From Nocardioides yefusunii (GTDB lineage Bacteria; Actinomycetota; Actinomycetes; Propionibacteriales; Nocardioidaceae), in assembly GCF_004014875.1 (NCBI RefSeq), contig NZ_CP034929.1:1178001-1242000 (forward strand): a DNA stretch of 64,000 bases, written 5' to 3'. A model generated the notes under the pieces. It did no database searches. It was given only the letters and a program-made list of their open reading frames with translations, and was not told where the DNA came from. Numbering within the stretch: the stretch's first letter is position 1; each line of letters begins with the position of its first letter. A program made the translations under genes and the position numbers. Positions 1-64,000 of the stretch are shown here, piece by piece.

Positions 1-1
1 A

Positions 2-805
2 CTGTTCAGCGGATCCGAAGGATCGTCCTCGTCCGACCGGGGAGAGGTGCCTCCAGGCGCCGTGCCGGGACGCCACGCCGCCCGCCGCCGTGCCCGGGAG
101 GAGACAGGGGACGAGACCGGGGCCGGGGGCTGGGGGCCAGGACAGGTGGGCGTCGTACTCGGGGGTGTCGTCCTCGCGCTGGCGGTGACCTGCCTGTGGT
201 TGCTCTTCGGGACCGCCCAGGACGAGGTGACCCCGGTGGCAGCACGCAGCGAGGCGGCGCCAGCGACGTCCAGCACTCCCGCCCCCGTGTCCGCCTCCGT
301 GTCCGCCTCCGGATCCGCCTCCCCGACGGAGCAGGGGGCGAAGGGCCCCGGCGACGGGGTGGTCGAGGTGGTGGTCGACGTCGCCGGGAAGGTGAAACGG
401 CCTGGGCTCGCCGTCCTTCCGGCCGGTTCCCGGGTGGCCGACGCGGTGGAGCGTGCCGGGGGAGCGCAGAAGGGCGTGGACCTCACCGGACTCAACCTCG
501 CGCGGGTCCTCGTCGACGGGGAGCAGATCCTGGTCGGGGTGGATCCCGATCCGAGTGCCCAGACGGCGACGCAGCCCAGTGGGGGACCGGGGGCCGGGGC
601 GAAGGGCGGGAGCGGCCCGGTGAGCCTCAACGCTGCGGACGAGGCGCTGCTCGACACCCTGCCCGGCGTCGGCCCGGTGACGGCGGCGGCGATCATCGCG
701 TGGCGCACCGAGCACGGTGGCTTCAGCGACGTGCGTGAACTCCTGGAGGTCAAGGGGATCGGCGAGGCCACCCTCGCGGACCTCCTGCCGCACGTGACCC
801 TGTGA
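2..805 (+). CDS. comEA: ComEA-like DNA-binding protein (5' partial)
   Basis: Membrane-anchored protein that binds incoming double-stranded DNA at the cell surface for ComEC. The frame is open to the window edge, so the true start may lie upstream; the first start codon inside is GTG at 47. From there one membrane segment lies at about residues 33-55, followed by a low-complexity Ala/Ser/Pro linker, a SLBB-like domain (about 105-165) and a C-terminal helix-hairpin-helix pair containing LPGVGPVTAAAI and VKGIGEATL. The stop overlaps the comEC start by 4 bp, so the two are translationally coupled. Pilus genes for uptake are not in this window, so natural competence is only possible. Confidence 0.88.
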   Translation: MFSGSEGSSSSDRGEVPPGAVPGRHAARRRAREETGDETGAGGWGPGQVGVVLGGVVLALAVTCLWLLFGTAQDEVTPVAARSEAAPATSSTPAPVSASVSASGSASPTEQGAKGPGDGVVEVVVDVAGKVKRPGLAVLPAGSRVADAVERAGGAQKGVDLTGLNLARVLVDGEQILVGVDPDPSAQTATQPSGGPGAGAKGGSGPVSLNAADEALLDTLPGVGPVTAAAIIAWRTEHGGFSDVRELLEVKGIGEATLADLLPHVTL

Positions 806-3153
806 CCTCCCGTCGCGAGATCACCGTCGTCGACCTCGCCCCCGACGTCCCGGCAGGCGTACCCCGTGAGGTGCACGACCTCCGGCTGCCGGTGGCCGCG
901 TCGGGGCTCTGGGTGGGAGCGCTCGCCGGTCTGGCCGGGGGCGGCTGGGCGTTCGCGACAGTGGGTGGGGCTGTCGTCCTCACGGTGGTGGCGCGGCTGT
1001 ACCGCCGCCCTACCTGCCATGTGGGAGTGCAGGTGCTGGTGGTGGCCGTGACCCTCGTGCTGGGAGTGCTGCTCGGACTGGGCCGGGCCACCGTGGCCGA
1101 TCACCGGGTCGTCGCGGAACTGGCTCATGCCGGTAGACCGGTCACCCTGCACGGTCAGGTCGCCTCCGACCCGCGCTCGGTCGCGTCCGGTGTCGGGGAC
1201 CAGGTCTCGGTCCGGATGAACGTCGAGACAGTGGAGACGACGAGTGCGGTCTTCGCCGTCGACGACCAGGTGCTGCTGCTGGCGTCGTCGTGGCCCGCGG
1301 ACGCAGTGCTGGGGGCACGGGTGAGCCTCACCGCATCGCCCCTTCCCGATCAACGAGGACAACGCACTGCGTGGAGGGTGAGAGGCGCGCCTGAAGTGAC
1401 GGAGCAGCCAGACGTGTGGTGGCGAGGTGCTGCTGCGGTGCGCGCCTCACTGCGCGCCGTCGTGGCGGAGCGTCCCGAGGACCAGCGCGCGTTGGTGCCC
1501 TCTCTCGTGGTCGGGGACGACGCGGGCGTGGGGGAGGAACTCGCCGCTGACTTCCGCACCACCGGACTCACCCATCTGCTGGCTGTCTCGGGGACCAACC
1601 TGACGTTGCTGCTGGGACTCGCGCTCTGGGTGGCGCAGCGGTGCGGGGTGCGCGGACGGTGGCGCTGGCTGGTGGGTGCGGCCTGCATCGCCGGGTTCGT
1701 GCTGGTGGCCCGCAGCGAACCGAGCGTCGTCCGGGCAGCCACGATGGGTACCGTCGCACTGTTCGCGTTGGAACGTCACGCCACCGGCCGAGGGTTGCGC
1801 TGTCTGGCGTTGGCCGTCCTGGCCGTTCTCGTCGTCGACCCGTGGATGGCGCGTTCGGTGGGGTTGGCTCTCTCGGTGCTCGCCACCGCAGGCATTCTGC
1901 TCCTGACACCTGGGTGGGCCACGGCAGCGGAACGGTGGATGCCACGGTGGGTGGCACTGGCCCTGGCGGTGCCACTGGCGGCGCAGGTCGCCTGCACCCC
2001 GGTCGTGGTGGCGCTGCAGGGCGAGGTGAGCCTGGTGGGGGTCTTCGCGAACATCGCCGCAGCACCGGCGGTCGCACCGGCCACGATCCTGGGCCTGGTC
2101 GCTGGCCTGGTGGGTCTGGTCTCGGTGACGGTGGGGAGCCGGATCGCGTTGCCGGCGAGCTGGGCGGTGGGATGGATCGCAGTGGTGGCCCACCGCGGTG
2201 CGGACCTGACCATGCCTGGGGTGCCGTGGGGGAGCGGGGCGCTGGCTCTCGGCCTGCTGACGCTGCTGGTCGTGCTGTCGCTGCCGGTGGTGCCGTGGGT
2301 GCTGGCGCGACCGATGGTCTGCGTCCCGGTGACGCTGCTGCTCGTCGTCGTGATCCTGCGTGGTGTCCCGACGCCGGGATGGCCACCGCGCGGCTGGGTG
2401 ATGGTGGCCTGCGACGTGGGGCAGGGAGACGCCCTGGTGCTGCGGGCAGGGGACGGTGCTGCGGTGGTCGTCGACGCAGGACCCGAGCCTCGTGCGGTGG
2501 AACGGTGCCTGGACCGGTTGGGTGTCGAAGAGGTGCCGTTGGCGGTACTGACCCACTTCCATGCCGACCACGTCGACGGGTTGGAGGGAGTGCTGGCAGG
2601 CCGTCGGGTGGGGAAGGTGGAGACGACCCCGGTCCGCGAACCGGGTGATCGCAGCGCCGAGGTGGAGGCGGTCGCGGCCCGTGCCGGGGTGGCCGTGGTT
2701 CCGGCGGTGGCCGGCACCGTGAGCGAGGTGGGAGAGGTGCGGATCGAGCGGATCTGGCCTGTGTGCACGCTCGGAGAACCCTGCCCTGACGCGGTCGACA
2801 ACGACTCCAGTGTGGTGCTGCTGGCCACTGTCGCCGGGGTGGAGATCCTGCTGACCGGTGACGTCGAGCCTCCGGCGCAACGTCACCTGCGGCGGATCCT
2901 GTCCGGACGGCAGGTGGACGTCCTCAAGGTGCCGCACCACGGCAGCCGGCACCAGGACGACGCCTTCCTGGAAGCCGTCGCGCCACGGGTGGCGGTGGTC
3001 AGCTCCGGTGCCGACAACACCTACGGACACCCGAACCCCGACCTCGTCGCGGGCCTGGAAGCACGTGGGGCCCAGGTGCTGCGCACCGACGAGGGCGGGG
3101 ACGTGGCGTTGACCGTGCGTGACGGTCGACTCGGACAGGTGTCGCGGAGGTGA
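802..3153 (+). CDS. comEC: ComEC/Rec2 family DNA-uptake channel
   Basis: Polytopic inner-membrane protein thought to carry one DNA strand into the cytoplasm. The 783-residue product has N-terminal membrane segments, an OB-like extracellular part, the central Competence domain (LAVSGTNLTLLLGLALW at about residues 259-275) with many transmembrane helices, and a C-terminal metallo-beta-lactamase domain with the metal motif THFHADHVDG at about 583-592 and a later PHHGSRHQDD. Length and domain order are normal for the family. The GTG start overlaps comEA, and comEA-comEC-holA is a widespread actinobacterial order. The nuclease role of the lactamase domain is family knowledge. Confidence 0.93.
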   Translation: MTSRREITVVDLAPDVPAGVPREVHDLRLPVAASGLWVGALAGLAGGGWAFATVGGAVVLTVVARLYRRPTCHVGVQVLVVAVTLVLGVLLGLGRATVADHRVVAELAHAGRPVTLHGQVASDPRSVASGVGDQVSVRMNVETVETTSAVFAVDDQVLLLASSWPADAVLGARVSLTASPLPDQRGQRTAWRVRGAPEVTEQPDVWWRGAAAVRASLRAVVAERPEDQRALVPSLVVGDDAGVGEELAADFRTTGLTHLLAVSGTNLTLLLGLALWVAQRCGVRGRWRWLVGAACIAGFVLVARSEPSVVRAATMGTVALFALERHATGRGLRCLALAVLAVLVVDPWMARSVGLALSVLATAGILLLTPGWATAAERWMPRWVALALAVPLAAQVACTPVVVALQGEVSLVGVFANIAAAPAVAPATILGLVAGLVGLVSVTVGSRIALPASWAVGWIAVVAHRGADLTMPGVPWGSGALALGLLTLLVVLSLPVVPWVLARPMVCVPVTLLLVVVILRGVPTPGWPPRGWVMVACDVGQGDALVLRAGDGAAVVVDAGPEPRAVERCLDRLGVEEVPLAVLTHFHADHVDGLEGVLAGRRVGKVETTPVREPGDRSAEVEAVAARAGVAVVPAVAGTVSEVGEVRIERIWPVCTLGEPCPDAVDNDSSVVLLATVAGVEILLTGDVEPPAQRHLRRILSGRQVDVLKVPHHGSRHQDDAFLEAVAPRVAVVSSGADNTYGHPNPDLVAGLEARGAQVLRTDEGGDVALTVRDGRLGQVSRR

Positions 3154-3200
3154 TTGCGGTGACCGTGGGTGTCGGCGTCCTGTGGCAGGCTTGCAACACC

Positions 3201-4229
3201 ATGGCTGCAGCTCCCAAGAACTCCGTCCCGACCGGCGTCCAGAACGTCAGCGCCCAGCAGGTTCTCGGCCGGATCACACTGGTGACCGGCAAGGAGGAGT
3301 TCCTCAACGAACGGGCCGTCACTTCGGTGCGTCGGGCGGTCATGGCCTTCGATTCCGAGGCCGAGTTCTCCGAGGCACTGGCCTCGACGCTGACCGCGTC
3401 GTCGTTGGAGGAGATGTCGGCCCCGTCGTTGTTCTCCTCCACCCGGTGCGCAGTGGTGCGTGGTCTCGAGGACCTGCCCGACGACCTCTACGACCGCGTC
3501 CTGGCCTACGCCGCCGCGCCGGTCGAGGACGTCGCGCTGGTGCTGATGCACGGTGGCGGCTCCAAGGGCAGCGGTCTGCTGAACAAGCTGCGCAAGGCCG
3601 CGACGGTGACGGAGGTCAAGGCTGCCGAGGTGAAGTACGCCTCCGGCTTCCAGGAGTTCGCCCGCAGCGAGTTCGCCGCCCTGGGCGCCCGCGTGGCTCC
3701 GGAGGCCGCTGAGTTCCTGGTCGCCGCCGTCGGACAGGACCTGCGTTCCCTGGCGGCCGCGGCCCACCAGCTGGTCAGTGACTTCCCCGGGGAGTCGATC
3801 GGCATGGACGTCGTCAAGCGCTACTTCGGTGGCCGCGCCGAGGCGAAGTCGTTCGCGGTGGCCGACGCCGTCATGGTCGGCAACACCGACGCCGCCATCG
3901 AGGAGCTGCGCTGGGCTCTCGACGGCGGCACCCCGGGCGTCCTGGTGACCTCCGCGCTGGCCGGTGCGGTCCGGGCGGTGGCGAAGTTCCTCGGCACCAG
4001 TTCGCGCGGTGCACGTGAGGCCGACCTGGCCCGTGACCTCGGCGTCCCGCCGTGGAAGGTGAAGTCGATCCGTTCCCAGGCCCGCGGCTGGGACGACGTG
4101 CAGATCTCGGCTGCACTGCGTGCCGTCGCCGCGGCCGACGCCGACATCAAGGGGGCCGGATACGACGCCCACTACACGTTGGAACGTCTCGTGCTGACCC
4201 TCACCGAACTGCGCCGCGGCAGTCGCTGA
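3201..4229 (+). CDS. holA: DNA polymerase III subunit delta
   Basis: Clamp-loader subunit that opens the beta sliding clamp. The 342-residue protein has the family N-terminal pattern GRITLVTGKEEFLNERAV and the C-terminal helical bundle with the conserved pattern around GVPPWKVKSIRSQARGW. ATG 3201 is preferred to an in-frame GTG at 3150, because the extra 17 residues are not typical and 3150 would overlap comEC. No good ribosome site precedes either start. The gene ends at a convergent hairpin terminator shared with rpsT. Confidence 0.9.
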   Translation: MAAAPKNSVPTGVQNVSAQQVLGRITLVTGKEEFLNERAVTSVRRAVMAFDSEAEFSEALASTLTASSLEEMSAPSLFSSTRCAVVRGLEDLPDDLYDRVLAYAAAPVEDVALVLMHGGGSKGSGLLNKLRKAATVTEVKAAEVKYASGFQEFARSEFAALGARVAPEAAEFLVAAVGQDLRSLAAAAHQLVSDFPGESIGMDVVKRYFGGRAEAKSFAVADAVMVGNTDAAIEELRWALDGGTPGVLVTSALAGAVRAVAKFLGTSSRGAREADLARDLGVPPWKVKSIRSQARGWDDVQISAALRAVAAADADIKGAGYDAHYTLERLVLTLTELRRGSR

Positions 4230-4271
4230 GTCCCGCCTGTCCCGGCCGCTCCTGCGGGGTCGAGAAATAAC

Positions 4272-4307
4272 GAAGGCGCCGCACTCCGTGAGGAGTACGG
4301 CGCCTTC
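4272..4307. terminator. Bidirectional terminator between holA and rpsT
   Basis: A 16-bp stem with one mismatch (4272-4287 with 4292-4307, loop GTGA) lies between the convergent holA and rpsT stops. An A/T-rich AAATAA just to the left gives a U-run for transcripts from rpsT. Confidence 0.85.
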
Positions 4308-4326
4308 AGCGCTCAGGAGAGCTGGC

Positions 4327-4587
4327 TCAGAGAGCAGCAGCCTTCTTGAAGATGGCCGACTTGCGGTTCGCGGCCTGGTTCTTGTGGATGACGCCCTTCG
4401 AGGCAGCCTTGTCCAGCTTCTTGCCGGCCTCGCGAGCAGCAGCGAGAGCAGCGTCCTTGTCGCCAGCCTCGGCGGCAACGCGGAACTTGCGGACGGCGGT
4501 CTTGAGACCGGACTTGACGGCCTTGTTGCGCTCCTGGGCCTTGATGGCCTGCTTGTTGCGCTTGATCTGCGACTTGATGTTCGCCAT
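4327..4587 (-). CDS. rpsT: 30S ribosomal protein S20
   Basis: Binds 16S rRNA early in assembly of the small subunit. The 86-residue product begins [13 protein letters not shown] and is lysine- and alanine-rich throughout, as in S20. The frame is open 16 codons upstream, but ATG 4587 gives the family N-terminus and follows a GAGGT ribosome site. It is transcribed against holA, as is common in actinobacteria. Confidence 0.96.
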
Positions 4588-4690
4588 GAGAGTTACCTCT
4601 TCATCTGGAAGGTGAGTGCCCGCGGTTGCGGACATTGCCAGCGGGGTTCACAGCGGTTCGAACGAGTCCGATCCGCAATGACGCCGGTTG

Positions 4691-5650
4691 TCACCACCCG
4701 CGACGATCGGCCAGCCATTGCCAGCAAGCCGATCCCGTCCAGTACTGGTGGTCACGCACGTGCGGTGAGTTCGGCGGAACCGAGCCACACCCTGCCCGGA
4801 CAAAATAGCCCGCCATCAGGGCAAGGAGCGAATCAACGGCCTCCGCGGGCGCCGAGGCCAGCAGGGGGCGATCTGCGATCACCGCGTCGACGTCCACTCC
4901 GTCACCACGTGCAGCCACCAGCAGCATGTACGAGTCCAGCCACTCCGGGCCTCTGGCGGGCCAGTTCCAGTCGCAGAAGAGTGCAGCCGAGTCTGGCGGC
5001 AGCAGCACGTCGTCGGCGCGCAGGTCGCCGTGCACGAGGGTCTCTCCGACGAGCAGGTCACGAGCACGTCGGGCCAGTACTGCCGCCTCGGCCGCCAGTT
5101 CGGCGGCGTTCTCGTCCGACGTCGGGGGAGTGAGCCCACGCCACGCACCGGCCCAGGCGGCGGTCTCGTCGGCGAAGGTCGGCAGGTTCATCGCGGCGGG
5201 GGCGGGGGTGAACCGCTCCGCGATCTCGGCCAACGAGTCCAGGCAGGCCTCCAGATCCGCGAGCGACCACGGGCGGGCCACCGGTTCGGCGTCGACGAAC
5301 TCGGTCGCGAAGACCACCCACTCGTCGTCCTCCTGCGACCACAGCAGAGCCGGCGCCGGGGCGTCGGGAGGCAGTTGACGCAACCGGGCGAGCTCCTCGG
5401 CGTAGGACGCTGCGAAGGAGGCCTGAGCGCGGTGAGAGGCGACCTTGACGAAATGCTGCGAGCCGTCGGCGCAGGTCAGCACCGACGCCATCCCGGGAGT
5501 GAAGCCGGCCTCGATCGACTCCGCGCCCAGCACCGGGGCGCCGCAGCGCTGCTCGATCCGGTCGCGCAGCAGGGGTGGGAGGTGGGCCCATTCGAGGCGG
5601 CGGGCGCTGTCCAGGGGAGGGACCGGGTACGGGGGGAACGACGTCGGCAC
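4691..5650 (-). CDS. Aminoglycoside phosphotransferase-fold protein
   Basis: A 319-residue protein of the APH/choline-kinase fold; its substrate is unknown. The catalytic loop reads [11 protein letters not shown], with Asp in place of the usual Asn, and is followed by [13 protein letters not shown], the equivalent of the metal-binding DxD segment. The N-terminal lobe contains [10 protein letters not shown], a plausible ATP-binding lysine. The GTG start gives a proline-rich N-terminus after a G-rich upstream stretch. It is divergent from lepA. Such chromosomal APH-fold genes often act on metabolites or are of unknown use, so a drug-resistance role should not be assumed. Confidence 0.75.
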
Positions 5651-5782
5651 GCCCCCATCCTGCCGTCGCGAGGGGCGTGGGCCGGGCTCATCGGTTCCCG
5701 TGGCGAGTCTCCCCGGGCTCCTGGGGTGCGCCGTCACCGTGGCCAGCGGTGCCCCGGTGTTTCCGTGGCTGCGTCCGGGCGT

Positions 5783-5814
5783 GGGACAATGGGTGATCCG
5801 TACGTAGTTGTCCC
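5783..5814 (+). promoter_or_regulatory. Possible lepA promoter with inverted repeat
   Basis: GGGACAA and TTGTCCC form a 7-bp inverted repeat with an 18-bp centre, 26 bp before the lepA start. GACAAT inside the left arm resembles a -10 element. Nothing else in the 189-bp divergent gap stands out. The assignment is tentative. Confidence 0.35.
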
Positions 5815-5839
5815 GTCGTGGACTGTGAGAAAGCAGCAG

Positions 5840-7729
<1,890 letters not shown>

Positions 7730-7763
7730 GCCCTGTGGCGGTCCTCTGACCTGCCGCGAGCGT

Positions 7764-7791
7764 GAAGCCCTTCCCTTCGGGGAGGGGCTTC
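7764..7791 (+). terminator. lepA terminator
   Basis: A 12-bp stem (GAAGCCCTTCCC with GGGAGGGGCTTC, one G-T pair) closes a TTCG tetraloop 35 bp after the lepA stop. Confidence 0.85.
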
Positions 7792-7963
7792 GTGCATTTC
7801 GAGGTGCGGTCCTGCGCACGTACCCAGTCTGGGGGAGTGGTCCGGCCAAATGCGTCAAGCGTTTGGAATGGCCTGTTGCTCGTCGCCGGAGTGATCTAGG
7901 TTACGTCGCAAGCAAACAGCTCAGGACGCGGAGGGCGTTTTGACGCAAGTGCAGGGGAGACAC

Positions 7964-9799
7964 ATGCAGCAGCCGATCACGTTCGACACCAGTTTCCTGG
8001 AGACGATGCACCCGAACGTCGCGGTGCAGTTCTGGGACCGCGTGGCCAAGACACCGCAACGAGAGGCGTTCCGGTACGTCACCAAGGCGGAGACCTGGGA
8101 GTCGGTCACCTGGGCCCAGTCCGGAGACTCGGTCGCCAAGATCGCCGGTGGTCTGCTCGCTCTGGGCCTCCAGCCCGAGATGCGTGTCGGTCTGGCCTCC
8201 AGCACCCGCTACGAGTGGATCCTCGCCGACATGGCCGTGATGGCCGCGGCGGGCGCCACCACCACCGTCTACCCGACCACCCACGAGGAGGACACGGCCT
8301 ACATCCTGGCCGACTCCGAGTGTCGGGTCGTTTTCGCCGAGGACGACGAGCAGGTCAAGAAGCTCGTCAACCGCAAGGCCGAACTGCCCTACGTCGCCAA
8401 GGTCGTCACCTTCGAGGGGACCGCCGACGGCGACTGGATCATCACCCTGGACGAGCTCGTTGCTCTCGGACAGGCCTACCTCGATGCCAACCCCGGCGTC
8501 CTGGAGCGCATCGCCTCGGAGATCGCTCCCGACCAGCTCGCGACTCTCGTCTACACCTCCGGCACGACCGGGCGTCCCAAGGGCGTGCGCCTCGTGCACC
8601 GCTCCTGGGTCTACGAGGGTTCCGCGATCGCGTCGCTCGGCATCCTCAGCGAGGACGACCTGCAGTTCCTGTGGTTGCCGATGGCCCACGTCTTCGGCAA
8701 GGTCCTGCTCTCCACCCAGATGGCCTGCGGCTTCGCCACCGCGATCGACGGCCGCGTCGACAAGATCGTCGACAACCTCGCCGTCGTCCAGCCGACCTTC
8801 ATGGGGGCGGCCCCCCGCATCTTCGAGAAGGCCTACAGCCGGATCATCACGATGCAGGAGGCGGAGGGTGGCCTCAAGGAGAAGATCTTCACCAAGGCCT
8901 TCGCCGTCGGCCGCGAGGTGGAGGCACTCAAGGAGGCCGGCAAGCCGATCCCCGGTGGCCTGGGCTTCCAGCACAAGCTCTTCGACAAGCTCGTCTACTC
9001 CAAGATCCGGGCCCGTTTCGGTGGCCGGGTGCGGTTCTTCATCTCCGGTGCCGCCGCGCTCAACAGCGACATCGCCCAGTTCTTCAACGTCGCAGGCATC
9101 CAGATCCTCGAGGGCTACGGCCTCACCGAGGTCTCCGCGGGTGCGTTCGTGAACCACCCCGACCACAACAAGTTCGGCACCGTCGGGTTCCCGTTCCCCG
9201 GCACCGAGGTCAAGCTCGGTCCCGGGGACGAGGTGCTCGTGCGTGGTCCCGGCGTCATGGAGGGGTACCACAACCTCCCCGAGGCCACGGCGAAGGAACT
9301 CGACGCCGAAGGCTGGTTCCACACCGGAGACAAGGGCTCGCTCGACGAGCTGGGCCGTCTCTCCATCACCGGTCGCATCAAGGAGCTCTTCAAGACCTCA
9401 GGCGGCAAGTACGTCGCCCCGCCGGCGATCGAGGCGAAGTTCAAGGCCGTGTGTCCCTACGCCAGCCAGTTCATGGTCTTCGGTGCGGAGCGCAACTACT
9501 GCGTCGCACTGGTCACCCTCGACCCGGACGCCATCGCGGGCTGGGCCCAGGAGAACGGTCACGCCGGCAAGTCCTACACCGAGCTCGTCAACCTCCCGGA
9601 GGTCCAGCGACTCATCGACGGTCACGTCCAGGAGACCAACGCGGCGCTCAACCGCTGGGAGACCGTGAAGAAGTGGCGCATGCTCGACCACGACCTGACG
9701 ATCGAGTCCGGTGAACTCACCCCCTCGATGAAGGTCAAGCGCAACGTCGTCGAGAACAACTACTCCGACATCATCGAAGCGATGTACGCCGAGAACTGA
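7964..9799 (+). CDS. Long-chain fatty acid-CoA ligase
   Basis: AMP-forming acyl-CoA synthetase that activates long-chain fatty acids for beta-oxidation or lipid synthesis. The 611-residue product has the AMP-binding signature LVYTSGTTGRPKGVRL (about residues 194-209), the adenylate motif EGYGLTE, and the C-terminal DTGD/hinge region seen here as FHTGDKGSLDELGRLSITGR with the KTSGGKYVAP segment typical of FadD15-like enzymes. ATG 7964 follows AGGGGAG with good spacing; a TTG 24 bp upstream is the only other choice. TTGCTC (7876) and TAGGTT (7897) may be its promoter, although their 15-bp spacing is short. A terminator follows. Confidence 0.92.
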   Translation: MQQPITFDTSFLETMHPNVAVQFWDRVAKTPQREAFRYVTKAETWESVTWAQSGDSVAKIAGGLLALGLQPEMRVGLASSTRYEWILADMAVMAAAGATTTVYPTTHEEDTAYILADSECRVVFAEDDEQVKKLVNRKAELPYVAKVVTFEGTADGDWIITLDELVALGQAYLDANPGVLERIASEIAPDQLATLVYTSGTTGRPKGVRLVHRSWVYEGSAIASLGILSEDDLQFLWLPMAHVFGKVLLSTQMACGFATAIDGRVDKIVDNLAVVQPTFMGAAPRIFEKAYSRIITMQEAEGGLKEKIFTKAFAVGREVEALKEAGKPIPGGLGFQHKLFDKLVYSKIRARFGGRVRFFISGAAALNSDIAQFFNVAGIQILEGYGLTEVSAGAFVNHPDHNKFGTVGFPFPGTEVKLGPGDEVLVRGPGVMEGYHNLPEATAKELDAEGWFHTGDKGSLDELGRLSITGRIKELFKTSGGKYVAPPAIEAKFKAVCPYASQFMVFGAERNYCVALVTLDPDAIAGWAQENGHAGKSYTELVNLPEVQRLIDGHVQETNAALNRWETVKKWRMLDHDLTIESGELTPSMKVKRNVVENNYSDIIEAMYAEN

Positions 9800-9825
9800 T
9801 CCTCGCCGCACCCGCGAGGCCACGA

Positions 9826-9863
9826 GGGCGTCGTCCTGACCAGCACCGGTCAGGGCGGCGCCC
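9826..9863 (+). terminator. Terminator after the acyl-CoA ligase gene
   Basis: A 16-bp stem (9826-9841 with 9848-9863) with two G-T pairs and a 6-nt loop lies 27 bp after the stop. Confidence 0.85.
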
Positions 9864-9907
9864 TTCGCGGTTCTCCGGTGCTGTCCGGCCTGTGATGGAC
9901 TGGAGTC

Positions 9908-11140
9908 GTGCCTTCAGCCCTGCCCGACGGCGAGCCCGTCCCCACCGACGGATCGCTGCCCGCCCACGCCCTCGACGGTGCTGACACCCGACCCCTGGGC
10001 GTCTACCTGCACGTCCCGTTCTGCACGGTGCGCTGTGGGTACTGCGACTTCAACACCTACACCGCCCCCGAGCTCGGTGACGTCACCGGGGCTTCGATCG
10101 CGACCTACGCCGACGCCGCTGTGGCTGAGGTCGACCTGGCCCGCCGGGTTCTGGCCGCCGACACCCGCCAGGTGGAGACCATCTTCTTCGGTGGTGGAAC
10201 GCCGACGCTGCTGCCGGCCGCCGACCTGGTGAAGATGCTGCACGCCGTGCGTGACCGCTTCGGTCTGGCCGACGGCGTCGAGGTGACCACCGAGGCTAAC
10301 CCTGACTCCGTGACCCCGGCGTCGTTGGCCGCGCTGCGCGAGGGCGGCTTCACCCGCCTCTCCTTCGGCATGCAGTCCGCCGTCCCGCACGTGCTGGCCA
10401 CCCTGGATCGCACCCACAACCCTGACCGCGTCCCCCAGGCGGTGGCCTGGGCGCGTGAGGCCGGTTTCGACCAGGTCAGCCTCGACCTGATCTACGGCAC
10501 CCCCGGCGAGAGCCACGACGACTGGAAGAAGTCGCTCGACGTCGCTCTGGAGAGCGAGCCCGACCACGTCTCGGCCTACGCCCTGATCGTGGAGAACGGC
10601 ACCGCCCTGGCACGCCGGATCCGCCGCGGCGAGATCCAGATGCCCGACGACGACGACCTCGCCGACAAGTACCTGATCGCCGAGGAACGGCTCACGGCCG
10701 CCGGTCTGAACTGGTACGAGGTCTCGAACTGGTCCCGTGACGAAGCGTCCGAGTGCCGTCACAACGTCCTGTACTGGACGGGTGCGGACTGGTGGGGCGT
10801 CGGGCCGGGGGCGCACTCCCACGTCGGCGGCACCCGGTTCTGGAACGTCAAGCATCCCGCCGCCTACGGCAAGCGTCTCGCCGAGGGAGTCACCCCGGCC
10901 GCCGGCCGCGAGGTCCTGGAGACGGGCGACCAGTACGTCGAGCGGGTCCTGCTCGAAGTCCGACTGGCCCGCGGCATCGCGCTGTCCGACCTCGACGCCT
11001 ACGGCCGGTCGCGGGTCGCCCAGCTCACCGCCGACGGACTCGTCCAGGTGGCCGGCGACGAGGGCGCCCAGCGCATGGTGCTCACCCTGCGCGGACGCCT
11101 GCTCGCCGACGCCGTGGTCCGCGACCTGCTCGAGGACTGA
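9908..11140 (+). CDS. hemW: HemW-like radical SAM protein
   Basis: Radical SAM protein of the HemN/HemW group. The 410-residue product has the cluster motif HVPFCTVRCGYCDFNTY, that is CX3CX2C followed by Phe, which marks HemW (a haem-trafficking protein) rather than the oxygen-independent coproporphyrinogen oxidase HemN (CX3CX2CXC). Other family signatures are FFGGGTPTLL, TTEANPDS and LSFGMQS. The GTG start has no clear ribosome site. DUF3097 follows on the other strand and hrcA-dnaJ lie beyond, as in many actinobacteria. Confidence 0.93.
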   Translation: MPSALPDGEPVPTDGSLPAHALDGADTRPLGVYLHVPFCTVRCGYCDFNTYTAPELGDVTGASIATYADAAVAEVDLARRVLAADTRQVETIFFGGGTPTLLPAADLVKMLHAVRDRFGLADGVEVTTEANPDSVTPASLAALREGGFTRLSFGMQSAVPHVLATLDRTHNPDRVPQAVAWAREAGFDQVSLDLIYGTPGESHDDWKKSLDVALESEPDHVSAYALIVENGTALARRIRRGEIQMPDDDDLADKYLIAEERLTAAGLNWYEVSNWSRDEASECRHNVLYWTGADWWGVGPGAHSHVGGTRFWNVKHPAAYGKRLAEGVTPAAGREVLETGDQYVERVLLEVRLARGIALSDLDAYGRSRVAQLTADGLVQVAGDEGAQRMVLTLRGRLLADAVVRDLLED

Positions 11141-11169
11141 GCCCCGGCGCCGTCAGGAACCCGGCATTG

Positions 11170-12030
11170 TCAGGAACCCGGTGCAGTCACGAAGTCGATC
11201 AGTTCCTCGACCCGTCCCAGCAGGGCCGGGTCGAGGTCCTGGAAGCCACGCACGCCACCCAGGATGTGCTTCCAGGCCCGGGCGATGTCGGCCTGGTCAC
11301 GGTGCGGCCAGCCCAGCTGCTGGCAGGTGCCCTTCTTCCAGTCGATGGTGCGCGGCACCTTCGGCCACTCGGCGAACCCAAGACGCTGCGGCTTCACGGC
11401 CTGCCAGATGTCGATGAACGGGTGGCCCACGATCAGGACGTCCTTGCCGACGTCGGAACGCATGATGTTGTGTGCGATCCGGGACTCCTTGGAGCCCTTG
11501 ACCAGGTGGTCCACCAGGACACCCACGCGTCGTCCGGGGCCCGGCTTGAAGTCACGTAGGTGGTCGGCGAGGTCGTCGACACCACCGAGGTACTCCACGA
11601 CGACACCCTCGATCCGGAGGTCGTCGCCCCAGACCTTCTCGATCAGCTCGGCGTCGTGGCGACCCTCGACGTAGATCCGGGACTGTCGCGCCACGCGCGC
11701 CTTGGCGTCGTGCACGGCGATCGAACCCGACGCGGTCCGGGTCGCCTTCTCGGGTGCCTTGACCTGCACCGGGGGAGTGAGGATCACCGGCTTGCCCTCC
11801 AGCATGAAGCCGGGGCCCATCGGGAAGACCTTCCGCTTCATGCGGCGGTCCTCCAGCGTGATGGTGCGCAGGTCGCGGTCGATGCCGACGATCTCGCCGC
11901 ACCAGTCGCTGGTGACCTCCTCGATCACCAGGCCGAGTTCGGCGGGACGTTCGGTGGCGCGTCCGTTCTTGGGGGCACGCCAGTCGCCGGCGAGCACGTC
12001 ATTTCCGTAGCGGGAGGTGGGGGAAGACAC
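11170..12030 (-). CDS. DUF3097 family protein
   Basis: An actinobacterial protein of unknown function, 286 residues, usually encoded beside hemW and hrcA. The segment RIYVEGRHDAELIEKVWGDD resembles the glutamate motif of TOPRIM folds, and VGVLVDHLVKGSKES could supply the acidic residues of a second motif; this is inference. It converges on hemW, and 30 bp separate the stops. A nucleic-acid role is possible but not shown. Confidence 0.82.
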   Translation of the reverse strand: MSSPTSRYGNDVLAGDWRAPKNGRATERPAELGLVIEEVTSDWCGEIVGIDRDLRTITLEDRRMKRKVFPMGPGFMLEGKPVILTPPVQVKAPEKATRTASGSIAVHDAKARVARQSRIYVEGRHDAELIEKVWGDDLRIEGVVVEYLGGVDDLADHLRDFKPGPGRRVGVLVDHLVKGSKESRIAHNIMRSDVGKDVLIVGHPFIDIWQAVKPQRLGFAEWPKVPRTIDWKKGTCQQLGWPHRDQADIARAWKHILGGVRGFQDLDPALLGRVEELIDFVTAPGS

Positions 12031-12110
12031 GGGACAACGCTAGGGGGTGACGGCGACGGCTCTGAGCGCGACTCGCCTGCAACGCCGGGATCGGGACCCT
12101 GCTCTCCCGC

Positions 12111-13031
12111 TCACGCCAGCGGCAGGCGCCGCGCAGGCCCGAACGCCGTCGCAGGCAGGTGGGCGTACCCCCGACGCACCGCCTCGACGAGGTGTTCACG
12201 CGGCCACGGCCACTGCGCCGCGTCAAGTGCGTCGTCGACGCTGACGCCTGAGGACGCCAGCCCGCGCACGGTGTCCGCGACCCGGTGCACGTCGTCGGCC
12301 TGGGCCTCGACGAAGGCGCGGTCCACGACGTCGCCGTGCCCGGGCACCACGACGGTGCCCGGACGCAACAGCCCCAGGAGCGAGTCGACGGTGCCGGGCC
12401 ACGCCAGCGGATGGGAGTCGTCGCCGTAGCAGGGTGGCCCGGACTCCTCGACCAGGTCACCCGCCACGAGCAGGTCGGCGTCCGGGACGTGCACCACGGC
12501 GTCGCCAGCGGTGTGCCCGGCGCCCAGGTGCAGCACCTCGACCACGCGGTCGCCGAGGTCGAGGACCCGCGCGGACGAGAACGTCTCGGTCGGTACCCGG
12601 AGGATGGTGGCAGCGACGTCGTCGTGGTGGCCGTCGGAGTCAGGATGTCCGGGCTCGGAGAGAGTGCGGCGCATCGCTTCACCGTCCCGGGCCAGTTCGG
12701 CGGCAGCCGCCTCGTGGGCCACGAGCACCGCGTCGGGCCAGGTGTGGAGGAGTTCGTCGTTGCCGAACGTGTGGTCGAAGTGCCAGTGCGTGTTGAGCAC
12801 CGTGTGCACGCCCGATGCTCCGGCGAGCGGTCGCAGGGTCTCGACCAGGGCGCGGGCCGCAGCGGCGGAGCCGAGTGAGTCGACGACGACGAGTCCGGCG
12901 GCGCTGCCCACGACGGTGACGTTGACGTCCAGCCATGGGTGACGCACCACCCACACCCGGTCGGCGACCTCGCGCAGTGCGCCGCGTCGTGGCTCGTCAG
13001 CAGGGGTGGGGGCAGAGGGGTTGGACGTCAC
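12111..13031 (-). CDS. Metallo-beta-lactamase fold hydrolase
   Basis: A 306-residue hydrolase with the metal-binding motif [12 protein letters not shown] (HXHXDH), then a [23 protein letters not shown] stretch holding the third histidine and bridging aspartate, and a final PGHGDVVD. It belongs with the glyoxalase-II-like branch; the substrate is not predictable. The GTG start at 13031 was chosen because the longer frame runs antisense into hrcA. It is divergent from hrcA, and the two starts face each other across the CIRCE element. Confidence 0.82.
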
Positions 13032-13060
13032 GGAGTGAGCGTAGTGGTGGGTCCGGACGC

Positions 13061-13091
13061 TAGACTGGCACTCGTCCGTGTGGAGTGCCAG
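13061..13091 (+). promoter_or_regulatory. hrcA promoter with CIRCE operator
   Basis: CTGGCACTC and GAGTGCCAG form a perfect 9-bp inverted repeat with a 9-bp spacer (13065-13091), the exact CIRCE geometry. TAGACT at 13061-13066 is a -10 that overlaps its left arm, so HrcA bound here would block its own operon. Confidence 0.93.
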
Positions 13092-13175
13092 AGGTTGAGG
13101 CCAGTGGCGCGCCCCGGACCAGACGCCGGGCCCGACCCGGTCATCCAGTGCAGGACGTACGACGAGGAGAGCACC

Positions 13176-14213
13176 ATGGTGGACGACCGCAAGCTCGCCG
13201 TGCTCCGGGCGATCGTGGAGGACTACGTCGCCACCGAGGAGCCCGTCGGGTCCAAGGCGCTGGTGGAGCGTCACGGCCTCGGGGTCTCCCCGGCCACCGT
13301 GCGCAACGACATGGCGGTGCTGGAGGACGAGGGCTACATCCACCAGCCCCACACCAGCGCCGGACGTGTGCCCACCGACAAGGGCTACCGACTCTTCGTG
13401 GACCGCCTCGCCACGCTCAAGCCGATGTCGAGCGCCGAGAAGCGCGCGATCTCGTCGTTCCTCGACGGCGCGATCGACCTCGACGACGTCGTGCAGCGTT
13501 CGGTCCGCACCTTGTCGCAACTGACCCACCAGGTCGCAGTGGTCCAGTACCCGACGCTGTCACGCTCCACGGTGCGCCACGTCGAGTTCGTGGCACTGGC
13601 CCCGACCAAGGCCCTGATGGTGCTGATCCTCTCCAGCGGGCGCGTCGAGCAGCGGCTCGTCGACGTTCCCGGGGGAGACCTGCTGACCTCGGGCCTGGAC
13701 GATCGGCTCCTCGCTGACCTGCGCACCCGGGTGAACCGGGTCGCCGCCGGCCAGCGCATCTCCGACGCCACCACGGCCCTGCGTGCGCTCGTCGACGAGG
13801 TCGTCCCCGCCGACGCGCCCGTCTACGGCGTCGTCGCCGAGGCGCTCGTGGAGGCGATGAGCGACCACCGCCGTGACCAGCGCGTCGCCGTCTCCGGCAC
13901 CGCCCAGCTGGCGCGGTACGGCGACGACTTCGACCGCTCGGTGCGGCCGCTGCTCGAGGCGCTCGAGGAGCAGGTGGTGATGCTCAAGCTGCTCGGCGAG
14001 GCCAGCGCCGACGGTGCCCTCACCGTCACCATCGGTCAGGAGGGTCCCTACAGCGAGCTCTCCGCGACCAGCGTCGTCGCCTCCGGGTACGGCCCCCAGG
14101 AAGCGATGGCCAGCCTCGGCGTCGTCGGGCCCACCCGCATGGACTACCCCAGCACGATGGCCTCGGTGCACGCCGTGGCCCGCTACCTCTCCCGGGTGCT
14201 CGGCGACGTGTGA
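13176..14213 (+). CDS. hrcA: Heat-inducible transcriptional repressor HrcA
   Basis: Repressor that binds CIRCE and keeps chaperone operons off until heat stress. The 345-residue product has an N-terminal winged helix ([20 protein letters not shown] and [18 protein letters not shown]) followed by [16 protein letters not shown], the family hallmark, and a GAF-like regulatory domain. ATG 13176 follows GAGGAGA; GTG three bases later would also fit. A CIRCE copy sits 85 bp upstream, which indicates autoregulation of hrcA-dnaJ. Confidence 0.96.
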
Positions 14214-14286
14214 GGCCCCCGGCCCCACCACCGCGTCACCCCTGACCCCCTTTCCGACCAGTCACACACGCACGACAAGGACTCAC

Positions 14287-15459
14287 GTGAGCCAGGATCT
14301 GTACGAACTCCTCGGTGTCGACCGCGACGCGGACGCCGACGCCATCAAGAAGGCGTACCGCCGTCTCGCCCGGAAGTACCACCCGGACGTGAACCCCGAC
14401 CCGGAGGCACAGGAGAAGTTCAAGGAGGTCTCGACCGCCTACGAGGTGCTGTCCGACCCCCAGAAGCGCTCCCACTACGACCGCGGCGGCGACCCGTTCG
14501 GTGGCCAGGGCGGCTTCGGCGGCCAAGGCGGCAACTTCTCCTTCACCGACATCATGGACGCCTTCTTCGGCGGCCAAGGTGGTGCCGGCGGTGGCCGCGG
14601 TCCCCGTCCGCGCACCCGCCGTGGGCAGGACGCCCTGATCGCGATCCAGGTCGAGCTCGCCGAGGCCGCCTTCGGTGTGACCCGCGAGATCAAGGTCGAC
14701 ACCGCGGTGCTGTGCGACTCCTGCCACGGCGCCGGGACCGCCCCCAACACCCAGCCGGTCACCTGTGAGACCTGCCGCGGCGCCGGTGAGGTCGCCCAGG
14801 TGCAGCGCTCGTTCCTCGGCGAGATGCGCACTCTGCGTGCCTGCCCGGCCTGCCAGGGCCACGGCTCGATCATCCCCGACCCGTGCCGGGAGTGCGCCGG
14901 TGACGGTCGCGTCCGTTCCCAGCGCACCCTCAAGGTCCGCATCCCCGCCGGTGTCGACGACGGCACCCGTGTCCAGCTCTCCGAGCAGGGCGAGGTCGGT
15001 CCCGGTGGCGGCCCCTCGGGCGATCTGTACGTCGAGATCCGGGTCGCGGAGCACGAGACGTTCGTCCGCAACGGCAACGACCTGCACTGCACCCTCTCGG
15101 TCCCGATGACTGCTGCCGCGCTCGGCACCACCGTCACCCTCGACCTGCTCGAGGCCGAGGTGAAGCTCGAGGAGGGCGACGAGGAGCTCGTCGCCACCCA
15201 CGAGTTCGAGATCAAGGCCGGCACCCAGTCCGGCACCGAGTTCACGGTGCGCGGCAAGGGTGTTCCCGGCCTGCGCGGCGGCCGCGGCGACCTCGTGGTC
15301 ACCGTGGTCGTCGAGACCCCGACCAAGCTCTCGGGTCGCGAGGAGGAACTGCTGCGCGAGCTCGCCGCCCTGCGTGGCGAGGAGAGCGTGAGCGGCAAGA
15401 TGCGCGACTCCTCCAAGTCCGCCTTCGGACGCCTGCGCGACGCCTTCCGGGGACACTGA
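14287..15459 (+). CDS. dnaJ: Chaperone protein DnaJ
   Basis: Type I J-protein that delivers clients to DnaK and stimulates its ATPase. The 390-residue product has the J domain with HPD ([10 protein letters not shown]), a glycine/phenylalanine-rich stretch at about residues 70-115, four CXXCXGXG-type zinc repeats ([32 protein letters not shown]) and the C-terminal substrate domains. GTG 14287 gives the standard [11 protein letters not shown]-terminus. It lies 73 bp after hrcA and is probably in the same CIRCE-controlled transcript, the dnaJ2 arrangement. grpE and dnaK are not here. Confidence 0.96.
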
Positions 15460-15460
15460 G

Positions 15461-16204
15461 ATGAGCCTCCCGGTCCACGTCGTCGACGACCTCACCGGCG
15501 CCGTCGTCGGCGGTGAGGTCGAGGTGCGCGGCGACGAGGCGCACCACGCCGTCCAGGTCCGTCGGATGACGGCCGGTGAACGCGTCGTCCTCACCGACGG
15601 TCGGGGCACCGCCGTCACCGGACCGGTGGCCAGCACCGGCAAGAAGGTCTTCACCGTGAGCGTCGAGGAGCGCGAGGTGCACGAGCACCCCGAGCCTCGT
15701 TTCACCGTCGTCCAGGCCCTGCCCAAGGGGGAACGCGGTGAGCTCGCCGTCGAGGTGCTCACTGAGGTCGGTGTCGACACCGTCGTGCCGTGGGCCGCGT
15801 CCCGTTCGGTCGCGGTGTGGCGTGGTGAGCGTGCGGTGAAGTCGCACGCCAAGTGGTCCAACGCCGCGCGCGAGGCGGCCAAGCAGTCGCGCCGCGTCTG
15901 GCACCCCGAGGTGACGCCGATGGCGTCGACCGAAGAGGTCCTGCGTCTCGTCGCCGAGGCTGACGTGGCGCTGGTGCTCCACGAGGAGGCCACCGAACCT
16001 CTGGCCGCGGTCCCGGTGCCCGCCACCGGACGGATCCTGCTCGTCGTCGGCCCCGAGGGCGGTGTCGCCCCCGACGAGGTGACCGCCCTGCGTGAGGCTG
16101 GTGCGCACGTGGTCCGTCTGGGCAGCGAGGTCCTGCGGACCTCGACCGCCGGCGTCGTGGCGGTCGGCGCCCTGTTGGCGCGTTCGCCCCGCTGGGGAGC
16201 CTGA
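15461..16204 (+). CDS. rsmE: 16S rRNA (uracil1498-N3)-methyltransferase
   Basis: SPOUT methyltransferase that methylates U1498 of 16S rRNA. The 247-residue product has the N-terminal PUA-like part and the knotted C-terminal domain with LLVVGPEGGVAPDEV and LGSEVLRTSTAG, the SAM-binding signatures. It starts one base after the dnaJ stop and closes the operon; a hairpin terminator follows. Confidence 0.94.
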   Translation: MSLPVHVVDDLTGAVVGGEVEVRGDEAHHAVQVRRMTAGERVVLTDGRGTAVTGPVASTGKKVFTVSVEEREVHEHPEPRFTVVQALPKGERGELAVEVLTEVGVDTVVPWAASRSVAVWRGERAVKSHAKWSNAAREAAKQSRRVWHPEVTPMASTEEVLRLVAEADVALVLHEEATEPLAAVPVPATGRILLVVGPEGGVAPDEVTALREAGAHVVRLGSEVLRTSTAGVVAVGALLARSPRWGA

Positions 16205-16240
16205 GCGTCCAGGGGCTCCGAACGCCGTCGTGAGACACAC

Positions 16241-16273
16241 GCAGGGTCCGACCGGTCACCGGTCGGGCCCTGC
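16241..16273. terminator. Bidirectional terminator between rsmE and the lipoprotein gene
   Basis: A 15-bp stem (16241-16255 with 16259-16273) with one G-T pair lies between two convergent stops. Confidence 0.85.
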
Positions 16274-16294
16274 GTCGTCGTGCGCCGCTGTCGC

Positions 16295-17236
16295 TCAGCG
16301 CACCGTGAACGCCTTGCTGTCCTCGGTGGGGCCGAAGCCCTCCTCGCCCTCGCCCGTCTCGCCGTTCGCGGCGACGAAGACGTACTGGCCCGGCTCGAGG
16401 GAGGAGACGTCGACGGAGGTCTCGAAGGGGTAGAGCTTGTCCATCCAGCCCTCGGCGGTGGCGCTGCCGTTCAGCACGACCTCACCGTCGGCCTCGATCC
16501 GCCACTGGACGGTGGCCTCGTCGGCGTTCGCGACGCCGGCCACGGCCAGGGTTCCGCGCGCGGTGCTCGCGCCCTGCGCGGGAGTGGTGAGGTTGACCCC
16601 GGCGAGGACGTCGAGCGGGTCGGCCGCGGTGACGGGCTCGGAGACGTCGACACCGAACAGGGTCGCGGGACCGGAGGGGCGCTCGAACCGGACCGGGAGG
16701 CGGTCCCCAGCCACGGCCTGGAGAGTGTGGACGAGCTGCTGGATCGCGAGCTCGGCCTCGTCGGTCTCCATCCCGTCGGGGGCCTGGGTGAAGGCGTCTG
16801 CCTTCAGGGTGACGGTGATCGTGCCGTCGCCGGTGGCGACGGAGTCGAGCGCCATTCCGGGCCACAGGGTGCGGTAGTCGGGGTCGAGGGCGCCGCCGCC
16901 GTCGACCAGGCGGGCGGCCTCGGTCAGGGCATCGCCGGTGACGTTGCGGAACTCACGGAACAGGCGGGGCCCGGCCGGGGTGCTGCCGACGAAGTACACC
17001 GCCACGGCGCGGGGCGCGGCGGACGTGTTGCCGGCGTCGTCGCCCGTGGAGGGAGTGCTGGGAGTGGCTGCGTCCTCCGGTGCCTCGTCGGTGGGGGCCG
17101 GCGTGGTGGTGGCACCGGCGTGCGGGGTGCTGCCCGTGGGCTCGGGCTCGTCGGTGCCGCACGCGGTCAGACCGAGAGCCAGGGTCGCGGCGAGCGCCAG
17201 AGTGGTGGCACGGCGGGGAAGAAGCAGCGCGTTCAT
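16295..17236 (-). CDS. GerMN/Gmad2-domain lipoprotein
   Basis: A 313-residue exported lipoprotein. The signal peptide ends in the lipobox LGLTAC, followed by a Thr/Pro/Ala-rich linker (to about residue 75), a GerMN-type domain (AVAVYFVGSTPAGPRLFREF onward) and a C-terminal beta-sandwich of the Gmad2 type ending in an Ig-like motif. These domains were named from Bacillus spore germination but are widespread in non-sporulating actinobacteria; the role here is unknown and probably cell-envelope related. Confidence 0.8.
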   Translation of the reverse strand: MNALLLPRRATTLALAATLALGLTACGTDEPEPTGSTPHAGATTTPAPTDEAPEDAATPSTPSTGDDAGNTSAAPRAVAVYFVGSTPAGPRLFREFRNVTGDALTEAARLVDGGGALDPDYRTLWPGMALDSVATGDGTITVTLKADAFTQAPDGMETDEAELAIQQLVHTLQAVAGDRLPVRFERPSGPATLFGVDVSEPVTAADPLDVLAGVNLTTPAQGASTARGTLAVAGVANADEATVQWRIEADGEVVLNGSATAEGWMDKLYPFETSVDVSSLEPGQYVFVAANGETGEGEEGFGPTEDSKAFTVR

Positions 17237-17330
17237 GTGACGAGAGTAGTCCAGAGGTGCCTGTGGGAGGGGTCGCCGAGGACCCGAAAGAAGCGTCGAC
17301 GCGGCCCGAGACAGTGTTCGCGAGCCTGCG

Positions 17331-17336
17331 TAGGGT
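17331..17336 (+). promoter_or_regulatory. -10 element for a leaderless HIT-protein mRNA
   Basis: TAGGGT lies 6 nt before ATG 17343, with no ribosome site between them, as expected if transcription begins at the start codon. Confidence 0.5.
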
Positions 17337-17342
17337 GTGCCC

Positions 17343-17711
17343 ATGACCGAAGCACCGACGGGCCAGCCCCAGGCTGACTGCCTCTTCTGCAAGATCGTGG
17401 CCGGCGAGATCCCGGCCACCGTGGTGGCCGAGACCGCGACCACGCTCGCCTTCCGTGACGTCTCCCCACAGGCCCCCACCCATGTCCTCGTGGTGCCGCG
17501 CAGCCACCACGAGAACGCCGCCGCGGTGGCCGAGGCCGAGCCCGGCGTCGTCGCCGACCTCTTCACCACCGCTCGCGCGGTGGCCGAGGCCGAGGGCCTG
17601 GGTGGCGACTACCGCACCGTCTTCAACACCGGTGCCGGAGCCGGTCAGACCGTCTTCCACGCCCACCTGCACGTCCTCGGCGGACGCCCCCTCAACTGGC
17701 CCCCCGGCTGA
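17343..17711 (+). CDS. HIT family protein
   Basis: A 122-residue nucleotide hydrolase or transferase of the histidine-triad family, probably cleaving phosphoramidate bonds of adenosine monophosphate derivatives (HINT branch). It has the zinc-type CLFCKIVAGEIPA start and the active-site triad in TVFHAHLHVLGG. A GTG six bases upstream is possible, but ATG fits the leaderless -10 at 17331. phoH follows about 100 bp later, the usual actinobacterial order. Confidence 0.92.
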   Translation: MTEAPTGQPQADCLFCKIVAGEIPATVVAETATTLAFRDVSPQAPTHVLVVPRSHHENAAAVAEAEPGVVADLFTTARAVAEAEGLGGDYRTVFNTGAGAGQTVFHAHLHVLGGRPLNWPPG

Positions 17712-17812
17712 ACCCACGCCCGCGCCACGCCTGATCGAATGGGGTCGGGACCGGGCCCTCGCTACGATGGGGGTTCGGTTCCTCCCAAGGAAGGTCGCCC
17801 GTCCGGGCAGGC

Positions 17813-18898
17813 ATGAGCGAGAGTCCCCTCAGCAGCAAGCACGTCGTGGTGATCCCTCCCGACGTCGACATGGTCCGGGTCCTGGGGCCCGGCGACGAGT
17901 ACCTGGGCATCATCGAAGGTGCGTTCACCTGCGACGTCCACGTGCGCGGCAACCGGATCACCCTGCGCGGTGACTACCGCGAGGTCGACCTGGCCGACCA
18001 GTTGATCGCCCAGCTCGTCGAGATGGTTCGTCGCGGACAGGTGCTCACCAACGACGGCGTCGAGCAGTCGATCATGCTGCTGCGTCGCAAGCAGGAACGT
18101 CCCGTCGACGTGCTGGGGATGAACATCCTCACCAACCGCGGTCGCACGATCCGCCCCAAGACGCTCAACCAGAAGAAGTACGTCGACGCGATCGACGACA
18201 ACACCATCACGTTCGGCATCGGCCCCGCCGGTACCGGCAAGACGTACCTCGCGATGGCCAAGGCCGTCCAGGCACTCAACGCCAAGAAGGTCAGCCGGAT
18301 CATCCTGACCCGTCCCGCAGTCGAGGCGGGCGAGCGTCTGGGCTACCTGCCCGGCACACTGACCGAGAAGATCGACCCCTACCTGCGCCCGCTCTACGAC
18401 GCGTTGCACGAGATGGTCGACCCCGAAGCGATCCCGAAGATGATGGAGACCGGTGTCGTCGAGGTGGCACCGCTGGCCTACATGCGTGGCCGCACCCTCA
18501 ACGACGCGTTCATCATTCTTGACGAGGCCCAGAACACCTCGCCGGAGCAGATGAAGATGTTCCTGACCCGTCTGGGATTCGGATCCACGATCGTGGTCAC
18601 CGGCGACATCACCCAGGTCGACCTCCCCGGCGGCGTCCGCTCAGGACTCAAGGTCATCGAGGAGATCCTTGACGGCGTCAAGGACATCTCCTTCCACCGC
18701 CTCACCTCCCACGACGTCGTCCGGCACGCGCTGGTCGGCAAGATCGTGGCCGCCTACGACCAGTTCGACGCCGCGAAGGAGGTCGAGCGACTCCGCGTCC
18801 AGGAGCACCGTGAGGCCCGCGCGGCGAAGTCCGACGCCGCGTCCAAGGACGCCGCCGGCACCTCCAGCCAGAACCCCCGTCCCGCCAAGGAGCGCTGA
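17813..18898 (+). CDS. phoH: PhoH-like ATPase
   Basis: A 361-residue P-loop protein related to helicase superfamily 1. It has Walker A FGIGPAGTGKTYLA and Walker B AFIILDEAQNTS, plus the family segment VVTGDITQVDLP. PhoH2-type RNA helicase activity is known for some relatives, but this short form has no PIN domain. An N-terminal KH-like part precedes the ATPase and an Ala/Lys tail ends it. ybeY begins three bases later, pointing to a joint role in RNA maturation. Confidence 0.93.
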   Translation: MSESPLSSKHVVVIPPDVDMVRVLGPGDEYLGIIEGAFTCDVHVRGNRITLRGDYREVDLADQLIAQLVEMVRRGQVLTNDGVEQSIMLLRRKQERPVDVLGMNILTNRGRTIRPKTLNQKKYVDAIDDNTITFGIGPAGTGKTYLAMAKAVQALNAKKVSRIILTRPAVEAGERLGYLPGTLTEKIDPYLRPLYDALHEMVDPEAIPKMMETGVVEVAPLAYMRGRTLNDAFIILDEAQNTSPEQMKMFLTRLGFGSTIVVTGDITQVDLPGGVRSGLKVIEEILDGVKDISFHRLTSHDVVRHALVGKIVAAYDQFDAAKEVERLRVQEHREARAAKSDAASKDAAGTSSQNPRPAKER

Positions 18899-18901
18899 CG
18901 C

Positions 18902-19423
18902 ATGAGCATCGAGATCCTCAACGAGTCCGAGCAGCAGCTCGACGTCATCGAGCTGGCCCGACTGGCCCGCTTCGTCATGGACGCCATGCGCGTCCACCCC
19001 CAGGCCGAGCTCTGCATCAAGGCCGTCGACGAGGCGACCATCGCCGAGCTGAACGAGAACTGGATGGAGAAGGAGGGCCCCACCGACGTGCTGGCCTTCC
19101 CGATGGACGAGCTCCGTCCCGGCCTGGTCGACCAGGAGCCCGAGGAGGGCGTCCTGGGCGACCTCGTCCTGTGCCCCACGATCGCCGAGACCCAGGGTGA
19201 GACCGCTGGTCACGGCTACTGGGCCGAGGTCGAGCTCCTCACCACCCACGGCATCCTGCACCTGCTGGGCTACGACCACTACGAGCCCGAGGAGCACAAG
19301 GAGATGTTCGGTCTCCAGGACCAGCTCCTCGCCAAGTGGCGTGCGCTCCCGGCTGCCGACAAGGAAGCCATCGCCGGCCCCGACGTCGTCGACGACGAGC
19401 CCGTCGAGGGCGGTCAGGCGTGA
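18902..19423 (+). CDS. ybeY: Endoribonuclease YbeY
   Basis: Zinc-dependent endoribonuclease needed for 16S rRNA 3'-end maturation. The 173-residue product carries the metal motif HGILHLLGYDH (HX3HX5H) and the upstream LNENWMEKEGPTDVLAFP signature. It overlaps the next gene by 4 bp. A C-terminal acidic tail of about 25 residues extends beyond the usual family end. Confidence 0.95.
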   Translation: MSIEILNESEQQLDVIELARLARFVMDAMRVHPQAELCIKAVDEATIAELNENWMEKEGPTDVLAFPMDELRPGLVDQEPEEGVLGDLVLCPTIAETQGETAGHGYWAEVELLTTHGILHLLGYDHYEPEEHKEMFGLQDQLLAKWRALPAADKEAIAGPDVVDDEPVEGGQA

Positions 19424-19776
19424 GCGACGTGACCCCCCTCTCCGCCGAGGACAAGAAGCTCGTCACCCTGGCCCGCGCCACCCGCGCCCGGGTCGGTGCC
19501 GCCGAGGGCGCTGCCGTGCGTGACACCGACGGCCGCACCTACGCCGCCGCATCGGTGGACCTCGACTCCCTCAAGGTCTCCGCGCTGCAGGTCTGCGTCG
19601 CGATGGCGTTCGCGTCCGGTTCCGCCGGCCTCGAGGCGGCCGTGCGTCTCTCGGAGACTGCGGAGGTCACCGGCGCCGACGTGGCCGCGCTGGTCGAGTT
19701 CGGCGGCGACTCCGTCATCCTGCACGTGGGCGACCCCAAGGGTGCCGTCTCCTCCAGCAGCGTCGCGGCGGTCTGA
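19420..19776 (+). CDS. Cytidine deaminase-like protein, catalytic residues absent
   Basis: A 118-residue protein with the deaminase fold pattern (ARATRARVGAAEGAAVRDTDGRTYAA) found between ybeY and era in related actinobacteria, where it is often labelled cytidine deaminase. I do not see the zinc-binding HAE or PCXXC motifs, so catalysis is doubtful. The GTG start overlaps the ybeY stop, so it is coupled to ybeY. A structural or regulatory role is more likely. Confidence 0.6.
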   Translation: MSDVTPLSAEDKKLVTLARATRARVGAAEGAAVRDTDGRTYAAASVDLDSLKVSALQVCVAMAFASGSAGLEAAVRLSETAEVTGADVAALVEFGGDSVILHVGDPKGAVSSSSVAAV

Positions 19777-19895
19777 TCCCGGACACCGTACGAGTCGTCG
19801 ACCCGGTCACCGCACTGCGGTGGCCGGGTCGTTCGCGTTGCGGGAACACACCAATTCGAGACCTCGACGCCCTCGACCGTTGCCGCTGATCGTCC

Positions 19896-19901
19896 TACGG
19901 T
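19896..19901 (+). promoter_or_regulatory. -10 element for leaderless bfaA mRNA
   Basis: TACGGT lies 6 nt before GTG 19908, with no ribosome site, which suggests a leaderless transcript. Confidence 0.45.
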
Positions 19902-19907
19902 CGAAGG

Positions 19908-21323
19908 GTGAGCCAGACGGAAGCGTCACCCATCAGCCACGACCGCCAGGAAGCCCACCGTCTTCACGAGGCGGCCGTGGACCGGCTGCGTGCGTCCTAC
20001 GCCGCGATCGCTGCGGGGGAGCCGGTACGGCTCGCCAAACGCACCACCAACCTGTTCCGACCCCGTGACCGAGCGGTGCGCGGGCTCGACGTCTCCGGCC
20101 TCGACGGTGTGATCGAGGTCGACCCGGTCACCCGCACCGCACTCGTCCAGGGGATGTGCACCTACGAGACGCTCACCGAGGCCACGCTGCACCACGGGCT
20201 GATGCCGCTGGTGGTGCCGCAACTGCGCACGATCACCATCGGCGGAGCCGTCACCGGTCTGGGGATCGAGTCCACCAGCCTGCGCAACGGCCTCCCACAC
20301 GAATCGGTGCTGGAGATGGACGTCCTCACCGGCGACGGCCGTCTGGTCACGTGCTACCCCGGGGACGAGCTGTTCGACGCCTTCCCCAACTCCTACGGTT
20401 CGCTCGGCTACGTCGTGCGGCTCCTGATCGATCTGGAGCCGATCGGTGACCTGGTGGGCCTGCGTCACCTCCGGTTCCGCTCGTCGGCCGACTGGGTCCG
20501 TGCGGTGGCGGAGATCTCCCGCACCGGAGCCCACGCCGGGCTGCGGGTCGACGCCGTCGACGGAGTGGCCTTCGCCCCCGACGACCTGCGCCTGAGCCTG
20601 GCCACCTTCGACGTCGAGGTGGAGGGCCACGACTGGCACGGACAGCACGAACCGTCCGACTTCACCGGTGACGAGATCTACTTCCACTCCGTGCGGGACC
20701 GGCTCACCGACCTCGTCACCGCCGAGCAGTACCTGTGGCGCTGGGACACCGACTGGTTCTGGTGCTCGGGAGCCTTCGGCCTCCACGACCCCAAGATCCG
20801 TCGAATGTGGCCGCGGCGGTGGCGCCGCTCCGACGTGTACCAGCGCCTCGTCGGCCTCGACCACCGATTCGGCGTGATCCGACGTCTCGACGCGCGTGCC
20901 GGACGCCCCCAGCGTGAACGCGTGGTCCAGGACGTCGAGGTGCCGATCGAACGGACCGGGGAGTTCCTCGACTGGTTCGACGCCGAGGTGGGCATGCGTC
21001 CGCTGTGGCTGTGCCCGCTCCGGTTGCGTGGGGAGCACACCTGGCCGCTCTACCCCCTCGAGGCAGGGCGGACCTATGTGAACCTCGGTTTCTGGGGGAC
21101 GGTGCAGGTGGGGCCCGACGCCCCGCACGCCCCCCGCAACCGCGCCGTCGAGGCGAAGGTCGCGGAGTTGGGAGGGCACAAGTCGCTCTACTCCGAGGCC
21201 TTCTACGACCGTGCCACCTTCGACCGTCTCTACGGCGGGGCCCATCTTGCTGCGGTGAAGCAACGCTTCGATCCCGAACACCGACTGACCGACGCCTACG
21301 ACAAGGTGGTGAGGCGACGATGA
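19908..21323 (+). CDS. bfaA: FAD-binding oxidoreductase, probable 10-methylene fatty acyl reductase
   Basis: A 471-residue flavoprotein with a PCMH-type FAD domain (VDPVTRTALVQGMCTYETLTE; VVPQLRTITIGGAVTGLGIE) and a long C-terminal part like the Dim/DWARF (DHCR24) group. The next gene encodes a cyclopropane-synthase-like methyltransferase and overlaps it by 4 bp. This pair matches BfaA/BfaB (also called TmsA/TmsB), which make tuberculostearic and other 10-methyl fatty acids: the methyltransferase forms a 10-methylene group and the flavoprotein reduces it. The assignment rests on fold plus partner gene. Confidence 0.75.
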   Translation: MSQTEASPISHDRQEAHRLHEAAVDRLRASYAAIAAGEPVRLAKRTTNLFRPRDRAVRGLDVSGLDGVIEVDPVTRTALVQGMCTYETLTEATLHHGLMPLVVPQLRTITIGGAVTGLGIESTSLRNGLPHESVLEMDVLTGDGRLVTCYPGDELFDAFPNSYGSLGYVVRLLIDLEPIGDLVGLRHLRFRSSADWVRAVAEISRTGAHAGLRVDAVDGVAFAPDDLRLSLATFDVEVEGHDWHGQHEPSDFTGDEIYFHSVRDRLTDLVTAEQYLWRWDTDWFWCSGAFGLHDPKIRRMWPRRWRRSDVYQRLVGLDHRFGVIRRLDARAGRPQRERVVQDVEVPIERTGEFLDWFDAEVGMRPLWLCPLRLRGEHTWPLYPLEAGRTYVNLGFWGTVQVGPDAPHAPRNRAVEAKVAELGGHKSLYSEAFYDRATFDRLYGGAHLAAVKQRFDPEHRLTDAYDKVVRRR

Positions 21324-22660
21324 GCGCCTTCTTCCGTACCGCTGACCCGCACGGATCGTCCGGAGGAGGCTCCGGCGGAGGAGCCCGGGACGAGGGCGGC
21401 ACCAGCGACGTCGCGGGCACTCTGGCCAGCCTCTTCCGGGACGGGATGCCGGTGCGGCTCACGGCCTGGGACGGCAGCAGCGCCGGCCCTGCCGACAGCC
21501 TGCTGGGCCTGCACCTACGCTCAGAACGAGCGCTCTCCTACCTCGTCACCGCTCCCGGTGACCTCGGGATGGCGCGCGCCTGGGCGTCGGGAGACCTGGA
21601 GATCTCCGGTGCCCACCCCGGTGACCCCTACGACCTTCTGTTGCTGCTCCTGGACCGGATCGCGCTGCGGGTCCCCGGGCCGGGGGAGTTGGTCCGGCTG
21701 GTGCGCACCCTGGGCCCACGCACCTTCGTCCCGCCCACCCCGCCGCCGCAGGAGCACCTGCCGCGGTGGCGTCGTCTGGTGGAGGGGATGCGTCACTCCG
21801 AGGCGCGTGACGCCGAGGCGATCGAGCACCACTACGACGTCTCCAACGCGTTCTACTCCCACGTGCTAGGGGAGTCGATGGCGTACACCTGTGCGCTCTA
21901 CACCGACGCGGACCGGACGCTGGAGCAGGCCCAGTACGACAAGTTCGACCTCGTGGCCCGCAAGCTCGAGCTCGCGCCCGGCCAGCGCCTCCTCGACGTC
22001 GGCTGTGGGTGGGGTGGGATGGCGATGCACGCGGCGCGGGAGTACGGCGTCCACGTCACCGCCGTCACCCTCTCGCCGTCCCAGGCGGAATGGGGACAGC
22101 GGGCCGTGCGCGAGGCAGGGCTGGAGGGCCTGGTCGAGATCCGTCACCAGGACTACCGCGAGGTGACCGAAGGGGACTTCGACGCGATCAGCTCGATCGG
22201 GCTGATGGAGCACGTCGGGGTGAAGAACTACGGCTCCTACTTCACGTTCCTGCGCGGCAAGCTGAAGCCGCAGGGGCGGCTGCTCAACCACTGCATCACC
22301 CGGCCGCACAACCACCCCGAGGAGGCCGGTGCCTTCATCGACCGCTACGTCTTCCCCGACGGGGAACTCACCGGTTCGGGGCGGATCGTCACCGAGGCCC
22401 AGGACGCCGGACTCGAGGTCGTGCACACCGAGAACCTGCGCAAGCACTACGCGATGACGCTGCGGGACTGGAACGCCAACCTCGTCGAGCACTGGGACGA
22501 GTGCGTCGCCGAGGCCGGGGCAGGGACCGCCCGGATCTGGGGTCTCTACCTGGCGGCGTCGCGACTGGGGTTCGAGCGCGACAAGATCCAGTTGCACCAG
22601 GTCCTGGCGGTGCGCACCGAGGACGGCGACGACGGTCTGGGTCTGCGTCCGCACTGGTGA
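21320..22660 (+). CDS. bfaB: Cyclopropane-fatty-acid-synthase-like methyltransferase, probable 10-methylene synthase
   Basis: A 446-residue SAM-dependent methyltransferase acting on unsaturated phospholipid acyl chains. It has the SAM loop LLDVGCGWGGMAMHAA, the CFA-family HYDVSNAFY segment and the active-site stretch ISSIGLMEHVGVKNY. ATG 21320 overlaps the bfaA stop (ATGA); the frame is open upstream inside bfaA, but the first about 30 residues from this ATG already are a Gly/Ser-rich non-conserved tail. Pairing with a PCMH flavoprotein argues for 10-methyl branching rather than cyclopropane formation. Confidence 0.78.
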   Translation: MSAFFRTADPHGSSGGGSGGGARDEGGTSDVAGTLASLFRDGMPVRLTAWDGSSAGPADSLLGLHLRSERALSYLVTAPGDLGMARAWASGDLEISGAHPGDPYDLLLLLLDRIALRVPGPGELVRLVRTLGPRTFVPPTPPPQEHLPRWRRLVEGMRHSEARDAEAIEHHYDVSNAFYSHVLGESMAYTCALYTDADRTLEQAQYDKFDLVARKLELAPGQRLLDVGCGWGGMAMHAAREYGVHVTAVTLSPSQAEWGQRAVREAGLEGLVEIRHQDYREVTEGDFDAISSIGLMEHVGVKNYGSYFTFLRGKLKPQGRLLNHCITRPHNHPEEAGAFIDRYVFPDGELTGSGRIVTEAQDAGLEVVHTENLRKHYAMTLRDWNANLVEHWDECVAEAGAGTARIWGLYLAASRLGFERDKIQLHQVLAVRTEDGDDGLGLRPHW

Positions 22661-22706
22661 GCCGAGGGCGACGGGCTGGTGAGTTCGTGGGTGGGCGGGC
22701 GCCGAC

Positions 22707-22712
22707 TAGGCT
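22707..22712 (+). promoter_or_regulatory. -10 element for a leaderless siderophore-interacting protein mRNA
   Basis: TAGGCT lies 6 nt before GTG 22719; no ribosome site is present. Confidence 0.55.
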
Positions 22713-22718
22713 TGAACG

Positions 22719-23480
22719 GTGAGCACCCGAGCACTGCAGTACACCGCCACGGTCCTGCGCCGTGAGCAGTTGAGCGACCACTTCGTCCGGATCGTCCTGG
22801 GCGGTGAAGGCCTGAGCGGCTTCACCTCGACCGGCATTCCTGACGAATGGGTCGGTCTGGTGGTGCCCGGTCAGTTCCAGTCGCGCTACTACACGGTGCG
22901 TTCGTGGGACGGCGTCGAGATGGTTCTCGACATCGTCGTCCACGAGGTCGGTCTGGTCACCGAATGGGCCGCTGGCGACTGCGTCGGTGACGAGGTCACC
23001 GTCCAGGAGGCCAAGGGTTCCTTCGAGCTCCCCGAAGGCGCGCAGTGGCTGATGCTCGTCGGCGACCTCACCGCGCTGCCGGCGATGGCCCGGATCGCGG
23101 AGGAGACCGACCTCCCCACCCGGATGTGGGCCGAGGTCCCCGACGACCTCGCCTCCTACCTCGCCGCCGCGACCGACGTGACCTGGCTGGACCAGCCCGG
23201 ACACGGCACCTCCGCCCTGGCCGAGGCCGTCGAGAAGATCGACTGGCCCGAGGGCGAGGGGTACTTCTGGATGGCCGGCGAGTCCGCCCAGATGCGCGCC
23301 ATCCGCAAGCACCTGATGCGCGAGCGCAAGCTTCCCACCAGCGCCTACGACGTGATGGGCTACTGGCGATCCGTCGCCGGACGACAGCCCCGCAAGATCG
23401 ACCCGGTCCGCCCCTCGGCGGCCACCTCCAGTCAGGCCGACCAGGCCCAGACCACCTCCACCAGCAAGGACGACGCATGA
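22719..23480 (+). CDS. Siderophore-interacting protein (FAD-dependent ferric reductase)
   Basis: A 253-residue flavoprotein of the SIP/ViuB group that reduces ferric siderophores in the cytoplasm. It has the FAD-binding segment SRYYTVRSWD, a central VGDLTALPAMARIAE nucleotide-binding turn and the C-terminal FWMAGESAQMRAIRKHL and AYDVMGYWR family motifs, followed by about 30 disordered residues. Its stop overlaps era by 4 bp, so it is translationally coupled to an essential GTPase. Confidence 0.88.
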   Translation: MSTRALQYTATVLRREQLSDHFVRIVLGGEGLSGFTSTGIPDEWVGLVVPGQFQSRYYTVRSWDGVEMVLDIVVHEVGLVTEWAAGDCVGDEVTVQEAKGSFELPEGAQWLMLVGDLTALPAMARIAEETDLPTRMWAEVPDDLASYLAAATDVTWLDQPGHGTSALAEAVEKIDWPEGEGYFWMAGESAQMRAIRKHLMRERKLPTSAYDVMGYWRSVAGRQPRKIDPVRPSAATSSQADQAQTTSTSKDDA

Positions 23481-24409
23481 ACGAGAACACCACCCCCGAG
23501 CACCGGAGCGGGTTCGTCTCGTTCGTCGGCCGCCCCAACGCCGGCAAGTCGACGCTGACCAACGCGCTGGTCGGCAAGAAGGTGGTCATCACCTCCAACA
23601 AGCCGCAGACCACCCGTACGGTCGTGCGTGGCATCGTGCACCGCCCCGACGCCCAGCTGATCCTCGTCGACACCCCCGGCCTGCACCGCCCGCGCACCCT
23701 GCTGGGTGAGCGCCTCAACGACCTCGTGAAGACCACCTGGGCCGAGGTCGACGTCGTCGCGGTCTGCTTCCCCGCCAACGAGAAGCCGGGCCCCGGTGAC
23801 CGTTTCATCGTCAACGAGCTGTCCAAGGTGCGTCGCAAGATCAAGGTCGCGATCGCGACCAAGACCGACCTCGTCAACCCCGAGCAGCTCGGTGAGCACC
23901 TGCTCGCCATCCAGGCGCTCGGCAAGGAGACCAACACCGACTGGGCCGAGATCATCCCGGTCTCCTCGGAGTCCGGCGACCAGATCGGTCTGCTCGCCGA
24001 CCTCCTCGTCGGACTGCTGCCCGAGGGCCCGCAGCTCTACCCGGACGGCGACCTCACCGATGCCCCCGAGGAGATCCTGGCCGCTGAACTCATCCGCGAG
24101 GCCGCCCTCGAGGGTGTTCGCGACGAGCTCCCGCACTCCATCGCCGTCACGGTCGAGGAGATGGGCATGCGCGCCAACCGCGACCCCGAGAAGCCGCTCC
24201 TGGACGTGTTCGCCACGATCCACGTCGAGCGTGACTCCCAGAAGGGCATCCTGATCGGCAAGAAGGGCTCACGCCTCTCCGCCGTCGGCAAGGAGGCCCG
24301 TCAGCAGATCGAGGCCCTGCTCGGTTCGCCGGTCTACCTCGACCTGCACGTGCGCGTGGCCAAGGACTGGCAGCGCGACCCGCGTCAGCTCCGTCGCCTG
24401 GGTTTCTGA
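23477..24409 (+). CDS. era: GTPase Era
   Basis: Essential GTPase that binds the 3' end of 16S rRNA and helps assemble the 30S subunit. The 310-residue product has G1 GRPNAGKST, G3 DTPGLHRP, a G4 region with TKTDLV, and a C-terminal KH domain containing ILIGKKGSRLSAVGKEAR. ATG 23477 overlaps the preceding stop. ybeY lies 4 kb upstream, consistent with the rRNA-maturation grouping of this region, although bfaAB and the SIP gene are interposed. Confidence 0.96.
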   Translation: MNENTTPEHRSGFVSFVGRPNAGKSTLTNALVGKKVVITSNKPQTTRTVVRGIVHRPDAQLILVDTPGLHRPRTLLGERLNDLVKTTWAEVDVVAVCFPANEKPGPGDRFIVNELSKVRRKIKVAIATKTDLVNPEQLGEHLLAIQALGKETNTDWAEIIPVSSESGDQIGLLADLLVGLLPEGPQLYPDGDLTDAPEEILAAELIREAALEGVRDELPHSIAVTVEEMGMRANRDPEKPLLDVFATIHVERDSQKGILIGKKGSRLSAVGKEARQQIEALLGSPVYLDLHVRVAKDWQRDPRQLRRLGF

Positions 24410-24438
24410 GCCTCAGCCAACACAGCCTCAGGCCACTC

Positions 24439-24497
24439 ACGCACCAGTCAGAAGTGCTGCGGAACGTCCGTTCCGGCAGCACTTCTGACTGGTGCGT
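24439..24497. terminator. Very long hairpin terminator between era and the lipoprotein gene
   Basis: A 28-bp near-perfect inverted repeat (24439-24466 with 24469-24497, one bulged base) lies between the convergent era and 24506 genes. It is long enough to terminate in both directions. Confidence 0.85.
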
Positions 24498-24505
24498 GGC
24501 TCATT

Positions 24506-25333
24506 TCAGGCGGGTGCCCAGCAGTACCCGTACCGCTGTCCGGCCTTCCACTGCGCCTTCGTGGGGCCTTCCTGGCCCCAGGTGACGTCGCGCTTGTTGC
24601 TGGCCACCGCGGTGGCGGCGTCGGTGCAGGGCTGGGTCAGGGTCGCAGCGATGGCCTTGCGTCCGGGGTACTTCTCACCCGACAGGTTGACCGTCGAGAT
24701 CGCCTTCCACGAGTGCTTCTTGGCGCAGGCCACGTGGGTGAAGGTCTTCGAGCCGATCGATCCCTTCGCGCAGAGCTCGTACTTGGCTGCCCTCTCGGTG
24801 CCGATCGAGTCGCGCATGCCGCGCTTCACCTTGAGCAGCTTGCCGTTGCTGGGGGCGACGAGGTCACAGCGGTACCAGTCGGCACCCTGCTCCTCCTCCT
24901 CGATCGTCGGGGTGAACCACACTGTCGTCAGGACGCTGAGGCGACGCTGCTCCGACGTCCCGCCCAGGTAGGAGCGGAGCTTCTTCGGGCACGCCTTGGC
25001 GATCTGCTCCTGAGCGGAGGTGGAGTCCACCTGGTCTGCCTTCAACGTCCCGACGTGGAAGGTCAACGACGTCGACTTCGTGCACGACTCGCCAGCCACC
25101 GTCGCGGTCGGCGCCAGAGCGTCGTTCCAACTCAGGACGTGGCAGGACCCGACCTTCGGCTTCGGCGGGGGAGTCGGTTCAGGAGTGGGCGTCGGCGTCG
25201 CGGAGGCCGTCGGGCCGGGGGAGTCGCCGGCCTCGGGCGTGGAGTCCTCTCCACTGCAGGCAGAGACGCTCACCAGCAGGGCGGCACCCCACAGGGCCAG
25301 AGCGCGGGTGACGGTCCGGGGGCGGGAGCTCAT
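24506..25333 (-). CDS. Septum-formation-family lipoprotein
   Basis: A 275-residue exported protein. The signal peptide ends at a lipobox-like VSACS, followed by a Pro/Thr linker and two tandem cysteine-containing units of the Septum_form type (about residues 60-150 and 160-275; each holds CH, W and paired cysteines). The family name comes from a Bacillus-like annotation, and the actual role in actinobacteria is unknown. Its start overlaps the stop of the upstream flavoprotein gene by 4 bp. Confidence 0.7.
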   Translation of the reverse strand: MSSRPRTVTRALALWGAALLVSVSACSGEDSTPEAGDSPGPTASATPTPTPEPTPPPKPKVGSCHVLSWNDALAPTATVAGESCTKSTSLTFHVGTLKADQVDSTSAQEQIAKACPKKLRSYLGGTSEQRRLSVLTTVWFTPTIEEEEQGADWYRCDLVAPSNGKLLKVKRGMRDSIGTERAAKYELCAKGSIGSKTFTHVACAKKHSWKAISTVNLSGEKYPGRKAIAATLTQPCTDAATAVASNKRDVTWGQEGPTKAQWKAGQRYGYCWAPA

Positions 25334-25827
25334 GCGTCCTCCAAGGTGAGTGCGGCCAGGGTGGCCCCGAGTTCGAAGGCCCGGGCCTCATGATCCTCGG
25401 TGACCTCGCCCGTCAACGCCAACGGGGGCGCCGCACGACGCCAGGGAAGGGCCGCGACGAGCGACTCCACCGATCGGACCGCGCCGACGGTGTCGTAGTT
25501 GCCGTGCACCCACAGCGCCCACGGCACCCGAGGGCCGGAGGCAGGTCCGGTGCTGCCGGAACCGTCGGCGTCCAGGGCGCCGCCCAGGGCCAGGAACGAA
25601 CGGTCGAAGAAGTGCTTCAACGCGCCGCTCATGTAGCCGAAGTTGGCCGGCGTCCCCAGCACCACCGCGTTGGCGGCGAGGACGTCGTCCGCGGTTGCGT
25701 CGAGGGCTTCGCGCACCACGACGACGACGCCCTCCAGGTCAGGGTGACGGGCGCCTGCCAGGACGGCGTCACCGAGGCGGCGCGTGGCGGCCGTGGGGCA
25801 GTGCTGGACGAGGAGCAGGCGAGGCAT
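25330..25827 (-). CDS. Flavodoxin-fold NAD(P)H reductase
   Basis: A 165-residue protein of the flavodoxin / NADPH-dependent FMN reductase fold: an N-terminal phosphate-binding turn (QHCPTAATRRLGDAVLAGA), then VVLGTPANFGYMSGALKHFFDR, the flavin-ring segment. The substrate is unknown. It is the first gene of a two-gene operon with the downstream lipoprotein and is divergent from the leuA leader. Confidence 0.78.
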   Translation of the reverse strand: MPRLLLVQHCPTAATRRLGDAVLAGARHPDLEGVVVVVREALDATADDVLAANAVVLGTPANFGYMSGALKHFFDRSFLALGGALDADGSGSTGPASGPRVPWALWVHGNYDTVGAVRSVESLVAALPWRRAAPPLALTGEVTEDHEARAFELGATLAALTLEDA

Positions 25828-25904
25828 GGCACGAGCCTACGCACCGTGTCCTGCGACACCCCGGCTGTGGAAAGGTCACGAGGAGGCGTACATTTGGTTC
25901 CGTC

Positions 25905-25946
25905 ATGATGAGTCTTCTTCTCCTTCGCTGCCGCAACGAGGCCTGA
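25905..25946 (+). CDS. leuA leader peptide
   Basis: A 13-codon open frame starting with ATG ATG AGT and then four consecutive leucine codons (CTT CTT CTC CTT) before RCRNEA and a TGA stop. It lies 73 bp before leuA and its end overlaps the left arm of a hairpin. Ribosome stalling at the leucine codons when charged tRNA-Leu is scarce would change that hairpin. Leucine-rich leaders of this kind are known upstream of leuA in actinobacteria. Confidence 0.82.
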   Translation: MMSLLLLRCRNEA

Positions 25947-25968
25947 ACAGCCGGCCCCCTCGTTGCGG
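25931..25968 (+). promoter_or_regulatory. leuA attenuator-like hairpin
   Basis: CCGCAACGAGG (25931-25941) pairs perfectly with CCTCGTTGCGG (25958-25968). The left arm lies within the last codons of the leader peptide, so translation to its stop would melt it. Whether control acts on transcription or on translation of leuA cannot be told; no U-run follows. Confidence 0.7.
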
Positions 25969-26009
25969 AGTGCGTGCGCGTGCCGGTCGCCCATTCCGTA
26001 TCTCTGTGA

Positions 26010-27800
<1,791 letters not shown>

Positions 27801-27840
27801 CGCCCACCGCGACACCCAGCCACAGCAACAGCAACAGCAA

Positions 27841-27880
27841 CGGCCCGGGGCCGGGGAGTGTTCTCCCCGGCCCCGGGCCG
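27841..27880. terminator. Bidirectional terminator between leuA and the sensor kinase gene
   Basis: A perfect 18-bp stem (27841-27858 with 27863-27880, loop TGTT), all G and C except near the loop, lies between the convergent stops. Confidence 0.9.
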
Positions 27881-27888
27881 TTCGTCGT

Positions 27889-30549
27889 TCAGGGCGCCGC
27901 TGTCGTCTCCTCGGCGTCGACCGCGACAGCGACGGCCAGATCAGCGTCGGCCGGATCAGCGTCGGTCTCGGCTTCCCGGCCGGCGTCGAGGTCGTCGGGG
28001 CGCTCGAACAGGGAGTCCGGGTGGGACTCGAACTGCTGCTCGGGCCCGCGTGAGGATCGCCGGGTCAGTTCGGGCAGGCCGGGCCGGTTCGGCCGGATCG
28101 GACCGCTCCGGTCGCGGCGCACCCGTTCAGGACGTGGCCCCTCCTCGCGCAGGGTGGGCTCGGCCAGGAGCGGCAGTCGTACCCGGGCGGTGGTGCCGTC
28201 GAGATGCGTGGACTCCAGCGTCACAGAGCCGCCGTGGGCGGTCACGATCGCCTGGGCGGTGGCCAGGCCCAGGCCGGTTCCCTGGATGTGCCGGTCGATG
28301 GCGGTGCGGGAGCGCCAGAACCGGGTGAAGACCTGGTCCTGCTCGTCCTCGGGGATGCCGAGGCCGTTGTCGGTCACCTCCAGCACGGCGTCCTCGCCGT
28401 CGAGGACCACGGTGCAGCGGATCTCGCCACCGTCCTCGGTGAACTTCACCGAGTTGCTCAGCAGGTTGGACAGGACCAGCGCGAGCTGGCGCCGGTCGCC
28501 CGAGACCGGGACCGGACGTCCGGGGAAGGAGAAGATCGCGGAGAGGCGGCGTCCCTGCAGCAGTGCGCCGGCCTGTCGTTCGGCTTCCTTCGCGAGGTCG
28601 ACGAGATCGACCCGCACCTTCGAGGACCCTGCGTTCTCGGGGCCGGGTCCGGCGAGGGCGAGGAGGTTGTCGACCAAGGTCACCAGACGTTCACCGTTGC
28701 GGTTGACCGCCTCCATCGCCCGGATCTGGGCGGGGGTGAGATCGCCCAGCTCGCCCGCGGTGAGCATCTCGGTGTACCCGACGATGGTGGCGACCGGCGT
28801 GCGCAGTTCGTGACTGACGGTCGTGACGAAGTGGTCCTTGGTGGCGTCGAGTTCGCGGAGCCGGTCGACGACGTGGCGTTCGGTGTCGAGGGCGTCGACG
28901 AGGAGCTGCTGGCGGGTGCGGATCTCGGTGACGTCGTTGGCGACGCAGAGGTAGCCGATCAGGGTGCCGGAGTTGTCAACGATCTGGGAGAGCTCCATCG
29001 ACACCAGGGTGGCGGTGCCGTCGCCGAGCCAGTGCCAGTCGCGGGGGCCGGCGTCGACGGTCTGGGCGAGCAAGGACGCGAAGTCGGGCTTGATCCGTAG
29101 GCCCCCGGCCCACTCGGCCAGTTCGGCTGCGGAGAGCACCCGGATGAACGGGCTGCCGACGAGATCGCTCGCGTTGCTTCCCAGGACTGCTTCGGCTCCG
29201 GCGTTGGCCAGCGTGATCCGGCCCTGGCGGTCGATCCCGATGATGGCGGTGTCGATCGGTGCCCGGAGCAGGTGCTCGGTGTGGCCGGCGGCGTTGAGTT
29301 CGGCGGTGACGTCGAGTCCGGTGAGGACCAGATGGGTGGGGGAGTCGGCGTGGTCGCGGACAATGCCGGTGGTCCACAGCACTCGACGCTCCTCGCCGGT
29401 GTGGTCGACGAGACGTCCCTCCACCGACTCCGGCAGGAAGGAGCCGTCGGGGGCGGCGAACATGCGCCGTGCCACGCTCCGGTGTTCGCGGGGTACGAGT
29501 CCCCAGGCGGGAGTGCCCAGCAGGGTTGCGGCGTCGACGCCGAGGACACGCGTGGCTGCGGTGTTGACCCGCAGGATGCTGCCCTTGAGGTCGGTGACCA
29601 GCACCAGACACCCCGCGGTGGCCAGTGTCATCTCGGACAGGTCGCGCTCGGAGCGGAGTTCGCGGCGCAGCAGCGATCCCTGGGCGGTGGCCACTGCGAG
29701 AGGCAGAGCCATCATCGCCGTCACCACGACGTAGCCCTGACCGACGACGCTGACGCCCAGGGACTCCAGTGTCACCTCGTCGGGGAGTGCGAAGGGGCCG
29801 CGATGGGCAGTGGTGAGCACGCTGACCCACGTGCCCAGAGCCAGGAGGTGCAGGGTGGTTCCGCGGACACTGCCGCGGAGCGCGGCCAGCACCACGATCG
29901 GGATGGAGAGCGCGATCGCGGAGACCGGGATGCTCTCCAGGCGCAGCAGCGCGAGGACCCCGAGGAGAGCAACCGCCAGTGCGACGCTCTCCACCCGACC
30001 TGCACGCTGACGTTCACGGCTGACGGGGAGCAATGCTGAGGCGGCGAGCAGGGTCCACGCGACGTGGGCGGGGCCGGCGATCGCGAGCACGTCCCAGCCC
30101 GAGAGAGTGGAGGCACCGTCGAGATGGATGGCGAGTGAGTCCACGGCCCCGGCGAACATGCCGCCGAAGACGGCCGCGACCACGATCCGTCCCAGGTCAG
30201 CAGGCGCGAAGAGGATCACCTCGGACGGGCGACGTCCGTTGCTGAGGACGATCGCGGAGACGAGGACCGTCAGGACCGAACCGAGGGTCACGGCCGTGGT
30301 CATCTCGGGGCTGTCCCCGACCAGCAGGTGGGGGACGGCCACGGCTCCGGCGACGAGGACCAGCAACGGCGGCCACCACCGAGGGGCCGTGCGCGCGACG
30401 ACGACGAGGGGGACTGCGGTCGAGGACCAGGCCGGGGAGGGGGCGCCGAGGGGCGCTTGGGAGAGGGAGGCCCAGGTGAACACCGCCGATGCGACCACCA
30501 GCAGCACGGCCCACCACGGTCCTCCACGACACAGTCCCCTCCACGTCAC
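27889..30549 (-). CDS. Membrane-bound PAS sensor histidine kinase (orphan)
   Basis: An 886-residue hybrid of about eight N-terminal membrane segments (MASE1-like, to about residue 290), two PAS domains (about 305-430 and 435-560), a HisKA dimerisation domain with the phosphoacceptor in TVSHELRTPVAT, and an ATPase domain with DNGLGIPEDE and GTGLGLATA. The last about 95 residues are a charged, disordered tail. No response regulator is next to it, so it is an orphan kinase. The signal is unknown. Confidence 0.9.
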   Translation of the reverse strand: MTWRGLCRGGPWWAVLLVVASAVFTWASLSQAPLGAPSPAWSSTAVPLVVVARTAPRWWPPLLVLVAGAVAVPHLLVGDSPEMTTAVTLGSVLTVLVSAIVLSNGRRPSEVILFAPADLGRIVVAAVFGGMFAGAVDSLAIHLDGASTLSGWDVLAIAGPAHVAWTLLAASALLPVSRERQRAGRVESVALAVALLGVLALLRLESIPVSAIALSIPIVVLAALRGSVRGTTLHLLALGTWVSVLTTAHRGPFALPDEVTLESLGVSVVGQGYVVVTAMMALPLAVATAQGSLLRRELRSERDLSEMTLATAGCLVLVTDLKGSILRVNTAATRVLGVDAATLLGTPAWGLVPREHRSVARRMFAAPDGSFLPESVEGRLVDHTGEERRVLWTTGIVRDHADSPTHLVLTGLDVTAELNAAGHTEHLLRAPIDTAIIGIDRQGRITLANAGAEAVLGSNASDLVGSPFIRVLSAAELAEWAGGLRIKPDFASLLAQTVDAGPRDWHWLGDGTATLVSMELSQIVDNSGTLIGYLCVANDVTEIRTRQQLLVDALDTERHVVDRLRELDATKDHFVTTVSHELRTPVATIVGYTEMLTAGELGDLTPAQIRAMEAVNRNGERLVTLVDNLLALAGPGPENAGSSKVRVDLVDLAKEAERQAGALLQGRRLSAIFSFPGRPVPVSGDRRQLALVLSNLLSNSVKFTEDGGEIRCTVVLDGEDAVLEVTDNGLGIPEDEQDQVFTRFWRSRTAIDRHIQGTGLGLATAQAIVTAHGGSVTLESTHLDGTTARVRLPLLAEPTLREEGPRPERVRRDRSGPIRPNRPGLPELTRRSSRGPEQQFESHPDSLFERPDDLDAGREAETDADPADADLAVAVAVDAEETTAAP

Positions 30550-30664
30550 GGTGGGGAGTCTGGCAGTCGTGCATTACCTGCGTACCCCGAATGAGAGATT
30601 GCGGTGACCGGGCACCGGGGGGTGGCGCGAGCCGTTGATGCGACGCGATGTCGGGGGCAGGAGG

Positions 30665-30670
30665 CACAAT
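30665..30670 (+). promoter_or_regulatory. -10 element for leaderless recO mRNA
   Basis: CACAAT lies 6 nt before GTG 30677, the same geometry as at dnaG and the siderophore-interacting protein gene. Confidence 0.4.
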
Positions 30671-30676
30671 GGAGGG

Positions 30677-31405
30677 GTGCCTCTCTACCGCGACGAGGCG
30701 GTCGTGCTGCGCACCCACAAGCTGGGCGAGGCCGACCGCATCATCACCCTCCTGACCCGCCACCACGGATTGGTCCGTGCTGTCGCCAAGGGGGTGCGGC
30801 GCACCACGTCGCGCTGGGGTTCACGGCTGGAGCCCTTCACCCACGTCGACCTCCAGCTGGCCGAGGGACGCAGCCTCGACACCATCACCCAGGCCGAGAC
30901 CATCAGCCCCTTCCAGTCCGAGCTCGGTCTGGACTACGAGCGCTACACCGCCTCGACAGTGATGCTGGAGACCGCCGAACGTCTCGTGGTGGAGGAGAAG
31001 CAGCCCGCGATCCAGCAGTTCCTGCTGCTGGTCGGTGCCCTACGGGCGATGGTCGACGGGGTGCACGCACCCCACCAGATCCTGGACTCCTACCTGCTGC
31101 GCTCGATGTCGGTGGCCGGTTACGCGCCGTCGTTCCTGCACTGCACCCGGTGCGGTGTCGAAGGCCCGCACCGCTTCTTCAGCCCGGCGGCCGGCGGCGT
31201 CCTGTGCGTCACCTGTCGGGTCCCGGGCTGTGCGACGCCTGCTCCCGAGACCCTGGAACTGCTGGGCGCGCTGCTGGCCGGCAACTGGGCGTTCGTGCAC
31301 GCCGCGGATCCGCGCTGTGCCAAGGAGGCCAGTGGTCTGGTCGCGGCCTACCTCGGCTGGCACCTCGAGCGTGGACTGCGATCCTTGGAGTACGTCGAGC
31401 GCTGA
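30677..31405 (+). CDS. recO: DNA repair protein RecO
   Basis: Mediator that loads RecA onto SSB-coated DNA in the RecFOR pathway. The 242-residue protein has the N-terminal OB fold (YRDEAVVLRTHKLGEADRII) and a C-terminal helical domain with a zinc site CTRCGVEG and CVTCR. GTG 30677 gives the family start; a longer frame from 30635 is not conserved in style. uppS follows after a short tandem repeat. Confidence 0.93.
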   Translation: MPLYRDEAVVLRTHKLGEADRIITLLTRHHGLVRAVAKGVRRTTSRWGSRLEPFTHVDLQLAEGRSLDTITQAETISPFQSELGLDYERYTASTVMLETAERLVVEEKQPAIQQFLLLVGALRAMVDGVHAPHQILDSYLLRSMSVAGYAPSFLHCTRCGVEGPHRFFSPAAGGVLCVTCRVPGCATPAPETLELLGALLAGNWAFVHAADPRCAKEASGLVAAYLGWHLERGLRSLEYVER

Positions 31406-31429
31406 GCGAGACGGGGCGGCTGCACCGGC

Positions 31430-31498
31430 CCGATGGGCTGCTCCGCACCGAGCCGATGGGCTGCTCCGCACCGAGCCGATGGGCTGCTCCGCACCGGG
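31430..31498 (+). repeat. Three tandem copies of a 23-bp unit
   Basis: The unit CCGATGGGCTGCTCCGCACC (plus GAG) occurs three times head to tail at 31430, 31453 and 31476, the last copy diverging at its end. It fills most of the recO-uppS gap, just before the uppS promoter. No further copy was noticed elsewhere in the window. Confidence 0.9.
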
Positions 31499-31503
31499 GG
31501 TCG

Positions 31504-31509
31504 TAGGCT
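31504..31509 (+). promoter_or_regulatory. -10 element for leaderless uppS mRNA
   Basis: TAGGCT lies 7 nt before GTG 31517, with no ribosome site between. Confidence 0.55.
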
Positions 31510-31516
31510 TCTGGAC

Positions 31517-32365
31517 GTGAAGTTCGCAGCGCCCCAGACTCCCTCCCGGTCGTCCCGTTCGGGATCTGCACCGCAGGCGGTCCGTCAGCCGACCCCGCAT
31601 CCTTCCGGCGCGACCCCGCCGTCGATCCCCGCCGAACTGGTTCCGCACCACGTCGCGGTGGTCATGGACGGCAACGGACGCTGGGCGAAGGAGCGTGGAC
31701 TGCCGCGCACCAAGGGCCACGAGCAGGGCGAGTCCTCTCTCTTCGACGTCGTCGAGGGCGCGATCGAGATCGGTGTGAAGGCGATCAGCGCCTACGCGTT
31801 CTCGACCGAGAACTGGGCCCGCTCACCCGAGGAGGTCCGGTTCCTGATGGGCTTCAATCGCGACGTGATCCGCCGCCGTCGTGACGAGATGAACGAGCTC
31901 GGCGTCCGGGTGAAGTGGGCCGGCCGCGCGCCGCGTCTGTGGAAGTCGGTGATCAAGGAGCTCCAGGAGGCCGAGGAGCTCACGAAGAACAACACCGTCT
32001 GCACCCTGACGATGTGCGTCAACTACGGCGGTCGCGCCGAACTCACCGACGCCGTCCAGGCGATCGCCAAGAAGGTCGCCGAAGGCCGACTCGACCCGAA
32101 GAAGATCACCGAGAAGACGATCGCCGCGCACCTCTACGTGCCCGAGCTGGCCGAGGCCGACATGGTCTGGCGCACCTCGGGCGAGCAGCGACTGAGCAAC
32201 TTCATGACCTGGCAGGCGGCCTATGCGGAGTTCGTCTTCTCCGACGTGCTCTGGCCCGACGTCGACCGTCGTCACCTGTGGGCAGCCGTCGACGAGTACG
32301 CCCGCCGCGACCGTCGCTACGGCGGCGCGGAGCCGAACCCCGTCGCAGCGCCGAGCGGCGCCTGA
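31517..32365 (+). CDS. uppS: Isoprenyl transferase (cis-prenyl diphosphate synthase)
   Basis: Makes the long-chain cis-polyprenyl diphosphate that becomes the lipid carrier for peptidoglycan. The 282-residue product has VVMDGNGRWAKERG, AYAFSTENWAR and the C-terminal RTSGEQRLSNFMTWQ signatures. The first about 35 residues are Pro/Ser-rich and not conserved. Chain length cannot be read from the sequence; decaprenyl is usual in actinobacteria. Confidence 0.94.
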   Translation: MKFAAPQTPSRSSRSGSAPQAVRQPTPHPSGATPPSIPAELVPHHVAVVMDGNGRWAKERGLPRTKGHEQGESSLFDVVEGAIEIGVKAISAYAFSTENWARSPEEVRFLMGFNRDVIRRRRDEMNELGVRVKWAGRAPRLWKSVIKELQEAEELTKNNTVCTLTMCVNYGGRAELTDAVQAIAKKVAEGRLDPKKITEKTIAAHLYVPELAEADMVWRTSGEQRLSNFMTWQAAYAEFVFSDVLWPDVDRRHLWAAVDEYARRDRRYGGAEPNPVAAPSGA

Positions 32366-32381
32366 ACGCCCACGCACGCAA

Positions 32382-32413
32382 AGAGGCCGTCACCCCGTGG
32401 GGTGACGGCCTCT
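32382..32413. terminator. Bidirectional terminator between uppS and zur
   Basis: A perfect 15-bp stem (32382-32396 with 32399-32413) with a very tight loop lies between convergent genes, with AAA on its left side. Confidence 0.88.
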
Positions 32414-32445
32414 CGTGCTCTGACGCTCGAGCCGTGCGGTACGGA

Positions 32446-32919
32446 TCAGGCAGCGCAGTCCGGGCAGGTGCCGAACAGTTCGATCGAGTGGCTGATCTGG
32501 CTGTAGCCGTGCTCGTTCGCGATCGACTCGGCCCACGCCTCGACGGCCGGGCCCTCGATCTCCACGGTGGCACCGCACTGGCGGCACAGCAGGTGGTGGT
32601 GGTGGCGGTCCGCCTCGCACTGGCGATAGACGGACTCGCCGTCCTCACGGCGCAGGACGTCGATCATCCCGGCGTCGGCCAGCGCCGCCAGGGTGCGGTA
32701 GACGGTGGCCAGGCCGACCTTGTTGCCCGCCGACGTCACGGCGTCGTGGATCTCCTGCGCGGAACGGAACTCGCGGGCATCGGTGAGCGCAGCGGTCACG
32801 GCGACGCGCTGCCTGGTCGGACGCATCGGGGGTGCAGCGGGTTCGTCGTCCACCGCCCCGTGGGCATGGCCGTGGCCGTGCCCGGTGCTGGGACTGGGGG
32901 CAGGATCAGTGCTCGTCAT
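32446..32919 (-). CDS. zur: Zinc uptake regulator (Fur family)
   Basis: Zinc-sensing repressor. The 157-residue protein has a winged helix (PTRQRVAVTAALTD and GLATVYRTLAALADAGMI), the metal-site run ADRHHHHLLCRQCG and a C-terminal CPDC pair for structural zinc. Its N-terminus carries a non-conserved His-rich patch (GHGHGHAHG). It is the last gene of the znu operon and overlaps znuB, so Zur probably controls its own synthesis through the boxes before znuA. Zur is chosen over Fur on this context. Confidence 0.9.
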   Translation of the reverse strand: MTSTDPAPSPSTGHGHGHAHGAVDDEPAAPPMRPTRQRVAVTAALTDAREFRSAQEIHDAVTSAGNKVGLATVYRTLAALADAGMIDVLRREDGESVYRQCEADRHHHHLLCRQCGATVEIEGPAVEAWAESIANEHGYSQISHSIELFGTCPDCAA

Positions 32920-33931
32920 AGTGCTCTCCGTGCGGTGCGTGACGGTGGCCGTCGTGGAGGTAGTCCACGTGGTCGCCGTGCGGAACTGCGCGGTGACCGC
33001 AGTCCTCTCCGTGCAGGTGCGTGTGCCCAGTGTCGTCGGGGTCGGTGTGCGGGACCGCGTCGGGGGCCTCGTCGAGCAGCGGGAAGGGTGCGTTCAACCG
33101 GTCCCGACGCCGCATCCAGGCACCGAACGGCCAGGCCACCAGGAAGATCGCCAGGGCGACCAGGACGATGGAAGCACCCGGAGCGACGTCTGCACTCGAC
33201 GGCGCGCCGGCCGCGGTGAGGAGGCCACCCACGGCGGCGGTCATGCCGACCGTCATCGACATCCACAGGGTGCGGCGGAAGGAACTGGTCACCTGCTGCG
33301 CGGTGGCCACCGGAATCACCATGAGCGCCGAGACCAGGAGCAGACCCACGGTGCGCATCGCGACGGTGACGGAGATGGCTGCGAGGATCGCGACCAGCAG
33401 GTTGTAGAAGCGGGTGTTGAGACCCGAGACGCGGGCGAACTCCTGGTCGTGGGCGACCGCGAAGAGCTGCGGTGCGAGACCCACGCAGAGCACGAGCAGC
33501 ACCGCGGCCAGGATCACGGTGACGAGCACGTCGCCCCACGAGATCGTGGTGATGGAGCCGAAGAGGTACTGCTGGAGCTTGGAGGTGGACTGGCCGCCGA
33601 GACCGGCGACGAAGATGCCGCCCGCGAGACCGCCGTAGAAGAGCAGCGCGAGCGCGACGTCACCGCCGGAGAGCCCGCGTTCACGGATCAGTTCGATCGC
33701 GACCGCACCGAGGATCGCGGCGACCACCGCTGTCCAGGTGGGGGAGGCGCTGGTGACCAGACCGATGGCGACACCGGTGACGGCGACGTGGCCCAGACCG
33801 TCACCCATCAGGGACATTCGGCGCTGGACCATGTAGGTGCCGACCGCCGGGACGGCGAGGCCGGTGAAGAAGGCCGCGAGCAGGGCTCGGACCATGAACT
33901 CCATCGACAGCAGGTCGAGGTAGTCGTTCAT
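32906..33931 (-). CDS. znuB: Zinc ABC transporter permease
   Basis: Membrane subunit of the zinc importer, ABC-3 family, 341 residues with about eight transmembrane helices and the family start FMVRALLAAFFTGLAVPAVG. The last about 45 residues form a soluble histidine-rich tail (for example DGHRHAPHGEHYDEH), which is not part of the conserved permease. Its start overlaps the znuC stop by one base, and its stop overlaps zur. Confidence 0.93.
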   Translation of the reverse strand: MNDYLDLLSMEFMVRALLAAFFTGLAVPAVGTYMVQRRMSLMGDGLGHVAVTGVAIGLVTSASPTWTAVVAAILGAVAIELIRERGLSGGDVALALLFYGGLAGGIFVAGLGGQSTSKLQQYLFGSITTISWGDVLVTVILAAVLLVLCVGLAPQLFAVAHDQEFARVSGLNTRFYNLLVAILAAISVTVAMRTVGLLLVSALMVIPVATAQQVTSSFRRTLWMSMTVGMTAAVGGLLTAAGAPSSADVAPGASIVLVALAIFLVAWPFGAWMRRRDRLNAPFPLLDEAPDAVPHTDPDDTGHTHLHGEDCGHRAVPHGDHVDYLHDGHRHAPHGEHYDEH

Positions 33932-34785
33932 CAGTTCTTCTCCTCGTCGCGCGTGGCAGCTGCCTCGAAGGGCGACGTGACGTGGGGCAGGTGGTCGGGG
34001 GCGGGGGTCTCGTCGACGTGGTGGGCGTGACCGGTGTCCAGATGTGCGGTGTGCACGGCCTCGTGGCTCAGCGGGGCGCCGTCGTGGATGACGCGGCCGT
34101 CGCGCAGCACCACCGCGCGGTCGACGAGCGGCTCCAGCGGGCCGAGCTCATGGGCGACCAGGACGATGGTGACGCCGCGGCCCTGGAGCACCTTGAGGGT
34201 GTCGGCCAGGACCTGCTGGTTGGGCAGGTCGACGCCGGCGGTGGGCTCGTCGAGGAAGAGCAGGTCGGGCTGGCTGGCCAGGGCCCGGGCGATCAGGACG
34301 CGCTGCTGCTGGCCGCCCGAGAGCGAGGAGACCGCGGCACGGGCCTTGTCGGTGAGGCCGACGACCTCGATGGCTCGGTCGATCAGGTCGCGATCGGTGC
34401 GGCTCAGGGGGCGGAACGGCTTGCGGTGGGTGAGGCGCCCGGCGGAGACGACCTCCCACACGTTGGCCGGGACGCCGGACCCGGCGCCGGGACGCTGGGG
34501 GACGAAGCCGACGCGGTGCCAGTCGCTGAACTTCGAGACCTCGGTGCCGAAGAGTTCCAGGGTGCCCGAGGCCAGCGGTCGCAGGCCGGTGAGGGCACGC
34601 ACGAGAGTGGACTTGCCGGAGCCGTTGGCGCCCATGAGGGCGACGAACTCGCCGGTGCGGACGGTGAAGTCGACGGCCCGGACGATCGGTCGACCCTCGA
34701 TGACGACGGAACCGCCGCGCAGAACGAGCGGCGCGACGGGAGCGTCGGAGGGGTCCGTGGACTCGGGGGCGGTGGCGTTCAGCAT
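33931..34785 (-). CDS. znuC: Zinc ABC transporter ATP-binding protein
   Basis: ATPase of the zinc importer, 284 residues: Walker A GANGSGKST, signature LSGGQQQRVLIARAL, Walker B LLFLDEPTAGVD. The C-terminal about 45 residues are His-rich (HLDTGHAHHVDETPAP), as in the other proteins of this operon. Its start overlaps the znuA stop by 7 bp. Confidence 0.93.
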   Translation of the reverse strand: MLNATAPESTDPSDAPVAPLVLRGGSVVIEGRPIVRAVDFTVRTGEFVALMGANGSGKSTLVRALTGLRPLASGTLELFGTEVSKFSDWHRVGFVPQRPGAGSGVPANVWEVVSAGRLTHRKPFRPLSRTDRDLIDRAIEVVGLTDKARAAVSSLSGGQQQRVLIARALASQPDLLFLDEPTAGVDLPNQQVLADTLKVLQGRGVTIVLVAHELGPLEPLVDRAVVLRDGRVIHDGAPLSHEAVHTAHLDTGHAHHVDETPAPDHLPHVTSPFEAAATRDEEKN

Positions 34786-35798
34786 GCGTTCGCCTTCTGC
34801 AGGGCGCCGAGGTTGGCGCGCATGAGGGAGAGGTAGTCGTCGGTGCTGTCGGAGGAGACCAGACCCTCGAGCGGGTCGAGCACCGCGGTGCCGATGCCGG
34901 CGTCCTTGGCCAGCTGCTCGGTCAGCTTGGTGGGGGCCAGCGTCTCGGTGAAGACGGTGGTGACGCCCTCGTCGGCGATCACCTCGGAGAGGTGCTTGAG
35001 GTCGCCCGGGGTCGGCTCGGCGCCGGGGGAGAGGCCGGCGACCGCCTCGAACTCGAGGCCGTACCGCTTCAGGTAGCCGAACGCGTCATGGCTGACCACG
35101 ACGGTGGAGCGCTCGCACGAGGCGAGCCCCTCGGCGTACTCGGTGTCCAGGGCGGTCAGCTGGTCGACGAGTGCGTCGGCGTTGGCGCGGTAGGTCTCGG
35201 CGTTGTCGGCATCGAGGTCGCTGAGCTCGTCGGCCAGGGCCTCGGCGTAGGTGACCATCATCAGCGGGTTGAGCCAGAAGTGCGGGTCGGTGTCGCCGTG
35301 GTCGTGCCCGTCGTGAGAGTCGCCGTGGTCGTGCCCGTCGTGAGAGTCAGCGTGGTCGGCGTGTTCCGCCTCGGTCTCGCCGGCGTGCTCGTCCTCGTGG
35401 GAGTGGTCGTGGGAGTGGTCGTGCTCCTCGAACGGGATGAACTCCAGCACCTTCGCTACGTCGAGGACCCGGCCCTTGGCGTTGGCCTTCACCGAGGCGT
35501 CGATCTCGGCCTGGAAACCACCGCTGACGACGACGAGGTCGGCGCGGGCCAACGTGGCGGTGGCCTGCAGGGAGGGCTCCGAGGAGTGAGCATCCTTGCC
35601 GGGGCGGGTCAGGTTGGCGACCTCGACGTCGTCGCCGCCGACCTGTTCCGCGACCCAGGCCAGGGGGTAGAACCCGGCTGCCACGCGGACCGTGTCGTCC
35701 TCCTCGAAGGCTGAACACCCGGTCCCTGCGAGCAGGAGCGCACCCAGGAGTGCGGTGGTGGTCAGGGGGCGGTGCAGGAGGGAACGACGCGATGACAT
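34779..35798 (-). CDS. znuA: Zinc ABC transporter substrate-binding lipoprotein
   Basis: Extracytoplasmic zinc-binding protein, 339 residues. A signal peptide ends with lipobox LAGTGC. The binding domain contains the metal histidines in KDAHSSEPSLQ, DPHFWLNP and VSHDAFGYL, and between the first two lies the flexible His/Asp/Glu loop (about residues 125-185) with two copies of DSHDGHDHGD. ATG 35798 gives a normal signal peptide; the frame continues upstream through the operator region. Confidence 0.94.
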   Translation of the reverse strand: MSSRRSLLHRPLTTTALLGALLLAGTGCSAFEEDDTVRVAAGFYPLAWVAEQVGGDDVEVANLTRPGKDAHSSEPSLQATATLARADLVVVSGGFQAEIDASVKANAKGRVLDVAKVLEFIPFEEHDHSHDHSHEDEHAGETEAEHADHADSHDGHDHGDSHDGHDHGDTDPHFWLNPLMMVTYAEALADELSDLDADNAETYRANADALVDQLTALDTEYAEGLASCERSTVVVSHDAFGYLKRYGLEFEAVAGLSPGAEPTPGDLKHLSEVIADEGVTTVFTETLAPTKLTEQLAKDAGIGTAVLDPLEGLVSSDSTDDYLSLMRANLGALQKANAC

Positions 35799-35833
35799 GA
35801 GAACGATTCTCACACTTGTGAGAACGGTTTTCA
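35798..35833 (-). promoter_or_regulatory. Two tandem Zur-box-like operators
   Basis: TGAGAACGATTCTCA (35798-35812) and TGAGAACGGTTTTCA (35819-35833) are 15-bp palindromes with 6-bp arms (the second has one mismatch), spaced 21 bp centre to centre, two helical turns. The first touches the znuA start codon. This fits the actinobacterial Zur box consensus and would repress znuA-znuC-znuB-zur when zinc is sufficient. Confidence 0.88.
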
Positions 35834-35967
35834 ATTCTGTGACACGCATTGGTTCGAGATGGACGCCGTGAGCCACGTCCCCGGGAAGCGCAGGTCACAC
35901 CCGCGACGCACCGCGGGCGGCCGGAGGAAGGGAAACCGGGCGCGGGTGGATACGCTGGAGGCTTCAG

Positions 35968-35988
35968 GGGTCGGCAGCCAGCCGACCC
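35968..35988 (+). promoter_or_regulatory. Hairpin in the glyS leader
   Basis: GGGTCGGC pairs with GCCGACCC across a 5-nt loop, 26 bp before glyS. TACGCT at 35951 is a possible -10. No T-box features are visible in the 215-bp gap, so a role is uncertain. Confidence 0.45.
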
Positions 35989-36013
35989 TTCCCTTGCAGC
36001 AGGAGTGAAGAAC

Positions 36014-37411
36014 GTGGCCAAGGCCCCCGCATCGATCGTCGACACCGTCGTCTCCCTCGCCAAGCGCCGAGGTTTCGTGTTCCCGTGCGGCGAGATCTAC
36101 GGCGGAACCCGGTCCGCCTGGGACTACGGCCCGCTCGGAGTGGAGCTGAAGGAGAACATCAAGCGTCAGTGGTGGAAGGCCATGGTCCAGGGCCGCGAGG
36201 ACGTCGTCGGCCTTGACTCCTCCATCATTCTGCCGCGTGAGACCTGGGTCGCCTCGGGTCACGTCGCCACCTTCAACGACCCGCTGACCGAGTGCCTCTC
36301 GTGCCACAAGCGCTTCCGCGCCGACCACCTCCAGGAGGCCGTCGCGGAGAAGAAGGGCATCGAGAACCCCGACGACGTCCCGATGGCCGAGATCGCCTGT
36401 GCCAACTGTGGCACCCGCGGCCAGTGGACCGAGCCGAAGGAGTTCTCGGGCATGCTCAAGACCCACCTCGGTGTCACCGAGGACGAGTCGGGCCTGCACT
36501 ACCTCCGCCCCGAGACCGCCCAGGGCATCTTCCTCAACTTCGCCAACGTCGTGACCTCCTCGCGCAAGAAGCCGCCGTTCGGCATCGCGCAGATCGGCAA
36601 GTCGTTCCGCAACGAGATCACGCCGGGCAACTTCATCTTCCGCACCCGCGAGTTCGAGCAGATGGAGATGGAGTTCTTCGTCAAGCCGGGTGAGGACGAC
36701 GAGTGGCACCAGTACTGGATCAACGAGCGCCTCAACTGGTACGTCGACCTCGGTGTCAACCGCGACAACCTGCGCCTCTTCGAGCACCCGCTGGAGAAGC
36801 TGTCGCACTACTCCAAGGGCACCACGGACATCGAGTACCGCTTCCGCTTCGCCGGTTCGGAGTGGGGTGAGCTCGAGGGCATCGCCAACCGCACCGACTA
36901 CGACCTCTCGACCCACGCCCAGCACTCCGGCGCTGACCTGCGTTACTACGACCAGGCCAACGACGAGCGCTACACGCCGTACGTCATCGAGCCGGCGGCT
37001 GGTCTGTCGCGTTCGCTGATGACCTTCCTCGTCGACGCGTACACCGAGGACGAGGCCCCCAACACCAAGGGTGGCGTCGACAAGCGTGTCGTGCTCAAGC
37101 TCGACCCGCGCCTGGCTCCGGTCAAGGTCGCCGTCCTGCCGCTCTCGCGCAACGCCGACCTCTCGCCCAAGGCCAAGGCCCTGGCCGAGGAACTGCGTCG
37201 CAACTGGAACGTCGAGTTCGACGACTCCGGTGCCATCGGCCGTCGTTACCGTCGTCAGGACGAGATCGGTACCCCGTTCTGCGTCACCGTCGACTTCGAC
37301 ACCCTTGAGGACAACGCGGTCACCGTCCGCGAGCGCGACACCATGAACCAGGAGCGCGTCTCCCTCGACGGCATCTCGGCGTACTTCGCCGCGAAGCTGA
37401 TCGGCTGCTGA
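36014..37411 (+). CDS. glyS: Glycine-tRNA ligase (dimeric type)
   Basis: Class II synthetase of the alpha2 type, 465 residues. Motif 2 and 3 regions are visible ([37 protein letters not shown]), with the typical opening [27 protein letters not shown], split by a zinc-like CLSCHKRF and CANCGTRGQ pair. GTG 36014 follows AGGAG nine bases upstream. A strong terminator follows. Confidence 0.96.
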
Positions 37412-37453
37412 CGCACCGAGGACCGGTCACGACGGACGTCTGACGTCCGTTCC

Positions 37454-37490
37454 ACGAGCCCCCGCCCGGCCTTGCCGGACGGGGGCTCGT
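37454..37490 (+). terminator. glyS terminator
   Basis: A 16-bp GC-rich stem with one mismatch (37454-37469 with 37475-37490) lies 42 bp after the glyS stop. Confidence 0.85.
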
Positions 37491-37542
37491 CCGTCTGTCC
37501 GGCACTCTTCCGCCCGGCCCTGCCCGGTGGGACGGTGGGCTC

Positions 37543-38565
37543 ATGAGCACTCAACGGCGCGGCAGGCTCGTCCTTCTCGGCTCCACCATGGCGGGGGTCC
37601 TCTGCGCGGGCCTCGTGTCCCAGGCCGGTCCGGCTGGCGCGGCCGAACAGATCGATCCGCGGCGCCTCGTGCGTGGCGTGGAGTCGACGGTCCCGCACCT
37701 CCAGGACGGGGTGATCCGGGTCGGTCCGAGGTCGCTCAAGGTCTCGGTCCCGGTCCGGGCCTCGGGGCAGACGTTGCTCGGACGCTCGGGCAAGGACTGG
37801 GTGGTCCACACCACCTACCGCTCCGCGAGCCATGTGCACGCAGTGCGCCGTGGCCGTGCGGCGCGGCTGGTCCCCGGCGGGAAGCCGAAGGAGAACCCGT
37901 CGCTGATCCGCTCCGTGCGGCTCTCCCGCGGTGGGCAGTTGCTCGTGTGGACGGCCGAGAGCAGGGGCGGCACGGAGACCACGGTGGTGCGCCTCGCCGA
38001 CGGCAAGGTGTTCGGGATCGCTCCCTTCAACTACGAGGACCACTTCCCCACGTCGCAGCCGCTCGACGCGAAGGGCAACCGGATCCTCGTCGCGGTCGGC
38101 GCTCCCTACGTCTGGAACCCGACCACGGCGCGGGCTCGTCAGCTCCCCGTGGGTGCGTCCTCGGGCGCAATGATGGAGGACGACGTCATCTTCGTCGCGA
38201 CCGGACGCTGGTCCTACGGGCCCACGAAGATCTCCTCGCCCGGGGTCCCGGCGTGGACGGCGAGGAACTTCGAACCGCATGACGTCTCGCCCGACGGCCG
38301 CTTGGTCCTGGGGCACCAGATCACCCGCAGTCACGGGCGCCAGGTCCTGCAGCTGCGCCGGATGTCGGACGGCACGGTGCTGCGCAAGTGGGCCTACGGC
38401 GCGCGCGGCGGGCGAGAGACCACGGCGGCCTTCGAGAACGACACCCGGGTCGTGTTCGAGGTCAACCGCGGTGGCGCCTCGGCGCTGGTGCGCTGCCGGG
38501 TGAAGGGCGGCTGTACACGCGCCTCCTCGCTGGGCGGGACGCTGACCTTCCCGCACGAGCGGTGA
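37543..38565 (+). CDS. Secreted protein of unknown function, beta-propeller-like
   Basis: A 340-residue protein with a clear Sec signal peptide (RRGRLVLLGSTMAGVLCAG, cleavage after about residue 36, AGAAE). The mature part has repeated strand-turn patterns such as RLSRGGQLLVWTAES, SPDGRLVLGHQITR and DGTVLRKWAYGARGG that resemble TolB/WD-like propeller blades. No catalytic motif is evident. It stands alone between glyS and dusB; function not assigned. Confidence 0.65.
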   Translation: MSTQRRGRLVLLGSTMAGVLCAGLVSQAGPAGAAEQIDPRRLVRGVESTVPHLQDGVIRVGPRSLKVSVPVRASGQTLLGRSGKDWVVHTTYRSASHVHAVRRGRAARLVPGGKPKENPSLIRSVRLSRGGQLLVWTAESRGGTETTVVRLADGKVFGIAPFNYEDHFPTSQPLDAKGNRILVAVGAPYVWNPTTARARQLPVGASSGAMMEDDVIFVATGRWSYGPTKISSPGVPAWTARNFEPHDVSPDGRLVLGHQITRSHGRQVLQLRRMSDGTVLRKWAYGARGGRETTAAFENDTRVVFEVNRGGASALVRCRVKGGCTRASSLGGTLTFPHER

Positions 38566-38599
38566 ACGGGCGAGATTTGGGTGGCCCCGAGGGCGGGCG

Positions 38600-38605
38600 G
38601 AGAAT
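38600..38605 (+). promoter_or_regulatory. -10 element for leaderless dusB mRNA
   Basis: GAGAAT lies 6 nt before ATG 38612, without a ribosome site. Confidence 0.4.
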
Positions 38606-38611
38606 GGATGC

Positions 38612-39763
38612 ATGGTCTCTGCAGCACCCGCTCTCCCCACCGAGCTCGTCCTGGGCAACGTCCGGGTCGACACCCCTGTGGTGCTCGCGCCGATGGCGGG
38701 CATCACCAACGCCGCCTACCGCCGTCTCTGCGCCGAGCAGGGGGCCGGCCTCTACGTCTGCGAGATGATCACCTCGCGTGGTCTCGTCGAGGGTGACGAG
38801 CACACCAAGCAGATGCTCGTCTTCGACGAGCTGGAGACCGTCCGTTCGGTCCAGCTCTACGGCACCGACCCCAAGTACGTCGGCGAGGCTGCGGAGATCC
38901 TCTGCAACGAGTACGGCGTCGCGCACGTCGACCTCAACTTCGGCTGTCCGGTCCCCAAGGTGACCCGCAAGGGTGGCGGCGGTGTCCTGCCCTACAAGCG
39001 GGGCCTGCTCGCCGAGATCCTCGAGTCCGCGGTTGCGGCAACCTCGAAGTACGACGTCCCGTTGACGATCAAGACCCGCATGGGCATCGACGACGACAAC
39101 CTGACCTACCTCGACGCGGGCCGGATCGCGCAGGAGAGCGGCGTCGCCGCGATCGCCCTGCACGGCCGCACCGTGGAGCAGGCCTACTCCGGCGTCGCCA
39201 ACTGGGACGCGATCGCCGAGCTGGTCCAGCACGTCGACATTCCGGTCCTGGGCAACGGCGACATCTGGGAGGCCGCTGACGCGGTCCGGATGATCCAGCA
39301 CACCGGGGCCGCCGGCGTCGTCGTCGGTCGTGGTTGTCTGGGGCGTCCGTGGCTCTTCCGCGACCTCGCGGCGGCCTTCGCCGGTGAGCCGACCACCGCG
39401 CTCCCCACCCTGGGTGAGGTCGCCGGCATGATGCGTCGTCACGCCGAGCTCCTCTGTGACCTGATGGGTGAGGAGAAGGGCTGCAAGGAGTTCCGCAAGC
39501 ACATCTCCTGGTACCTCAAGGGCTTCGGTGCCGGCGGCAGTCTGCGCCACAGCCTCGGCCTGGTCGACACCCTGGAGCACCTCGACGAGATGCTGGCCGA
39601 CCTGGACTGGAACGAGCCGTTCCCGGCCTCCGAGCTCGGCGCTCCGCGCGGTCGCCAGGGCGCTCCCCGCAAGCGGATCGTGATGCCGGAAGGATGGCTC
39701 GACGACGCCGACGGCCGCGGCATCCACACCGTCGAGGACGCCGACGAGGCCAGCGGCGGCTGA
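38612..39763 (+). CDS. dusB: tRNA-dihydrouridine synthase B family
   Basis: FMN-dependent enzyme that reduces uridines in the D-loop of tRNA. The 383-residue protein has the barrel signatures VVLAPMAGITNAAYRRLC, DLNFGCPVPKVTRKGGGGVL (with the catalytic Cys), TIKTRMGIDDDN and VVVGRGCLGRPWLF. The C-terminal about 50 residues are extra and charged. It stands alone, not followed by fis as in proteobacteria. Confidence 0.95.
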   Translation: MVSAAPALPTELVLGNVRVDTPVVLAPMAGITNAAYRRLCAEQGAGLYVCEMITSRGLVEGDEHTKQMLVFDELETVRSVQLYGTDPKYVGEAAEILCNEYGVAHVDLNFGCPVPKVTRKGGGGVLPYKRGLLAEILESAVAATSKYDVPLTIKTRMGIDDDNLTYLDAGRIAQESGVAAIALHGRTVEQAYSGVANWDAIAELVQHVDIPVLGNGDIWEAADAVRMIQHTGAAGVVVGRGCLGRPWLFRDLAAAFAGEPTTALPTLGEVAGMMRRHAELLCDLMGEEKGCKEFRKHISWYLKGFGAGGSLRHSLGLVDTLEHLDEMLADLDWNEPFPASELGAPRGRQGAPRKRIVMPEGWLDDADGRGIHTVEDADEASGG

Positions 39764-39869
39764 TCCGCACGGGTCCTGGACGGGGCGCTGTCAAGTGCTT
39801 CGCAGGACTCCGAGAAGTCTCCTCAGGATCGCCCCCGACATTGGTTCCTGTGCTTGACTCGCTCACTGT

Positions 39870-39893
39870 CCCCACCCTCATCACCGGGTGGGG
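39870..39893 (+). promoter_or_regulatory. Leader hairpin before the 39928 gene
   Basis: CCCCACCC pairs perfectly with GGGTGGGG over an 8-nt loop. TTGACT at 39854 resembles a -35. I looked for a cyclic-di-AMP riboswitch, common before cell-wall hydrolase genes, and did not recognise one. Confidence 0.4.
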
Positions 39894-39927
39894 CTGACCC
39901 TGCACGCAACAGCAAAGGATCAACGCT

Positions 39928-40926
39928 GTGGCCCATCACCGCCACCAGCGGGACGCCAATGCCCGCAAGCTTCCTCGGGCCGCCGCCGTCATGGCGCCCG
40001 TCGCAGTGCTCGCGACCGTTTCCGCGGTCACGCTGGGCCTGCTCGGACACGAGGTCCCCACCGCCGACGCCCCCGCTGCTGGCGCGCCTTCGTCGGCCGT
40101 CGACGTGGACCTGACCCATCGCGAGTCGGTCAGCCGTTCGTCCGACCGCACCGCTGACGCCGAGCAGTTGGCCCTCCAGGGCGAGGCCCGCGCCGCTGCT
40201 GCCGCCGAACTCAAGGCTGAGCAGAAGGCCGAGGCGAAGAAGAAGCGTAAGGCTGAGAAGAAGGCCGCTGCCCGGGCCGCGGCGAAGAAGGAGGCCGCCG
40301 CCACTGCTGCCGCGGTCGCCGCCGCGAAGGAGAAGCGCTGGGCCACCACCGACCTCAACCTGTGGAGCTCCGCCGCTGCAGACGCCGACAACCTCGGCAT
40401 CCTGGGCGAGGGCACCGCCGTGCTCGTCACCGGTCGTACCGAGAACGGTCGTACCGAGGTGGTCCGCAAGGGCAAGGCGCGCTGGGTCACCAGCGGTCAC
40501 CTCGTCGCCGAGAAGCCGGTCGCCCCGAAGGTCGCCGAGAAGAAGGCCGGCAACGCTGCGGCCGGCGGCACGGTGGGCACCTCCTGCTCCAACGGGACCT
40601 CGATCCCTGCCGGTCTCGACCCGAGCCTGAGCAAGGTTCACGCGGCGGTCTGCGCCCGTTGGCCCCAGATCACCGACTACGGCACCACGCGTACCGACGG
40701 CGAGCACGGTCAGGGCCGCGCCGTCGACGTGATGGTCTCCGGTCCGGTGGGGTGGGAGATCGCAGACCACCTGCGCGCCCACGCCTCCGAACTGGGCATC
40801 GAGTACCTGATCTACGAGCAGAAGATCTGGTCGGTGGAGCGCGGCGGCGAAGGCTGGCGTGCGATGTCCGACCGCGGTTCGGCCACGGCCAACCACTTCG
40901 ACCACGTGCACGTCACCGTCTGGTGA
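39928..40926 (+). CDS. Secreted M15-like cell-wall protein with SH3-like domain
   Basis: A 332-residue exported protein: an N-terminal membrane/signal segment (about residues 20-42), an Ala/Lys/Glu coiled-coil (about 75-135), an SH3-like domain (TTDLNLWSSAAADADNLGILGE onward) and a C-terminal ARB_07466-type domain. The last holds YGTTRTDGEHGQGRAVDVMV and NHFDHVHVTVW, which match the metal-binding histidine/aspartate pattern of M15 and VanY-like peptidases. A role in peptidoglycan turnover is likely but unproven. The stop overlaps crcB by 4 bp. Confidence 0.75.
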   Translation: MAHHRHQRDANARKLPRAAAVMAPVAVLATVSAVTLGLLGHEVPTADAPAAGAPSSAVDVDLTHRESVSRSSDRTADAEQLALQGEARAAAAAELKAEQKAEAKKKRKAEKKAAARAAAKKEAAATAAAVAAAKEKRWATTDLNLWSSAAADADNLGILGEGTAVLVTGRTENGRTEVVRKGKARWVTSGHLVAEKPVAPKVAEKKAGNAAAGGTVGTSCSNGTSIPAGLDPSLSKVHAAVCARWPQITDYGTTRTDGEHGQGRAVDVMVSGPVGWEIADHLRAHASELGIEYLIYEQKIWSVERGGEGWRAMSDRGSATANHFDHVHVTVW

Positions 40927-41396
40927 AACCCCTCGGGACCAAGGACGCCCTCACGCTCGCCGCGGCCGGCGGGGCGCTGGGCACGTTCTGCCGATGGTTG
41001 ATGGCGAGCGTGCTGGGTGACGCCTCCGGCCTCAGCGCGGGCATCGTGATGGCCAACGTGATCGGCGCCGGCCTGCTCGGCTACGTCACTGCTCGTCTGG
41101 GCAGCTCCCGACTCGACCCGGCACGCGTCCGTCGACTGCAGGTCTTCCTGGGAACCGGCGTGCTGGGGGGATTCACCACCTACAGCACCCTGGCTGTCCA
41201 CGGCGCTCAGTTGGTGGAGGCCGGTGACGTCCTGACCGCCATCTGGCAGGTGGGCGCCCAGATCGTGCTCGGAGTCTGCGCTGCGGTGGTCGGACTCCTC
41301 GTCGGCGACCGTGACCTGATGCCGCAGGTCGAGGCCTCGCTCGGCGGTGGCCGCGGCGGTCGGGACCCGCGAGTGCGTCAGGACGGGGAGCGATGA
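40923..41396 (+). CDS. crcB: Fluoride channel subunit CrcB/Fluc (first copy)
   Basis: A 157-residue membrane protein with four helices and the Fluc signatures GGALGTFCRW, ANVIGAGLLGY (pore Asn) and GTGVLGGFTTYSTL. It passively exports fluoride. The C-terminus carries about 25 extra charged residues. It overlaps the second crcB by 4 bp; such pairs usually form antiparallel heterodimers. Confidence 0.92.
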   Translation: MKPLGTKDALTLAAAGGALGTFCRWLMASVLGDASGLSAGIVMANVIGAGLLGYVTARLGSSRLDPARVRRLQVFLGTGVLGGFTTYSTLAVHGAQLVEAGDVLTAIWQVGAQIVLGVCAAVVGLLVGDRDLMPQVEASLGGGRGGRDPRVRQDGER

Positions 41397-41764
41397 ACCT
41401 CTTCCTCGACCTCCTGACGTTGATCTGCATCTGTGCGGCCGGCGGTGTCGGTGCCGGACTGCGTTGGTTGACCGAGACGCGCGTCCAGGCGGTCACCGGT
41501 GACCGCCTGCCGTGGGGCACCTTCGTCGTGAACGTCGTGGGTTCCTTCCTGCTGGGCGTCCTGCTCGGTGCGGTCTCTCCGGGCGGATTCACTGCGCAGG
41601 TCTTCGGCCTCGGGCTGCTGGGCGGCTACACGACGTTCAGCTCCTCGATCGTGCAGAGCGTGCGGGCCGGAGGCAGCGAAGGCCTCCTGTCGGGAATCGT
41701 GCACGCCGCTGGCACAGCCCTGGGGTGCGTGCTCGCTGCACTGATCGGTCTGCAGGTCGCCTGA
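41393..41764 (+). CDS. crcB: Fluoride channel subunit CrcB/Fluc (second copy)
   Basis: A 123-residue partner with GGVGAGLRWL, VNVVGSFLLGVLLG and GLGLLGGYTTFSSS, the same motif order as the first copy. Four membrane helices are visible. No fluoride riboswitch was seen upstream of the pair. Confidence 0.93.
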   Translation: MNLFLDLLTLICICAAGGVGAGLRWLTETRVQAVTGDRLPWGTFVVNVVGSFLLGVLLGAVSPGGFTAQVFGLGLLGGYTTFSSSIVQSVRAGGSEGLLSGIVHAAGTALGCVLAALIGLQVA

Positions 41765-41819
41765 GTCCCGCTCGCCGTCTCCCTGATCCTGTCGGGGGTC
41801 GGGGGTAGCGTGGCCGGCA

Positions 41820-43085
41820 ATGGAGAATCTCTACGACGAACGTTCCCGTGCCCGCCTGGTTCCCGAGCCGCCCAAGCGGGTCGACGCTCCGGTGCGCCTG
41901 GCCTTCGAACGCGACCGTGCCCGCGTGGTCCACGCGGCGTCGACGCGGCGTCTTGCCGCGAAGACGCAGGTGATGGGCCCCCAGGCCGACGACTTCGTCC
42001 GCAACCGCCTCACGCACAGTCTCGAGGTCGCCCAGGTGGCCCGCGACGTGGCTCGTGCGGTCGGCTGCCATCCGGACATCGCTGAGACCGCAGCGTTGGC
42101 TCACGACCTCGGCCACCCACCGTTCGGTCACAACGGTGAGCGAGTCCTCGACGAGCTCGCCGAAGCCTGCGGTGGCTTCGAGGGCAACGCCCAGACCCTG
42201 CGTCTGCTGACGCGTCTGGAGTCCAAGACGTTCGACGCGGACGGTCGCAGCGTCGGGCTCAACCTCACCCGCGCCACCCTCGACGCCTGCACCAAGTACC
42301 CGTGGCGCCGCGGCGAGGCCGAGGCGCCCGGCGGTGTCCACGGCGACGGCACGCCGCGCACCGGTCGCAAGTTCGGGGTCTACGAGGACGACCTCGCTGT
42401 CTTCACCTGGATGCGCGAGGGGGTGCAGGGGCGTGGCAAGTGCTTCGAGGCCCAGGTGATGGACCTCGCGGACGACGTCGCCTACTCGGTGCACGACGTC
42501 GAGGACGGCATCGTGGCCGGCAAGATCGACCTGACCCGCCTCGACCGGGACGCCGTGCGCGACTCGGTCCGTGCCTGGTACCTCCCCAGTGCTGAGGACG
42601 CCCGCCTCGACGCGGTGCTGGACGACTTCGCGCAGATGGACTCCTGGCCGGTTCGCCCCTACGACCGCAGTCGACGCGGGCTGGCGTCGTTGAAGAACCT
42701 CACCAGCGACCTGGTGGGGCGTTTCTGCGGCGCGGTCCAGGCGGCGACGTTCGCCTCGGGGCCCGGTCCGTTCGTCCGGCACGAGGCACGTCTGGTGGTG
42801 CCCGAGGGCATCGAGGTGGAGATGGCGGTGCTCAAGGGCATCGCTGCGCACTACGTGATGAGCACCGCCGAGCGGGTGGCGCTGATGGAGCGCCAACGCG
42901 ACCTCGTCCACGACCTCGTCGTGGTGATGGGGGAGCGTGGTCCGGACGCGCTCGATCCCGACTTCGCCGACGACTTCCGTCAGGCCGACGACGACGCAGC
43001 GCGGTTGCGGGTCGTCATCGACCAGGTGGCGTCGTTGACTGACTCCAGCGCTGTCTCACGCCACGCTGTCCTGACCGGACGCTGA
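41820..43085 (+). CDS. dgt: dGTP triphosphohydrolase-like HD protein
   Basis: A 421-residue HD-domain hydrolase that splits dNTPs to nucleoside and triphosphate. The metal ligands are in NRLTHSLEVAQVARDVA, LAHDLGHPPFGHNGE and a later VMDLADDVAYSVHDVED. Length and order match the type found before dnaG in actinobacteria. TAGCGT at 41806 lies 8 nt before the ATG, again suggesting a leaderless message. Its 3' end overlaps the opposing monooxygenase gene by 30 bp. Confidence 0.92.
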   Translation: MENLYDERSRARLVPEPPKRVDAPVRLAFERDRARVVHAASTRRLAAKTQVMGPQADDFVRNRLTHSLEVAQVARDVARAVGCHPDIAETAALAHDLGHPPFGHNGERVLDELAEACGGFEGNAQTLRLLTRLESKTFDADGRSVGLNLTRATLDACTKYPWRRGEAEAPGGVHGDGTPRTGRKFGVYEDDLAVFTWMREGVQGRGKCFEAQVMDLADDVAYSVHDVEDGIVAGKIDLTRLDRDAVRDSVRAWYLPSAEDARLDAVLDDFAQMDSWPVRPYDRSRRGLASLKNLTSDLVGRFCGAVQAATFASGPGPFVRHEARLVVPEGIEVEMAVLKGIAAHYVMSTAERVALMERQRDLVHDLVVVMGERGPDALDPDFADDFRQADDDAARLRVVIDQVASLTDSSAVSRHAVLTGR

Positions 43086-44204
43086 GGCGGCGAGCGTCGC
43101 GAGGTGCTTGCGCACCGCGATCGCGGCAGCCATGCCGGCTCGGTTGGCGCCGATGGTGCTGGCACTGGGCCCGTAGCCGACCAGCTGGATGCGGGGGTCC
43201 GTCGCTGCCGTCGTCGCGGACTGCGGGCCGAACGGTCCGGTCAGCAGGGCGACCCCGCCGTGCTCGGAGCGCAGCTTGAGCGGGGCGAGGTGGGAGATGG
43301 CGTGCCGGAACCCGGTGGCCCACAGCACCACGTCGACGTCGAGTTCGGTGCCGTCCTGCAGCACGACGCCGTGCTCGGTGAGGGCGGTGAACATCGGGAT
43401 CCGGCGGTAGGCGCCGAGGGCTGCGGCTTCCTGCTCCTGGGGGCGCAGCGTGAGGCCGGTGAGGCTGACGACGCTCTCGGGAGGGAGGCCGGCGCGAACA
43501 CGTTCCTCCACCCGGGTGACGGCGGCGAGTCCGTCGAACCCGTTGGCCCAGCGCGGTTCGCGGCGGGTGAACCAGCGCGTCGTGGTGACGGGTGCGATCT
43601 CGCCGATCAGCTGGACAGCGCTGGCGCCTGCACCGACGACGGCGACAGTGAGGCCGCGCAATTCCTCGGCTCCGCGGTAGTCGGCGGCGTGCATCTCGCG
43701 GCCACCGAAGAGCCCCCGGCCGGCGACGTGAGGGACGAACGGACGGTCCCACGTTCCGGTGGCGTTGACCAACGTCCGGGTGAGGAAGACGGCTCCGCCC
43801 TCGGTCTCGACCCGCAGCAGCGAGTCGGGGGCGGGAGAGAGGGCGCTGACCCGCGTGACGCGGATCGGTCGGCGGACGTCGAGGTGCTGGTCGTGTTCGT
43901 AGCGGCCGAACCATGCGGGGATCACCTGGTTGGCCTGCTCGGTGGACTCTTCCGGCGCGGGGGCGTCGGGCAGGTCGGAGACGCCGTGGACGCCGTTCAT
44001 CAGCAGCGAGTCCCACCGGTGCCGCCACGCGCCGCCGGGGCCCTCGTTGGCGTCGAGGACAACGGCACGCACGCCCCGGCGCTGCAGGTGGTGGGCGGCG
44101 GAGAGTCCGGCCTGTCCGGCACCGATCACGACGGCGTCCCAGACAGGAACGTCGTCGGTCGCGGTGGGGAACTCGGAGCCGGGGGAGAGGTGGTGCGTCG
44201 TCAC
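43056..44204 (-). CDS. Flavin-containing monooxygenase-like protein
   Basis: A 382-residue NAD(P)/FAD-dependent oxidoreductase with two dinucleotide-binding motifs: DAVVIGAGQAGLSAAHHL near the N-terminus and LTVAVVGAGASAVQLIGEI at about residue 180, and an ATGTWDRP segment between them. The PGGAWRHRWDSL stretch is typical of the CzcO/FMO group. The substrate is unknown. It ends inside dgt on the other strand, with no terminator between them. Confidence 0.85.
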   Translation of the reverse strand: MTTHHLSPGSEFPTATDDVPVWDAVVIGAGQAGLSAAHHLQRRGVRAVVLDANEGPGGAWRHRWDSLLMNGVHGVSDLPDAPAPEESTEQANQVIPAWFGRYEHDQHLDVRRPIRVTRVSALSPAPDSLLRVETEGGAVFLTRTLVNATGTWDRPFVPHVAGRGLFGGREMHAADYRGAEELRGLTVAVVGAGASAVQLIGEIAPVTTTRWFTRREPRWANGFDGLAAVTRVEERVRAGLPPESVVSLTGLTLRPQEQEAAALGAYRRIPMFTALTEHGVVLQDGTELDVDVVLWATGFRHAISHLAPLKLRSEHGGVALLTGPFGPQSATTAATDPRIQLVGYGPSASTIGANRAGMAAAIAVRKHLATLAASASGQDSVA

Positions 44205-44254
44205 GTCTCGTCAACGCGCGAGGGACTCGGAACATGCCCGATGTAAGTGAAAAT

Positions 44255-45301
44255 TTAATCTGACGTGGGGGTGTTCGCGCCGCTCGACTCGACGTCGGCG
44301 GAGATGTCCTCCCCGGGGACCAACTGGTCCTCGGCGTTCTCGACCCGCATCTCCCGCGCCTCAGTGACCGCGTCGAGCCGTTTCTGGGCCGCCTTCTGCA
44401 CGCCGGTGTCGTCGCGCAACGGCAACTGGACGTGGCTCTCGGCGGCGATGCCGTCGCCGATCTGACGCATCCGCTGCACCTCGGTGTCGAGCTGCGCGCC
44501 CAGGAGCAGCACGACGTTCATGATCCAGAGGAACACCAACGCCACGATCACACCGGCCAGGGCCCCGTAGGTCTTGTCGTAGGAACCGAAGTTCGCGACG
44601 TAGAACGTGAACCCGCCGGCCGCCACCAGTCCGGTCACCAAGGTCAACACCGTCCCCGGCGAGATCCACCGGAACTTCGGCTGCTGCACGTTCGGGGTGG
44701 CCCAGTAGAGCAGGGCCACCAGGAACAGCACCAGCAGTCCCAGGGCCGGCCACTTGGCGATGTTCCACACCGTCACCGCGGTGTCGCCCAGACCCAGCAC
44801 CTCCCCGATCCGTCCGGCCAGCGGCCCCGAGATCACCAGCATCAGCGCCGCCGCGGCGAGCACGACCACCGCCGCCAGGGTCACCAGCAGCATCTGCGGG
44901 CGCAGCTTCCAGACCGGTCGGCCCTCCTCGACCTCATAGATCCGGTTCATCGCGCGCGAGAACCCGTTCACGTACGCGGACGCCGACCACAACGCACCAC
45001 CCAGACCGACGACGAGCGCGACGCCCGTGGCCCGCGAGGACGCGAGGTCCCGGATCACCGGTTCGAAGGTGTTCATCATGTCGTCGCTCACCAGCGGGTC
45101 GATCAGGTCGAGGATCGACTGGATCGACTCCTCGGCCTGACCCACCACGCCCAGCAGCGCGGCCAGGGCCACGATGGTGGGGAAGATCGCGAGCACGGAG
45201 TAGTACGTCAACGCCGCCGCGAGGTCAGTGCACTGGTGCCGGGTGAACTCGGTCAACGTGCGCTTGAGGACGTACTTCTTCGACGTCCGAACTTCGCTCA
45301 T
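44255..45301 (-). CDS. YihY/BrkB family membrane protein
   Basis: A 348-residue protein with six hydrophobic segments and the family opening CTDLAAALTYYSVLAIFPTIVALAALLG, then SASAYVNGFSRAMNRIYEVEE. Once misnamed ribonuclease BN; function in actinobacteria is not established. A charged C-terminal tail of about 75 residues follows the last helix. It is divergent from dnaG. Confidence 0.88.
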   Translation of the reverse strand: MSEVRTSKKYVLKRTLTEFTRHQCTDLAAALTYYSVLAIFPTIVALAALLGVVGQAEESIQSILDLIDPLVSDDMMNTFEPVIRDLASSRATGVALVVGLGGALWSASAYVNGFSRAMNRIYEVEEGRPVWKLRPQMLLVTLAAVVVLAAAALMLVISGPLAGRIGEVLGLGDTAVTVWNIAKWPALGLLVLFLVALLYWATPNVQQPKFRWISPGTVLTLVTGLVAAGGFTFYVANFGSYDKTYGALAGVIVALVFLWIMNVVLLLGAQLDTEVQRMRQIGDGIAAESHVQLPLRDDTGVQKAAQKRLDAVTEAREMRVENAEDQLVPGEDISADVESSGANTPTSD

Positions 45302-45405
45302 GCGTCACTCCTGCTTGCAGTGGGAACTGGGGTTCACGATGCAACGTGCACCGAGACTTGTCCACACCCTTCGCGCGGAGTCCGGTCCACCGCGGTGGGT
45401 GGACG

Positions 45406-45411
45406 TAGACT
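45406..45411 (+). promoter_or_regulatory. -10 element for leaderless dnaG mRNA
   Basis: TAGACT lies 6 nt before GTG 45418, with no ribosome site between. Confidence 0.55.
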
Positions 45412-45417
45412 CCGGAC

Positions 45418-47331
45418 GTGGTTGGACGCATCCGTGACGAAGACATCGCAGAGGTGCGGGAGAAGGCGCGCATTGACGAGGTCGTCTCCGAGTACGTGAC
45501 CCTGCGCCGGGCCGGGGGCGGATCGATGAAGGGGCTGTGTCCCTTCCATGACGAACGCTCACCGTCGTTCCACGTGACCCCCTCGCGGGGCTTCTTCCAC
45601 TGCTTCGGCTGTCAGGAGGGCGGCGACGCGATTTCCTTCCTGATGAAGATCGACGGCCTCTCGTTCTCCGAGTCGGTGGAGCACCTGGCCGACAAGTTCG
45701 GTGTCCAGGTCCGCCGCGAGGAAGGTGACGAGCCGCAGCGTCCGCGGGGGCCGCAGCGCAGCCGTCTCGTCGACGCGCACAAGATCGCCCAGGAGTTCTA
45801 CTCCGACCAACTCCTGACGCCCGACGCGCTGACGGCTCGTAAGTTCCTCTCGGACCGCGGCTTCGACCAGGACGCGGCGGAGACCTTCGGCATCGGGTTC
45901 GCGCCGCGCGACGGCGACGCCCTGCACCGTCTGCTCACGCAGAAGGGATTCAGTGTCGAGGAGATGACGGTCTCTGGCCTCGTGGCTCAGGGACGTTCGC
46001 TCTACGACCGGTTCCGGGGGCGCCTGCTGTGGCCGATCCGTGAGTCCAACGGCGACACCGTCGGTTTCGGCGCGCGACGGATCTTCGACGACGACCGGAT
46101 CGAGGCCAAGTACCTCAACACCTCCGAGACCCCGATCTACAAGAAGTCGCAGGTCCTCTACGGCCTCGACCTCGCCCGTCGCGACATCGCGAAGTCCTCG
46201 CGCGCGGTGATCGTCGAGGGCTACACCGACGTCATGGCCTGCCACCTGGCCGGCGTCCCCCAGGCCGTGGCGACCTGTGGAACCGCTTTCGGTGACGACC
46301 ACGCCCGCGTCCTGCGCCGTTTCCTCGGTGACGACAAGAAGTTCCACGGCGAGGTCATCTTCGCCTTCGACGGCGACGCAGCCGGCCAGAAGGCGGCGCT
46401 GCGCACGTTCCAGGGTGACCAGAACTTCGTCTCCCAGACGTACGTCGCGGTCGAGGCGAGCGGCATGGACCCCTGCGACCTGCGAATTCAACAGGGCGAT
46501 GCGGCAGTGCGCGAACTGATCGACTCCCGCCAGCCGCTGTACCGGTTCGTGCTGAGCAACGTCGTGTCCAAGCACGACCTCGACCGGGCTGACGGCCGGG
46601 TCGACGCGCTGCGGGAGGCGGCCCGACTCGTCTCCAGTGTCCGTGACCGCTCCAAGGTCGACGCCTTCGCCCGTGAGCTCGCTTCGCTGGTGGGGGTCGA
46701 CCCCGAGGACGCCCTGACTCAGGTCCGCCGCGCGGAGAAGTGGGGCGCCGAGGACAAGGGCCGCACCCCGAGCCCGGAGGCACGTCGTGCCGAGCGTGCT
46801 GCCCAGGCCGAGCAGGCGGCCCAGCCGGAGACACCGCGTCGGCCTCCGATGCCGCACCTGCGCGATCCGCGCTTCGCGATCGAACGCGAGACCCTGAAAC
46901 TCGTACTGCAGTACACCCACCTCGTGGACCGCCCTGCCGACCAGGTGACGCCGGCCGACTTCCAGCACCCGGTCTACCGGGCCGTGTGGGAGACGGTGCT
47001 GGCTGCGGGCGGCATGCTGGCCGCTCGCGAGGACGCCTACTGGGTGAGCAAGCTGCCCCAGACGGCCCCGCACCCCGTGGTCGCCTCTGCGATCACCGAG
47101 CTGGGGGTGGAACCCATCCGGTCGGCCGGTGAGCCGACCGACACCTACGTGCGTTCCTTCCTCTACCGCTTGCTCGAGCTCTCGGTGGACCGACGGGTCG
47201 GTGACCTGAAGTCCCGGCTCCAGCGCAGCGACCCCAGCGACCCCTCGGGTGAGCACGGCCGCCTCTTCGCCGAGCTGATGACGCTCGAGCAGCGTCGTCG
47301 GGCGCTCCGCACGAAGGGCTTCGCGCAGTGA
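45418..47331 (+). CDS. dnaG: DNA primase
   Basis: Makes RNA primers at the replication fork. The 637-residue protein has the zinc domain (GLCPFHDERSPSFHV then FFHCFGCQEGGD), the catalytic core with EGYTDVMA and FAFDGDAAGQKAA of the TOPRIM fold, and a C-terminal DnaB-binding helical domain after a Pro/Ala linker at about residue 455. The GTG start is supported by the leaderless -10. The tRNA-Asn used by the prophage follows 133 bp later. Confidence 0.96.
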   Translation: MVGRIRDEDIAEVREKARIDEVVSEYVTLRRAGGGSMKGLCPFHDERSPSFHVTPSRGFFHCFGCQEGGDAISFLMKIDGLSFSESVEHLADKFGVQVRREEGDEPQRPRGPQRSRLVDAHKIAQEFYSDQLLTPDALTARKFLSDRGFDQDAAETFGIGFAPRDGDALHRLLTQKGFSVEEMTVSGLVAQGRSLYDRFRGRLLWPIRESNGDTVGFGARRIFDDDRIEAKYLNTSETPIYKKSQVLYGLDLARRDIAKSSRAVIVEGYTDVMACHLAGVPQAVATCGTAFGDDHARVLRRFLGDDKKFHGEVIFAFDGDAAGQKAALRTFQGDQNFVSQTYVAVEASGMDPCDLRIQQGDAAVRELIDSRQPLYRFVLSNVVSKHDLDRADGRVDALREAARLVSSVRDRSKVDAFARELASLVGVDPEDALTQVRRAEKWGAEDKGRTPSPEARRAERAAQAEQAAQPETPRRPPMPHLRDPRFAIERETLKLVLQYTHLVDRPADQVTPADFQHPVYRAVWETVLAAGGMLAAREDAYWVSKLPQTAPHPVVASAITELGVEPIRSAGEPTDTYVRSFLYRLLELSVDRRVGDLKSRLQRSDPSDPSGEHGRLFAELMTLEQRRRALRTKGFAQ

Positions 47332-47388
47332 GCTGAGCGCAGATCTGGGCAGTGCCTGATCGCCCGCAGGGGCTCCTGGGGCACCCGG

Positions 47389-47418
47389 TTTGGCCCGTTC
47401 GCGAGGGCTTGCTATTGT
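47389..47418 (+). promoter_or_regulatory. Promoter of the first tRNA-Asn
   Basis: TTTGGC (47389) and TATTGT (47413) with an 18-bp spacer precede the tRNA by 46 bp. The second tRNA-Asn has a similarly placed TACGAT. Confidence 0.5.
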
Positions 47419-47464
47419 TTCACCTGTCGCCGCGAGAGCGGGCCTCGGAAACGAGGTGAGACGT

Positions 47465-47537
47465 TCCCCTGTAGCTCAACTGGCAGAGCATTCGGCTGTT
47501 AACCGGAGGGTTGTTGGTTCGAGTCCAACCGGGGGAG
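47465..47537 (+). tRNA. tRNA-Asn(GTT), prophage target
   Basis: A 73-nt cloverleaf: acceptor TCCCCTG with CGGGGGA, anticodon stem TTCGG/CCGGA around the loop CTGTTAA (anticodon GTT), T-loop GGTTCGAGTCC, discriminator G, no encoded CCA. Its 3' half from 47500 belongs to the attL core, so the intact gene was rebuilt by the phage sequence. Confidence 0.97.
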
Positions 47538-47780
47538 CACAGTACGGAGGACGTCCTCGGCCTGTAGGCCGAGGACGTTCGCCATTTCGAGGACTTCCTC
47601 GATGGTGAACACGTGATCGCCGGTGGCACTCAGCCGCCGAGACACCCACGCCTGGGGCTTGCCCAGGGCGGCGCCGATGTCGGCCTGTCGGAGCCCTCGA
47701 CGCGCGAGCTGGGCCCGGAACTCGGCCGCGATCTTACGCGACGGCGTATCCGCTGAGATTGAAACGACTTGCTGAGTCAT
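47499..47780 (-). CDS. HTH repressor-like protein, truncated by integration
   Basis: A 93-residue protein with a helix-turn-helix of the XRE type at about residues 31-55 (RQADIGAALGKPQAWVSRRL). It is the only leftward gene at this end and is divergent from the early genes, as expected for an immunity repressor. Residues 82-93 (LPRLDSNQQPSG) are the antisense reading of the tRNA within the attL core, and the TAA stop uses base 47499, outside the core. In the excised circle the stop becomes TAC and the frame runs on for 33 codons (see 63333-63434), giving 126 residues. TATGCT six bases before the ATG suggests a leaderless message. Confidence 0.8.
   Translation of the reverse strand: MTQQVVSISADTPSRKIAAEFRAQLARRGLRQADIGAALGKPQAWVSRRLSATGDHVFTIEEVLEMANVLGLQAEDVLRTVLPRLDSNQQPSG
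47500..47538 (+). repeat. attL core
   Basis: 39 bp identical to 63433-63471, covering the anticodon-loop end to the discriminator region of tRNA-Asn. The first differing bases are 47499 (T, against G at 63432) and 47539 (A, against T at 63472). Confidence 0.95.
47551..47578 (+). terminator. Perfect hairpin just inside attL
   Basis: ACGTCCTCGGCC (47551-47562) pairs perfectly with GGCCGAGGACGT (47567-47578) over TGTA, 13 bp after the tRNA. It lies within codons 68-77 of the repressor gene. It could stop tRNA read-through into the prophage, replacing the host terminator that was moved to attR; no U-run follows. Confidence 0.6.
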
Positions 47781-47789
47781 GCACTCAGC
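47771..47789. promoter_or_regulatory. Candidate operator at the repressor start
   Basis: GCTGAGT and ACTCAGC form a perfect inverted repeat with a 5-bp centre, overlapping the repressor start codon and touching its -10 (complement of 47787-47792). It shares the half-site CTTGCTGA with the second palindrome at 47846. Confidence 0.55.
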
Positions 47790-47845
47790 ATAGGCACTTT
47801 GGGGGGAGATTGCCTAGGCGGCTTAGCGGTCTGTGATGCGTCAAT

Positions 47846-47862
47846 CAGCAAGAGTCTTGCTG
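47846..47862. promoter_or_regulatory. Candidate operator in the early promoter region
   Basis: CAGCAAGA-G-TCTTGCTG is a perfect 17-bp palindrome 42 bp before the first rightward gene. Its right half plus A (CTTGCTGA) recurs at 47768-47775 beside the first operator, which suggests one protein binds both. Confidence 0.6.
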
Positions 47863-47903
47863 AAACATTGCGATATTCAGTCTGTGTATGTCACGCTTCG
47901 CAC

Positions 47904-48035
47904 ATGAGTACTGCACCGGATGGCCGCAAGGCGTGGGCATCTGCCCTGCGCCTGGCCTACTACAGGGAGTCGCTGACTGGCGTTCGCCAGGCAGTTCGCC
48001 GTGTGGCCGGCCTGTGGGTGGTGGAGGCACTGTGA
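47904..48035 (+). CDS. Small basic early protein, unknown
   Basis: A 43-residue, arginine-rich protein (for example SLTGVRQAVRRVAGLW), the first rightward gene after the candidate operators. Its position suits a Cro or excision factor, but no HTH is clear. It overlaps the next gene by 4 bp (GTGA). Not recognised. Confidence 0.45.
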   Translation: MSTAPDGRKAWASALRLAYYRESLTGVRQAVRRVAGLWVVEAL

Positions 48036-48226
48036 GCCGTCGCCGCATGACCTCCGTCGCTTTCGAGTGCGACTTCTGCCGTGTACCGGTGCTCCGTCCG
48101 TCCGGGCTCATGCCCGAGGGCTGGAAGCACGACATGGGCGGCCACGACCACTGCACCGAGTGCCTGGACGACCGTTGTGCTTCCTGTGAGGGCGACGGCA
48201 CCACCGAATGTGTGGCCCGCTCGTGA
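48032..48226 (+). CDS. Small Cys-rich protein, zinc-ribbon-like
   Basis: A 64-residue protein with three CXXC pairs (CDFC, CTEC, CASC) and a histidine before the second, consistent with one or two zinc sites. The GTG start overlaps the preceding stop; ATG 48047 is an alternative. Function unknown. Confidence 0.5.
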   Translation: MSRRRMTSVAFECDFCRVPVLRPSGLMPEGWKHDMGGHDHCTECLDDRCASCEGDGTTECVARS

Positions 48227-48357
48227 GCAACGTCCGCTACTTCACGCCCGAGATGCTCGGCCCGGTGTGCCGCTACTGCCGCCACCAGGTGCCGCTGATC
48301 GCGCGTACCAACACCCACCCGACCTGTGGCCCGGAGGTGACTCGTGGCGTCTCGTGA
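48223..48357 (+). CDS. Small Cys/His protein, unknown
   Basis: A 44-residue protein starting at a GTG that overlaps the previous stop (GTGA). It contains CRYCRHQ and a later H-P-T-C, a possible zinc knuckle. It overlaps the next gene by 14 bp. No family recognised. Confidence 0.4.
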   Translation: MSNVRYFTPEMLGPVCRYCRHQVPLIARTNTHPTCGPEVTRGVS

Positions 48358-48589
48358 AGCCCGTCAGACCGCTGCCCTGGTCTCGCTCCTCAAGGCGCTG
48401 CCCGAAGCGCAGCTGCTCGACGTCCTCAAGGGCGTCGACGTCGCGCTGCCCGCGCCGAAGAGCGCGGGGCCCAAAGACACCCGCTCCTGCACCATCTGCT
48501 CGCTGCCCTACCCGCTGCACATGCAGCGCTGGGGTAACGACCACAAGTGGAGTCCTGCCGAGCGCAGAGCGGCGGTGGTAGTCCGCTGA
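48344..48589 (+). CDS. Small early phage protein, unknown
   Basis: An 81-residue protein with an amphipathic helical N-terminal half (ARQTAALVSLLKALPEAQLL) and a C-terminal CTIC plus two histidines that could bind zinc. GTG start. It ends a run of four overlapping small genes, three of them with paired cysteines. Confidence 0.5.
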   Translation: MASREARQTAALVSLLKALPEAQLLDVLKGVDVALPAPKSAGPKDTRSCTICSLPYPLHMQRWGNDHKWSPAERRAAVVVR

Positions 48590-48992
48590 CATGCACCAAT
48601 CCCGGTGGAGCACGAGACGCACGACCGGGGCGCCCGTAGGGGGCGGCACAACTCTGTGGGGCTGAACCGGAACCAGGGTCGAAGCGTGAGCTGAGAGATC
48701 GACCCCCGAGGGAAATGCTCGACGCGCTACAGCCCGCGTCGTCAGTGACCAGGTCTCGAACGCGTCGAGGCGGCCATTGACTGCCAACCCGAGCCTCTGG
48801 GGCTTGTCGGGTCCGTCAGCGACCCGTAACGGCGGTGCGAACTCTGAGTGGGGGGACTCTGGGGGGGCTCAGAGGCGCGGGGCCCAAGGGGTCTCGATCT
48901 TCGCCCTTGCTCTGAATCCACGCGTAGCACCGCATACCTATGCAGCACCGCCTGTCACATCACCACAACCACACCTCACCGGAGGGGACCCG
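48590..48992 (+). other. Non-coding stretch between early and late prophage genes
   Basis: About 400 bp without a convincing gene; the frame of the next gene is open from 48777, but its first codons look unlike the conserved part. It holds a 9-bp inverted repeat CTCGACGCG (48718) and CGCGTCGAG (48761). It may carry the late promoter or the packaging site; neither could be identified. Confidence 0.4.
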
Positions 48993-49400
48993 ATGACCAC
49001 CGCGACACTGAGCACCACCGCCACACCCCGCAGCACGGCACCCGTACTGATCCCGCTCTGTGCCTGCCGCGGGGCACGCCTGGACGACGTCGCCACTCGC
49101 ACGATCCGCGGTGTCGAGCACACCGAGGGCGCCTGCGTCCGTGTCCAGGCTGCTGCGGTCGAGTACTCCTACCAGTGCCGCTCCCTGCCGCTCTGGGTCC
49201 GTGTCTGCGCGTACGCCGAGTACAACCACGGCCGCGCCCTGGCACGTCGTGAGCTGCGTGACGCTGTCGCTCCTGACTCGTCCGCCGCTGAGGTGTCCAA
49301 CGCGATCCGCAAGGGCGTCTACTCCGGTCTGCTCCGCCCTGGGTCCTCCGGGATGCGACTGTGGTCCAACGTGGCTCGTGAGGTGACCAACCGTGGCTGA
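48993..49400 (+). CDS. Phage protein, possible winged-helix
   Basis: A 135-residue protein preceded by a strong GGAGGGGA ribosome site. The C-terminal half (ALARRELRDAVAPDSSAAEV and SNAIRKGVYSGLLRPG) has the rhythm of a winged helix. The N-terminal half has a CACRG pair and further cysteines. It lies two genes before the terminase, where a small terminase or DNA-binding factor is often found, but this is only a positional guess. Confidence 0.5.
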   Translation: MTTATLSTTATPRSTAPVLIPLCACRGARLDDVATRTIRGVEHTEGACVRVQAAAVEYSYQCRSLPLWVRVCAYAEYNHGRALARRELRDAVAPDSSAAEVSNAIRKGVYSGLLRPGSSGMRLWSNVAREVTNRG

Positions 49401-49647
49401 GATCACTAACCCGCTTAACTACCAAAGCGGGAGCCCCGTCCTCGTCGCGGTGGGGCGTATCCAGTCGCCTCGGCGCTGGCACGGCTCCCGCATCGTCAGG
49501 ATCCGGACCGACATCGGTGGCGGTCACCGCGCCGGATACGCGGTCACCACCAAGGGCACGCCCCACGACGGCCCGCTCTGCCGTGCCATGTGCTCCGCGA
49601 TCGCACCGACCGGCAGCGTCATCAGCGACTTCTGGGATGACGTGTGA
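49393..49647 (+). CDS. Hypothetical protein before terminase
   Basis: An 84-residue basic protein with no recognised domain. GTG start, 8-bp overlap with the gene before and a 4-bp GTGA overlap with the terminase gene, so it is translationally coupled to packaging. It could be a small terminase subunit, but no HTH is visible. Confidence 0.5.
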   Translation: MAEITNPLNYQSGSPVLVAVGRIQSPRRWHGSRIVRIRTDIGGGHRAGYAVTTKGTPHDGPLCRAMCSAIAPTGSVISDFWDDV

Positions 49648-51587
49648 ACGAGTGGTCCGGCCGGAGGGTGACCGAGGCCCGGGAGTGGGCACTCGGTCAC
49701 CTCCCGGCCACCTGTGGCAAGTGTGGGGGGCCCATCAAGCCCGCCCAGGGGTGGGTGCTGGGGCACATCAAGGATCGAGCACTGTTCCCGGAACTCATGT
49801 GGCAGCCGACCAACTGGCAGCGCGAGCACCGCGACTGCTCGAACTCGTCGTCGCAGTCCGTCGTGCAGAAGAACGCGGCGGTCACCGCGCTCGTCGCGGT
49901 CGGCGTCGATCGCGCGGACGCAGCCGAGCTCGTCGCGGACGGCGGACTTTTTCCCGAGCCCCGCGCCCCCAGGCAGTCGCCGCCCCTTCCTTTCTCTCTC
50001 CCCGCCACCACTCGACCCCGAGTTACCGCCACCAGCAAGGCAGCCCCGTCGATCGAGACGCGTGAGCCGCTGATCCTCCGCCAGGATCTGGTGTGGGACT
50101 CGGCCCGGCTGCGGGAGTACTCGTGGCTCGAGGAATTCGCCCTGGTGCCGGACGACGCGGCGCCGCCCCTGGCGATGACGCCGCCTCACCCCGAGGCTGT
50201 GTGCTCCTACGGATGGGACGGCTGCACCCACGTCGACCCCGGACACCAGATCGTGCGGTGGGCGCGGGAGTCGGTGAAGGTCGATCTGCGGTGGTGGCAG
50301 CGCCTGGCGATCGTCCGTCAGATGGAGCACCGTGCCGACGGCACCCCGTGCTGGGAAGAGGTCGACGAGACCGCGCCGCGCCGCTCTGGCAAGTCGGTGC
50401 GCATCCGGGTCATGGCGCTGTGGCGCATGGCGCACGCCGACCTCATCGGCGAGATCCAGACCGTCGTCCACTGTGGCAACGACCTCCCGATCTGTCGCGA
50501 GATCCAGCGCGGCGCGTGGCCCTGGGCCCGCGCCCGCTGGGGCGACAAGTCCGTCACCACCGCGAACGGCAAGGAGCAGATCGAGGGCGCGGACGGGTCT
50601 CGGTGGCTCGTCAAGGCACAAGACTCGGTGTACGGGTACGACGCTGGGCTCGGCGTCGTCGACGAGGCGTGGGATGTCAAGCCTGCCGCGATCACCGAGG
50701 GACTTGAGCCCGCGCTCATGGAGCGGCTCTGGTCGCAGCTGCACATCACCTCGACCGCTCACCGCAAGGCCACGTCTCTGCTCAAGGGCAAGATCTCCGC
50801 CGCCCTGGCATCCGACGACGGCCGCACCCTTCTGTTGTGGTGGGGCGCGCTCCCGCAGGACGACCCCGGCGACCCTGAGGTGCATCGCAAGGCGTCCCCG
50901 CACTGGTCGGCCGAGCGCGAGAAGATGCTGGCCACGAAGTACGAGCGTGCACTGCTCGGTGAGGACGACCCCGACGCCGACGACCCCGACCCCATGGAGG
51001 GCTTCCGTGCCCAGTACCTCAACGTGTGGGCGCTCAAGGCTGCCAAGCTCGCGCGCGGCACCGCGATCGTGGACCGGGCTGCGTGGGACGAGCTCACCGT
51101 GCCCGCGCCGTCGTCGACCCCGACCGGCTGCGCGGTCGAGTCCTGGTTCGACTCCGGTGTTTCGGTTGCCCTGGCTTGGACGCTCGAGGACGGCGCCGCC
51201 CTGGTCCACGTCGTCGACTGTCCCGACCTTGCGACCGCCCGCGAGGCAGTCGACGCCTCCGGGTACCGGGGCCGGGTCTCGGTCGGTGCATCCATCGCTG
51301 ACCACGTCGAACTTCGTGGCCTCCCGCTCGACCCCGTCCGCGCCACTCCCATTGCCGGGGTCCTCGACATCGCGCAGCTGCTCCGAGACGGGCAGCTGGC
51401 CCACGCCGGTGGGGACGCCCTGACTCGGCAGATCCTCGCCCAGCGCACCGTGCCCGGTGCAGGTGGCCCGCGACTCGCCACCCACGCCCGCGCCGATGCG
51501 ATCAAGGCAGCCGCCTGGGCAGCCTCGGCAGCGCGCAACCGACCCGCTCGGAAGTCCAAGATGCGCGTGCTTGTTGCGTCGTCCTAG
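49644..51587 (+). CDS. HNH endonuclease-terminase large subunit fusion
   Basis: A 647-residue protein that packages DNA into the capsid. Residues 24-67 look like an HNH nuclease (CGKC at 24-27, GH at 40-41, D44, N57, H62, C65). A Pro/Ala-rich linker (about 105-130) joins it to the terminase ATPase, with Walker A APRRSGKS at 244-251 and Walker B VVDEAW at 338-343, then a nuclease domain starting near residue 490 (AVESWFDSGVSVALAW). In many phages the HNH and terminase are separate neighbouring genes. GTG start, coupled to the gene before. Confidence 0.85.
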   Translation: MNEWSGRRVTEAREWALGHLPATCGKCGGPIKPAQGWVLGHIKDRALFPELMWQPTNWQREHRDCSNSSSQSVVQKNAAVTALVAVGVDRADAAELVADGGLFPEPRAPRQSPPLPFSLPATTRPRVTATSKAAPSIETREPLILRQDLVWDSARLREYSWLEEFALVPDDAAPPLAMTPPHPEAVCSYGWDGCTHVDPGHQIVRWARESVKVDLRWWQRLAIVRQMEHRADGTPCWEEVDETAPRRSGKSVRIRVMALWRMAHADLIGEIQTVVHCGNDLPICREIQRGAWPWARARWGDKSVTTANGKEQIEGADGSRWLVKAQDSVYGYDAGLGVVDEAWDVKPAAITEGLEPALMERLWSQLHITSTAHRKATSLLKGKISAALASDDGRTLLLWWGALPQDDPGDPEVHRKASPHWSAEREKMLATKYERALLGEDDPDADDPDPMEGFRAQYLNVWALKAAKLARGTAIVDRAAWDELTVPAPSSTPTGCAVESWFDSGVSVALAWTLEDGAALVHVVDCPDLATAREAVDASGYRGRVSVGASIADHVELRGLPLDPVRATPIAGVLDIAQLLRDGQLAHAGGDALTRQILAQRTVPGAGGPRLATHARADAIKAAAWAASAARNRPARKSKMRVLVASS

Positions 51588-51653
51588 GAACGTTGCGAAT
51601 CCGCGTGAGTTTAACGGCGTCCGGGGCGCGTGTTTCGCCCGCAGTCTTGACGC

Positions 51654-52868
51654 ATGGACACCGACGCGACACAGGGACTGTGGGGCACTTGGCACCGTGT
51701 CGACCCGACCGCATTGGTCCCGGCTGCCCTTCCTCCCAAGAGGCAGTCGGGGCCGGTGTTCTCGGGTACGCACATCGACCCCATCCACGGTGTGTCGACG
51801 GTCGACGCCGCGATCACCTACCTCTCGGGGTTCGGCCGGGTCACCCGTCGTGAAGCGATCGCCACCCCGGCGATCAAGCGCGCACGTGACCTGATCTGCT
51901 CGCTGGCACAGTCGCCGCTCGTGATGCGCGACGAGACCGGCGCCGACGTCACCAGGGCCTACAACCGAACGGACTGGACGCTGCTGCTCCAGCCCGAGGT
52001 CAAGCGGGCCCCGATCAACACCTGGGCCGACGTCCTCGAGGATCTGCTGTTCGAGAAGTTCGCTCGGCTCCGGGTCACCGACCTGGCATGGCACGGACGC
52101 CCCGCACACGTCACCCGCATGAAGCCCGGCTCCTACACCCGCGACGACCTGCGGGGCGGGTACTGGGTCAACGTGCCCGGTAAGGATGCCGACTGGGTCC
52201 CCGAAGAACAGGTCATCGAGATTGAGTCCCCGAACGACGCGATCCTCGACGCTGGCGCCGGCGCGATCCGGGCTCTCTCACTCATCAGCGCCGCGGGCCT
52301 CAACGCCGTCTCAGGCGTGCCCCCGCAGGACTACTTCGAGTCCACCGACCCCAACGTCGACCCCTTCGAGTCGGATGAGGAAGCCAAGGAATTCCTCGAC
52401 TCCTGGGCCGCTGCCCGCCGCGCTCGCTCAACCGCTTTCATCCCTAGCGGCGTGAAGTACCAGACCAACGGGTTCGACCCCAAGCAACTGCAGCTCGTCG
52501 AGCTGCGTACCGAAGCGATCGCCGAGATCGGCCGACTCACCGGGATTGACGCCGAAGACCTCGGCGTCTCCACCACCTCGCGGACGTACTTCAATGCGCA
52601 GGACCGCCGCCGCGCGATGCTCGACTTCACCTTCGGTCCGTACCGCCGCGCGATCGAGGACCGCCTCTCCATGGAGGACATCGCCCCGCCCGGCTACAGC
52701 GTCCGCTTCGACACCCGCGAGTTCTCCCGCGCCGACGACGCCACGCAGGCCACCACCGATGCCGCCCTGGTCTACGCCGACATCGTCACCCGCGACGAGA
52801 TCCGCGCCGAGCGCGGCCTCGGCCCGCTGCCCAAGACCACCACTGCCCAAGAGGTTTCCGCGTCGTGA
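51654..52868 (+). CDS. Portal protein
   Basis: A 404-residue HK97-type portal, forming the dodecameric ring through which DNA passes. Recognisable are AIKRARDLICSLAQSPLVMR near the start, the mid part FESTDPNVDPFESDEEAKEF, and the crown helix region around LRTEAIAEIGRLTGIDAEDLG. It lies 66 bp after terminase and overlaps the capsid gene by 4 bp. Confidence 0.9.
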   Translation: MDTDATQGLWGTWHRVDPTALVPAALPPKRQSGPVFSGTHIDPIHGVSTVDAAITYLSGFGRVTRREAIATPAIKRARDLICSLAQSPLVMRDETGADVTRAYNRTDWTLLLQPEVKRAPINTWADVLEDLLFEKFARLRVTDLAWHGRPAHVTRMKPGSYTRDDLRGGYWVNVPGKDADWVPEEQVIEIESPNDAILDAGAGAIRALSLISAAGLNAVSGVPPQDYFESTDPNVDPFESDEEAKEFLDSWAAARRARSTAFIPSGVKYQTNGFDPKQLQLVELRTEAIAEIGRLTGIDAEDLGVSTTSRTYFNAQDRRRAMLDFTFGPYRRAIEDRLSMEDIAPPGYSVRFDTREFSRADDATQATTDAALVYADIVTRDEIRAERGLGPLPKTTTAQEVSAS

Positions 52869-54592
52869 TCCCCAAGACACACCGCTTCGACAACCCTGCC
52901 GCGGTCACCTTCAAGGTCAACCGGGAGACCCGCACGATCCGCGGTCTCGCGGTCCCGTGGGGCGAGATCGGCGACAACGGCCGCGGCCGGTTCCGGTTCA
53001 AGCGTGGGTCCTTGACCTGGGACAAGGTCAAGTTGCTCAACGCCCACGACTGGGACCAGACCATCGGCGTTGTCAAGTTCGAGGACACCGACGAGGGGCT
53101 GCTCATGGCGGCCAGCGTCGCCCAGACCCGCCTCGGCGACGAGGTCCTGTCTCTGGCCGAGATCGGCGCGATCGACGGCCTGTCCATCGGCCTCGCCGAT
53201 GACATCGACTTCGACCTCGTCGACGGCGTCCACGAGGTCTCCCGCGGCGTCGTCATCGAGACCTCTACCACCCCCATCCCCGCTTTCGAGAACGCCCAGA
53301 TCCGCTCCGTCGCCGCCTCGGCGTCGGGCACCACCTCCGGAAGGAACCTCATGGACGAGGACGAAACCACCACTGCCACGGTCGAGGACCGCCTCACGGC
53401 GGTTGAGGACCGGGTCACCACGCTCGAGACCACCGTCAACCAGGTCGAGGAAACCGTCGAGGAAACCGTCGGTGAGATCGCGACGCTCAGCAAGATCAAG
53501 ACCCCTGTCGCCACCTTCGCTGCCGGCTCCGCGGCATCGCGGCTCACCGTCCGCGAAGAGCCCATGTACCGCTTCGAGGGCTCCGTGCGCGCCCCGTCCG
53601 GGTTCGACTTCGCCGAGGACCTGTTCAAGGCCGCCCGCTTCGGCGACCAGGCCGCGAAGGACCGCGTCATCCGGTTCGCTGCCGAGGACCGCGGCGGACT
53701 CACCTTCGCCACCACCAGCGACACCGCCGCAGTGAACCCCGTCGAGCACCGCCCCGACATGTTCCTGGGCCAGGCACCGGCCCCGTCGAGCCCGCTGTTC
53801 GACTTCTTCCGCAAGGGCTCCATCGACGGACCGCAGACCTTCGACTACGCCAAGCTCGACCGCGTCGCCACCACCGCGACCGTCGCCAACCACGTCGAGG
53901 GCGTCGAACCCACGGCCACCAACGTGTCCACCGCCAAGGGGACCACGGTCACCCCGTCCGCAGTCTCCGGCAAGGTCCACATCACCCGCGAGGTCGCAGC
54001 CGGTCGAGGCACCCCGACCGCCTCCGCCCTGGCACGCGACGAGTTCCACCGCACCTTCGGGATCGCGCTCGAGACCAAGACCCACGCGATCATCTCCGCC
54101 GCCTCGGCCTCGATCACCTCCCTCACCGCGGCGATCACAGCCGGCGCAGACGGCAAGGCGCTCGGCCTGGCCCTCAAGACGGGGCTGCTGAAGCTGCAGT
54201 TCCAGGCCGACGGGTCCCGCTTCGTCCAGGGCTTCGGTCACGAAGACCTCTACACCACCCTCGCGCTCGTCGAGAACGGTGACGGTGAGCCGGTCTACCC
54301 GATCATCAACCCGCAGAACCGCGACGGCATCGCGGGGGACAAGTACTCGTTCATCGACGTGGCCGGTTACCGCTTCACCCCGACCGCGACCCTCGGCGCG
54401 ACCAGCGCCAGCGCGTCGCTGTCCTACGTCGCCGACCCCGCCGCAGTCCACGTCTGGGCCTCCGGTCTCACCGAGCTCGACATGCTCGGCCAGGACGTCG
54501 AGGGCTGGGACATCGGCTGCTTCGGCTGGTTCGCCGGGCTCATGTACGACGTCACCGGTCTCCGCAAGATCTCCTACGACCCCACGGCGTGA
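52865..54592 (+). CDS. Fused prohead protease-scaffold-major capsid protein
   Basis: A 575-residue protein. Residues 1-150 match the HK97-type prohead protease, with the catalytic pair in LLNAHDWDQT (H61) and AIDGLSIGL (S107). Residues 170-208 are a coiled coil rich in Glu, Val and Thr, like the delta scaffold. From about 230 the sequence is an HK97-fold capsid protein (LTFATTSDTAAVNPVEHRPD; FGHEDLYTTLALVENG). Fusion of protease and capsid is typical of miniature actinophages. An internal ATG at 53351 follows GGAAGGA and may make a 413-residue form without the protease. The GTG start overlaps the portal stop. Confidence 0.9.
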   Translation: MIPKTHRFDNPAAVTFKVNRETRTIRGLAVPWGEIGDNGRGRFRFKRGSLTWDKVKLLNAHDWDQTIGVVKFEDTDEGLLMAASVAQTRLGDEVLSLAEIGAIDGLSIGLADDIDFDLVDGVHEVSRGVVIETSTTPIPAFENAQIRSVAASASGTTSGRNLMDEDETTTATVEDRLTAVEDRVTTLETTVNQVEETVEETVGEIATLSKIKTPVATFAAGSAASRLTVREEPMYRFEGSVRAPSGFDFAEDLFKAARFGDQAAKDRVIRFAAEDRGGLTFATTSDTAAVNPVEHRPDMFLGQAPAPSSPLFDFFRKGSIDGPQTFDYAKLDRVATTATVANHVEGVEPTATNVSTAKGTTVTPSAVSGKVHITREVAAGRGTPTASALARDEFHRTFGIALETKTHAIISAASASITSLTAAITAGADGKALGLALKTGLLKLQFQADGSRFVQGFGHEDLYTTLALVENGDGEPVYPIINPQNRDGIAGDKYSFIDVAGYRFTPTATLGATSASASLSYVADPAAVHVWASGLTELDMLGQDVEGWDIGCFGWFAGLMYDVTGLRKISYDPTA

Positions 54593-54816
54593 TGACCATG
54601 GCAACCAAGAAGAGCACGCCCCAGGCGTTCGCACTCGGCGAGACCATCGAGGTCCCGTCCGGAGCCACCCTCGTGGCCCTCGACGACGGCACGGTCACCA
54701 CCGTTCGCCGTGAGCACGTGCTTGCCGTACCCGGCGAGCACCGGTTCGTCAACGACGACGGCCTCACCCTGGCCGTCTACCGCGTCGCCGTCCCGGAGAC
54801 CCCGGACAGCGACTGA
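54592..54816 (+). CDS. Small head-associated protein, unknown
   Basis: A 74-residue beta-rich protein (FALGETIEVPSGATLVALDD). ATG 54592 overlaps the capsid stop by one base; ATG 54598 is equally possible. By place between capsid and connector it could be a decoration or head-stabilising protein, which is an inference. Confidence 0.5.
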   Translation: MTMATKKSTPQAFALGETIEVPSGATLVALDDGTVTTVRREHVLAVPGEHRFVNDDGLTLAVYRVAVPETPDSD

Positions 54817-54881
54817 CCGGCTCCACTGCACCGGGGCGCCCTCACGTCCCGGTGCAGTGGCACCACCTCACTGGAGACACC

Positions 54882-55199
54882 GTGACTGCACCCACACCTG
54901 ACCAGGCACACAAGTACGTCGGCAGGGCTGACTACACCCTCGCCGAGGTGACGACGGTCCTCGCCGCCGAGCGTGCCGCCCAGGCACGCCGCTGCCGCGT
55001 CCCCACCGAGGGGGAGTGGCCCGCCGACCTGGTCGAGGCGCTCCTACGCCGCACGCTCGCAGCCCTCGCGATGCGCGCGAACCCGCTCGGAGTCGCGGTG
55101 TCGGTCACCGACTTCGGTGTCTCCACCGACCGTGTCGGTGGCCTCGACCCCGTCGTGCGTCGCCTCGAGGCACCGCACGTGAAGCTGGTGCTCGGATGA
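54882..55199 (+). CDS. Head-tail connector protein
   Basis: A 105-residue helical protein (YTLAEVTTVLAAERAAQARR, ADLVEALLRRTLAALAMR) of the gp6/gp15 adaptor style that docks on the portal. GTG 54882 follows GGAG; a longer frame from 54852 lacks a ribosome site. Overlaps the next gene by 4 bp (ATGA). Confidence 0.65.
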   Translation: MTAPTPDQAHKYVGRADYTLAEVTTVLAAERAAQARRCRVPTEGEWPADLVEALLRRTLAALAMRANPLGVAVSVTDFGVSTDRVGGLDPVVRRLEAPHVKLVLG

Positions 55200-55579
55200 A
55201 CCCCGTCTCCCTCACGAAGCGGCCTGGGGAGCCGTCCATGCGGCACGCGATCGCGGACGCGATCTCGACCATCGAGGGCATCAAGTGCGCCCCGTACTAC
55301 ACCCAGACCACCAAGCCCGGAGCCGCGTCCCTGCTCTGGGCAGGCCGCACAGAGTCGGACGACGAATTCCGAGAGGGGTGGCTCACGCAGTGGGTTGTCC
55401 GGATCAACCTCACCGCCGACGTCGCCGCGTCGGAGCGCCGCATTGACGAGCTGATCCCGCAGCTCGACGCGGTCCTGCCGTCTCGCGCCCTCCGGATCAC
55501 CGACCTTGAGCCCGCCGAGATCGCCCTCGGCGGCGCCACCTTGAACGCTCTTCTCGTCCGCATCACCGAGACCCAGTAA
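55196..55579 (+). CDS. Tail terminator or head-tail joining protein
   Basis: A 127-residue protein (RHAIADAISTIEGIKCAPYY, then RRIDELIPQLDAVLPSRALR) placed between the connector and the tail tube, where the tail terminator is normal. The fold fits small minor tail proteins of the gpU type. Assignment rests mainly on order. Confidence 0.55.
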   Translation: MNPVSLTKRPGEPSMRHAIADAISTIEGIKCAPYYTQTTKPGAASLLWAGRTESDDEFREGWLTQWVVRINLTADVAASERRIDELIPQLDAVLPSRALRITDLEPAEIALGGATLNALLVRITETQ

Positions 55580-55591
55580 GGACCACACACC

Positions 55592-56011
55592 ATGACCGAC
55601 GTAAGGCCGCACCTGATCGACGTCCTCATCGACGACGAGGAAGCCGGCGCAGAGCTCGCCCGTTTCGAGTTCCACTCCGTTCCCAGTGCCGACGAGTTCG
55701 TCACCTTCGCCACCGCACGCCAGGGCGGGGAGCGGGACTGGTCGGTGCAGATGACCGTGAAGGAAACCGGCACGGCCGGCACCGCCTACCAGCTCGCGCT
55801 CAACAGCCCTGGCACAAAGGTCGAGGTCGTGTACCGCCCCCACGGCAACGCGACCGCCACGCCGGCCGAGCCGCACTACACCCAGATGGCGACGGTGCAG
55901 CCGATCGAGGGCCGAACCATGGGCGGCACCGCGACCCGGTCCCGCAATGCCCGCTCGAGCATGGAGCTCGTGTGGCCTCTCGACGGCGCCCCCGTCAAGG
56001 TCACGGCCTGA
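55592..56011 (+). CDS. Probable major tail (tube) protein
   Basis: A 139-residue beta-rich protein (RDWSVQMTVKETGTAGTAYQ, VEVVYRPHGNATATPAEPHY) that looks like a short tail-tube subunit. It is placed three genes ahead of the tape measure. Length is at the low end for tube proteins. Confidence 0.6.
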   Translation: MTDVRPHLIDVLIDDEEAGAELARFEFHSVPSADEFVTFATARQGGERDWSVQMTVKETGTAGTAYQLALNSPGTKVEVVYRPHGNATATPAEPHYTQMATVQPIEGRTMGGTATRSRNARSSMELVWPLDGAPVKVTA

Positions 56012-56014
56012 GCC

Positions 56015-56422
56015 ATGGCCAGTCCGTCCGGCATCTACATCGAGGGGCTGCGTGAAACGACGCGGGCGTTCGAGCGTGCCGGCGTCGACGTCGAGGACCT
56101 CAAAGACGTCATGGGTCGGGTGGCGGGCGAGCACGCCGACACCCTCGCCCGGCTCGTGCCAGTCGGCAGCGCGGCGCGGGGCTCCAAGCGCCCTGGCGCC
56201 CTGCGGGACTCCGTGCGCGGCAACCGCGCCAAGGGTCGCGCCCAGGTCCTCATTGGACGCGCCCGTGTCCCCTACGCCGGCGCAATCAACTACGGCTGGC
56301 CCAAGAGGGGCATCAAGCCCGCCAACTTCATCGCCCGTGCCGACGACGTCATGGGCACCCGCGCCGTCGAGATCCTGACCGACGGGTGGAACGAAATCGC
56401 TGAAAGGAACGGCCTCCTATGA
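56015..56422 (+). CDS. HK97 gp10-like minor tail protein
   Basis: A 135-residue protein with the gp10-like pattern: an N-terminal helix (LRETTRAFERAGVDVEDLKD), LVPVGSAARGSKRPGALRDS and the AINYGWPKRGIKPANFIARA turn. gp10-like proteins complete the tail-head joint. It lies after the tube gene rather than before it, a small order change. Overlaps the next gene by 4 bp. Confidence 0.7.
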   Translation: MASPSGIYIEGLRETTRAFERAGVDVEDLKDVMGRVAGEHADTLARLVPVGSAARGSKRPGALRDSVRGNRAKGRAQVLIGRARVPYAGAINYGWPKRGIKPANFIARADDVMGTRAVEILTDGWNEIAERNGLL

Positions 56423-56742
56423 CCCGCACCACCGTAGGACCCCGCGAACTCGCGGCCTCCGTGAACGGCTTCGACGACCTCGCCGTCGCGAAGTACTTCG
56501 GCAAGTCCTTCTCCCAGATGGCATCCCGCGACGAGAACGGTGAGCGGGACGTCGACGGCAGTGTCAGCCTGCGTGCGCTGATCTTCATCGACCAGCGACG
56601 CCAGGGCGCCAAGGACGCCGCCGCCTGGCAGACGTGCATGGAGATCACCATCACCGAGCTCGGCACCTACTTCCCGGCCGAAGAGGACGAGGTCACCCCC
56701 GACGACCCCGCCACCGACCTGGGAAAAGACTCCATGCCCTGA
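56419..56742 (+). CDS. Tail assembly chaperone (short form)
   Basis: A 107-residue protein (LAASVNGFDDLAVAKYFGKS, MEITITELGTYFPAEEDEV) directly before the tape measure. It ends shortly after a GGGAAAA slippery site. The short form is the G product of the lambda G/GT scheme and coats the tape measure during tail assembly. Confidence 0.75.
   Translation: MTRTTVGPRELAASVNGFDDLAVAKYFGKSFSQMASRDENGERDVDGSVSLRALIFIDQRRQGAKDAAAWQTCMEITITELGTYFPAEEDEVTPDDPATDLGKDSMP
56721..56727 (+). promoter_or_regulatory. -1 ribosomal frameshift site
   Basis: The heptamer G GGA AAA, read in the frame CTG GGA AAA GAC, is a canonical slippery sequence. Slipping back one base joins residue 103 of the chaperone to the open frame 56727-56870. 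Confidence 0.88.
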
Positions 56743-56870
56743 GGGGCATCGCCTACGAAACCGCCCGCGCCTGCCTGGCCTACCGGATGAGCCCCACCGA
56801 GTGGCGCAGCCTCACCGTCTTGGAGAAGCAAGCGTTCCACGACGCCGCCCGTGACCTGAAAGAAGAGTGA
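56727..56870 (+). CDS. Tail assembly chaperone, frameshift extension
   Basis: This frame adds 47 residues (RLHALRGIAYETARACLAY onward) to the first 103 of the chaperone, giving a 150-residue GT-type product. It has no start codon of its own that would make sense. It ends 3 bp before the tape measure gene. Confidence 0.82.
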   Translation, partial: RLHALRGIAYETARACLAYRMSPTEWRSLTVLEKQAFHDAARDLKEE

Positions 56871-56873
56871 CCC

Positions 56874-57896
56874 ATGAGTGCTGGACGACCAGTACGCGTC
56901 GCCGTCGTCGGCGACTCCGGCGACCTGCGCCGCGCGCTGTCGCAGGCCGAGGCCGCGCTCGACGACGTCGGCGACACCGCTGTCGACAACGGCCGCCGCG
57001 TCGAGGCTGCCCTGGGCGCGACCGCCGAGTCGGCAGACGCAACGGCGTCGGCGTCGTCGCAGCTCGCCGGTGGTCTGGGTGACCTCGCCGGTGGTATGGC
57101 CGCGGCCGGCTTCATCTCCGAAGACACCGCAGCCGCCTTCGACACCGCGTCACAGGCGATCATGGGTGTCACCGGTGCAGCCGACCTCATGAACCTGGCC
57201 ACCGAGAAGATCCCTGGGATTCACAAGGTGGCCACCGCAGCCACCAAGGGCCTCGCCGCCGCCAAGCGTGCCCTCGGTGTCGCGATCCGGTTCGCCATGG
57301 GGCCGGTCGGCTTGATCATGATCGCGATCACCGCCCTGATCGCGATCGTCACCGTCCTGTGGAAGAACAACGAAGGATTCCGTAAGGCCGTCATCAAGGT
57401 CTGGGAGGCAGTCAAGGACGGCGTCGGCGCCGCGATCGACTGGGTGTCAGACAAGATCTCCGGGCTGATCGACTTCTTCAAGAAACTGCCGGGCCGAATG
57501 ACGCAGGCCGTGTCGGGTCTGTGGAACGGCATCAAGGACGGCTTCAAGGGCGCGATCAACTGGGTCATCGACAAGTGGAACAACTTCTCGATCTCGCTGC
57601 CCGGTGTCAAGGTGCCTGGCCTCGGACAGGTCGGCGGCTTCACCCTCAACACCCCCGACATTCCGCGCCTCAACATGGGCGGCATCGTCACCCGCGCCAC
57701 CACGATCACCGCCGGTGAGGGACGTCCGGAAGCCATTCTTCCGCTCGACCGGCTCGGCGGCCTCGGCGGCGGGGACGTGAACATCTACATGCACCCCACC
57801 AGCGACCCGGTCGCGGTCGGCAGGGAGCTGCAGAAGGTCCTCGACGCTTTCCGTCTCGCAGGCGGTCGCGGTCTCGGAGCGGGGGTGCCGGGATGA
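56874..57896 (+). CDS. Tape measure protein (very short)
   Basis: A 340-residue protein: an Ala-rich helical first third (ALSQAEAALDDVGDTAVDNG), a hydrophobic core segment (FAMGPVGLIMIAITALIAIV) and a Gly-rich C-terminus with GGIVTRATTITAGEGRPEAI, the typical end of actinophage tape measures. Tape length sets tail length; 340 residues would give a tail of only about 50 nm at 1.5 angstroms per residue. Overlaps the next gene by 4 bp. Confidence 0.88.
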   Translation: MSAGRPVRVAVVGDSGDLRRALSQAEAALDDVGDTAVDNGRRVEAALGATAESADATASASSQLAGGLGDLAGGMAAAGFISEDTAAAFDTASQAIMGVTGAADLMNLATEKIPGIHKVATAATKGLAAAKRALGVAIRFAMGPVGLIMIAITALIAIVTVLWKNNEGFRKAVIKVWEAVKDGVGAAIDWVSDKISGLIDFFKKLPGRMTQAVSGLWNGIKDGFKGAINWVIDKWNNFSISLPGVKVPGLGQVGGFTLNTPDIPRLNMGGIVTRATTITAGEGRPEAILPLDRLGGLGGGDVNIYMHPTSDPVAVGRELQKVLDAFRLAGGRGLGAGVPG

Positions 57897-59470
57897 TCGA
57901 CCCCGACAGTGTTGCCGTGCTCCTGGGGTACAACGCCAGCGCCCACCCGAACTACTGCCTCAATCCCAACGGGGCCGTCGGTGGAGTCGGGTGGCGCACC
58001 CTGATTCCTGGGTCTCGGATTCAGAGCGTCGACGCGTCCAGTGAGGGAGCACCCGAGGCACTGGCCTACGTCTCGTCCGCGGCCGGGGCGCAGGTGTGGC
58101 AGTCGGTCGAGTTCCCCGTCGACGGCGCCGCGGGGCACCGCCCCTACGCCTACTTCACAGCCGTTTTCACGTCGGCTGACCTGGCTTGCACGTTCACCTA
58201 CACCGACGCTGCCGGGACGTGGATCGGCACATCATCCACGCACGTAGTGCCCGCTGGCACGACGCGGACACGGTTCGCGATCTTGCCCGCCGCGCCGGCC
58301 CCTGCCGGTGCGCGTACCTGCGTGCTGTCAATGTCCTTCACGGCGTCTGGTGCTGGCACCAGTCACGTCCTCACTGACTTCAAGCTGACCTCCGCCGCGA
58401 CCGCCCCCGGAGACGCCACCGTGGGCAGCCTCACGTGGAACGACATCAGCGACTGGTGCGAAGACATCACCGCGACGCTCGCCGGGCTCTCAGTGGGCAC
58501 CCTCACCGTCCGCGCCCATGACCAGTGGGCAGTGCTCGCCGCCCGTCCAGGGCACCAGATCCGGGTCGAGGTCGGCGGGCAACGGCTCTGGACCGGCGTC
58601 GTGAGCCGCGTCGTCTCGGAGTCTCGCAAGGCCAAGCGCGCCGGCGTCGACCTCAAGCCGATCGTCACGATCACCGCGACCGACGCCGTGACGCAGCTCG
58701 CCGGTACGCCCGCCCCCCGCGGGGTCACCTCCTTCGTCAACCTGCCCGCGTCGCTGGACCGCGGCACGACCCCGTGGGTGGTGCAGGGCGTCAGCGACTC
58801 CGTGGCTGTCGCGGCGACGCTCTCCACCCCTGGTGCGTCCGCACTTGACCAGGTCATCCGCACTGTCACCACTGCCACCATCAGCCGTGTCCGTGCATGG
58901 ATCGACCGTTTCGGGGTCCTGCAGGTGTACGGCACGTCCGGGTTCGACGGCATCGCGGCCACCTTCACTGACAGCCCCGCACTCAGCACCGCCGCCCGCT
59001 ACGTCGACGTGCAGCGCGGCTTCGACTCCGAAGACTGCATCAACACCGTCTATGTCGAGGTCAGCAACGGCGCCGAGACCGTCACGAACGGCCCGTGGGT
59101 GAACTTCGCCTCGGTCGCGGCATGGGGCACCAGGGCCGCGACCTACAAGACCTATGACGCCAACAGCCCTCTCTCGCCCACGGCCGGTGCAGGGCTCGCG
59201 TCCACAGTCCTCGACAGCAACGCCTCGCCCGCGATGAAAGTGCAGAGCATCACCACCTACAACTCGACGCCCACGATCCGGGCTGCTGCGATCGCAGCCG
59301 CCCCGCAGCGCCGCGTCTCGGTCATCCACCGCGACACCACCTACTCCTGCCGGGTCCTACAGGTCACCCACCGCATCACCGCCCGCGCCGGCGACCTGCG
59401 CCGCCCCGCGACCTGGCACACCGACTTCGTCCTCGGGTCCGCGACCGCTGTCCCGCTCCCACTCAACTGA
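57893..59470 (+). CDS. Minor tail (tail-tip) protein
   Basis: A 525-residue beta-rich protein coupled to the tape measure gene. The N-terminal half looks like a carbohydrate-binding sandwich (HPNYCLNPNGAVGGVGWRTL); the second half contains RVEVGGQRLWTGVVSRVVSE and TITATDAVTQLAG, the pattern of phage tail-tip hub proteins. It appears to be the only large tip protein, so it may combine distal tail and hub roles. Confidence 0.72.
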   Translation: MIDPDSVAVLLGYNASAHPNYCLNPNGAVGGVGWRTLIPGSRIQSVDASSEGAPEALAYVSSAAGAQVWQSVEFPVDGAAGHRPYAYFTAVFTSADLACTFTYTDAAGTWIGTSSTHVVPAGTTRTRFAILPAAPAPAGARTCVLSMSFTASGAGTSHVLTDFKLTSAATAPGDATVGSLTWNDISDWCEDITATLAGLSVGTLTVRAHDQWAVLAARPGHQIRVEVGGQRLWTGVVSRVVSESRKAKRAGVDLKPIVTITATDAVTQLAGTPAPRGVTSFVNLPASLDRGTTPWVVQGVSDSVAVAATLSTPGASALDQVIRTVTTATISRVRAWIDRFGVLQVYGTSGFDGIAATFTDSPALSTAARYVDVQRGFDSEDCINTVYVEVSNGAETVTNGPWVNFASVAAWGTRAATYKTYDANSPLSPTAGAGLASTVLDSNASPAMKVQSITTYNSTPTIRAAAIAAAPQRRVSVIHRDTTYSCRVLQVTHRITARAGDLRRPATWHTDFVLGSATAVPLPLN

Positions 59471-59479
59471 AGGAAGACC

Positions 59480-60055
59480 ATGGCGACCAACCCGCTGCAC
59501 CGCCCCAATTGGCGCGGCCGAAGCAACGTCGACGCGCTCACCATCGCCGCGCTCGAGCACGCCGAAGCCCTCGCGGGCCACCAGTTCACCGTCACCCAGG
59601 GCAGCTACCAGTCCACCGTCGTGGCCTCCGCTGGCACCCACGACAAGGGCGGCGTCGTCGACCTCGCGTGGTGCGGGCACGACGCCTGTGTGGGCCACCT
59701 GCGCCGCGCCGGGTTCTGGGCCTGGCACCGCACCCCTGCCCAGGGGAAGTGGAAGGACCACATCCACGCCGTCGTCAAGGGGCACCCCAACCTTGCGCCG
59801 GCTGCCGCGCGACAGGTCACCGCAGGTGAGAAGGGACGCAACGGCCTGGCCAGCACCGGACCCGACGACGGCCCCAAGGTCTCCGTCCCCACGCCCACGC
59901 TGCCCTGGCCCAAGACCACCCGCGGCAAGCACGTTGACGACGCGATCGCGGCCACCGCGAAGTCCGCCCGCATCGCGAAGAAGCGCGGCCAGACCAAGCG
60001 GTACCGCACTCTCAAGACCGCCCTCGGCGCGCTGCGCTCCCTGCCGAAGAAGTGA
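59480..60055 (+). CDS. M15-like peptidase endolysin
   Basis: A 191-residue protein. Residues 40-100 carry the M15-type metal pattern: SAGTHDKGGVVDLAW (H54, D61) and WKDHIHAVV (H94, H96). It probably cuts peptide cross-links of the host wall at lysis. The C-terminal about 70 residues are basic and may bind the wall. No second lysin domain is present. A holin-like gene follows. Confidence 0.78.
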   Translation: MATNPLHRPNWRGRSNVDALTIAALEHAEALAGHQFTVTQGSYQSTVVASAGTHDKGGVVDLAWCGHDACVGHLRRAGFWAWHRTPAQGKWKDHIHAVVKGHPNLAPAAARQVTAGEKGRNGLASTGPDDGPKVSVPTPTLPWPKTTRGKHVDDAIAATAKSARIAKKRGQTKRYRTLKTALGALRSLPKK

Positions 60056-60063
60056 GACCAGAC

Positions 60064-60399
60064 ATGACCGACACCGCCACCCCGCTCCCCGTCGACCCCG
60101 CCGACGTCGTGACCTGGCCCCAGGCCGCGACCGCGATCGTCCTGATCCTCGCGGTCCTCGTCATCCCCGCAGTCCTGACATACCTCACCAACCGCCGAGT
60201 CAAGGCGCTCGACACCACCCTCACCACCAACAACGGTGGCGGGTCCGTGAAGGACCAGCGCGACTCCATCGCGGCCGATGCCGCCGCGACCCGCGAGCTC
60301 GTCGAGGCACGACTCGTCCCAGCCGTCGACGACCTCGCCGCCCGCGTCGACGTCCTCGAGGCAGCCAAGCCCCGCGGCATCTTCGGACGCGCCCGATGA
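60064..60399 (+). CDS. Membrane protein, possible holin (DUF2746-like)
   Basis: A 111-residue protein with one transmembrane helix at about residues 22-44 (AATAIVLILAVLVIPAVLTY) and a helical, probably coiled-coil C-terminus. Actinophages often encode such DUF2746-like proteins near the lysin. A holin role follows from position. Overlaps the next gene by 4 bp. Confidence 0.6.
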   Translation: MTDTATPLPVDPADVVTWPQAATAIVLILAVLVIPAVLTYLTNRRVKALDTTLTTNNGGGSVKDQRDSIAADAAATRELVEARLVPAVDDLAARVDVLEAAKPRGIFGRAR

Positions 60400-60719
60400 G
60401 CGCCCCGTACCACCAGCTGCGCGTAGACCAGGGCGCACGCTTCGACCTCACCATCCTCTACCAGCAGCCCTCGACCGAGGGCGTCGACATGACCGGGACC
60501 ACCGCCACCCTCACCGTCCTCGACGAGGACGGCAAGGTCCTGGCATCCCACACCGTCGACGGTGTCGACGACGGCCGCCTTGACTTCACCCTCGCGGCCA
60601 CCGTCACCGCGGCGCTGCCCGCAGGTCGGCTCGCCTACCACGTCGACCACGAAACCATCACCGGACCCGACCGCCTCGTCGTCGGCGTCCTCGAATGCCG
60701 GGAGGCCACCCGTGTCTAA
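60396..60719 (+). CDS. Beta-rich virion protein before the fibre
   Basis: A 107-residue Ig-like protein (TTATLTVLDEDGKVLASHTV) resembling the N-terminal domains of baseplate upper proteins. It is coupled at both ends (ATGA before, 8-bp overlap with the fibre gene after) and may attach the fibre to the tail tip. Not firmly recognised. Confidence 0.5.
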   Translation: MSAPYHQLRVDQGARFDLTILYQQPSTEGVDMTGTTATLTVLDEDGKVLASHTVDGVDDGRLDFTLAATVTAALPAGRLAYHVDHETITGPDRLVVGVLECREATRV

Positions 60720-62217
60720 CCGAATCGTCATCACCGCACCCGGTCCCCAGGGCTCGCCTGGCCCGCAGGGCGAGCCGGGCCCCAGCACCGTGCCCACCGC
60801 CCTCGCGGTCGCGCACGCCCTTGGCGACGGCCAGCCCGGCCGGACCGTCATCGACGAGCACGTGGCCGCAGCTGCCAGCGACGCAGGCACCCCGATCGGC
60901 CGTGCGCTTTACGCCGCCATCGGCGATCAGGTCACGCCTCTGGAGACGCTGACTTTTGCGGGACAGCAGGCCGTCTCCGAGGCTGCACTGGTGGTCCGGT
61001 CTGGCGATGACGAGCGCGCCACCCTCACGCCGGACGGACGCACAGCGGTCTACATGGTGACCGGCGAGAGCAGCCAGACTTTCACTGTCTCCGGCTGCGC
61101 CGTCTCGGATGACACCCTGCGGAAGAAGACGGGCACTCAGTCGCGGCGCTTCACGACCTCCGGGGCCGCGACTGCCGTAGCGACCCACTCGCCCGCCACC
61201 GCCCTCACTCACGGTCCCGCGTCCATCTGGCGCACGTGGGTATGGATCGAGGATGTCACGGCACTCACCGGGTACTTCCAGATCATCCACACGCGCGGCG
61301 CTGTGATCGACACCGTCGCTCCGCCCGCCGACCAGCGATGGGTGAAGCAAGTCCCCGTCTCGTCGCTCCGCACCGGATGGAATCTGATCTCCGACGACAC
61401 TCTCGGGATGTACAGCGCTGCCGGATGGGGCAGCATCTACTCGACCCGCTACATCTTCCAGACCACCAAGGCCACCAGCGTGTCGGTGGACTCGACGTGG
61501 TTCGAGTGCCCCAAGAAGGCGTCGCTCCTGCTCATTCAGGACGGCGGCTACAAGTCGTACATGACCCACGCGATCCCGGAACTGCGGTCGCGCAAATACC
61601 CGACGGTGTGGGCACTCAATCCGGGCTGGCTCGGCAAGCGCCCTGGTGCCTTCAACGAGACGATCACTGTCGCCGACGTCGCTACCCTCAAGGCGGCTGG
61701 CGACGAGATCTCTTTCCACTCGTGGGTCGCAGGTAATGACGGGCAACTGATGGCGACCATGACCCGCGAGCAGGTCCGCGATGACTCCCTCAAGTCCATC
61801 GCTGTCGCGCAGGCCGAGGGGTGGGGTAAGGGCTACCTCTTCCGAGGGGCATTCCTTCAGAATCTCGCGCCGAATGCGAGGGGCTGTGCACCCTATCACG
61901 CGATGCTGGCGACCTCGACGGAGAGGGATTCCCAGATCGCTACGTGGCCCCCGATGAACCGTCTCGACGTGGCTCGCGTGGGCTTGCACTTCTCCACCGA
62001 CGCTTTCATTGATGACATCTTCAACCGCCTGGAGAAGACTCGGGGCCTGTGCCTCGGGTACACCCACGGAATCTCCACGGTGTCCGCAGGCGACATGACC
62101 CCGGCGCGGCTGACCTACCTACTCGGCAAGATCGACGCTGCCGTGGCAGCCGGGTGGCTTGAGGTCACCACCTTTGAGCGGCTGCTCGCCTCGGCAGGCG
62201 GCGTCCTCCGCGCCTGA
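60712..62217 (+). CDS. Tail fibre with collagen-like stretch and deacetylase-like domain
   Basis: A 501-residue protein. Residues 9-23 are collagen-like (APGPQGSPGPQGEPG), then a fibre-like part, then a polysaccharide-deacetylase-type barrel from about residue 270 (LLLIQDGGYKSYMTHAIPEL). The metal site is partly degenerate: D277 is in the first motif and H336 starts the HSW motif, but the second histidine expected at 340 is alanine. It may bind or trim a host surface polysaccharide. The GTG start overlaps the preceding gene. Confidence 0.75.
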   Translation: MSNRIVITAPGPQGSPGPQGEPGPSTVPTALAVAHALGDGQPGRTVIDEHVAAAASDAGTPIGRALYAAIGDQVTPLETLTFAGQQAVSEAALVVRSGDDERATLTPDGRTAVYMVTGESSQTFTVSGCAVSDDTLRKKTGTQSRRFTTSGAATAVATHSPATALTHGPASIWRTWVWIEDVTALTGYFQIIHTRGAVIDTVAPPADQRWVKQVPVSSLRTGWNLISDDTLGMYSAAGWGSIYSTRYIFQTTKATSVSVDSTWFECPKKASLLLIQDGGYKSYMTHAIPELRSRKYPTVWALNPGWLGKRPGAFNETITVADVATLKAAGDEISFHSWVAGNDGQLMATMTREQVRDDSLKSIAVAQAEGWGKGYLFRGAFLQNLAPNARGCAPYHAMLATSTERDSQIATWPPMNRLDVARVGLHFSTDAFIDDIFNRLEKTRGLCLGYTHGISTVSAGDMTPARLTYLLGKIDAAVAAGWLEVTTFERLLASAGGVLRA

Positions 62218-62224
62218 CGCACTT

Positions 62225-62475
62225 GCCCGGTAAAGCGCACCACTACCCACTCACGAAAGGAGCCATCATGGCTCACCCCGCAACGACCGCACTCCTGGAC
62301 TTCTTCGAGTTCGAGCACCTGCCGCCGCACCTCGCCAAGGTCTCGGAGAAGTTCCACGACCTGGCGCACGACGTCGCCGCCACGCTCGACGGCCCCGAGG
62401 CCACGGTCGCTGTCCGCAAACTGCTGGAAGCCAAGGACTGCGCCGTCCGCGCCGCCGTCAGCGCCCGGTAAAGCG
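62225..62475 (+). repeat. 13-bp direct repeats flanking the small 62268 gene
   Basis: GCCCGGTAAAGCG occurs at 62225-62237 and again at 62463-62475, 238 bp apart, on either side of a single small gene. Such flanking repeats suggest a cassette that was gained or can be lost by recombination. Confidence 0.75.
62268..62471 (+). CDS. Small helical protein, possible Acb2/Tad1-like anti-defence factor
   Basis: A 67-residue protein after AAGGAG. Two helices are predicted by eye (LPPHLAKVSEKFHDLAHDVA and VRKLLEAKDCAVRAAV). The pattern HLPPHL-X-VS...LRKLLEAKD-X-AVRAA is common in small actinophage proteins that I recall being grouped with the Acb2/Tad1 hairpin family, which soak up cyclic oligonucleotide signals of CBASS or Thoeris. 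That link is from memory and moderate at best. It lies between the fibre and the integrase gene, flanked by direct repeats. Confidence 0.55.
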   Translation: MAHPATTALLDFFEFEHLPPHLAKVSEKFHDLAHDVAATLDGPEATVAVRKLLEAKDCAVRAAVSAR

Positions 62476-63285
62476 TCACCCCGCAGCGGCCACAGCTGCC
62501 CGTCGAGCATCATCCGGAAGTAGCACGTACCTCTGGGTGGTCTCCGGGCGGCTGTGGCCGAGCACCTCGCCGACCGCGAGTAGGTCACGCGTGCCGGCAT
62601 ACGCCCTGGTTGCCATGCGGTGCCGCAGGGTGTGGGCCGTCCAGTCGTCCGGGAGGGCCCTCGAGATCAGCCGCGTCACGTGCCCTGGGGAAAGGTGCGA
62701 TCCTCGGCCGTTGGGGAAAGCCCATCCCTCGACCCGCCACAGTCGTGTGGCGAGCTCGGGGGACTCCACGGGCACGACGCGGGTCTTCCCGCCCTTCCCG
62801 AGCACCACGAGGTCACCAGAGCGCCGCCCGCCCGTGTAGTGGGTGCGGTGGACCTGGGCAATCTCGGCGGCGCGTAGGCCGGCCCTGGCGCCGAGTAGCG
62901 CCATGAGCCCGATCCGGTCGGGGCGACGTACCAGCATCTCGACCAGGTGCTCCGGGGTGGGGCGTGGCCGCGGGGGCGGCACCGCGACGGCGGCCAGCGT
63001 CGTCGCGGGGTCGCGGTCCACCCATCCTCGAGCGTGCGCCCAGCGGAAGAACCCGCGCATGACGCTGCGGGCAGACTTCCGGGTCTCGGGTGACCAGTCT
63101 CGACGCGACAGGAATGCGGAGAGGTCATCGACCGTGGTCGCCCACGGGTTCGCGGGGGTGGTGGGGGTGCGCTGCAACAGCGAGAGGTAGTGCATGTGCA
63201 GCCGCACGGTGCCTGGGGATCGTCCAGCGGCTGCGAGGTGGGTGGAGTACTTCTGGGTGGCTGTGTGCCAGTTCTGGGGGGTCAT
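62476..63285 (-). CDS. Tyrosine-type integrase
   Basis: A 269-residue site-specific recombinase with a SAM-like N-terminal core-binding domain and the catalytic set R (AGLRAAEIAQ), K (GKGGKTRV), HTLRHRMAT (HXXR), LGHSRPETTQRY (H and Y). It is short, without an arm-binding domain. It faces attR; in the excised circle it lies 47 bp downstream of the extended repressor frame on the same strand. Its C-terminus (ARRAAVAAAG) is alanine-rich, which could be a proteolysis signal. Confidence 0.93.
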   Translation of the reverse strand: MTPQNWHTATQKYSTHLAAAGRSPGTVRLHMHYLSLLQRTPTTPANPWATTVDDLSAFLSRRDWSPETRKSARSVMRGFFRWAHARGWVDRDPATTLAAVAVPPPRPRPTPEHLVEMLVRRPDRIGLMALLGARAGLRAAEIAQVHRTHYTGGRRSGDLVVLGKGGKTRVVPVESPELATRLWRVEGWAFPNGRGSHLSPGHVTRLISRALPDDWTAHTLRHRMATRAYAGTRDLLAVGEVLGHSRPETTQRYVLLPDDARRAAVAAAG

Positions 63286-63332
63286 GCGGGGATCGTCAGA
63301 AATCGACAGCCCCCGCGCTCTCGGTTTCTAGA

Positions 63333-63434
63333 TCATGCCCGCCGCAGCCGGAACGTCAGGACTCGCCCTAGCGGCTGGGGCCCTTCGGGTGGCCCTAACG
63401 TCACCTCACCGTCGCTGGCCTCGTCATACAGGTA
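63333..63434 (-). pseudogene. Detached 3' end of the viral repressor frame
   Basis: These 34 codons (YLYDEASDGEVTLGPPEGPQ and then PLGRVLTFRLRRA, stop TGA at 63333) are in frame with the repressor gene once attL and attR are joined at the core. In the lysogen they are separated from it by the whole prophage and have no start. They are the C-terminal extension that integration removes. Confidence 0.72.
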
Positions 63435-63471
63435 ACCGGAGGGTTGTTGGTTCGAGTCCAACCGGGGGAGC
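63433..63471 (+). repeat. attR core with orphan tRNA-Asn 3' half
   Basis: 39 bp identical to attL. It is only the 3' part of tRNA-Asn, lacking acceptor 5' strand, D arm and anticodon, so it is not a functional tRNA. Confidence 0.95.
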
Positions 63472-63477
63472 TTGTGA

Positions 63478-63510
63478 GGAAGGGCCCAGGTCGCTGACCT
63501 GGGCCCTTCC
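63478..63510 (+). terminator. Displaced terminator of the first tRNA-Asn
   Basis: A perfect 15-bp stem (63478-63492 with 63496-63510) around GCT, 7 bp after the tRNA remnant. A near-copy follows the second tRNA-Asn, which shows this hairpin originally ended the first tRNA gene. Confidence 0.88.
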
Positions 63511-63622
63511 GCATTTCCTGGCCCGACGGCGTCCGGCACTCGTCGGGGCGGCCACTCTCCCCGTTCGGGTGTCCTGGTGGAGGTGAGGGGTGGGGAAGTT
63601 ACGTCCTGGGACGACTTCTTGC

Positions 63623-63628
63623 TACGAT
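63623..63628 (+). promoter_or_regulatory. -10 element of the second tRNA-Asn
   Basis: TACGAT lies 29 bp before the tRNA; TTACGT at 63599 could be the -35. The rest of 63511-63657 shows no gene. Confidence 0.4.
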
Positions 63629-63657
63629 TCTTCCCGTTGCCGCGCTGGTGGCAGCGA

Positions 63658-63730
63658 TCCCCTGTAGCTCAACTGGCAGAGCATTCGGCTGTTAACCGGA
63701 GGGTTGTTGGTTCGAGTCCAACCGGGGGAG
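63658..63730 (+). tRNA. tRNA-Asn(GTT), second copy
   Basis: 73 nt, identical in sequence to the copy at 47465, anticodon GTT, no encoded CCA. It escaped integration and provides a second potential attB. Confidence 0.97.
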
Positions 63731-63739
63731 CTGGTGAAG

Positions 63740-63768
63740 AAGGGCCCAGGTCACTGACCTGGGCCCTT
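63740..63768 (+). terminator. Terminator of the second tRNA-Asn
   Basis: A 13-bp stem (63740-63752 with 63756-63768) around ACT followed by TC; it differs from the hairpin at 63478 by only a few bases. Confidence 0.85.
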
Positions 63769-63787
63769 TCACGTTCTCGGACTGCGC

Positions 63788-64000
63788 TCACGCAGGATCG
63801 GTGATCTGCGGGACCCGTCGAGTGAGGCGCAGGGTGGTGTTCTTGGTACGTCCCGCCTTCACCCGGAACGACGGACGCAGCGAGGCGCCGGCGTGGGTGG
63901 GGGTTGCCTGCACCACGAACGTGTAGCGCCCAGGGGAGAGCCCGCGCAGGGAGAGGTCGCCCCCGCGTACCTTCACCACCCACCACTGGCCGGTGCTGCG
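63788..64000 (-). CDS. C-terminal end of an unrecognised protein (partial)
   Basis: The last 70 codons of a frame that continues beyond the right edge. LRGLSPGRYTFVVQATPTHA resembles the end strands of an Ig-like or fibronectin-like domain of secreted actinobacterial proteins, followed by a basic stretch RVKAGRTKNTTLRLTRR. The stop faces the tRNA-Asn terminator. No function can be given. Confidence 0.65.
   Translation of the reverse strand, partial: RSTGQWWVVKVRGGDLSLRGLSPGRYTFVVQATPTHAGASLRPSFRVKAGRTKNTTLRLTRRVPQITDPA

Follow-up and report, generated by a model that had tools for sequence, protein, structure and literature searches.

The stretch of DNA analysed here, called the window, comprises 64,000 nucleotides of the Nocardioides yefusunii genome, which is assembled as one 3.32-Mb contig. 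Between two copies of a 39-bp attachment core (Table 1) lies a 15.9-kb element that, judged by its gene content, is the prophage of a miniature tailed phage. In a tblastn search against phages, its terminase has no match at 1e-10, and looser limits return weak matches, the best at 2e-7. Apart from the window's own phage (L156), an integrase scan of viral contigs returns just L157, which lies on the contig of L151, a relative described below.

Table 1. Features of the element and its surroundings, in window coordinates.
Feature	Position	Strand	Basis or remark
Intact tRNA-Asn at attL	47465..47538	+	ARAGORN; 3' half is the att core
Mini-prophage, core to core	47500..63471		39-bp direct repeat with copies 15,933 bp apart, plus phage genes by HMM
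attL common core	47500..47538		39-bp repeat
Stop codon TAA	47499..47501	-	created where the prophage meets host tRNA sequence
HTH repressor, prophage form, 93 aa	47499..47780	-	phrog_4583 and HTH_31 matches
Second palindrome, TGCTGAGT/ACTCAGCA	47770..47790		overlaps repressor start
Operator-like palindrome, TCAGCAAGA-G-TCTTGCTGA	47845..47863		upstream of repressor; 9-bp arms; 2 of 60 shuffles as long
Terminase large subunit	49644..51587	+	phrog_9, 5.2e-19
Portal	51654..52868	+	PF04860, 4.7e-26
Fused prohead protease and major capsid protein	52865..54592	+	HMM; resembles fusions of 17.4-kb Microbacterium phages
Short tape measure protein	56874..57896	+	phrog_4197, 1.3e-21
Tyrosine integrase	62476..63285	-	phrog_1, 1e-32; PF00589, 4e-12
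Repressor extension, 33 codons and stop	63333..63434	-	would prolong repressor in attP; ends ...VLTFRLRRA
attR common core	63433..63471		39-bp repeat
Second tRNA-Asn, identical to attL copy	63658..63731	+	ARAGORN and sequence comparison

The two copies of the core are identical, and their length is the 39 bp given in the preliminary description of this DNA. The second tRNA-Asn gene begins 225 bp past the start of the attR core and is a possible alternative attB. In the prophage, the host tRNA-Asn at attL is oriented into the repressor gene (47465-47780), and a hairpin 3' of the tRNA, seen by eye at 63479-63511, has been displaced by integration to beyond attR; antisense transcription is therefore possible. 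The terminator scan called no terminator for this hairpin. The IMG/VR record of the window's phage (L032) lacks the core, and thus the window's own attP is not directly seen.

The helix-turn-helix (HTH) protein encoded at attL matches phrog_4583 (transcriptional repressor) at 1.1e-6 and HTH_31 at 1.6e-6, which is better than the cut-off of that model. A structural model places five helices at residues 13-78 (mean pLDDT 79.8), with a tail of low confidence to which the core-encoded residues belong. By tblastn against phages, the repressor has no match at 0.01. Read in the repressor frame, attR has TAC (63434-63432) followed by 33 open codons and a stop at 63335-63333, and the integrase gene starts 47 nt past this stop on the repressor's strand. 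The viral form of the repressor would be 126 residues long versus 93 in the prophage, a loss of 33 residues. The preliminary description had proposed each of these points: the TAA at 47501-47499 that closes the HTH ORF, whose coordinates are correct; its change to TAC with 33 further codons in frame to 63333; the two lengths, which the reading frame on both phage halves bears out; the integrase on the same strand after 47 nt; and an extension that ends in LRRA rather than in a classical LAA tag.

Two palindromes with part of a half-site in common lie upstream of the repressor and over its start. In a survey upstream of 19 repressors, for which the start codons were chosen by script, a notable palindrome (2 of 60 shuffles as good) is present only in the window and at L155, so that one of the 18 other elements has a palindrome as unusual as the window's. 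Upstream of the L155 repressor, CTTGACATATGTCAAG includes GACATATGTC, which is the central part of the BPs operator CGACATATGTCG as given in PMC4557955. No sigma-70-like promoter is found within 47400-48400, and blastn of 47840-48060 against phages gives no match.

This arrangement is best explained as a switch for integration-dependent immunity, carried by a miniature temperate Nocardioides phage and resembling those of BPs, Brujita and Charlie, a reading that is given a probability of a little over three in four. Once the phage DNA is circular, the repressor gene would span attP, encode 126 residues and be followed on its own strand by the integrase gene. On integration at tRNA-Asn, the phage-derived 3' end of the gene would give way to host sequence, the antisense of the anticodon loop, in which TTAA provides an in-frame TAA and hence the 93-residue repressor. 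Integration would also part the integrase from the promoter side of the repressor. By analogy with the known switches, the short form would be stable, would repress and would give immunity, and the long form would be inactive, most likely via proteolysis of its C-terminal tail. According to PMC4557955, the two forms of the BPs repressor show similar binding to operator-region DNA, and the long one is inactivated by targeted degradation through a proven tag. Degradation of this kind is the leading guess for the long form here, with the LRRA end as a caveat.

A single locus with this pattern could arise by chance roughly once in ten, by a hand estimate that combines the frame (1/3), a non-stop codon (about 1/2) and 33 open codons (about 1/2 at the G+C of the window). 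Since the window alone is thus weak evidence, relatives were surveyed with a DNA pattern consisting of the antisense tRNA-Asn core followed by any codon except TAA, which favours no HTH frame, and it is the relatives that make the case convincing. Among viral contigs, the pattern occurs in 33 stretches, 22 of which lie within a tRNA recognised by ARAGORN. At 9 (8 distinct) of the 11 tRNA-free sites, an in-frame HTH ORF runs through the core into an extension; the other two, L057 and L060, have no HTH ORF at the core. The genome contigs contain 39 pattern loci, with a tRNA in 24 of them; the 15 tRNA-free loci consist of 8 HTH-bearing ones (7 elements), 3 without an HTH by eye and 4 in candidate-phyla bacteria. 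A search of the family gives a match in 6 of 341 genomes, its own included, and adds one HTH element, L137.

In all, 15 of the 16 distinct HTH elements found with the DNA pattern (window excluded) read the core in the window's frame; the exception is L136. In this count, L034 and L049 are taken once, as are L068 and L070. Excluded from it are L057 and L060, which have neither tRNA nor HTH; the candidate-phyla loci L073, L085, L094 and L100; and L071, L143 (element of L072) and L144 (element of L074), at whose cores inspection by eye shows no HTH ORF, whatever the frame. L143 and L144 have the same tRNA target, yet no HTH is seen at their cores. A separate set of 13 loci, found by a protein search, was left out save for L035, L052 and L055, which the DNA pattern also finds; 10 of the 13 agree with the frame, in a set that is biased toward the window's frame because its patterns included the core peptide, and the remaining L024, L030 and L031 have no HTH ORF entering the core.

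Thirteen of the 15 in-frame ORFs score above the curated threshold for a Pfam HTH family. The ORF at L052 falls below the cut-off of its Pfam HTH model and matches phrog_2328 (transcriptional repressor) at 1.5e-6; for the Nesterenkonia element, the basis is L115, a fragment of 46 aa at a contig end with no Pfam match and a phrog_2328 match of 2.1e-8. Of 10 ORFs scanned against PHROG, five (L139, L140, L141, L142 and L035) have phrog_4583 as best match, as in the window, and five (L115, L151, L152, L153 and L052) have phrog_2328, indicating that repressors of two families preserve the frame. The length of the linker from the HTH to the core is variable in the aligned set. Because the elements share common ancestry, the 15 of 16 are not independent and no exact probability is claimed; as read from their sequences, the relatives argue against a chance origin of the frame. 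In the exception, L136 (N. alcanivorans), the repressor is out of register with the core, and its HTH assignment rests on a match to the window repressor (6.2e-13). The tRNA-Asn of L136 is 73 nt long and has an acceptor-stem mismatch, which makes a sequencing error the simplest explanation; the sequence was left unmended.

The relative with an uninterrupted attP is L151, a viral contig of 16,995 bp with a 127-bp terminal repeat that is probably a complete circular genome, although the IMG/VR output gives it no end class. Its terminase, portal, capsid and integrase are 48%, 38%, 32% and 59% identical to those of the window. The order HTH, core, extension and integrase is unbroken, with a 9-residue tail; the repressor ends in YLFPHVRAA, and 2 nt past its stop the integrase may start. 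Core and frame are those of the window although the repressor is of the second PHROG family, so L151 appears to be a related mini-phage that combines another repressor head with an unchanged switch layout. The integrated relatives measure, core to core, 15.9 kb in N. soli (L138), 16.1 kb at L137, 18.1 kb in N. alcanivorans (L136), 17.2 kb in Actinotignum (L139), 16.3 kb in an Actinomycetaceae MAG (L140) and 17.1 kb in Mobiluncus porci (L142); L141, in Mobiluncus curtisii, is a 2.1-kb remnant. At position 517 of L140, the host side of attR has, by eye, the end of another related HTH repressor, perhaps the relic of an earlier prophage.

Several side observations concern the core itself. Repressors match phrog_2328 up to positions 100-102 of its 128, where the core ends, and viral-form extensions may therefore be part of the family model. 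The residues just past the core look alike in several elements, which may reflect an integrase binding site rather than conservation of the protein. At the four candidate-phyla loci, an ORF continues in frame through a tRNA-like core and onward. At L121, in the genome of L073 (core at 1510), 500 codons precede the core in an ORF that looks recombinase-like by eye; at such loci, integration might shorten the recombinase itself.

The tails of the viral forms are diverse. The 16 tRNA-Asn extensions (the 15 in-frame elements and the window) end in AA in 7 cases, AS in 3, a single A in 2 (window and L055) and other residues in 4. AA ends are enriched relative to control ORFs (15 of 323), although these controls are rough, being ORFs of at least 80 aa picked greedily from 16 elements, some of which are not real genes. 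Among 13 translated repressors of named phages, 12 end in AA and 1, that of Terror, in AS; in Guacamole, Obliviate and GMA5, a small gene sits between repressor and integrase. Three elements of the genus Nocardioides end in LRRA (window), GRAS (L137) and RRAS (L138). The Actinomycetaceae extensions of L140, L141 and L142 are by eye hydrophobic, strongly so in L140 and L142, and not AA-ended; as a guess, the L140 and L142 tails could be membrane-seeking. A motif V[VIL]x[LFMI] is present in 9 of the 16 extensions (1.07 expected) and in 2 of the 13 named phages (0.68 expected), an exploratory result since the motif was picked after viewing the sequences and plain hydrophobic tails fit it too. By the published definition, in the available text of PMC9934374, the viral form carries an ssrA-like tag with two C-terminal alanines; the window tail, ending in LRRA, has one. 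A BPs-type degradation signal was also looked for in the integrase: the window's C-terminus is RRAAVAAAG, and the integrase ends of the relatives vary. The frame of the core is not universal, given that Rahul reads it in a different frame from the other six small Gordonia phages and that differing frames across the core are published for M. abscessus prophages (PMC9934374, available text).

If the ORF end were spurious, the peptide LDSNQQPSG would be mere antisense of tRNA-Asn. It does equal the antisense of the tRNA core, and most pattern loci in both surveys fall within recognised tRNAs; at 9 of the 11 tRNA-free, attP-type sites in viral contigs, however, an HTH ORF reads through in frame, which makes such an artefact very improbable. 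The overlap might instead be real and passive, with a repressor that merely ends near the tRNA core, two lengths that behave alike and an integration without effect. A lone locus could indeed be chance, the window tail has no AA end, and the long and short BPs repressors bind the rep-side intergenic DNA similarly (PMC4557955). Preservation of the frame across two PHROG families and across variable linkers is hard to reconcile with passive overlap, as are the enrichment of AA ends in the extensions and the fit to a published paradigm, and it is considered improbable, though less so than the artefact.

A further reading is compatible with the integration-dependent switch and concerns only how the long form is disabled: in place of an ssrA-like AA tag, the means could be a basic tail that a protease or an adaptor recognises, a block to oligomerisation or, in the Actinomycetaceae relatives, a hydrophobic tail that perhaps seeks the membrane. 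The non-AA ends of the three Nocardioides-genus elements and the strongly hydrophobic tails of L140 and L142 speak for it; AA or AS ends in 10 of the 16 tRNA-Asn extensions and in all 13 named phages indicate that an ssrA-like signal is the common case. On balance its probability is put at about one in three. Somewhat more tentative still is the idea of a broad family of actinobacterial elements that uses the antisense tRNA-Asn anticodon loop as the stop of the switch and leaves the tail free to vary, from an AA degron through basic RRA or RAS ends (Nocardioides) to hydrophobic, possibly membrane-tethering ones (Actinomycetaceae). If true, the switch would be conserved and the means of disabling the long form interchangeable. 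The diversity of tails poses the question of whether a degron is required or any disabling tail is enough.

The likeness to BPs, Brujita and Charlie drawn in the preliminary description holds for the order repressor-attP-integrase, the tRNA target, the 33-residue loss and the layout of the relatives; instability of the viral form and immunity through the trimmed form are carried over by analogy. As in the window, BPs attP lies within the repressor gene, 33 residues are lost (PMC4557955, available text) and a tyrosine integrase is downstream. Brujita and Charlie are 47 kb and 43 kb in size versus 15.9 kb for the window element. Novelty in a phage of miniature type, which had also been suggested, does not survive, since such switches were already published for Gordonia Cluster CW (2017) and for Bifidobacterium prophages (2018). 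Searches of the open literature for integration-dependent immunity with Nocardioides, and for Nocardioides with prophage and tRNA-Asn, found no paper by these terms. In its available part, PMC10865867 only mentions integration-dependent immunity, and the corresponding part of PMC5513430 reports small phages of Cluster AN from a collection that is mostly lytic. The 17.4-kb Microbacterium phages (Quaker, Hernandez44 and others) have a similar protease-capsid fusion, 39% identical over 24% of the protein.

Among the closest comparisons are the small Gordonia phages, a set made up of GRU3, GMA5, Jeanie and McGonagall of Cluster CW (PMC5559632, available text) and the similar-sized EricDab, Emperor, Rahul and SallySpecial. 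Cluster CW phages are described in the available text of Pope 2017 (PMC5559632) as temperate, 17.1-17.7 kb long and endowed with integration-dependent immunity, with tRNA-Lys and a shared 37-bp core; the window has tRNA-Asn and a 39-bp core. Like the window element, the small Gordonia phages are 15.9-17.7 kb in size and have, upstream of the integrase, a repressor in which one segment resembles tRNA antisense. Their integrases, at 40-48% identity (42-44% for GRU3, GMA5 and McGonagall), are the best named relatives of the window integrase. Seven small Gordonia repressors all end in AA, unlike the window's LRRA, and no small Gordonia or Cluster CW phage is among the terminase matches listed (15 of 353). 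Cluster CW has phams in common with the Bifidobacterium prophages Bb423phi2 and 689b-1, in which integration removes the repressor tail, an extension of 18 residues with an ssrA-like tag (PMC6109161, available text) as against 33 residues and LRRA in the window. With the present results, integration-dependent immunity would reach Nocardioides and tRNA-Asn as a target, and at least 15 further elements, from viral contigs and from genomes of actinobacteria, would join its carriers. As far as sequence comparison goes, the switch architecture is real, common to many elements and already known in miniature phages, of which the window element is a variant by target and tail.
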